A DNA stretch of 35,632 bases from an uncultured Granulosicoccus sp. (GTDB lineage: Bacteria > Pseudomonadota > Gammaproteobacteria > Granulosicoccales > Granulosicoccaceae). The position numbers and the translations under genes are program-made. The notes under the pieces were generated by a model that was given only the letters and a program-made list of their open reading frames with translations, did no database searches and was not told the origin of the DNA. The stretch covers positions 1-35,632 of the forward strand of contig CALKXZ010000479.1 of the NCBI GenBank assembly GCA_938003775.1. Direction: 5' to 3'. Of this stretch, positions 1-35,632 are shown in pieces; position 1 is the first letter of the stretch, and every line of letters begins with the position of its first letter.

Positions 1-576
1 GTGTTGCTGGCTCTGGGCAGGCGTTCAAAGATGCCGCTGATCAGTTTACTCAGCACGATATTTATTGAATTCTGGAGAGGCATTCCATTGGTGGCTGTAT
101 TGTTCATGGCGACCATCATGTTTCCATTGTTCTTGCCTGCAGGTGTTACGTTTGATCAGCTGCTAAGAGCGGTGATTGGCGTTGCCTTGTTCGCCTCTGC
201 CTACATGGCAGAAGTGGTACGTGGTGGACTGCAAGCCATACCCAAGGGTCAATATGAGGGGGCTATGGCACTGGGGTTGCCGTATTCAAAGATGATGCGA
301 CTGGTCGTACTCCCGCAGGCCCTAAAGATAGTTATCCCAGGTATCGTAAACACGTTTATCGGCTTGTTCAAAGACACGACGCTGGTGTTAATCATCGCGT
401 TATTCGATCTGCTGGGTATCGTACAGGCGTCTATCGCTGACCCTAACTGGTCGATCAAATCCGTGCCGTATACGGGTTATGCCTTCGTTGCCATTGTGTT
501 CTGGATCTGTTGTTACAGCATGGCCCTTTACAGCCGGCATATAGAGGATAAGTTACACACAGGACACAAACGATAA
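1..576 (+). CDS. Polar amino-acid ABC transporter permease (truncated at window start; C-terminal part)
   Basis: Translation contains the permease coupling signature '[59 protein letters not shown]', typical of HisM/GlnP/AapM permeases; overlaps the next ATPase ORF. Confidence 0.93.
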
Positions 577-1358
577 TGCAAAACGAACAGCAGAATTCAA
601 CCAATACGATGCAAGTTAGTAACGAGAAGGTGATCAGTATCACCGATATGGACAAGTGGTACGGGCAATTTCATGTGCTTAAAAGCATCGATCTGACTGT
701 GCGGCGTGGTGAGCGTATTGTTATTTGTGGGCCGTCTGGTTCGGGTAAGTCAACACTCATTCGATGTATTAATCGTTTGGAAGAGCATCAGCATGGGTCT
801 ATCAATGTTGATGGTATAGAGCTGAATAATGATCTGAAGAACATTGATGCGATCCGTCGCGAGGTTGGCATGGTGTTCCAGCACTTCAATCTGTTTCCGC
901 ATTTAACCGTATTGGAAAACTGCACTCTTGCGCCAATTTGGGTGAAAAAAATGCCCAAAAAAGAAGCCGATGCTATTGCCATGAAATACCTGGAGCGGGT
1001 ACGCATTCCAGAGCAGGCCAATAAATTTCCTGGGCAGCTTTCTGGCGGGCAGCAACAGCGCGTAGCCATTGCCCGTTCGCTGTGTATGAATCCTAAAATC
1101 ATGTTGTTTGATGAGCCGACGTCGGCACTGGATCCTGAAATGATCAAGGAGGTGTTGGATGTCATGATCGAGCTGGCACGCGAGGGTATGACTATGATTG
1201 TGGTCACCCACGAGATGGGTTTTGCCAAAACCGTGGCTAATCGCGTCATATTTATGGATGGTGGGCAGATCATTGAAGAGAATGAGCCACAGGAATTTTT
1301 CAATAATCCACAATCGGAACGTACACAATTGTTCCTGAGTCAGATTTTAGCCCATTGA
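576..1358 (+). CDS. Polar amino-acid ABC transporter ATP-binding protein (GlnQ/AapP-like)
   Basis: Walker [10 protein letters not shown], signature LSGGQQQR, Walker [15 protein letters not shown]-loop VVTHEMGFA. Confidence 0.95.
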
Positions 1359-1473
1359 CGCAAGTAATATTCGATGGTGCAAGTTCCCGTGTTGCAGTCA
1401 ATAACTGTGAAATAAAACTCCGTAGCTATTGACAGTGGATAGCGATACTTCCATAATTATCGGCTTGCCTGAA

Positions 1474-1558
1474 GGAGGGATTCCCGAGCGGTCAAAGGGG
1501 GCAGACTGTAAATCTGCTGGCTCAGCCTTCGGAGGTTCGAATCCTCCTCCCTCCACCA
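1474..1558 (+). tRNA. tRNA-Tyr (anticodon GTA)
   Basis: 85 nt with GGAGGGA/TCCCTCC acceptor stem, class II long variable arm, GGTTCGAATCC T-arm, anticodon loop CTGTAAA, encoded CCA. Confidence 0.95.
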
Positions 1559-1693
1559 TTTCAGTGCAAGTGAGGCGGTTGCTCTAGGTCTGAACAGGCG
1601 CAAATATCAGTAATTGTTGCAGTCTAAGGCACAGGCAAGTCCGTCTGAAGTAACGCAGTAGTAGTCTGTTGGGTAGGTGATTTTTCAAGCGAA

Positions 1694-1768
<75 letters not shown>

Positions 1769-1787
1769 GTTTGGCAAATTAGCAAGC

Positions 1788-1863
<76 letters not shown>

Positions 1864-2030
1864 GTCTTTTGTAGGGCGGATGAGGCAGAAGAGGCAGATG
1901 AGTAAGTGTGCTGTAGTTAGTTGCAATAGCAGTATCGAATTCTAGTTTATAGCGCTAATGCCGCGGCGTCGCGTGGCACTGTAATCATAGTCGACGACAG
2001 AACTTATCAATCCGGTAGAGGCAGCGCCTG

Positions 2031-3221
2031 ATGTCTAAGGAAAAATTCGAACGAAACAAACCCCATGTCAACGTAGGCACAATAGGCCACGTAGATCATG
2101 GTAAGACGACGCTGACAGCGGCGTTAACGATCTGTCAGTCAGAGAAGATGGGCGGCGAGGCCAAAGCCTATGACCAGATTGATAACGCGCCGGAAGAGAA
2201 AGCGCGCGGTATCACGATAGCGACAGCGCACGTCGAATACGAGTCAGACAACCGCCACTACGCGCACGTTGACTGCCCCGGGCATGCCGATTACGTGAAA
2301 AACATGATCACTGGAGCGGCGCAGATGGACGGGGCCATTCTGGTGTGTTCAGCGGCCGACGGTCCAATGCCACAAACGCGGGAGCACATCCTGCTGGCGC
2401 GTCAGGTCGGGGTGCCGTACATCGTTGTGTACCTGAACAAGGCGGACATGGTGGACGATGCCGAGCTGCTGGAGCTGGTTGAAATGGAAGTGCGGGAGCT
2501 GCTGGACAGCTACGAGTTCCCTGGCGACGATACGCCGATTATCACAGGCTCAGCGCTCAAAGCCATCGAAGGGGATACCTCCGAGATTGGTCGTCCGTCA
2601 ATTGATCGTTTGATTGAGGCGCTGGATACGTACATTCCCATGCCAGAGCGTCCGGTGGACCAGCCGTTTTTGATGCCGGTGGAAGATGTGTTCTCGATCT
2701 CGGGTCGTGGCACCGTGGCCACAGGTCGTGTGGAGCGTGGGGTTGTCAAGGTCGGTGAGGAGATCGAGATAGTGGGTATCCGAGATACCACCAAGACGAC
2801 GGTGACCGGTGTAGAGATGTTCCGTAAGCTGCTGGATCAGGGCGAGGCGGGGGACAACGTGGGCATATTGTTGCGCGGTACCAAGCGCGATGATATCGAG
2901 CGAGGGCAGGTGCTGTGTAAGCCGTCATCGATCACGCCGCACACGAAGTTTGAGGCCGAGATTTATGTATTGGGTAAGGATGAAGGCGGGCGTCATACGC
3001 CATTTTTCAACAACTACCGGCCGCAGTTCTACTTTCGCACCACGGATGTGACGGGGGCGGTAGAGTTGCCGTCAGGCACCGAGATGGTGATGCCGGGAGA
3101 CAACGTGAAGATCACGGTGGCGCTGATCAACCCGATAGCCATGGAAGATGGTTTGCGTTTTGCGATTCGTGAAGGTGGCCGTACCGTGGGTGCGGGTGTT
3201 GTCGCGAAAATTATCGAGTAA
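2031..3221 (+). CDS. tuf: Translation elongation factor Tu
   Basis: 396 aa; [46 protein letters not shown] and the C-terminal [19 protein letters not shown] are diagnostic of EF-Tu. Confidence 0.99.
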
Positions 3222-3228
3222 TTAAGTT

Positions 3229-3543
3229 ATGGCAGCCAGTCAAACAATCCGAATTCGTCTCAAAGCATTCGATCACCGCCTGATCGATCGTTCTGCGAAA
3301 GAAATTCTTGAAACCGCCAAGCGTACCGGTGCTCGTGTTCTGGGTCCGATTCCCTTGCCTACCAAGAAAGAGCGTTTCACTATTCTGGTCTCTCCGCACG
3401 TCAACAAAGACGCGCGTGACCAGTACGAGATTCGTACGCACAAGCGATTGATGGATATCGTTGACCCAACAGAAAAGACGGTCGATGCACTGATGAAGCT
3501 GGATCTCGCAGCTGGTGTCGATGTACAGATCAAATTGAATTGA
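3229..3543 (+). CDS. rpsJ: 30S ribosomal protein S10
   Basis: 104 aa; [45 protein letters not shown] is typical S10; 7 bp after tuf. Confidence 0.99.
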
Positions 3544-3600
3544 TCAGTTTGTTACCGATGTAGAAACACCAGCAGCCATTGCTGCCGGTGGTTGTTTGAA

Positions 3601-3625
3601 AAGCCCGCCATGTGCGGGCTTTTTT
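3601..3625 (+). terminator. Intrinsic terminator downstream of rpsJ
   Basis: AAGCCCGC-CATGT-GCGGGCTT hairpin followed by a T tract, about 58 bp after the rpsJ stop. Confidence 0.9.
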
Positions 3626-3762
3626 GACAGCAACGTTTGTTGAAAGGAGGTAGCTTACGTTGGCTGGTGCAGGGCATTTTCACCACGAGGCAATTCCGGC
3701 GGCAACCCTTAGCAGAGTAGAGAATGCACGGATTTGTTGTCTTGATGGCTCGCTAGCCGAGG

Positions 3763-4815
3763 ATGACGATGAATACCCGTGTATTTGATGGACACAATGA
3801 TGTACTCAGTCAATTGCGCGATGCCGGTGGGGTTGCTGCGGCTGAACGTTTTCTCTCTGTATCAGATTTTCATATCGATACGATCAAGGCTGCAAAAGGC
3901 AATTTTGGTGGCGGTTTCTTTGCACTGTGGGTAGCCAGCCCAGGCGATGGTGATTATCAAGCCTTGATGGTGCAGGAAAGTTACGATGTACCATTACCGG
4001 AACCGGTTGATTATCAAGATGCTCTCAAAGTGGTACTGGAGCAAACTGCCATATTGATAAGGCTACAGCAGTTAGGTGCTGTTGATATTTGCACGGGTAT
4101 CGAGCAACTGGAGAGGTGTCTGACAACCGACACGCTTGCAGCCATCCTACACTTGGAAGGCTGTGAGGCCATTGATCCAGATTTTCACACGCTAGATGTG
4201 CTTTATGCCGCAGGGTTACGCTCATTAGGTCCGGTGTGGAGCCGTTCAACGGTGTTTGGTGAGGGTGTGCCTTTTCGGTATCCGTCCTCCTCAGATACGG
4301 GTGGCGGTTTGACCGACCTGGGCATTGAATTGGTCAAACGTTGCAATGCAATGGGTATCATGATCGACCTATCGCACATCAATGCGGCGGGTTTTTATGA
4401 TGTGGCCAAGCACAGTCACTACCCTCTGGTTGCCACACATTCAAATGTACACGCCTTATGCCCGCATGCTCGAAATTTGACCGATGAGCAATTACAGATG
4501 ATCAAAGCCAGTGGTGGCATGGTCGGTCTTAATTTTGCCAGTGCTTTTCTGCGAGCCGACGGTCGAATGCTCCCTGATGTGCCGATTGATCAGATGCTAA
4601 GGCATCTGGACTATCTGCTGAAAGCTCTGGGTGAGAATGGTGTGGGGTTGGGGTCTGATTTTGATGGGGCAGTGGTGCCTGATGCATTGGGTGATGTATC
4701 CGGATTGCCGGTATTAATCAGCGCCATGCAAGCACACGGTTACGGACAGGCGTTGATAGAAAAGCTGTGTCACGGCAATTGGATTGATGTGCTGAAGCGA
4801 ACGTGGCACCGGTAG
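3763..4815 (+). CDS. Membrane dipeptidase, peptidase family M19 (renal dipeptidase-like)
   Basis: N-terminal FDGHNDVL, IDLSH, THSN and GLGSDFDGA metal/active-site motifs of M19 dipeptidases. Start could also be at 3769. Confidence 0.92.
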   Translation: MTMNTRVFDGHNDVLSQLRDAGGVAAAERFLSVSDFHIDTIKAAKGNFGGGFFALWVASPGDGDYQALMVQESYDVPLPEPVDYQDALKVVLEQTAILIRLQQLGAVDICTGIEQLERCLTTDTLAAILHLEGCEAIDPDFHTLDVLYAAGLRSLGPVWSRSTVFGEGVPFRYPSSSDTGGGLTDLGIELVKRCNAMGIMIDLSHINAAGFYDVAKHSHYPLVATHSNVHALCPHARNLTDEQLQMIKASGGMVGLNFASAFLRADGRMLPDVPIDQMLRHLDYLLKALGENGVGLGSDFDGAVVPDALGDVSGLPVLISAMQAHGYGQALIEKLCHGNWIDVLKRTWHR

Positions 4816-4844
4816 TTGTGCGCAAAAGCCCGTGTCTGTGCGAA

Positions 4845-5171
4845 TCAGATTTCCTCTGATATTTCCAGATCAAAAACAATCAGACTGTCTATACCATGCT
4901 GCAGCAATGCAACCAGCGCTTGTCCTGCTGCTTTGTGTTCAGGGTGGGCTAAGTATGCATCGCGCGCAGCGGCATCGCTGAAGTCGATGATAAAGCCATC
5001 ATTAAAACCCTTTGCCAGGGATTCTGGACTGACGTTTTCGCCAAAGTGGGAGTTGAGCATACCGGGCACAACAGATTGCAAGGATGCTAAGCGTTGATAG
5101 AGTTGATCTCTCTGCGTCTTGGTCACATCATCATGAAATTGCACGAATACGCAGTGTCGGATCATGGCCAA
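4845..5171 (-). CDS. Dabb (stress-responsive alpha/beta barrel) domain protein
   Basis: MIRHCVFVQFHDDVTKTQRDQL...SPESLAKGFNDGFIIDFSDAAARDAYLAHPEHKA matches the Dabb family pattern. Confidence 0.85.
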   Translation of the reverse strand: MAMIRHCVFVQFHDDVTKTQRDQLYQRLASLQSVVPGMLNSHFGENVSPESLAKGFNDGFIIDFSDAAARDAYLAHPEHKAAGQALVALLQHGIDSLIVFDLEISEEI

Positions 5172-5232
5172 TCCAGGTTAGGTGGTTTACGGTTTTACAG
5201 GCTGTAACATCGGTGATCCTTCAGCAATAAAG

Positions 5233-5250
5233 AGCGGGCCTAAGCCCGCT
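5233..5250 (-). terminator. Terminator hairpin downstream of the carbonic-anhydrase-like gene
   Basis: AGCGGGC-CTAA-GCCCGCT perfect 7 bp stem; on the minus strand followed by TCTTTATTG. Confidence 0.65.
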
Positions 5251-5284
5251 TCTTCATTTGTGCAGCTATTTTAATAGTGGGCTT

Positions 5285-6154
5285 TTAATTACCAATCTGG
5301 GATAAGAGATTCGGATTCATCACAAGATTACGAACACCATGGGCGTAGTTTTCGTCGAACACATTATTGCCCAGCCACGCACCCACCGTCTTGATGTTCA
5401 CCTTGGCAACGCTGGGACGAACGCTCCATGATACCTGTAGTGGTGAGCCTTTCTCGTTGTAGCTGGGTCCCGTGGTAGAGCCAGCGTACTGAATAGGCGT
5501 GCCTGTGTTGTTAGGAATATTCACAGCCTGCTGATACCCATTGACTTCACCCAGCTCGGTGAGCGTTGTGAAATCCAATGCGCTGTCGTCGTTCACCAGC
5601 ACGTATACCTGAGTTTCCACGCGTAGTTGTGGATTCGCAATAGATTCACTTAAGCAGGAGCCTAAGGTAGGGCCTGGCTTAACCTGTGCGGTTGAGTGAA
5701 CATAATGCACTTCTATCGTATCTCCCGGAGTCAGGGAGCCATGGTCGTTAGCGCCAACCTCTATGTCGATGGGCATCAGTTCTGCTTCAGTGAGCTCGCC
5801 GGAGTATTTAAAGCCAGTCTGGTGACCTTTGCCGTCGCCATTGCCAACGTACTCGGTGAATTCGCCGCCTTTGTGTTCAGCACTTTCATGAAAGTGGATA
5901 TTGCACAGGTTCATTTCTGTGTAAGCAGGTGCTTGTTCGAATGCACGGCTATTACTGCCAGCGACAGAATCAATATCTCGTGGTGATTGAGGCCCGAAAC
6001 CAGCACCTTCAGTGGTCTTTGCCAGCATCTTGCGCTGTTTTTCAATGCTTGCATCATCGACCTCTCCTGCAGCATTCAACACAGCGGCAGATGCACCGGT
6101 AAGTGCCAATATGGATGTTGCAACGGCCAATCTTTTTCTAAGATTTCTAGTCAT
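5285..6154 (-). CDS. Secreted delta-class carbonic anhydrase-like protein (putative)
   Basis: N-terminal signal-like hydrophobic segment; 'NLCNIHFHESAEHKGGEFTEYVGNGDGKGHQTGFKYSG' and 'VHYVHSTAQVKPGPTLGSCLSE' resemble the putative carbonic anhydrase family shared by diatom delta-CAs and bacterial homologues. Recognised from memory only. Confidence 0.68.
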   Translation of the reverse strand: MTRNLRKRLAVATSILALTGASAAVLNAAGEVDDASIEKQRKMLAKTTEGAGFGPQSPRDIDSVAGSNSRAFEQAPAYTEMNLCNIHFHESAEHKGGEFTEYVGNGDGKGHQTGFKYSGELTEAELMPIDIEVGANDHGSLTPGDTIEVHYVHSTAQVKPGPTLGSCLSESIANPQLRVETQVYVLVNDDSALDFTTLTELGEVNGYQQAVNIPNNTGTPIQYAGSTTGPSYNEKGSPLQVSWSVRPSVAKVNIKTVGAWLGNNVFDENYAHGVRNLVMNPNLLSQIGN

Positions 6155-6451
6155 TTTTGTCTATCTAAATTGTAAGATTTGTTCGATAAATGCCTTACCC
6201 GATAAAGCGGTACTACAAGGCAGCCCCCTACAGAATTACTGCAGCGGACAAACGATACTACGAGTTGCGTGTCAAATTGGCTTAAATTATCGTTTTGGAC
6301 AAATCTCCGGTTTCGTCGCTCATCAATTGCTGAAAAAAACGTGCAGCATAAGCGCGCAAATGGGATGCCGCAAAATGCAAAAAGGTCGCTCTAACTCATT
6401 CGCTGGTGAGAATGTAGCTAGGCGACCTTGAGTCTATCAGTGCAGCCCCAG

Positions 6452-6484
6452 GAGCCTGCGGGCTTAGGGCCGCTCCGCAGGCTC
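6452..6484 (-). terminator. Hairpin downstream of the reverse-strand ABC operon
   Basis: GAGCCTGCGG...CCGCAGGCTC perfect 10 bp inverted repeat, about 80 bp past the SBP stop; T tract weak. Confidence 0.5.
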
Positions 6485-6565
6485 GATCAAATAGGCCGGT
6501 CACTGCATATTGTCTAGCTCAGCGAACAGTTTCGCATCCTAGACTGCAAATGTGACGCCGATTAA

Positions 6566-7720
6566 TTAGCGCTCTAAGGCGCCAACACCGGAGAAGCGAA
6601 AAGCTTCTTTTTCCAACGCATCTAGCTCTTCGGGTGCCATTTGATCATGGGCAACGAGTATGCGGCCTAAAAACACCAAGGGTAATTCATCTTCGCGCCC
6701 TTCTAGATGGTACTTAATGGCCTCGGCTGCGGCGGCACCGACATCATCACCCATACGCATCGGTGTCGCGTCCAGTTCCTTACGACGAATGGCGTCCAGT
6801 TCCAGGCCTGTTCCGCCCCAACCCGTGGAGAAGATATCATCGGCTCGATCAGCCCCCAGCAGTGCCTCCATGGAGCCCATTGCCATTGCTGTGTTGGCGT
6901 TATGAATGACCGTGACCTCTGGGTAAGCCTGTAAAATGAGGTTGGTTCCGTCAAAGCCACCTTCTCGCGTGTAGTCACCATAGTGTTCATAGGCCAATGT
7001 CCAGTTGGCCTTTTCCTCTATGCATTTTTGAAAGTCACCCGATCGCTGGTTGTCAGTGATACCCGGAATACCGCGATTCATCGCGTAGACCACATCATTG
7101 CCGAGCCGTTCTGCCATGTAGTCACAGATATTTAAGGCGCCGAGCGTTGAAGAGAAGTCGAACCAGCCAGCTGGCTGCACATCAAATTGCTTTAAAGGCG
7201 TGAAGAAAGACCAGACAAATGTTTTGAAATCGTCGCTCTTGGATAAGCGGTCTATATTGTCGGCCTGAGTAGCAAGCTCGGATGGGCCAAACACAATAAA
7301 ATCATACAAGTCGCCATCCTGCAGTACCTGCTCGGTATAGGTACTTTGCAATGAGTGTTCTATCTGTCGTGAGGCAAATTCGGTTGTCTCATACGGGATA
7401 TTCAATTCATCCAGCCGTTTGGTGAAAGCCAGATAGGCACGTGCCCAGAAATCTGATACGTCGGCGGACGGATAGACCAACCCAATCTTGATAGGCTCTT
7501 TTTGTTCTACCGCCAGCGGTACTGCCGCTGAACCCACTACCTCTTGCAGCATTTCGACGCTGCCTGGTTTGTTCACCTCATCGGGTAACCAATAATCGCG
7601 ATCAGCGGCATCAGGGAGTTCCATTAATGGCAACTTATCTGCCGCGAACGAAGGCGAACTGCCCATGATCAACGCGAGTGCCATGCCTATGGCAACATGA
7701 TCAACTCTTTTCATATTCAA
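6566..7720 (-). CDS. Periplasmic substrate-binding protein of a sugar-type ABC transporter (TorT/LuxP-like fold)
   Basis: Signal peptide; periplasmic-binding pattern 'KIGLVYPSADVSDFWARAYLAFTKRLDELNIPYE...'; adjacent to sugar ABC permease and ATPase. Confidence 0.85.
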   Translation of the reverse strand: MNMKRVDHVAIGMALALIMGSSPSFAADKLPLMELPDAADRDYWLPDEVNKPGSVEMLQEVVGSAAVPLAVEQKEPIKIGLVYPSADVSDFWARAYLAFTKRLDELNIPYETTEFASRQIEHSLQSTYTEQVLQDGDLYDFIVFGPSELATQADNIDRLSKSDDFKTFVWSFFTPLKQFDVQPAGWFDFSSTLGALNICDYMAERLGNDVVYAMNRGIPGITDNQRSGDFQKCIEEKANWTLAYEHYGDYTREGGFDGTNLILQAYPEVTVIHNANTAMAMGSMEALLGADRADDIFSTGWGGTGLELDAIRRKELDATPMRMGDDVGAAAAEAIKYHLEGREDELPLVFLGRILVAHDQMAPEELDALEKEAFRFSGVGALER

Positions 7721-7786
7721 GTCTCCTGAAATCTTGCAACGTGAAAAAGCGGTTAACTGCCAGCCTGTATCAATGACAGAGTCGGT

Positions 7787-8911
7787 TTATCGAACCGCAG
7801 AAGTTTCGCCAGCGAATAGCCAGCCCAGAACACACAAGCCTAAAATGATGGTGGCAACAATGAGAGCAAACCTGGCAAGGTGCCTGTTCTCAGGCGTTTT
7901 TAGCGCGTGCATAAAACCACCTTGCCCATCGCGATCTTTCATCTGTAACCACGTATAAAAAGCCACTGATGAGATGATGACGACACCGGAGGCAACTGAC
8001 TGCCAGAAAAACTCAATACGTAAAGTGACCAGAGCGTTGATCATCATGGCCAGCAGCAACACCCCGGCCAGTGAGCCCACGATGGAGCCACGTCCACCGA
8101 ACAGCGATGTTCCTCCGACAACCACAGCAGCGATAACGTGTAAGTTGAAAAAAGGAGCCGAGGTGGCCTGTATGGCGTTGAGCTTGCCAGCGAGCATCAC
8201 ACCCGCCAAGCCAGCCATAGAACCCATCAGCACATACACGTAAACTTTATACCGGTTAACCGGTACACCGGTGAGTTCAGCTGCTTCGGGGTTGGAGCCG
8301 ATGGCAATGGCGTAGCGTCCTAGCTTGGTACGGGTGTAGATGACATAGCCAACTATGAGTGTTGTCAGACCAATGACCACGGGCACGGGTATAAAACCGG
8401 GAATGGCCCCGCGCCCGATAGCGACTATCTCCTCGGGGAAGCGAGAAAGCACCACGCCTTTGGCTAGCACCAGTGCGAATCCTCGATACACAAGATCCAT
8501 TGCCAACGTGCCGATCAAGTCTGGTACTCGTAACTTGGTGATAATCAATCCGTTGATTAATCCGCATAGGGCACCCAATGAGATAGCCAGTGTTACAGCG
8601 ACCCACCAGGGAAATCCATAGGACTTGACCATGTAGCCCATAATAATAGCGGTCAATGCTGCAACAGAGCCAATGGACAGATCGATACCACGCGTTGTGA
8701 TAACCAAGGTCATGGCCATAGCCATAGGCATATACAGTGCTGCATCCTTAAGGATAATGTCGAAGTTGGACACTCGAAAATAACGAGTAGGCTCCAGTAC
8801 CAGCATCATCAACAGCAACGCCGCTATCATCGCCATAGGACCTAATAGCGCCAGATAACGATCCAGTTTTTCACGACCAGTAAGACCAGCTTGTGTGTCA
8901 GGTTCACTCAT
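7787..8911 (-). CDS. Sugar ABC transporter permease (RbsC/FrcC-like, BPD_transp_2)
   Basis: Multiple TM segments; 'ITTRGIDLSIGSVAALTAIIMG', 'GSNPEAAELTGVPVNRYKV', 'VVVGGTSLFGGRGSIVGSLAGVLLLAMM' are family signatures. Start at MSEPDTQ preferred over the upstream ORF start at 8944. Confidence 0.94.
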   Translation of the reverse strand: MSEPDTQAGLTGREKLDRYLALLGPMAMIAALLLMMLVLEPTRYFRVSNFDIILKDAALYMPMAMAMTLVITTRGIDLSIGSVAALTAIIMGYMVKSYGFPWWVAVTLAISLGALCGLINGLIITKLRVPDLIGTLAMDLVYRGFALVLAKGVVLSRFPEEIVAIGRGAIPGFIPVPVVIGLTTLIVGYVIYTRTKLGRYAIAIGSNPEAAELTGVPVNRYKVYVYVLMGSMAGLAGVMLAGKLNAIQATSAPFFNLHVIAAVVVGGTSLFGGRGSIVGSLAGVLLLAMMINALVTLRIEFFWQSVASGVVIISSVAFYTWLQMKDRDGQGGFMHALKTPENRHLARFALIVATIILGLCVLGWLFAGETSAVR

Positions 8912-8915
8912 GAGC

Positions 8916-9707
8916 TCAGGCCGCCTGGTCCGAAGCTGCACCAACCATCATGCCTAGCACACTGGCAATATCGCTCTCGGTGGTCTTAACAACACCGGCA
9001 CGACGACCTCGACGCATAATCTGAATGCGATCAGAAATAGCGAAAACATCATCCAGGCTGTGCGAAATAACAATGACACCGAGTCCTTGATCTCGAACAG
9101 TTTCAATCAGTTTTAGCGTGCGACTGGTTTCACGAGGGCCCAGTGCAGCAGTGGGTTCGTCCATGACTAATACCTTCAGATCGCTGTGATAGACCGCTCT
9201 TGCTATCGCAATTGCCTGTCTTTGTCCCCCTGAGAGGCTGTCAGTGGGGACATCCATGCTGCGTAGCGTGACACCGAGCCGTTCGCGTAACGTTCGCTCA
9301 GCTTCTGATCGCATACGTTTGTTGTCCAGAATTTCTAGACCCAGTAATTTTTTGGTTAACTCACTGCCTAGAAACATATTCGCAGCAGGCGTTAAATGGT
9401 CTGCCAGTGCGAGGGTTTGGTACACCGCGTCAATACCGTGTTCGATGGCGTCGGAATGACTGTTCATCGTCAGTTCCTGCCCTTCAAGTAGCATGGAACC
9501 TGCAGTAGGGCGAAGTACACCGGTGAGGATTTTGATGAGCGTGGACTTGCCAGCGCCGTTGTCGCCCACAATGGCCAGCACTTCTCCGGCGTGTAAATCC
9601 AGGTCAACAGCTTCCAATGCTGTGACACCACCAAAGCGCTTGGTTATGCCACGCATTGCTACCAGCGGTGCTGAAGTTTCAGTCATTATGGTGCATCCTA
9701 AGTGCAA
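8916..9707 (-). CDS. Sugar ABC transporter ATP-binding protein (single-domain, FrcA-like)
   Basis: Walker A GDNGAGKSTLIKIL, signature LSGGQRQA, Walker B VLVMDEPTAAL; about 260 aa with one ABC domain. Confidence 0.94.
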   Translation of the reverse strand: MHLGCTIMTETSAPLVAMRGITKRFGGVTALEAVDLDLHAGEVLAIVGDNGAGKSTLIKILTGVLRPTAGSMLLEGQELTMNSHSDAIEHGIDAVYQTLALADHLTPAANMFLGSELTKKLLGLEILDNKRMRSEAERTLRERLGVTLRSMDVPTDSLSGGQRQAIAIARAVYHSDLKVLVMDEPTAALGPRETSRTLKLIETVRDQGLGVIVISHSLDDVFAISDRIQIMRRGRRAGVVKTTESDIASVLGMMVGAASDQAA

Positions 9708-9727
9708 CTGGTTTGTGGGACGTTATC

Positions 9728-9739
9728 GGTAACGTTACC
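9728..9739. promoter_or_regulatory. Candidate LacI-family-type operator upstream of the reverse-strand sugar ABC operon
   Basis: Perfect 12 bp palindrome GGTAACGTTACC, 21 bp upstream of the ATPase gene start. Confidence 0.5.
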
Positions 9740-9829
9740 AGTTTTTTTGTGGAAAATACACCTGTTCAGATAATTTCATCACTGATCAACAGTGAAGAGA
9801 CATCGAAACAATTTACCAACGGAGACACT

Positions 9830-10207
9830 ATGAAATACGTGCACATCATTGCAACGCTTGCTATTTTTCAGTTCATTGTATTCAGCGTGTTAGTAGGGCA
9901 GGCACGGCTCAAGTATGGCGTTAAGGCCCCTGCCATCAGTGGCAATGAACACTTCGAGCGTGTGTTTCGTGTCCAAATGAATACACTGGAGCAACTGGTT
10001 TGTTTTTTGCCAGCATTGTTTTTGGCCGCTGCCTATTGGTCACCGGTGTTCGCATCAGCTGTCGGTGTTGTGTACTTGGTCGGCCGAATGATTTATCGGC
10101 ACTCGTACATTGAAAATCCGACTGGTCGTGCCGTAGGATTTGTTATGAGTCTCGTACCCACGCTTGTGTTGTTGGTAGCGGGTTTAATAGGCGCGTTGAT
10201 CAATTAG
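9830..10207 (+). CDS. MAPEG family membrane protein
   Basis: 125 aa, four hydrophobic segments, 'FERVFRVQMNTLEQLVCFLPALFLAAAYWSP' and 'VVYLVGRMIYRHSYIENPTGRAVGF' are MAPEG signatures; ATG preceded by GGAG. Confidence 0.9.
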   Translation: MKYVHIIATLAIFQFIVFSVLVGQARLKYGVKAPAISGNEHFERVFRVQMNTLEQLVCFLPALFLAAAYWSPVFASAVGVVYLVGRMIYRHSYIENPTGRAVGFVMSLVPTLVLLVAGLIGALIN

Positions 10208-10238
10208 GTGTGAGCGTTGGCTGTTATAGGGGTTTTTC

Positions 10239-10273
10239 CTGGATCTCGCTTAGCGTGATTAAGCTCGATCCAG
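10239..10273. terminator. Bidirectional terminator between convergent MAPEG and bacterioferritin genes
   Basis: CTGGATCTCGCTTA...TAAGCTCGATCCAG (12/14 paired) flanked by TTTTTC on the left and AAAAA on the right. Confidence 0.8.
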
Positions 10274-10295
10274 AAAAACACCGTGCAACGGCTTA

Positions 10296-10781
10296 TTATT
10301 CTGCTGCGTCCGCACCGACGGCTTGCAACTGTTGATAGTTTTGTAAGCCAACACGTTCTAGCAGGTCTAATTGCGTTTCGAGAAAATCAATATGTCCCTC
10401 TTCATCTTTCAGTAATCCCTCAAAAATGTTCTTAGACACATAGTCACCTTCAGCTTCGCAAATCTCCTTGGACTTCGCGTAAGACTCTCGAGCTTCGATT
10501 TCTGCAGCCAGATCGCCTTCCAGAACTTCTTTCACGTTCTGACCAATGCGTAAACTCCCCAGGGTTTGTAAGTTTGGGTGACCTTCCAAAAAGATGATGC
10601 GTTCAATGAGCATGTCAGCATGCTGCATTTCTTCAATAGATTCCTCCCGCTCTTTTTTGGCCAATTTTGTCAGGCCCCAGTCGTCCAGTAATCGGTAATG
10701 CAGCCAGTACTGGTTCACTGATGCAAGCTCTAAAAATAATGCTTCGTTCAAACGTTCGATGACCTTGTCACTACCTTTCAT
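10296..10781 (-). CDS. bfr: Bacterioferritin
   Basis: [72 protein letters not shown] matches bacterioferritin ferroxidase-centre motifs. Confidence 0.97.
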
Positions 10782-10975
10782 TGTATGTTCTCTCGGTTTT
10801 TCCAATCGTTATGAATGACATAGTGGCTGATAGGAAAACCCCTGACAACCTCAGGGGAATATATACAGCTGTAACGAGTTTAAATGACGGTCTCGGTGTA
10901 TTGTCCCTTTATGAGTGCAGATGGTGTGTGCGGTAACCTGTTGCCACTATTTTCAAGAGTGGCTAATTTTGCAGA

Positions 10976-11242
10976 TTACAGCGCCTGCTCAATACTGAGT
11001 AGTTCGTTGGTTTGAGATTGATTTGCTTGTGCCGCCAGATCCTTTTTTTTGATAAAAGTGAGTGCAGATTCACTAATCACCCTCTCTGCCAGCGGAAAAC
11101 AGTTGCAGCATTTTGGCTGTTTCCCAAGTTCTGCATAAACATTCTTTGGGCAAAGATCAGGTCTTGCGCATTTGGACATCATGCAATTAACAGCTTTGTC
11201 TATATCGCAAGATGAAATGCAATTGCAATGGCAAATGATCAT
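10976..11242 (-). CDS. Bacterioferritin-associated ferredoxin-like [2Fe-2S] protein
   Basis: MIICHCNCISSCDI...KCARPDLCPKNVYAELGKQPKCCNCFPLAERVI: N-terminal CxC and BFD-domain cysteine arrangement; next to bfr. Confidence 0.82.
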   Translation of the reverse strand: MIICHCNCISSCDIDKAVNCMMSKCARPDLCPKNVYAELGKQPKCCNCFPLAERVISESALTFIKKKDLAAQANQSQTNELLSIEQAL

Positions 11243-12015
11243 GAGAGCATCACTACCTATACACGTTGATTGTGTGCTGCCGTGGGTACACAGGATATGA
11301 AAATACGACTAAATTCGCAAACAGTGTTCATTTATAGGGTGTATTCGTTGCCATCAGGAACAGCTGTGTTGATACAGTGGGATTTTGGGATAAAGCAACG
11401 CTCATATTAGGTCAGTTGTTAAACGTCGGCTAAAAGTGGGTTGAGAATTCCTCGGGGTCAGAACACCAATGTGTCGCGGTAAAAAGTCACCTAGTCATCA
11501 CTTTTGTCAGCATTCTTGCGGGGTCCAATAATAGTGGGGCCAATAATGCGCCAATTAGTTTCTTTTGGATTGAAAATGCCTGATTTCGTACAAGGGCATT
11601 TCGGGATAGCATTGACCGCTGTACAAAGACTATCACGGTAAATCCACAGTTATAGCAAGGTTTTGTCGCTGTATTGAGCCTTGATAACGGCCATAACCTG
11701 GCAAAGGCGTCCTGTATTGGTTGCAAATTGCCGTTTGGAATACGCCAGAAGAGATGATCCATCCACACAGTCGTGTGTCAATGATCTGCCTCCGCATTAC
11801 AAGGGTTAACAGTTAACTCGGGCCAAGGCAGGATCGGGCTGACAGACTATCTGCGCGAGTCAATCTGTAACCGAATCACGATTCATATGGGTCATGCGTG
11901 CCACCTAGGGCGTATTGACAAGCATTAGTGAAATAGCCAGTATCACTTGACATTGAGCATGGCCCTGTATGCCTTGGCGAGCTCTGTATTTATTTTCTAC
12001 AGTCCCGCTCCAATG

Positions 12016-12053
12016 GTTGTCGCGACTTAATTGCCACCACGCGTTGTCGCGAC
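12016..12053. promoter_or_regulatory. Paired candidate operators upstream of the forward sugar ABC operon
   Basis: GTTGTCGCGAC occurs at about 12016-12026 and 12043-12053; the second copy extends to the palindrome TGTCGCGACA. About 80 bp upstream of the SBP start. Confidence 0.45.
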
Positions 12054-12132
12054 ATTTGGCTGCCAGGAACAACATGGTCGATGGTTTGATTGACCAGAAG
12101 TCGCTCTGGTCAAAACCTTAGGAGGATTGTCG

Positions 12133-13122
12133 ATGAAAAAATGGTTGTCAACACTCGCTGGTGTCGCACTTGCCACCACTTTAGTACACACTGCCACTGC
12201 GCAAGATAAACCCAGCATGGGTGTGGTTGTAAAAATTGGCGGCATTCCCTGGTTTAATGCCATGGAAACCGGTATCCAGGAAAAAGGCGAGGAGCTGGGG
12301 CTGGACGCGTTTATGGTCGGACCGGTATCCGCAGATCCAGCGTTACAGGTACGTGCCATTGAAGATTTGATTGCCCGTAACGTCGATATTATTGGCGTGG
12401 TACCCAATGACGAAACAGCTTTGGAACCGGTGCTTGAAAAAGCGCGCGCTGCGGGCATTAAAGTCGTCTCCCACGAAGGCCCGGGACTACAGAATGTTGA
12501 CTGGAATTTCGAATTGGCTTCGGCCACGGGTTTTGGTGAAGCGCATGCAGAATTACTGGCACAGAAGATGGGCGGCAAGGGTGAGTACGCCGTTTTTGTC
12601 GGTTCACTGACCGTACCCCTGCACAATGCTTGGGCTGATGCCGCCAATGAGTACATGGCCGCTAACTACCCGGACATCAAAAAAGTAGGTGAACGTTACG
12701 GTGTTGCAGAAAATGTTGACGACAGCCGCAAGACAGCGCTGGACTTAATAGCAGCCAACCCGGATTTGGGAGGATTTCTAGCGTTTGGTAGTCAGGGTCC
12801 CATTGGTGCGGGGCGCGCGATTGAAGAACGCCGACTGGGCGGCAAGGTGCATGTACTGGGACCCTTCTCACCGGGGCAAGGTCAGAAGCTTGTTAAGACG
12901 GGCATTATCTCTGGCGGCTACATGTGGAATCCGGCGGAAGCAGGCCGTGTATTTGTCACCATGGGGAAGATGTTATTAGATGGCGACGAGATTGCCGATG
13001 GCACTGACATACCGGGCCTTGGTGTTGTGAGTCCCGATGCCGCTACGCGCAACATCATCACAGACAATCTGCTGGAAATAAATGATTCCACGGTCGATGG
13101 GTTGGCTGATCTGGGTTTGTAG
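12133..13122 (+). CDS. Sugar ABC transporter substrate-binding protein (RbsB-like)
   Basis: Signal peptide MKKWLSTLAGVALATTLVHTATAQ; 'GVVVKIGGIPWFNAMETGIQEKGEELGLDAFMVGP...DPALQVRAIEDLIARNVDIIGVVPND' typical of PBP type I sugar-binding proteins; GGAGG RBS. Confidence 0.95.
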   Translation: MKKWLSTLAGVALATTLVHTATAQDKPSMGVVVKIGGIPWFNAMETGIQEKGEELGLDAFMVGPVSADPALQVRAIEDLIARNVDIIGVVPNDETALEPVLEKARAAGIKVVSHEGPGLQNVDWNFELASATGFGEAHAELLAQKMGGKGEYAVFVGSLTVPLHNAWADAANEYMAANYPDIKKVGERYGVAENVDDSRKTALDLIAANPDLGGFLAFGSQGPIGAGRAIEERRLGGKVHVLGPFSPGQGQKLVKTGIISGGYMWNPAEAGRVFVTMGKMLLDGDEIADGTDIPGLGVVSPDAATRNIITDNLLEINDSTVDGLADLGL

Positions 13123-13157
13123 TTCGTCAGATCAATCAATGGTTGTTCTTTCAACTA

Positions 13158-13188
13158 GGCCACACTCGCTACCTTGGTGAGTGTGGCC
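13158..13188 (+). terminator. Strong intercistronic hairpin between SBP and ATPase genes
   Basis: GGCCACACTC-(11 nt)-GAGTGTGGCC perfect 10 bp stem followed by GTTTCTCTC. Confidence 0.65.
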
Positions 13189-13268
13189 GTTTCTCTCTAC
13201 ACCGTGATAATCGATACTGAAACGAATATATTGGTGTGCGTTGTCAACCCCAACACTAGGTACATGAT

Positions 13269-14795
13269 GTGCCAATGCCGATGGTAATGTCGGCACACAG
13301 TGGATCAACTACGTCTGCATTGAGACTGAAAAACGTATCCAAGCGATTTGGGGGCGTACAGGCGCTGGATGCATTGGATTTTGATGTCTCGCAAGGTGAA
13401 GTGCATTGTCTTGCTGGCGAAAACGGGTGTGGGAAAAGCACGTTGATCAAAATTGTGACGGGTGTGTACGAGCCCGATGCTGGTGCTGAGATGGAGTATT
13501 TCGGCGAACCGGTAACACACATTACACCGACTCAGGCACGAAGGCGTGGCATTGCTGTGATCTGGCAGGATCTTGCTCTGTTCCCTGAGATGAGTGTTGC
13601 GGAAAATATCGCCTTTGATTCTTTGGTGGGTAGTAGATTGCGCCGTGTTGATCATTCAGCATTGGCGCAAACAGCGGGAGATGTGCTCGATAAGCTTGAT
13701 TTGCAGCTGGACCTAACTGCGCCGCTGAACTCTCTGCCCATCGCCAAACGGCAGATGGTTGCTATCGCAAGAGCGTTGGTTGGTGAGGCGCGGATGATCT
13801 TCATGGATGAGCCGACGGCTTCACTGACACAAGCTGAAACAGATAGCTTACTCACGATTGTCAGAACGCTCTCTGCACAAGGTGTCGCGATTGTTTTCGT
13901 CAGTCATCGTTTGGCAGAAGTACTGGACATTGCCAGGCGCGTCACGGTGATTAAAGACGGACAATTGGTCGGGGTATACCCAGCTCAGGGTATGACGCAA
14001 TCTCGCCTGACTACACTGATGACTGGGCAGTCACTAAAGCATCAGGTCAGGTCACGTGATTTGAGCAATGCGCCCGTTGTGCTGAATGTGCAAGGTTTAA
14101 CTCGAGAGGCTGAGTTCACAGATGTATCGCTGCAAATTCGTGCTGGCGAGGTGCTCGGTCTAACAGGCCTTATTGGTGCGGGTCGAACCGAATTAGCTCA
14201 TGTCTTGTTTGGTATGCGTCAACCATCCCAAGGAGTGATTGAGTTAAACGGCAAGCCGGTTACGTTTTCATCAAATCGAGACGCGATGCAAGCGGGTGTT
14301 GCTTATGTGTCTGAGGATAGGTTGTCGCTTGGGCTTATCCAACCTCAATCCATCGCAGCGAACATTGTGTTGCCCATATTGTCACGACTGACACATCGCA
14401 GCGGTCTGTTGTCTCGACAGCTTACGGCAGAAACAGTGAAGCACTGGATCAACGAATTGACAATTAAGGTGGGTGATTCTGATGATGCGGTGTCAACGCT
14501 ATCCGGTGGTAATCAGCAGCGCGTGGTGCTATCTAAGTGGCTCAGTACAGAGCCACGATTATTAATTCTTGACAGTCCTACTGTGGGTGTTGACGTTGGT
14601 GCTCGTGCTGGTGTGTTTGACATCGTGCAGCGATTGGCTGATCAAGGGCTAGCGATACTGCTTATTTCAGATGAAGTGTCGGAGGTGTATTTCAATGCTG
14701 ATCGCATTTTGCATATGGGGAATGGCCAGATAATTCAAGCGTATTCTCCAGCTGATACAACCATAGATGCGTTAGAGAGTTGCATCTATGCGTAA
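13269..14795 (+). CDS. Sugar ABC transporter ATP-binding protein with two ABC domains (RbsA-like)
   Basis: Walker A GENGCGKSTLIKIV; second domain GLIGAGRTELAHVLFGM, LSGGNQQRVVLSKWL, LILDSPTVGVDVGA. Exact start uncertain. Confidence 0.95.
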   Translation: MPMPMVMSAHSGSTTSALRLKNVSKRFGGVQALDALDFDVSQGEVHCLAGENGCGKSTLIKIVTGVYEPDAGAEMEYFGEPVTHITPTQARRRGIAVIWQDLALFPEMSVAENIAFDSLVGSRLRRVDHSALAQTAGDVLDKLDLQLDLTAPLNSLPIAKRQMVAIARALVGEARMIFMDEPTASLTQAETDSLLTIVRTLSAQGVAIVFVSHRLAEVLDIARRVTVIKDGQLVGVYPAQGMTQSRLTTLMTGQSLKHQVRSRDLSNAPVVLNVQGLTREAEFTDVSLQIRAGEVLGLTGLIGAGRTELAHVLFGMRQPSQGVIELNGKPVTFSSNRDAMQAGVAYVSEDRLSLGLIQPQSIAANIVLPILSRLTHRSGLLSRQLTAETVKHWINELTIKVGDSDDAVSTLSGGNQQRVVLSKWLSTEPRLLILDSPTVGVDVGARAGVFDIVQRLADQGLAILLISDEVSEVYFNADRILHMGNGQIIQAYSPADTTIDALESCIYA

Positions 14796-15783
14796 ATACT
14801 TTACTACGCATCCATCAGAAAGCTGGCTATTGGTGGTTCTGCTGTTGATGATTGTGGGTTTGTCACTGGCAACAGATCAATTTCTGACACTCGGTAACAT
14901 CAGCTCACTGCTTAACAATAACTCGGTGAACCTGATATGGGCAGTTGGTTTGCTGGTGGTGCTGATAGCTGGCGGTATAGACATTTCCTTTGCTGTGGCC
15001 GCGTCAGTGGTTCAATACGTCGCTGTATTTGTACTTGAACTATTCGGCGGTGGAAACTGGGCCGTCGGATTTATTGTCGCTGGCCTGTTGGGTATTGCGC
15101 TGGGATGTATTAATGCAGCCTTAGTGCATCAATTCCGAATCATAACCATTGTCGTCACTATTGCTACGTTTAATGCCTATTTTGGCTTATTGATGTATTT
15201 CAGCAAAGGTAAGTTTATCTATAACTTGCCGGAGTGGTGGAGTGCTCGTGTGGTGTTGTTAGAACATCAAGGTGCGGATGGGCGATGGGCAGAGTTGAAT
15301 CTGCCGGTACTGGTAATGTTGTTGTGTGTGCTGGCCACCTGGGTACTGATTCGGTATACAACCACGGGTCGTCAATTGTATGCCTTTGGTGATAACCCAG
15401 AGGGTGCTGCGCGGGCGGGGATTAATGTCGCTGCCATGCAGTTTGTCGCGTTTGGTTGGATGGGATTGATGGCAGGCATTGGTGGGCTAATGCAGGTCAA
15501 CATCACTCAGGAAGTCGTACCCAATGCGTTGATCGGTCGCGAACTGGATGTCCTGGCGGCTGTGGTGCTCGGAGGCGCTAGACTCGGCGGTGGGCGAGGT
15601 ACCGTGCTGGGATGCGTGCTTGGTGTCTCATTGGTCGTCATTACGCAAAACGGACTCAACTTACTGGGTGTGTCTCCGTTTGCATTTAAAATGATTATCG
15701 GTGCCATTATCTTGATTGCCATTTCAACATCGCGTTTATCGTTCGGCCCTAGGTTGACCGGTACGCCTGTTATGCGCCAATGA
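14788..15783 (+). CDS. Sugar ABC transporter permease 1
   Basis: Hydrophobic; 'LLVVLIAGGIDISFAVAASVVQYVAV', 'GDNPEGAARAGINVAAMQFVAFGWMGLMAGIGG', 'LAAVVLGGARLGGGRGTVLGCVLGV'. Confidence 0.94.
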   Translation: MRKYFTTHPSESWLLVVLLLMIVGLSLATDQFLTLGNISSLLNNNSVNLIWAVGLLVVLIAGGIDISFAVAASVVQYVAVFVLELFGGGNWAVGFIVAGLLGIALGCINAALVHQFRIITIVVTIATFNAYFGLLMYFSKGKFIYNLPEWWSARVVLLEHQGADGRWAELNLPVLVMLLCVLATWVLIRYTTTGRQLYAFGDNPEGAARAGINVAAMQFVAFGWMGLMAGIGGLMQVNITQEVVPNALIGRELDVLAAVVLGGARLGGGRGTVLGCVLGVSLVVITQNGLNLLGVSPFAFKMIIGAIILIAISTSRLSFGPRLTGTPVMRQ

Positions 15784-16775
15784 ACACAATGCTGTTGCGC
15801 TTACGTCGCTTGTTTGGCCCAGAACTACCCGCCTTGCTCGTATTTCTACTGCTGGTCGTTGTTGGCTTTGGATTCATAGCGCCGCGGTTTATGACCATGG
15901 CAAATTTTGAATCGATCGCCTTTCAGCTCCCGGTGTTAGGCCTACTCACATTGGCCATGTTAGCGCCGATCCTATCCGGCGGGTTAAACCTTGCGATTGT
16001 GTATACCGCCAACTTATCGGGCTTGACGCTGGCGTGGGTACTCATACAATTTGGTGGGCCCGATGCAGGATATGTGGCGTTTGCGGTTGGCGTAATAGCC
16101 GCAATTGCGGTGGGCGCATTGGCCGGGGCGGCGATGGGGTTCGTGATTGCTTATGTGGGTGCTCACCCCATTTTGGTGTCATTAGCCATGATGATTTTTT
16201 TACGAGGGCTGGGCGAATTCTTAACGCGAGGTGGGGATATTTCCGGCTTTCCTGATTACCTGCGTGTTTTGGGGCACGGTGTCGTTATGGGTATACCGGT
16301 GCCTTTAATCCTTTTTTTGATCGTTGCGTTCGCTTGGCATGTCATTTTGTCCCGTACCCGTCATGGTTTCGCCATCTATATGATCGGTTCCAACATTCGT
16401 GCCGCGGAGTATTCAGGTGTACACACAAAAAGAACGCTGACACTGATCTACACCTTGTCAGGTGTTCTGTGCGCCGTGGCAGGTATCCTAATGCTGACCC
16501 GATTCAACTCTGTGCGTGTGGGTCATGGTGAAGCGTTATTGCTGATCACTGTGCTGGCGTGTTTTCTTGGTGGCGTAGACCCATTTGGTGGATTTGGTCG
16601 AGTCCTGTCGGTGGTCATTGCATTGATCATCTTGCAGGTGTTGTCGTCTGGTTTGAATCTAATGGGCGCTAATCAACATCTGTCAACGGCTGTGTGGGGT
16701 CTGTTTTTGATAGCAGTGATGGTGCTAAGACATGTTGCCGGCAGATTACCTATGTTGAATAAACCGAAGGAGTAA
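15780..16775 (+). CDS. Sugar ABC transporter permease 2
   Basis: Hydrophobic; 'LAPILSGGLNLAIVYTANLSGLTLAWVLIQ', 'GSNIRAAEYSGVHTKRTLTLIYTLSGVLCAVAGILML', 'LGGVDPFGGFGRVLSVVIAL'; 4 bp ATGA overlap with permease 1. Confidence 0.94.
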   Translation: MNTMLLRLRRLFGPELPALLVFLLLVVVGFGFIAPRFMTMANFESIAFQLPVLGLLTLAMLAPILSGGLNLAIVYTANLSGLTLAWVLIQFGGPDAGYVAFAVGVIAAIAVGALAGAAMGFVIAYVGAHPILVSLAMMIFLRGLGEFLTRGGDISGFPDYLRVLGHGVVMGIPVPLILFLIVAFAWHVILSRTRHGFAIYMIGSNIRAAEYSGVHTKRTLTLIYTLSGVLCAVAGILMLTRFNSVRVGHGEALLLITVLACFLGGVDPFGGFGRVLSVVIALIILQVLSSGLNLMGANQHLSTAVWGLFLIAVMVLRHVAGRLPMLNKPKE

Positions 16776-16778
16776 CCT

Positions 16779-17624
16779 ATGCAAGGCTTTGGCGTACACA
16801 CCAGTATGTGGACAATGAGTTGGGATCGGCAAGGTGCTGAGCGCGCTATTGCCGCAGCAGAGCACTACAAGATGGATTTCATTGAGATTCCCATGCTGGA
16901 TGCAGCTTCGGTGGATGCTGCCCATACGCGAGCACTGTTGGACAAGTCAGGGTTACGGGCCGTGTGCTCATTAGGCTTGCCAGAGGCGGTGTGGGCATCC
17001 AAGAATCCCGAAGGTGCCATTGCGCACTTAAAACAAGCGATGGATAAAACAGCTGAGCTTGGTGGGGAGGCCTTGTCCGGCGTCACCTTCGGTGGTATAG
17101 GTGAGCGTACCGGCGGTTACCCGACTGAAAAAGAGTACGACAATGTAGCGCGCGCATTGGATGCCGCCGCCAAGTACGCTAAACAGAAAGGCCTGCTGTT
17201 TGGAATAGAGCCTGTTAATCGCTATGAAAATCATTTGATTAATACCGGTTGGCAGGCGGTGAACATGATTGAACGCGTAGGCTCCGACAACATCTTTATT
17301 CATCTGGATACCTATCATATGAATATTGAGGAGAAAGGAGCTGGCAACGGCATACTCGATGCGCGCGATTATCTCAGGTACATTCACTTATCAGAAAGTG
17401 ACCGAGGTACTCCAGGCTCAGGAACCTGCGACTGGGACGAAATTTTTTCCACGCTGGCGGCTATTGAGTTTAAAGGCGGCTTGGCTATGGAGAGCTTTAT
17501 AAACATGCCACCTGAGATAGCCTTCGGCTTGTCGGTGTGGCGTCCAGTGGCTAAGAATTTTGAAGAAGTGATGGACAATGGCTTGCCGTTTTTGCGTAAT
17601 AAAGCTTCACAGTATCGTCTATAG
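16779..17624 (+). CDS. Sugar phosphate isomerase/epimerase-family TIM barrel; ketose (tagatose/psicose) 3-epimerase-like
   Basis: 'FIEIPMLD', 'LLFGIEPVNRYENHLINT', 'IFIHLDTYHMNIEE', 'HLSESDRGTPGSG', 'GGLAMESF' resemble D-tagatose/D-psicose 3-epimerase metal and substrate motifs; directly downstream of the sugar permeases. Confidence 0.85.
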   Translation: MQGFGVHTSMWTMSWDRQGAERAIAAAEHYKMDFIEIPMLDAASVDAAHTRALLDKSGLRAVCSLGLPEAVWASKNPEGAIAHLKQAMDKTAELGGEALSGVTFGGIGERTGGYPTEKEYDNVARALDAAAKYAKQKGLLFGIEPVNRYENHLINTGWQAVNMIERVGSDNIFIHLDTYHMNIEEKGAGNGILDARDYLRYIHLSESDRGTPGSGTCDWDEIFSTLAAIEFKGGLAMESFINMPPEIAFGLSVWRPVAKNFEEVMDNGLPFLRNKASQYRL

Positions 17625-17661
17625 ACGTGTGTGTTTGTTGACGCGTATTGGCAGGTAATCA

Positions 17662-18258
17662 TTAACGAAATTCGTTGCGCAGCGTATCAATCGCCTGTCT
17701 GCGAGAACACCCGTGCACATGATCATTGACGATACCCAATGCCTGCATTAACGCATACATATTCACTGGGCCAACAAATGACCAGCCTCGTTTTTTTAAT
17801 GCCTTTGCCAGTGCAACTGACTCGGCTGTTTGGCCATTCTGGGCAATCCAGTCGTGCGTGATTCGAGCAGGGCGTGTTCGAGGCTTTGGCTCAAATTGCC
17901 AGAAAAAAGCGGCCAGTGATTCCCCCTCCTGCTGAAATTCGAGGGCGCGTTGGGCGTTGTTTACAGCGGACAGGATTTTCCGACGATTGCGAATAATGCC
18001 CGGGTTGGCCATTAATCGTTCGACATCGGCGTTGGTGTACTTCGACACTTTCATCGGATCGAAACCTTGAAAAGCCTGCCGAAACGCCTCGCGACGATGC
18101 AAGATGATTTGCCAACTCAGGCCTGACTGAAACCCCTCAAGGCAGACTTTCTCAAAAAATACTTGATCGCTGTTAGTCGGAACGCCCCACTCATGATCGT
18201 GGTAATGCTGAAATACCGGGTCATTGGGGGGTATGGTGCAGTCGGTAGGTTTTGGCAT
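17662..18258 (-). CDS. tag: DNA-3-methyladenine glycosylase I
   Basis: 'YHDHEWGVP', 'KVCLEGFQSGLSWQIILHRREAFRQAFQGFDP', 'KALKKRGWSFVGPVNMYALMQALGIVNDHVHGCSR' closely match Tag, including the Zn ligands. ORF extends to 18315; start uncertain. Confidence 0.95.
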   Translation of the reverse strand: MPKPTDCTIPPNDPVFQHYHDHEWGVPTNSDQVFFEKVCLEGFQSGLSWQIILHRREAFRQAFQGFDPMKVSKYTNADVERLMANPGIIRNRRKILSAVNNAQRALEFQQEGESLAAFFWQFEPKPRTRPARITHDWIAQNGQTAESVALAKALKKRGWSFVGPVNMYALMQALGIVNDHVHGCSRRQAIDTLRNEFR

Positions 18259-18567
18259 TTTTTCAACGGGTGTGTCGGCTGGTCTATGGCGCGATTGTCT
18301 CAGCACTTTATGCAAGCTTGCCGTGAATCTGGCCGATTGCTGCGCTGTCGTACGCTGTGTAGGTGCCGCGTAACCGGACCCAAGTGGTGAAATACCCTAA
18401 CTAGAGCGCTGCAGATTTGTTTACAAGATTGCAATGCTCCCTGTGACGATCTAATGACATAGTTTTATGCCAAACAATCACAAGATATGCGATTAACGCA
18501 TTGATTTTAGAAAAAACCCTGAATTCACCTGATTTATGGTGCTTGTAAGGTGTTTAAAAAGCATTCA

Positions 18568-18771
18568 CCCGAGAGAATCCAGCAACGGTCGCGGGAAAAA
18601 CGGGCATAAAAATTCTCCGGGTTGTAGCAGTTCGTATTTTAAGCTGCTACTATGGCGAGCTAGCTTACCTGGCGTGATCACTCCGGCAGGTTTTTTTGTT
18701 TTTACAGGTTTGAATCACTTCGTTCCGGGCTGCACGGCTCGGCTGCATTGATAACCCCGAAAAACGAGCCG
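18568..18771 (+). promoter_or_regulatory. Structured leader upstream of rplC (candidate S10-operon L4-type attenuator/leader)
   Basis: Successive potential stems: CCCGAGAGAAT/ATTCTCCGGG (18568-18621), GTAGCAG/CTGCTAC (18624-18650), ACCTG/CAGGT followed by TTTTTTTGTTTTT (18667-18703), CGGCTCG/CGAGCCG (18735-18771). Confidence 0.5.
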
Positions 18772-18862
18772 CCTGCCAGCGGGTCGAGTAAATATGGGGG
18801 TTGGCGAGCGGTCCCACTGTGCGTGTAGCGTTGGTGCGTGTTAGCGTGTGTGGGAGAAAACG

Positions 18863-19516
18863 ATGACCCTTGGTGTAGTTGGCCGCAAGCTCGGCATGAC
18901 TCGCGTATTTGATGACGCAGGTGTGTCTACTCCTGTCACTGTCATTGAAGTGGCGAAGAACCGCATCACAGCCCGCAAGAACCTCGAACGCGACGGTTAC
19001 GTCAGTGTACAGGTTACGACCGGTGATAAAAAAACCAGCCAACTCAGCAAGGCCGAGGCAGGTCATTTCGCCAAAGCAGGTGTGGGAGCCGGGCGAGGCT
19101 TGTGGGAATTCCGTTTGGACGGCGAAGAGGGCAGTGAGCTGGAAGTGGGTGGTGAGTTCGGCATGGAGATGTTCGAAGCTGGTCAAAAAGTGGATGTCAC
19201 GGGTACCAGCATTGGTAAAGGGTTTGCAGGTGGTGTCAAGCGTCATAATTTCCAAATGCAAGACGCCACGCACGGTAACTCTCTATCTCACCGGGCGCCG
19301 GGTTCAATCGGCCAAAACCAAACACCAGGCCGTGTCTTCAAAGGCAAGAAAATGGCGGGTCATATGGGTGCGGTTCGGTGCACTACGCAAAACCTGCAGG
19401 TCGTTCGAATTGACGAAGGCCGCGAAGTCATTCTTATAAAAGGGGCAGTGCCCGGTGCAGATGGCAGTGATGTCATTATCAAGCCGGCTGTCAAGCAGAA
19501 GAAAGCGAAGAGCTAA
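18863..19516 (+). CDS. rplC: 50S ribosomal protein L3
   Basis: [20 protein letters not shown]...[16 protein letters not shown]...[27 protein letters not shown]. Confidence 0.99.
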
Positions 19517-19520
19517 GGCG

Positions 19521-20123
19521 ATGGATTTAAAAACACACAGCGGCGGATCCGTATCCGTTGCAGACTCTGTCTTCGGAGCAGAGTACAACGAAGGATTGGT
19601 TCATCAGATTGTCACCGCTTATTTGGCGGCAGCACGGGCTGGAACCTCTGCGCAGAAAACACGCTCGGAAGTGCGCGGTGGTGGTGCTAAACCATGGCGT
19701 CAGAAAGGCACGGGTCGAGCCAGGGCAGGTACGTCGCGCAGTCCTATATGGACAGGCGGCGGTGTTACTTTTGCTGCTAAAACTCGCGATTATTCTCAGA
19801 AGGTTAATAAGAAAATGTACCGCGGTGCCATCCGCTCCATTCTCTCGCACGCCGCTGCAGAGGGCCGCCTGATTGTCGTTGACAGTCTCGAGATAGCCGA
19901 CAGCAAGACCAAACTGATGAAGGCCAAAATGGCTGAGCTCGGTGTGGAGAAAGTATTGTTTCTAATGGACGATGTCAGCGAAACAATCTATCTGGCCAGC
20001 CGCAATATCCCTTATGTGCAGGTGTTGGATGTCGAGGGCGTTGACCCGGTCAGTTTGGTTCGCTTTCCGCACATTGTTGCCACTGCTGCTGCTATCAAGC
20101 AGCTTGAGGAGCGCTTCGCATGA
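19521..20123 (+). CDS. rplD: 50S ribosomal protein L4
   Basis: '[34 protein letters not shown]' is the L4 signature; start at ATG 19521 rather than the longer ORF. Confidence 0.99.
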
Positions 20124-20419
20124 ACGATCAACGTCTCTACCAGGTGCTGTTAGCGCCACACGTTTCTGAAAAAACGGCTGTAGCGGCTGAAATGCAGGGT
20201 CGTCACACGTTTCGTGTGGCTAACGATGCATCCAAATTGGAAGTGCGCAAGGCGGTTGAGAAACTATTCGACGTCAGTGTACGCAGCGTGCAGATACTTA
20301 ACGTGCGTGGCAAAACCAAGCGGTTTGGCTCAGGTGAAGGCAAGCGCTCTGATTGGAAAAAGGCAATTGTTCGTCTGGCTGAAGGGCAAGACATCGACTT
20401 CATGGGTATAGAGGGTTAG
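20120..20419 (+). CDS. rplW: 50S ribosomal protein L23
   Basis: 99 aa; '[43 protein letters not shown]'; operon position. Confidence 0.98.
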
Positions 20420-20422
20420 ATC

Positions 20423-21250
20423 ATGGCTCTGGTTAAGTCTAAACCGACGTCACCCGGCAAGCGTTTTCAGGTTCGCGTCGTTAATAAGGAGCTCTCGAAA
20501 GAGGGGCCTTACGAGCCTTTGGTTGAAAGCCTGTCCAAGTCAGGTGGGCGTAACAATAAAGGTCGAATCACAACCCGTCATGTGGGTGGTGGACACAAGC
20601 GACGCTATCGCGTCATCGACTTCAAGCGTAACAAGGACGGCGTTCCAGCCGTTGTAGAGCGTCTTGAGTATGACCCAAATCGTACCGCCAACATCGCACT
20701 GATTAAATATGCGGATGGCGAGCGTCGGTATATTCTGGCACCCAAGGGTGTAGCGGCAGGTACACCACTCATGTCCGGTCGCGAGGCACCCATCAAGGCG
20801 GGTAACTGCCTGCCATTGGCGAACATTCCGGTCGGTTCGACAGTCCATGCGATCGAACTAAAGCCAGGTCGAGGCGCGCAAGTGGCGCGCAGCGCTGGAG
20901 CGGCGGTTCAGTTAGTTGCACGCGAAGGTATGTACGCCACGCTGCGTTTACGCTCTGGTGAAATGCGCCGCGTGCAGAGTGACTGTCGCGCGACCATCGG
21001 CGAAGTGGGTAATGGTGAGCATGCGTTGCGCAAGTTGGGTAAAGCAGGTGCTACGCGCTGGCGTGGCGTTCGCCCAACGGTTCGCGGTGTTGCTATGAAC
21101 CCGGTAGACCACCCGCACGGTGGTGGTGAGGGTCGCACGTCAGGTGGTCGTCATCCGGTCAGCCCGTGGGGTACGCCTACCAAGGGTTACAAGACTCGTT
21201 CCAACAAACGCACAGACAACATGATTGTCCGTCGCCGTAGCAAGAAATAG
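20423..21250 (+). CDS. rplB: 50S ribosomal protein L2
   Basis: '[32 protein letters not shown]', '[28 protein letters not shown]'. Confidence 0.99.
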
Positions 21251-21261
21251 GAGATAGCCAC

Positions 21262-21534
21262 GTGCCACGTTCCCTGAAAAAAGGCCCGTTCGTCGACTAT
21301 CACCTGGTGAAGAAGGTGGATGAGGCGCGCGCTTCGAATAGCAAACGCCCCATTAAAACCTGGTCGCGTCGTTCAATGATCCTGCCAGATATGGTGGGCC
21401 TGACCATCGCAGTGCACAACGGACGTGTGCATGTGCCTGTGCTGGTATCCGAAAACATGGTAGGGCACAAGCTGGGTGAGTTCGCGGCGACGCGTACTTA
21501 TAAAGGCCATGTCGCTGACAAGAAATCGAGATAG
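21262..21534 (+). CDS. rpsS: 30S ribosomal protein S19
   Basis: [19 protein letters not shown]...[26 protein letters not shown]. Confidence 0.99.
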
Positions 21535-21536
21535 TC

Positions 21537-21875
21537 ATGCAAGTCGAATCCACATTAAAGATGGCCCGCATTTCTCCACAGAAAGTGCGTTTGGTTGCTG
21601 ATCAGATCCGTGGCTTACCGGTAGAAGGTGCTCTGGAAGTTCTGACCTTTAGCGAAAAGAAGGCCGGTGCGTTGATGAAAAAACTGGTCGACAGCGCCAT
21701 TGCCAATGCTGAACACAATGAAGGTGCTGACATTGATGAGCTGAAGGTTTCAGCAGTTCAAGTCAATGCAGGCCCTGTGATGAAACGATTACGAGCCAGA
21801 GCGAAAGGGCGCGCCAACCGAATCCTCAAGCGCACCAGCCATATTACTGTGACCGTTTCGGACGGCAGGAGCTAA
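21537..21875 (+). CDS. rplV: 50S ribosomal protein L22
   Basis: '[23 protein letters not shown]', '[29 protein letters not shown]'. Confidence 0.99.
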
Positions 21876-21878
21876 ACG

Positions 21879-22562
21879 ATGGGTCAAAAAGTACATCCAA
21901 TTGGTATTCGTCTGGGCATCTCTCAGGACTGGAACTCTACTTGGTATGCGGGCACTGAAGACTATGCCAACTACCTGAATGACGATATCAAGATACGCCA
22001 GTATCTTAAGAAAGAGCTGTCGCACGCCTCTGTCAGTCGTATCCAGATACAGCGCCCAGCCAAATCGATCATCATCACGATTCATTCGGCCCGTCCTGGT
22101 ATTGTCATTGGTAAGAAAGGTGAGGATGTTGAGCGTCTGCGTCGTGCGCTGGCACCGATGCTGGGTATCAACATCAATAACGTTAAAATCAACATTGCTG
22201 AGATTCGCAAGCCAGAGCTAGACGCACAACTGGTTGCCGAAGGTGTCGCACAGCAGCTTGAGCGTCGAGTGATGTTTCGTCGTGCCATGAAGCGCGTTCT
22301 GACCAACACCATGCGTCTGGGTGCTCAAGGCGTGAAGATAGCGGTATCAGGACGATTGAACGGCGCTGAGATTGCGCGCCGTGAGTGGTATCACGACGGT
22401 CGTGTGCCTTTGCATACACTGCGTGCTGATATCGATTACGGCGTGGCTGAGGCCCATACAACCTATGGTGTTATTGGCATCAAGGTTTGGATCTGCCACG
22501 GCGAAGTTTTTGACCTTGAAGAAAAACGCTCAAAAAGCGTTGCTAACACCGCCAGCAAGTAG
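21879..22562 (+). CDS. rpsC: 30S ribosomal protein S3
   Basis: [14 protein letters not shown]..., KH-domain '[17 protein letters not shown]'. Confidence 0.99.
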
Positions 22563-22676
22563 GCGTCACGCGTACTGGCTAACGGATCAATCAAGAGACC
22601 TGACGGGTTTAGTTTTTAGTAAAGACAAATACCTGACAAAACAACGAGTCTCAGAAGTAATCAAGAGCAACGAATC

Positions 22677-23090
22677 ATGCTTCAACCGAAACGAACGAAA
22701 TTCAGAAAGCAGCACACGGGCCGTAACCGTGGGCTTGCGCAGAACGGTAATAAGGTTAGCTTTGGCGAATACGGCCTGAAGGCCACTGACCGTGGTCGTT
22801 TGACTGCGCGTCAGATAGAATCTGCACGTCGTGCCATGACCCGCCACATTAAGCGTGGTGGGAAAATCTGGATCCGTATTTTTCCCGATACTCCGGTCAC
22901 CAAAAAACCTATCGAAGTACGGATGGGTAAAGGTAAGGGTAATGTGGAGTACTGGGTCGCTAAGATCCAACCCGGAAAAATGCTCTACGAAATGGAAGGC
23001 GTCACCGAAGAGATTGCTCGTGAGGCGTTTGCACTGGCCGCGGCCAAGTTGCCTATTGCGACCACTTTTGTTGTGAGGACTGCAGCGTAA
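22677..23090 (+). CDS. rplP: 50S ribosomal protein L16
   Basis: [21 protein letters not shown]...[26 protein letters not shown]. Confidence 0.99.
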
Positions 23091-23305
23091 TGGCCACTTC
23101 TAGCAACTCAAAAGCGTCTGAGCTTGTCGGTAAGACGGTGGATGAACTCAACACCGAACTCAGCGGACTTTTTCGCGAACAGTTCAACCTGCGTATGCAG
23201 CGCGGATCAGGGCAAGACGTCAAGCCACACGATTTCAAGCGCGTGCGTCGTCAAATTGCTCGTATCAAGACCATCATTCACCAGAAGCAGTCGGCGGAGG
23301 CCTGA
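23090..23305 (+). CDS. rpmC: 50S ribosomal protein L29
   Basis: '[32 protein letters not shown]...[16 protein letters not shown]'; operon position. Confidence 0.97.
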
Positions 23306-23307
23306 TT

Positions 23308-23589
23308 ATGAGTGACCAGAACGCATCAGGCGCGTCAGAGAACCTGACCCGAACCGTGGTTGGTCGAGTGACCAGTAATAAGATGGAGCAAACTGCCACC
23401 GTGCAGGTTGAACGTCGCATTAAGCACCCTATCTACGGCAAGTACATGCGTCGTAGTAAGAAGTATCACGTGCATGATGAAAAGAACGAGCTGAACATCG
23501 GTGATACGGTTCAGATCAAAGAGTGCCGTCCGTTGTCCAAGACCAAATCCTGGACTCTGGACAAAGTGCTGAGCGCGGCTGCCGAGTAA
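23308..23589 (+). CDS. rpsQ: 30S ribosomal protein S17
   Basis: '[41 protein letters not shown]'. Confidence 0.99.
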
Positions 23590-23630
23590 GGCGTCGGCGA
23601 TCAATGCAAACAGATAAAGAGTAGCGTCCG

Positions 23631-23999
23631 ATGATTCAAATGCAAACTGTCCTGAATGTGGCAGATAACAGTGGCGCGCGCCGGGTACAGTGCATCAAGG
23701 TACTGGGCGGTTCGCATCGCCGATACGCGCGAGTGGGTGATGTCATAAAGGTCAGCGTCAAAGACGCTATCCCACGTGGCAAAGTCAAAAAAGGCGAGGT
23801 GTACAACGCAGTCGTCGTGCGCACCCGCAAGGGTATCCGTCGTGGTGATGGTTCAGCGATCCGGTTTGATGCCAACGCGGCAGTCATATTGAACGCAAAA
23901 CTTGAACCTGTCGGTACTCGAATATTCGGGCCCGTGACGCGAGAGCTGCGGACTGAAAAATTTATGAAGATCGTCTCCCTTGCACCCGAAGTGCTTTAG
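23631..23999 (+). CDS. rplN: 50S ribosomal protein L14
   Basis: [27 protein letters not shown]...[13 protein letters not shown]. Confidence 0.99.
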
Positions 24000-24053
24000 G
24001 CGTCGGGCAACTAGCGCCAGAGAGCAGCAAAGAAGGAAAGCGGACAGAAGATT

Positions 24054-24368
24054 ATGCAACGAATAAAGAAAGGCGACGACGTTATTGTCCTCGTTGGAAA
24101 AGACAAGGGAAGGCGCGGCAAGGTCGAAGCCGTGATGGATGATCGTGTGCTTGTCGATGGTATAAACCTGGTCAAAAAGCACGCCAAGGGTAACCCGCAA
24201 ATGGGCGATCCAGGCGGCATCCAGGAAAAGGAACTGTCGATACACATCTCGAACGTGGCGCTGTTCAACCCTGATTCAAAAAAGGGTGGAAGAGTCGGTT
24301 TTCGTACTAACGACGAAGGTCAGAAAGAGCGGTTTTTCCGCGCTGACGCTTCAGCAGTGGATGGTTAA
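24054..24368 (+). CDS. rplX: 50S ribosomal protein L24
   Basis: '[25 protein letters not shown]'; operon position. Confidence 0.98.
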
Positions 24369-24373
24369 GGGGC

Positions 24374-24913
24374 ATGGCTAGGCTGATATCAGAGTATCGC
24401 GAGAAGATTGTTCCCCTCATGATGGAGGAGCATCAGTACCAGAGCGTCATGCAGGTGCCTCGTATTGAAAAGATCACCATTAACATGGGTCTTGGTGAAG
24501 CACTAGGCGACAAAAAAGTGCTAGAGCACGCGGTCAAGGACATGACTTCCATTGCGGGTCAGAAACCGGTCGTGACGCTGGCTCGTAAGTCTATTGCTGG
24601 GTTCAAGATTCGTGATGGGTACCCGATTGGCGCCAAGGTGACGTTGCGCCGAACACGCATGTATGAATTCCTGGATCGACTGGTTGCAGTATCTATCCCA
24701 CGTATCCGTGATTTTCGTGGCATTAGCCCCAAATCGTTCGATGGCCGGGGTAATTACAGCATGGGTGTGAAAGAGCAAATTATCTTCCCGGAAATTGACT
24801 ACGACAAGATAGACGCGGTGCGCGGCATGGATATCACCATTACCACGTCAGCTAAGAGTGATGCTGAAGCACTGTCTTTGTTGAAGAAGTTCAACTTTCC
24901 TTTCCGCACTTAG
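24374..24913 (+). CDS. rplE: 50S ribosomal protein L5
   Basis: '[31 protein letters not shown]', '[26 protein letters not shown]'. Confidence 0.99.
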
Positions 24914-24926
24914 GAGCGCAGCACTC

Positions 24927-25232
24927 ATGGCAAAGAAATCAATGATTGCGCGTGAAAACAAGCGCACCAAACTGGTTAAGCGGCATGCTGACAAGCGGGC
25001 TGTATTGAAGCAAACCATCGCCTCTAACGACAGTACGTTTGATGAGAAAATGGATGCAGTCAATGCATTGCAGAAACTGCCGCGTGATTCGTCACCGGCG
25101 CGTCAACGAAATCGCTGTCGCATCACTGGTAGACCTCACGGTTTCTATCGCAAATTTGGTTTGAGCCGAAACAAACTTCGCGAAGCTGCTATGCGCGGCG
25201 ACGTTCCGGGTTTGGTCAAGGCGAGCTGGTAG
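24927..25232 (+). CDS. rpsN: 30S ribosomal protein S14 (101 aa, Zn-independent type)
   Basis: [19 protein letters not shown]...[41 protein letters not shown]; lacks CxxC pairs. Confidence 0.99.
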
Positions 25233-25243
25233 GAGAATTAATC

Positions 25244-25639
25244 ATGAGTATGTCTGACCCCATAGCCGACATGCTGACCCGTATTCGTAACGGACAGCAG
25301 GCTCGTAAGGTATCGGTATCCATGCCGGCAGCGAAGTTGAAATCTAGCGTCGCTCAGGTATTGCAGGACGAAGGCTACATCGGCAGTTTTCATACGGCGG
25401 ATGAAGCAGGTAAGCCAACATTAACCGTGACATTGAAGTACTTCGATGGGCAACCTGTTATCGACAAGATCAAACGCATCAGCCGCCCCGGCCTGCGCCA
25501 ATACACCGGTGCTGGTTCCATCCCCGAAGTACTCGGCGGTTTAGGTATTGCTGTTGTGTCCACCTCACACGGGGTAATGACCGGAAAGCAGGCCCGTGCC
25601 AAAGGGTATGGCGGCGAAATCATCTGCACCGTCAGTTAA
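25244..25639 (+). CDS. rpsH: 30S ribosomal protein S8
   Basis: [18 protein letters not shown]...[28 protein letters not shown]. Start may be 25250. Confidence 0.99.
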
Positions 25640-25664
25640 CGACTGGCGCGAAGGAGAAACTATA

Positions 25665-26198
25665 ATGTCACGCGTAGCAAAACAACCGATCGATGTGCCC
25701 AAGGGCGTAGAGGTCACCATTAATGGCTCGTCTGTGAGTGCTAAAGGTCCCAAGGGGCAAGAGTCGGTGACTCTGCACCAGGACGTCGCTGCTCATCTGG
25801 AAGACGGGGTGCTGGGTGTGAAAGCTCAGCGCTCTGATCAGAAGTCCGTTGCCATGGCTGGGACTATGCGCTCGCTACTTAACAACCTGGTTGTGGGTGT
25901 CAGCACCGGTTTTGAAAAGAAACTGGAGCTACGCGGTGTAGGTTACCGAGCGCAAGCACAAGGCAGTAATCTGAACCTGACTTTAGGTTTTTCTCATCCG
26001 GTCGTGCACAAGGTTCCCGATGGAATAAAGGTTGAAACACCCAGCCAGACAGAAGTAGTCGTCACCGGTACTAACAAGCAGGTTGTTGGGCAAGTAGCCG
26101 CTGACATCCGCAGCTACCGTCCGCCAGAGCCCTACAAAGGCAAAGGTGTTCGGTACGTGGGCGAGTACGTTGCCATGAAAGAAGCCAAGAAGAAGTAG
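25665..26198 (+). CDS. rplF: 50S ribosomal protein L6
   Basis: [19 protein letters not shown]...[21 protein letters not shown]...[16 protein letters not shown]. Confidence 0.99.
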
Positions 26199-26209
26199 AG
26201 ACGCTGACA

Positions 26210-26563
26210 ATGGACAAGAAAATAAATCGATTGCGTCGTGCCAAACGCACCCGCGCCAAGATCCGCCAGCTCAGTGTGCCGCGCCTAACGGTACACCGTA
26301 CACCGCGTCATATCTACGCGCAGGTTATCGATGCCGATGGTGGTCACGTGCTCGCTTCGGCGTCGACACTGGGCAAAGACTTGCGTGGTACCTTGAAAAA
26401 CGGTGGCAACGTGGATGCAGCCGTGTCGGTGGGCAAAAGCATTGCCGAGAAGGCGACAGCGGCTGGCGTGAGCCAGGTGGCGTTTGATCGCGCTGGATTT
26501 AAATACCACGGTCGCGTCAAGGCGCTGGCCGATGCAGCCCGTGAAAACGGTCTGCAATTCTAA
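26210..26563 (+). CDS. rplR: 50S ribosomal protein L18
   Basis: '[29 protein letters not shown]', '[28 protein letters not shown]'. Confidence 0.99.
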
Positions 26564-26605
26564 TTACGGCCTTGCGGCTACAACCTTAAAGGTCGGTAAA
26601 TACCT

Positions 26606-27115
26606 ATGGCACAGAACGATTACAACCAAAGCAGCGACGGCTACATTGAAAAGCTGGTCACCATCAACCGCGTGGCTAAAGTGGTCAAAGGTGGACGTCA
26701 ATTCGGTTTCACTGCGCTAACCGTGGTCGGTGACGGCAATGGCCGAGTAGGTCTGGGCTACGGCAAAGCACGAGAGGTTCCGTTGGCTATCCAGAAAGCG
26801 ATGGAAAAGGCTCGTCGCGACATGAAAACTGTCGTCTTGAACGATGGCACATTGCAATACCCACTCAAAGGTCGGCACGGTGCTGCTCGGGTTTACATGC
26901 AACCGGCATCTGAAGGTACCGGTATCATTGCTGGTGGTGCTATGCGAGCGGTGTTTGAGGCGGTTGGTGTTCGCAACGTATTGGCTAAGATCATCGGCAC
27001 CAACAACCCCATTAACGTGGTCCGTGCAACGATCAACGGGCTAAGTACCATGCAAAGCCCGGAGTCTGTAGCAGCTAAGCGCGGCAAAACCGTGGCAGAA
27101 ATCAAGGGAGAGTAA
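26606..27115 (+). CDS. rpsE: 30S ribosomal protein S5
   Basis: '[52 protein letters not shown]'. Confidence 0.99.
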
Positions 27116-27116
27116 T

Positions 27117-27308
27117 ATGAGCGCCAAGTCTCTCAAGGTAACACTGGTCAAGAGCATGTCAGGTCGCTTAAAAAATCATCAGGCCTGTGTTCGTGGCCTC
27201 GGCTTACGACGCATGCACCAGACGGTTGAGGTGATTGATACACCCGAAAACCGCGGCATGATCAATAAAGCGTACTACATGTTGCGCGTCGAAGAACCAC
27301 AAGCCTGA
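27117..27308 (+). CDS. rpmD: 50S ribosomal protein L30
   Basis: '[55 protein letters not shown]'. Confidence 0.99.
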
Positions 27309-27336
27309 TTAATCAGGCTATTAAAGAGCTGAACTC

Positions 27337-27783
27337 ATGAGTCTCAATAATCTGAAACCCGCAGCGGGTAGCCGCAAAATCGCCCATCGCGTCGGACGCG
27401 GTATCGGTTGCGGTAAGGGTAAAACCTGTGGTCGTGGCCATAAAGGCCAAAAGTCACGCTCTGGCGGCTGGCATAAGGTTGGGTTCGAAGGTGGACAGAT
27501 GCCCATCCAACGTCGTTTACCTAAATTCGGTTTTACGTCCCGTATGGCACGTCATTATGCGGAAGTTCGTTTGCACGAACTGGCGATGGTTGAGGGCAAT
27601 GAGGTGACTATCGCATCACTGACCGCTGCCGGAATCGTGCCGTTGCAGACTAAAACGGTCAAAGTCATCCTGTCGGGTGAAATTTCATCACCGGTTACCG
27701 TCATGGGTTGTCGCGTCACCAAAGGTGCTAAAGCAGCGATTGAAGCGGCTGGTGGTAAGGTTGCTGAGCCCGCTGTTGCCTGA
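27337..27783 (+). CDS. rplO: 50S ribosomal protein L15
   Basis: [44 protein letters not shown]. Confidence 0.99.
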
Positions 27784-27785
27784 TC

Positions 27786-29126
27786 ATGGCTGCTGACAAC
27801 AACAAGCCCGCACTGGCTGGAATCGGCGGCTCTTCCGAGCTGCGATCTCGCCTGCTTTTTGTACTGTTTGCGATGGTCATTTTCCGGATCGGATCATTCA
27901 TCACCATCCCTGGTGTTGATCCGCGAGTAATGGCAGATCTGTTCGAGCAGCAAAGCAGCGGCATTCTGGGCATGCTTAATATGTTTGGCGGCGGTGCATT
28001 GTCGCGTATGTCTTTGTTCGCATTGGGTGTCATGCCGTACATTTCCGCATCCATCATCATGCAGCTCATGACACACGTCATTCCGCAACTAGAGCAGTTG
28101 CGCAAAGAGGGTGAAAGTGGTCGACGGGTGATTACTAAGTACACGCGTTACGGCACACTCGTGCTGGCAACAGTTCAAGCAGTTGGCATTGCTATCGCGC
28201 TGCAGAATCAAGGCGCTAATGGACAGAGTGTCGTATTTCTGTCAGGACCAGGGTTCGTGCTCACCGCTGCAATAACACTGGTGACGGGCACCATGTTTTT
28301 AATGTGGCTGGGTGAACAAATTACCGAGCGTGGTATTGGCAACGGTATTTCAATCCTGATCTTTACAGGTATTGTGGCCGGATTGCCCGCTGCTATTGGT
28401 GGCACCTTGCAGCTGTCCAGAACGGGAGAATTGAGCTTCTTTGTGGTAATCCTATTGTTTGCCATGGTTTTGGCAGTGACGGCTTTCGTGGTTTTTGTAG
28501 AACGTGGGCAGCGACGCATCACAGTCAACTATGCCAAGCGCCAGCAGGGGCGGAAGATGTTCGCGGCTCAATCCAGCCATTTACCGCTGAAACTGAATAT
28601 GGCGGGCGTTATCCCCCCCATATTTGCCTCTAGCATCATCCTGTTCCCGGCAACACTGGGCGATATCGCGACCAATAACTCTAACTCGTGGCTCAACACC
28701 ATCGTGTCCACGTTGCAACCCGGTCAGCCGGTCTACATCCTTTTGTACGCCTCGGCCATAATCTTTTTCTGCTTTTTTTACACTGCACTGGTGTTCAACG
28801 CCAAAGAAACAGCGGATAATCTGAAAAAATCGGGTGCGTTTATTCCTGGCATCCGTCCGGGCGAGAAAACGGCCCGATATATCGATGGTGTTCTCACTCG
28901 TCTGACTCTCTACGGTGCGTTGTACATCACGCTCGTTTGCCTGTTGCCAGAATTTTTAATTCTGCTGTGGAATGTCCCGTTTTATTTTGGCGGAACGTCA
29001 CTGCTGATTATTGTGGTCGTGGTTATGGATTTTGTCGGACAGGCGCAGGCCCACATGATGAGCCATCAGTATGAAGGCTTGATGAAGAAGCAAGGTACCA
29101 AAGGAGCTCCAAAAGGCGCGCGCTAA
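27786..29126 (+). CDS. secY: Protein translocase subunit SecY
   Basis: 446 aa polytopic; '[29 protein letters not shown]', '[22 protein letters not shown]', '[15 protein letters not shown]'. Confidence 0.99.
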
Positions 29127-29169
29127 TCAAGCGTGAGTCTGTTGGATTTCTTTATTTTGGAGAAAACGT

Positions 29170-29286
29170 ATGAAAGTCAGAGCATCGGTCAAGAAGATCT
29201 GTCGCAACTGCAAGGTTGTCAGGCGTAAAGGCGTGATTCGCGTCATTTGCAACACTGACGCCCGACATAAGCAGCGTCAGGGCTAG
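29170..29286 (+). CDS. rpmJ: 50S ribosomal protein L36
   Basis: Read directly from the sequence (not in the ORF track): [38 protein letters not shown], 38 aa, Zn-binding (C+) form. Confidence 0.97.
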
Positions 29287-29325
29287 TAAGACACAGAAGA
29301 TAAGAACACACAGGCGGAGAAAAGC

Positions 29326-29682
29326 ATGGCACGTATTGCCGGCATTAACATTCCGGTCCAGAAGCATACCTGGATCGCATTAACATCGATTTACGGCATC
29401 GGTCGTACTCGCGCATATCAGGTTTGCGAGGCGGCAAATGTCGCAGTCGACACCAAGGTTCGTAATCTCTCGGAAGTTGAGATTGAAAGCCTGCGTACGG
29501 AAGTTGGAAAATTTATTGTCGAGGGCGATTTACGTCGCGATGTCTCGATGAACATAAAGCGTCTGATGGATCTCGGTTGTTACCGTGGAATTCGCCATCG
29601 TCGGGGCTTACCCCTTCGTGGTCAACGTACGAAGACTAATGCGCGCACGCGTAAAGGTCCGCGTCGACCACTCAAGCGTTAA
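29326..29682 (+). CDS. rpsM: 30S ribosomal protein S13
   Basis: [30 protein letters not shown]...[25 protein letters not shown]. Confidence 0.99.
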
Positions 29683-29693
29683 TAGAGAGACTT

Positions 29694-30074
29694 ATGGCAG
29701 CTAGTACCAAGAAAAAGGTTCGCCGTACCGTCACCGACGGTATTGCCCACATTCATGCATCGTTTAACAACACGATTGTCATGATCACAGACCGTCAGGG
29801 TAATGCCCTGTCATGGGCTACCGCAGGTGGCTCGGGTTTCCGTGGTTCACGTAAAAGTACCCCGTTTGCAGCACAGGTTGCAGCGGAGCGTGCGGGTGAG
29901 GCTGCCAAAGAATACGGATTAAAGAACATCGACGTTCACGTCAAGGGCCCAGGTCCTGGCCGTGATTCAGCCGTTCGATCGCTGAACAATGTTGGTTTCA
30001 AGATCAGCAGCATTCTAGATGTGACACCCATTCCTCATAACGGTTGCCGTCCGCCGAAAAAGCGCCGTGTGTGA
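29694..30074 (+). CDS. rpsK: 30S ribosomal protein S11
   Basis: '[46 protein letters not shown]', '[16 protein letters not shown]'. Confidence 0.99.
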
Positions 30075-30118
30075 GATGAATGTGTCTATTATCGAGAACA
30101 ATCGTAGGAGTGTGAATC

Positions 30119-30739
30119 GTGGCTAGATATACAGGCCCAACGTGCAAACTGAGTCGCCGTGAGGGCACCGACCTTTATCTGAAGTCAGGTATTCGTCCGC
30201 TCGAATCTAAGTGCAACCTTGAAACTCCTCCGGGAATGCAAGGAGCTAAGCGCGGACGCCCGTCAGATTACGCTATCCAGCTGCGTGAGAAACAGAAGCT
30301 ACGCCGCATGTACGGTGTGCTTGAAAAGCAGTTTAGAAACTACTACAAGGCTGCTGCTGCTCGAAAGGGTTCAACCGGTGAGAACCTGTTGTCCATGCTG
30401 GAGCAGCGGTTAGATAATGTGGTCTACCGCATGGGTTTTGGTTCCACCCGCGCTGAAGCTCGACAATTGGTATCGCATAAGTCTGTGATGGTTGACGGCA
30501 AAATTGTCAACATCGCCTCTTATCAGATACAGCCTAATCAGGTGATCACTATTCGTGAAAAGGCTCGCAAACAGGCGCGTATCGCTGATGCGCTCGAATT
30601 GTCTCAGCAGCGTGGGCAGCCAGGCTGGATTGAAGTAGACGCCAAAAAATTTGAAGGCATGTTCAAGTCAGTTCCTGACCGTGCTGATCTGCCAGCCGAG
30701 ATCAATGAATCTCTGGTTGTGGAGTTGTACTCGAAGTAA
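30119..30739 (+). CDS. rpsD: 30S ribosomal protein S4
   Basis: [19 protein letters not shown]...[38 protein letters not shown] start. Confidence 0.99.
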
Positions 30740-30840
30740 GTTGCGGGACATTTCTACCCTCGCTTACTTGTTACAACTTTAGGGCGGGACGGCATATTGC
30801 TGTCCTGCTATCACATAGGGGTTGAATTACATTGAATGCC

Positions 30841-31833
30841 ATGCAAACAGAATTCCTCAAGCCACGAATTGTCGACGTATCGGCTGCCAACGCGAACCAC
30901 GCGAAAGTAACGCTTGAGCCGTTGGAACGTGGGTTTGGCCATACGCTGGGTAACGCGTTGCGCCGCATATTACTGTCATCCATGCCCGGTGCTGCTTTCT
31001 TCGAAGCAGAAATTGAAGGTGTGTTGCACGAGTACACCACCATGGAAGGTGTCCAGGAGGACGTACTCGATATTCTGCTTAATCTGAAGGGTGTATCGAT
31101 CGTGATGCATGCCAAGGAAGAAGCTACGTTGAAACTGGTTAAGCAAGGTCCGTGCGTTGTGACCGCCGCTGATATCACGTTAGACCACGACATAGAAATC
31201 ATCAATCCAGACCATGTTATCTGCCACCTGACAGGCGACATCAATCTGAATATGACACTGCGTGCCCGAGTTGGCCGAGGCTATGAGCCAGCGTCGCACC
31301 GCACACTGGAAGAGGGCGAAAGCCGACCTATCGGCACCTTGCAAATTGACAGCTCCTTTAGCCCAGTGCATCGCGTGGCCTACAATGTGGAGAGTGCGCG
31401 TGTTGAACAGCGTACCGACCTGGACAAGCTGATAGTTGATCTGGAAACCAACGGCACCATTGATCCTGAAGAAGCCATTCGCAAGGCAGCGACTATCCTG
31501 CAGGAGCAGCTGTCGGTATTTGTCGATCTGAAAGCAGAGACGACGACACCAGAAGAAGAGCAGGCGTCCGATATTGATCCGATTCTGCTGCGTCCGGTAG
31601 ATGACCTTGAGCTGACGGTACGATCAGCAAACTGTCTGAAAGCTGAAAACATCTACTACATCGGTGACCTGATTCAACGCACCGAAGTAGAATTGTTGAA
31701 AACGCCTAACCTGGGCAAGAAGTCACTGACTGAGATCAAGGACGTATTGGCACAGCAGGCACTTTCACTGGGTATGCGCCTGGAAAATTGGCCACCACCC
31801 GAGCTGCAGAAGCAGCGCGAGATGGCTAAGTAA
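30841..31833 (+). CDS. rpoA: DNA-directed RNA polymerase alpha subunit
   Basis: '[29 protein letters not shown]', '[24 protein letters not shown]', '[22 protein letters not shown]'. The ORF track begins 9 nt earlier at a TTG. Confidence 0.99.
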
Positions 31834-31848
31834 GAACGAGATAAGACT

Positions 31849-32223
31849 ATGAGACATCGTAAGAGTGGGCGTCAGCTCAACCGTAATTCTAGCCATCGCA
31901 AGGCCATGTTCCGTAACATGGCAGCTTCCCTGGTAGAGCATGAGTCAATCAAGACGACTGTGCCCAAAGCTAAGGAGTTGCGTCGGGTGATTGAACCCAT
32001 GATCACCAACGCCAAGCAGGATAACGTCGCCAAGCGTCGCCAGGCATTCGATCGCCTGCGCGATAAGGCAGCAGTTGGAAAACTGTTTTCCGTGATTGGT
32101 CCACGGTTCGCTAATCGGCCCGGTGGTTATACACGCATCCTGAAGTGCGGCATGCGCCCCGGTGACAACGCACCCATGGCTATCATTGAGTTCGTGGAAC
32201 GCAGCGAAGTTGTGTCGGAGTAG
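31849..32223 (+). CDS. rplQ: 50S ribosomal protein L17
   Basis: [50 protein letters not shown]. Confidence 0.99.
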
Positions 32224-32280
32224 CACGCTCACAGATCATGTCGCGGCTCTCTGACACGTACAGAGGGTCGGTGTATAAAG

Positions 32281-32314
32281 AAAGGCCTGCGCTGGTATAG
32301 CTCGGGCCTTTTTT
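32281..32314 (+). terminator. Intrinsic terminator at the end of the alpha operon
   Basis: AAAGGCC...GGCCTTT stem followed by a T tract downstream of rplQ. Confidence 0.85.
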
Positions 32315-32473
32315 CGTTTTAGATGTTGCAGAGTGTGTGGCAACCAAAAGCACACCTACGCTTGTTTGCACAGAGAGTCGTCGAGTCAATATCGCTAGAA
32401 ATTTCCTGCTCTGTCCTGACGCCCTTGGTGTTGATGCGCGTCGGGTCATCAGCTGTATTCAGGATCAAACCTC

Positions 32474-34270
32474 ATGACAGACGTCGGTACCAGTTTCAGC
32501 GCGTTACTTCACCTACTGCGATACGCGCACGGTTACCGCACGCGTATTATCTTGGCCAGTACCTGTTCCGCATTGAACACCCTGTTCGATATCATGCCGG
32601 AGATATTGATCGGTGTTGCAATTGATGTTGTGGTGAACCAGCAAGAGAGCTTTCTCGCAGGCTTTGGTGTTGATACCCCGCAGGCCCAGATCATCATGCT
32701 CGGTTTTCTGACCTTGCTGATCTGGGCTGGTGAGTCGTTGTTTCAATATTTGTATCTCATACTCTGGCGCAATCTTGCTCAAGACCTGCAGGCTGATCTA
32801 CGCCAGGATGCCTATGACCAGGTGCAGCGTCAGGACATGGGCTTCTTCGAGTCGCGAAGCTCGGGGGAACTCACCGCCATACTCAATGATGATGTGAATC
32901 AGCTTGAGCGTTTTCTTGATGGGGGTGCCAACGATTTTCTGCAAGTGTTTGTCAGTGTCACACTGATCGGTGGGGTGTTCTTTATTATTTCCCCGAGTAT
33001 TGCACTGCTGGCTTTCACACCAATTCCCGTCATTATTTGGGGTGCGTTCTTTTTCATGCGTAAAGCCACACCGTTGTATGCCGATGTGCGCGCCAGGGTG
33101 GCTGATCTATCGAGCAGGCTGGGCAATAACATAGGTGGCATGGCCACGATCAAGTCATTTACTGCAGAAACCCGCGAAAGTGATCGTCTGCGCAGCGCCA
33201 GTAATGATTACGTGCAAGCCAATCGGCGTGCCATCAAGGTCAGTTCTGCGTTCGTACCGCTGATCAGAATGGCCATACTGGCAGGCTTTCTCGCTACGTT
33301 TATTCTCGGTGGTATGAAAGCGCTGGATGGCAGCTTAAATGTGGGTGCCTACGGCATGCTGGTGTTCCTGACACAGCGATTATTATGGCCACTAACCCGT
33401 CTGGCTCAAACCGTTGATCTTTACGAAAGAGCCATGGCCAGTACCCGCCGCATTCTTCGTTTGATCGAAACGCAAACTGAGGTACGCGACACGGGCAGCC
33501 AGGAGCTGTCGACCGATGAGCCGGGCGCTGTGGTGTTTGACGCTGTGTCTTTTCACTACCCAGGAACCCGAACTGGAATCTCGTCCATATCTTTGGATAT
33601 AGAGGCGGGAACCACCACCGCGCTGGTGGGAACAACCGGTTCAGGTAAATCCACGTTGATAAAACTGTTGCTACGTTTTTATGCTGTTGATAACGGTGTT
33701 ATCAGTATTGATGGAGTACCGATACATGAACTGTCGTTAAAGTCCTTGCGCCAGACGATCGGCCTGGTCAGTCAAGATGTCTTTTTATTCGAGGGCAGTA
33801 TCTGGGACAACATAGCCTATGGCAATCCGCAGGCTTCAGATGAAGCCATCATGCATGCCGCCATTGCTGCAGAGGCGATGGAGTTCATTGATGCTCTACC
33901 ACAACGCTTTGACACGTTGGTCGGAGAACGGGGTATTAAGTTATCAGGAGGGCAACGACAACGATTGTCCTTAGCCAGAGCCATATTGAAAGATCCGCCC
34001 ATTCTGATTCTGGATGAAGCAACCAGCGCAGTTGATAATGAAACCGAAGCAGCCATTCAACGTTCACTGGCTATTATTTCAAAAGACCGCACAGTACTGG
34101 TTGTTGCGCACAGGCTTAGCACTATTGTTGCAGCGGAGCGTATTGTGGTGCTTGAAAATGGAATGATTGTGGAACAAGGTACACACAGACAACTGATCAA
34201 CACTGATGGCCACTATGCCCGTCAATGGGCTGTGCAAACCGGTGCTGTTCAACTAGCCGGTATCTCATGA
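32474..34270 (+). CDS. ABC transporter, fused transmembrane and ATPase domains (MsbA/ABCB-type exporter)
   Basis: TM half, then Walker [32 protein letters not shown], Walker B ILILDEATSAVD, H-loop VVAHRLST. Confidence 0.95.
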   Translation: MTDVGTSFSALLHLLRYAHGYRTRIILASTCSALNTLFDIMPEILIGVAIDVVVNQQESFLAGFGVDTPQAQIIMLGFLTLLIWAGESLFQYLYLILWRNLAQDLQADLRQDAYDQVQRQDMGFFESRSSGELTAILNDDVNQLERFLDGGANDFLQVFVSVTLIGGVFFIISPSIALLAFTPIPVIIWGAFFFMRKATPLYADVRARVADLSSRLGNNIGGMATIKSFTAETRESDRLRSASNDYVQANRRAIKVSSAFVPLIRMAILAGFLATFILGGMKALDGSLNVGAYGMLVFLTQRLLWPLTRLAQTVDLYERAMASTRRILRLIETQTEVRDTGSQELSTDEPGAVVFDAVSFHYPGTRTGISSISLDIEAGTTTALVGTTGSGKSTLIKLLLRFYAVDNGVISIDGVPIHELSLKSLRQTIGLVSQDVFLFEGSIWDNIAYGNPQASDEAIMHAAIAAEAMEFIDALPQRFDTLVGERGIKLSGGQRQRLSLARAILKDPPILILDEATSAVDNETEAAIQRSLAIISKDRTVLVVAHRLSTIVAAERIVVLENGMIVEQGTHRQLINTDGHYARQWAVQTGAVQLAGIS

Positions 34271-35304
34271 TGACAACAACTCTGCTTGCTCACCCGCCTA
34301 TTACTGTGATTGGTGCAGGTTCGTGGGGCACTGCGTTGGCCATACAACTGGCCCGTGCGGGAAGTGAGGTAACGTTATGGGGGCGCAACCCCAAGTTCAT
34401 GCAACAACTGGCACATGCGCGTTGCAACGAGCGGTATTTGCCCGGTGCACAGTTCCCGACTAATCTGACGATCGAAGCGAATTGGGATAAGGCCATTCGT
34501 GGCACGAATCGACTACTTGTCTCTGTTCCCAGCCACGCGTTCAGAGCTGTTCTTGAAGACCTCAAGCGCGAACCGGAAGCGTGGCGTGCTTGTTTGGAGC
34601 TGGCCTGGGCAACCAAGGGTTTTGAATTAAGTACGGGATTATTGCCCCATCAACTGGTGATGAGTTTACTGCCCGAGTGCGGTAACTATGCGGTGGTGTC
34701 CGGACCCACCTTCGCGCTGGAAGTGGGTGCTGGGTTGCCAACAGCGATCACCGTCGCAGCAGCCAACGATGGCTGGGCAACTCATATGGCCAATGCCTTA
34801 CGCACTAAGACATTCATTGCTTATACCTCGGAAGATATTGTTGGTGTTGAAATTGGTGGCGCGGTTAAAAATGCACTGGCCATAGGCGCAGGCTTGTCCG
34901 ATGGACTGGGTTTTGGTGCTAACGCTCGTATAGCGCTGATCAACCGCGGTCTGCGAGAGTTATCTCGACTCGGGCTTGCTATGGGGGCACGACAGGAAAC
35001 CTTTGTCGGGCTGGCCGGTATGGGAGACTTGGTACTGACCTGCACTGACAATCAATCACGCAATCGGCGTATGGGGTTGGCCCTGGCATCGGGTCGTTCA
35101 GTGGAAGAAGCGGCTGAAGAAATTGGTCAGGTGGTTGAAGGCGTTGGGGCGGCAAGCGCTGTTTATGAGCAGGCGCAGCGTTTGAATGTACGTATGCCTA
35201 TTATCGAGCAGATATACCGAGTCGTTGTTGAAGGCGTGAACCCACGCGATGCAGTTGAAGTGCTACTGAATCGCGAGTTGGGGGCTGGAGCAGAACACGG
35301 GTAA
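34267..35304 (+). CDS. gpsA: Glycerol-3-phosphate dehydrogenase [NAD(P)+]
   Basis: ITVIGAGSWGTALAIQLARAGSEVTLWGRN...; VVSGPTFALEV; 'GGAVKNALAIGAGLSDGLGFGANARIALINRGLREL'; 'GLAGMGDLVLTCTDNQSRNRRMG'. Start overlaps the ABC exporter stop. Confidence 0.98.
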   Translation: MMTTTLLAHPPITVIGAGSWGTALAIQLARAGSEVTLWGRNPKFMQQLAHARCNERYLPGAQFPTNLTIEANWDKAIRGTNRLLVSVPSHAFRAVLEDLKREPEAWRACLELAWATKGFELSTGLLPHQLVMSLLPECGNYAVVSGPTFALEVGAGLPTAITVAAANDGWATHMANALRTKTFIAYTSEDIVGVEIGGAVKNALAIGAGLSDGLGFGANARIALINRGLRELSRLGLAMGARQETFVGLAGMGDLVLTCTDNQSRNRRMGLALASGRSVEEAAEEIGQVVEGVGAASAVYEQAQRLNVRMPIIEQIYRVVVEGVNPRDAVEVLLNRELGAGAEHG

Positions 35305-35377
35305 GGTTCTTCAATAATCGATAACAGCGCGCGGTGGATGCGTGTGGATTAGCTGTTCTTATGGCAGCTGTGGAAAG

Positions 35378-35412
35378 GTACCAGCATTGGATAAAAGTAC
35401 CAGCATTGGATA
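35378..35412. repeat. Short tandem duplication, 19 bp period
   Basis: GTACCAGCATTGGATA occurs at 35378-35393 and 35397-35412. Confidence 0.85.
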
Positions 35413-35503
35413 TTCGACAATTCACAATATTCACGCAGCAATGTCTTTCGATTTCGCGCCTGTTATGTTGGCATTTTTAAACAATTTCAGCGTACTTCAA
35501 AAC

Positions 35504-35570
35504 CATGATTCTATACGGGTAGAGTGGAATACGTGACGTGTGCCCGTGACTCTACACGTCTAGAATCGTG
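35504..35570. repeat. Long imperfect inverted repeat
   Basis: CATGATTCTATACGGGTAGAGT / ACTCTACACGTCTAGAATCGTG: 19/22 complementary around a 23 nt spacer. Confidence 0.8.
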
Positions 35571-35632
35571 AGGCGCCGTCAGATAGCCACGATCTGACCA
35601 ATCGATGAATTGCAGATAGTCCGTTCAAAATG

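Follow-up and report, generated by a model that had tools for sequence, protein, structure and literature searches.

In Escherichia coli, the S10 leader is subject both to attenuation by L4 and NusA and to translational repression by L4. According to studies cited in two publications, a required hairpin in this leader lies upstream of the terminator hairpin (PMC10578931, PMC10931766), and a 2024 review states that even in Pseudomonas the L4 site has not been conserved (PMC10931766). Terminator-type hairpins and clade-specific structures also characterize rpsL leaders and the r-protein premature terminators described by Naville and Gautheret (2010; PMC2965389), whose main text mentions neither rplC nor rpsJ; a literature search on the rpsJ-rplC region returned nothing. 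The leader that we analyzed, located upstream of rplC in an uncultured Granulosicoccus, a marine bacterium, shares both properties with the Naville and Gautheret cases and differs from them in the operon that it precedes. It resembles the E. coli S10 leader in that a terminator-type hairpin is present in the 5' leader of a unit encoding L3, L4, L23, L2 and others, and in that the E. coli -10/discriminator sequence, TATAATGCGCGGGCTTG, is similar to the one in Granulosicoccus; it differs in that it precedes rplC and not rpsJ, in that the hairpin is at the extreme 5' end, and in that it gives no match to a model of the E. coli, Vibrio and Aeromonas leaders. Judged from its sequence, the rplC leader looks like an r-protein control element, and not like the known L4-dependent element of E. 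coli.

The window (the entire 35,632-nucleotide stretch of DNA that was analyzed) is contig C479 of a 4.58-Mb genome of 481 contigs, and its genus includes a genome (G023) that consists of a single 7.78-Mb contig. The best named match to the L3 protein encoded in the window is from the uncultured Granulosicoccus MAG CALKLO010000036.1 (88% identity). In this genome rplC is present in a single copy, and rpsJ is located 15.3 kb upstream of it (Table 1). The original prediction, that a relocated, L4-type S10 leader precedes rplC, correctly noted that rpsJ follows tuf tightly, with no leader in between.

The comparison set consisted of the DNA upstream of rplC at 40 Granulosicoccaceae loci. In all 40, TGnTAnnnT precedes a GC-rich discriminator, usually nGCGGGCTAnC, and a -35 sequence, either GTAGCA or GTGACA, is conserved at a spacing of 18 bp. 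A weight matrix built from the 39 other loci scores 34.8 bits at positions 18620-18665 of the window, against 10.1 bits for the runner-up when both strands of the 35.6 kb are considered. This conservation argues that the rplC promoter is real, with transcription predicted to start at about position 18662, and if so, stem 1 (18568-18621) is not present in the rplC RNA. The 487 bp before rplC had been taken as the leader; this length was wrong, and the leader in the transcript measures ~200 nt. Of the five stems proposed, two fall outside the RNA, as stem 1 lies upstream of the promoter (and has no counterpart in relatives) and the arms of stem 2 are the -35 (GTAGCA) and extended -10 (TGCTAC) sequences of the family-wide promoter. 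A simple promoter/terminator scan picked up neither this promoter nor the hairpin that follows it, because the -35 is non-consensus and the stem of the hairpin is interrupted.

That hairpin, H1, corresponds to stem 3 and its T tract, and it is the first element of the predicted RNA throughout the genus, beginning about 3-8 nt from the inferred start. Among 15 well-aligning sequences, standard pairs make up 90.4% in the 9-pair stem, the covariation score is 0.51, compensatory (two-sided) changes occur at eight of the nine pairs, and none of 500 shuffles reaches the observed values; when the partners were shifted by 1-3 columns as a control, pairing was 33-45%. The ACCTG/CAGGT arms of the window are replaced in relatives by AACCCGGCG/CGTCGGGTT, AACTCGGCG/CGCTGAGTT or GGCCGATG/CATTGGCC, and the 5' 46-mers of the genus have a mean folding z of -2.7. 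The 12 nt located 3' of the stem contain a mean of 7.75 T in relatives, compared with about a quarter T in the remaining leader, and in the window seven T directly follow the stem. By this covariation, H1 is a genuine, evolutionarily maintained hairpin, and together with the T tract it bears out the earlier expectation of a structured, terminator-like leader ahead of rplC. A hairpin directly followed by a U-rich tract is the arrangement of an attenuator, and a conserved RNA that extends from promoter to start codon and contains a covarying helix is that of a structured r-protein leader; the rplC leader shows both. We also considered H1 as the terminator of the upstream gene and rejected this possibility, since H1 sits downstream of the rplC promoter and the neighboring gene, tag, is oppositely oriented.

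Table 1. Positions of genes, signals and proposed stems in the window
Feature	Position	Strand	Sequence or description
rpsJ (S10)	3229..3543	+	ORF; 7 bp downstream of tuf, without its own leader
Terminator-like hairpin after rpsJ	3600..3625	+	AAAGCCCGCCATGTGCGGGCTTTTTT; intrinsic-terminator-like, from sequence
Stem 1, arms	18568-18578 / 18612-18621		CCCGAGAGAAT / ATTCTCCGGG
Stem 2, arms	18624-18630 / 18644-18650		GTAGCAG / CTGCTAC
rplC promoter	18624..18653	+	-35 GTAGCA 18624-18629; 18-bp spacer; TG 18645-18646; -10 TACTAT 18648-18653
Discriminator and start	18654..18662	+	GGCGAGCT; conserved nGCGGGCTAnC; inferred start ~A18662
H1 with T tract	18667..18703	+	ACCTG...CAGGT 18667-18691; T tract TTTTTTTGTTTTT 18691-18703; covariation; attenuator-like
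Stem 3, arms	18667-18671 / 18687-18691		ACCTG / CAGGT, then TTTTTTTGTTTTT
H2	18725..18742	+	CCGGGC-TGCACG-GCTCGG; kept, as aligned, in 7 of 8 of subclade; one-sided changes only
Stem 4, arms	18735-18741 / 18765-18771		CGGCTCG / CGAGCCG
H3	18812..18855	+	UCCCAC 18812-18817 / GUGGGA 18850-18855; spans Shine-Dalgarno GGGAG
Stem 5, arms	18813-18817 / 18850-18854		CCCAC / GTGGG
rplC (L3)	18863..19516	+	ORF; heads separate rplC-rplD-rplW-rplB-... unit

All ten arms of the originally proposed stems are present where they had been placed, and as features of a single sequence they do not rise above chance. The minimum free energy of positions 18550-18870 has a z of -0.5 relative to dinucleotide shuffles (27 of 100 shuffles fold equally well), and two exact 7-mer inverted repeats were observed where 0.58 were expected, a number matched in 40 of 300 shuffles. 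Since the interval alone is not unusually structured, the case rests on comparison with relatives, and Rfam 15, searched at gathering and at relaxed thresholds, identified no relevant family in the window. Among relatives, covariation strongly supports stem 3 and does not support stem 1, stem 2, CGGCTCG/CGAGCCG or CCCAC/GTGGG. The CGGCTCG/CGAGCCG pairing is broken in relatives, and most of a subclade of eight loci (L001-L005, L007, L008 and L011) maintains CCGGGC/GCTCGG (H2) instead. The pairing near the ribosome-binding site, extended to UCCCAC/GUGGGA (H3), is invariant in all eight members of this subclade, and to that extent the proposal held; it shows no covariation and is absent from the sister group (L006, L009 and L010). 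From 11 leaders, RNAalifold predicted long-range pairing with the rplC coding region, which we do not believe. A conserved leader peptide was also rejected, as the short ORFs vary among relatives and a shared "GGWxxVPLCV" frame arises from a nucleotide-invariant block and has no conserved start. In L007, the locus from the single-contig genome, the rplC frame is open far into the leader (a 286-aa open frame), and automatic annotation could therefore place the rplC start too early.

We consider it probable, though well short of certain, that the rplC leader is an attenuator-like control element. A growth-type sigma-70 promoter, marked by its extended -10 and GC-rich discriminator, would start the RNA at ~18662, and the first ~40 nt of the transcript would fold into the selected hairpin, followed by a U-rich tract. 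H1 most likely causes some RNA polymerases to pause or terminate immediately after initiation, such that readthrough at H1 would set the amount of the rplC operon that is made. In the subclade of eight, pairing of the leader over the ribosome-binding site (H3) may act as a second, translational brake. The most plausible input is feedback by an r-protein of the operon, with L4 only one candidate, and rpsJ, transcribed with tuf and ending at its own terminator, would be outside the control exerted by the rplC leader. Almost no room for an antiterminator exists upstream of H1, and regulation would therefore need a protein or other factor. We count this absence of antiterminator room against an attenuator, along with the G-G mismatch in H1 of the window (only five closing pairs precede it), the patchiness of the U tract, the restriction of H3 to one subclade, and the fact that no r-protein binding site or rRNA-like motif was recognized in the leader by 23S alignment or by the two covariance models described below.

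The 5' stem of the ompA mRNA is an example of a stem that guards a message from 5'-dependent decay. H1 could similarly be a 5'-terminal stabilizer of the long, essential rplC mRNA, with the U tract incidental, a reading that we regard as rather unlikely. H1 begins only ~5 nt into the inferred transcript at all 15 aligned loci, and in members of the genus whose leaders are very different (L016-L019, L021, L023 and L024) the 5' hairpin is retained while the U tract is often weak or missing. Close relatives, however, have kept the T-rich tail beside the stem, and in the window it is near-canonical, which argues for the attenuator-like element over a stabilizer.

Of the known systems, the one proposed originally was an E. 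coli-type leader that had moved to rplC, in which binding of L4 would stimulate NusA-dependent termination. A terminator-like hairpin does head the unit encoding L4, and an apparent L4 site (a mimic of 23S helices 18-20) is present right before rplC in Pseudomonadales-type bacteria, yet we judge such a leader unlikely in Granulosicoccus. A covariance model (R2) trained on S10 leaders from E. coli, Vibrio, Photobacterium and Aeromonas, which scores held-out true leaders at 125-134 bits and distant leaders at 22-34 bits, found nothing up to E = 10, the region of hairpins D and E included, in the window or in the other Granulosicoccaceae loci searched. A second model (R1), for the helix 18-20 (L4-site) mimic and trained only on Pseudomonadales-type rpsJ-rplC gaps, gave no match at the Granulosicoccaceae loci with default filters; with filters off it gave none upstream of rplC and four weak matches elsewhere (7.0-12.7 bits), of which three are on the minus strand and the fourth, L026:1971-2020, is downstream of rplC. 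Plain alignment of the leader with 23S rRNA produced scattered alignments and no similarity, including to nt 294-343. H1 is also at the very 5' end, whereas the E. coli leader needs a hairpin upstream of its terminator hairpin. L4 is thus not supported by sequence comparison as the regulator here, and neither comparison with the known gammaproteobacterial leaders nor the model of the mimic bears out a relocated L4-type leader.

We think it highly improbable that a dimeric transcription factor uses the GTAGCAG-N13-CTGCTAC dyad (stem 2) as an operator overlapping the promoter: six or seven of the seven positions are complementary in 8 of 10 close relatives compared, but the arms are the -35 and extended -10 sequences themselves, and where the second arm has A at its free position (L009, L010, L016, L020 and L021) the first arm does not change with it, a failure to covary that also indicates that stem 2 does not behave as an RNA helix.

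By the available tests, the idea of an L4 site ahead of rplC seems to apply to another lineage and not to this one. In Pseudomonadales-type gammaproteobacteria, including Spongiibacter, Saccharophagus, Microbulbifer, Marinobacterium, Amphritea, Oceanospirillum, SAR92, Pseudohongiella and others (L081, L084, L085, L089, L091, L095, L109, L118, L120, L126, L129, L132, L134, L142, L143, L147, L149, L151, L155 and L157), the rpsJ-rplC gap (~100-190 bp) contains GUGUAACGCUCUGAAAUGGGCGGCCAUAGCGGGUAAAAGCCCCGUACAC or close variants. Within the whole E. coli 23S rRNA, 19 of 19 gaps have their best alignment in a stretch that takes in most of nt 294-343 and ends at nt ~341-347, and R1, trained on the gaps, finds the same place in 23S (41.4 bits, E 2e-9). 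A DNA search of the E. coli collection with a 63-base mimic query returned nothing, and we replaced it with the comparison to one 23S gene and the covariance model. A class-wide sample contained three R1 matches of at least 67 bits, each 4 nt from rplC; in the other nine genomes checked (48-64 bits) the matches lie at other sites, probably within 23S genes. No Rfam 15 family covers the mimic loci. Stelzl and colleagues reportedly identified nt 295-343 of 23S domain I as an L4-binding fragment, and we take the mimicked region (23S nt ~294-343, helices 18-20) to be this L4 site. The ~50-nt conserved rRNA mimic directly before rplC is thus a candidate for an unlisted L4 leader. Like the Granulosicoccus element, it lies immediately upstream of rplC and precedes the same operon; it differs in being rRNA-like, in occupying a gap with no promoter, and in being undetected by R1 upstream of rplC in Granulosicoccaceae. 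For S10-operon control outside enterobacteria and Vibrio, two groups now have testable elements: ahead of rplC, Granulosicoccus-like bacteria carry a promoter with a covarying 5' hairpin, and Pseudomonadales-type bacteria carry the mimic of 23S helices 18-20.

In the Granulosicoccus lineage, S10 is no longer part of the transcription unit that normally bears its name. The rpsJ-rplC distance is 0.4-22.6 kb within the genus and about 0.17-0.7 kb elsewhere in the family, and the genes inserted in the gap (positions 3763-18315 of the window) vary among members of the genus. Of the shared inserts checked, the smallest consists of a dipeptidase gene and tag (G005 and G015); beyond these two, the gap in the window contains about 13 kb more, with ABC transporter, bfr/bfd-like and other genes, and in the genus other genes amount to as much as ~22 kb, between or beside the dipeptidase gene and tag. 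A terminator-like hairpin is present 3' of rpsJ at 23 of 24 genus loci. Between rpsJ and the rplC leader, no terminator-like site was found in g2 and g3 loci, and in g4 loci the sole terminator-like match is the rplC leader hairpin itself. The terminator of rpsJ and the promoter of rplC agree with the prediction that S10 lies outside the rplC transcription unit, and these signals mark the rplC operon as a transcription unit of its own. The same prediction held that the regulatory element stayed with rplC-rplD when rpsJ was separated. The rplC promoter is also present, however, in family members that keep rpsJ and rplC adjacent, indicating that it is older than the separation. Presumably the promoter was in place before the two genes parted and allowed their separation to be tolerated.

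The left part of the window (tRNA-Tyr/Gly/Thr-tuf-rpsJ, with the tRNAs and tuf at 1474-3221) is unlike the complete genome G023, in which rpsL-rpsG-fusA-tuf precede rpsJ. G023 and G018 each have two tuf genes, and contig C473, from the same genome as the window, ends 24 codons inside a second tuf. The sequence left of ~3200 may therefore be a chimeric assembly join through two near-identical tuf copies, and such a join leaves the rplC leader untouched.

In the rpsJ-rplC gap of other gammaproteobacteria, MAGs among them, a promoter-like site likewise has a strong hairpin within ~10-15 nt downstream, namely in Thioalkalivibrio (L079 and L082), Halothiobacillus (L101) and loci L080 and L148 (hairpin z -3.2 to -7.0). 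Recurrence of this order outside the genus suggests a function that extends beyond Granulosicoccus. We tentatively propose, as a possibility that falls short of an even chance, that Granulosicoccaceae, Thioalkalivibrio, Halothiobacillus and others share an undescribed element, common to many gammaproteobacteria that lack an E. coli-type L4 leader, in which a 5'-terminal attenuator hairpin, lying within ~10-15 nt after an internal S10-operon promoter, would sense an r-protein and leave S10 outside the loop. The same order was observed at L098 and L153, with a hairpin at L153 that is not significant.

Other leaders in the family depart from that of the window. Four of the genus loci (L016, L021, L023 and L024) have long leaders (~270-315 nt) with AAACCGG...CCGGTTTTT...AAAACCGG, in which a CCGGTTTT segment could pair with either flank and may constitute a terminator/antiterminator switch. 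In the sister genus, with leaders of 70-100 nt, a different hairpin is located immediately before the Shine-Dalgarno sequence upstream of rplC (98.8% paired; covariation reached in 0 of 500 shuffles). This hairpin, GGTTGCA/TGCGACC followed by GTTTTATATTGGAG (L061-L063, L066-L072 and L030), is terminator-like, with a T tract that runs into the Shine-Dalgarno sequence, and the promoter spacer of the sister genus contains a GGA-N9-TCC dyad.
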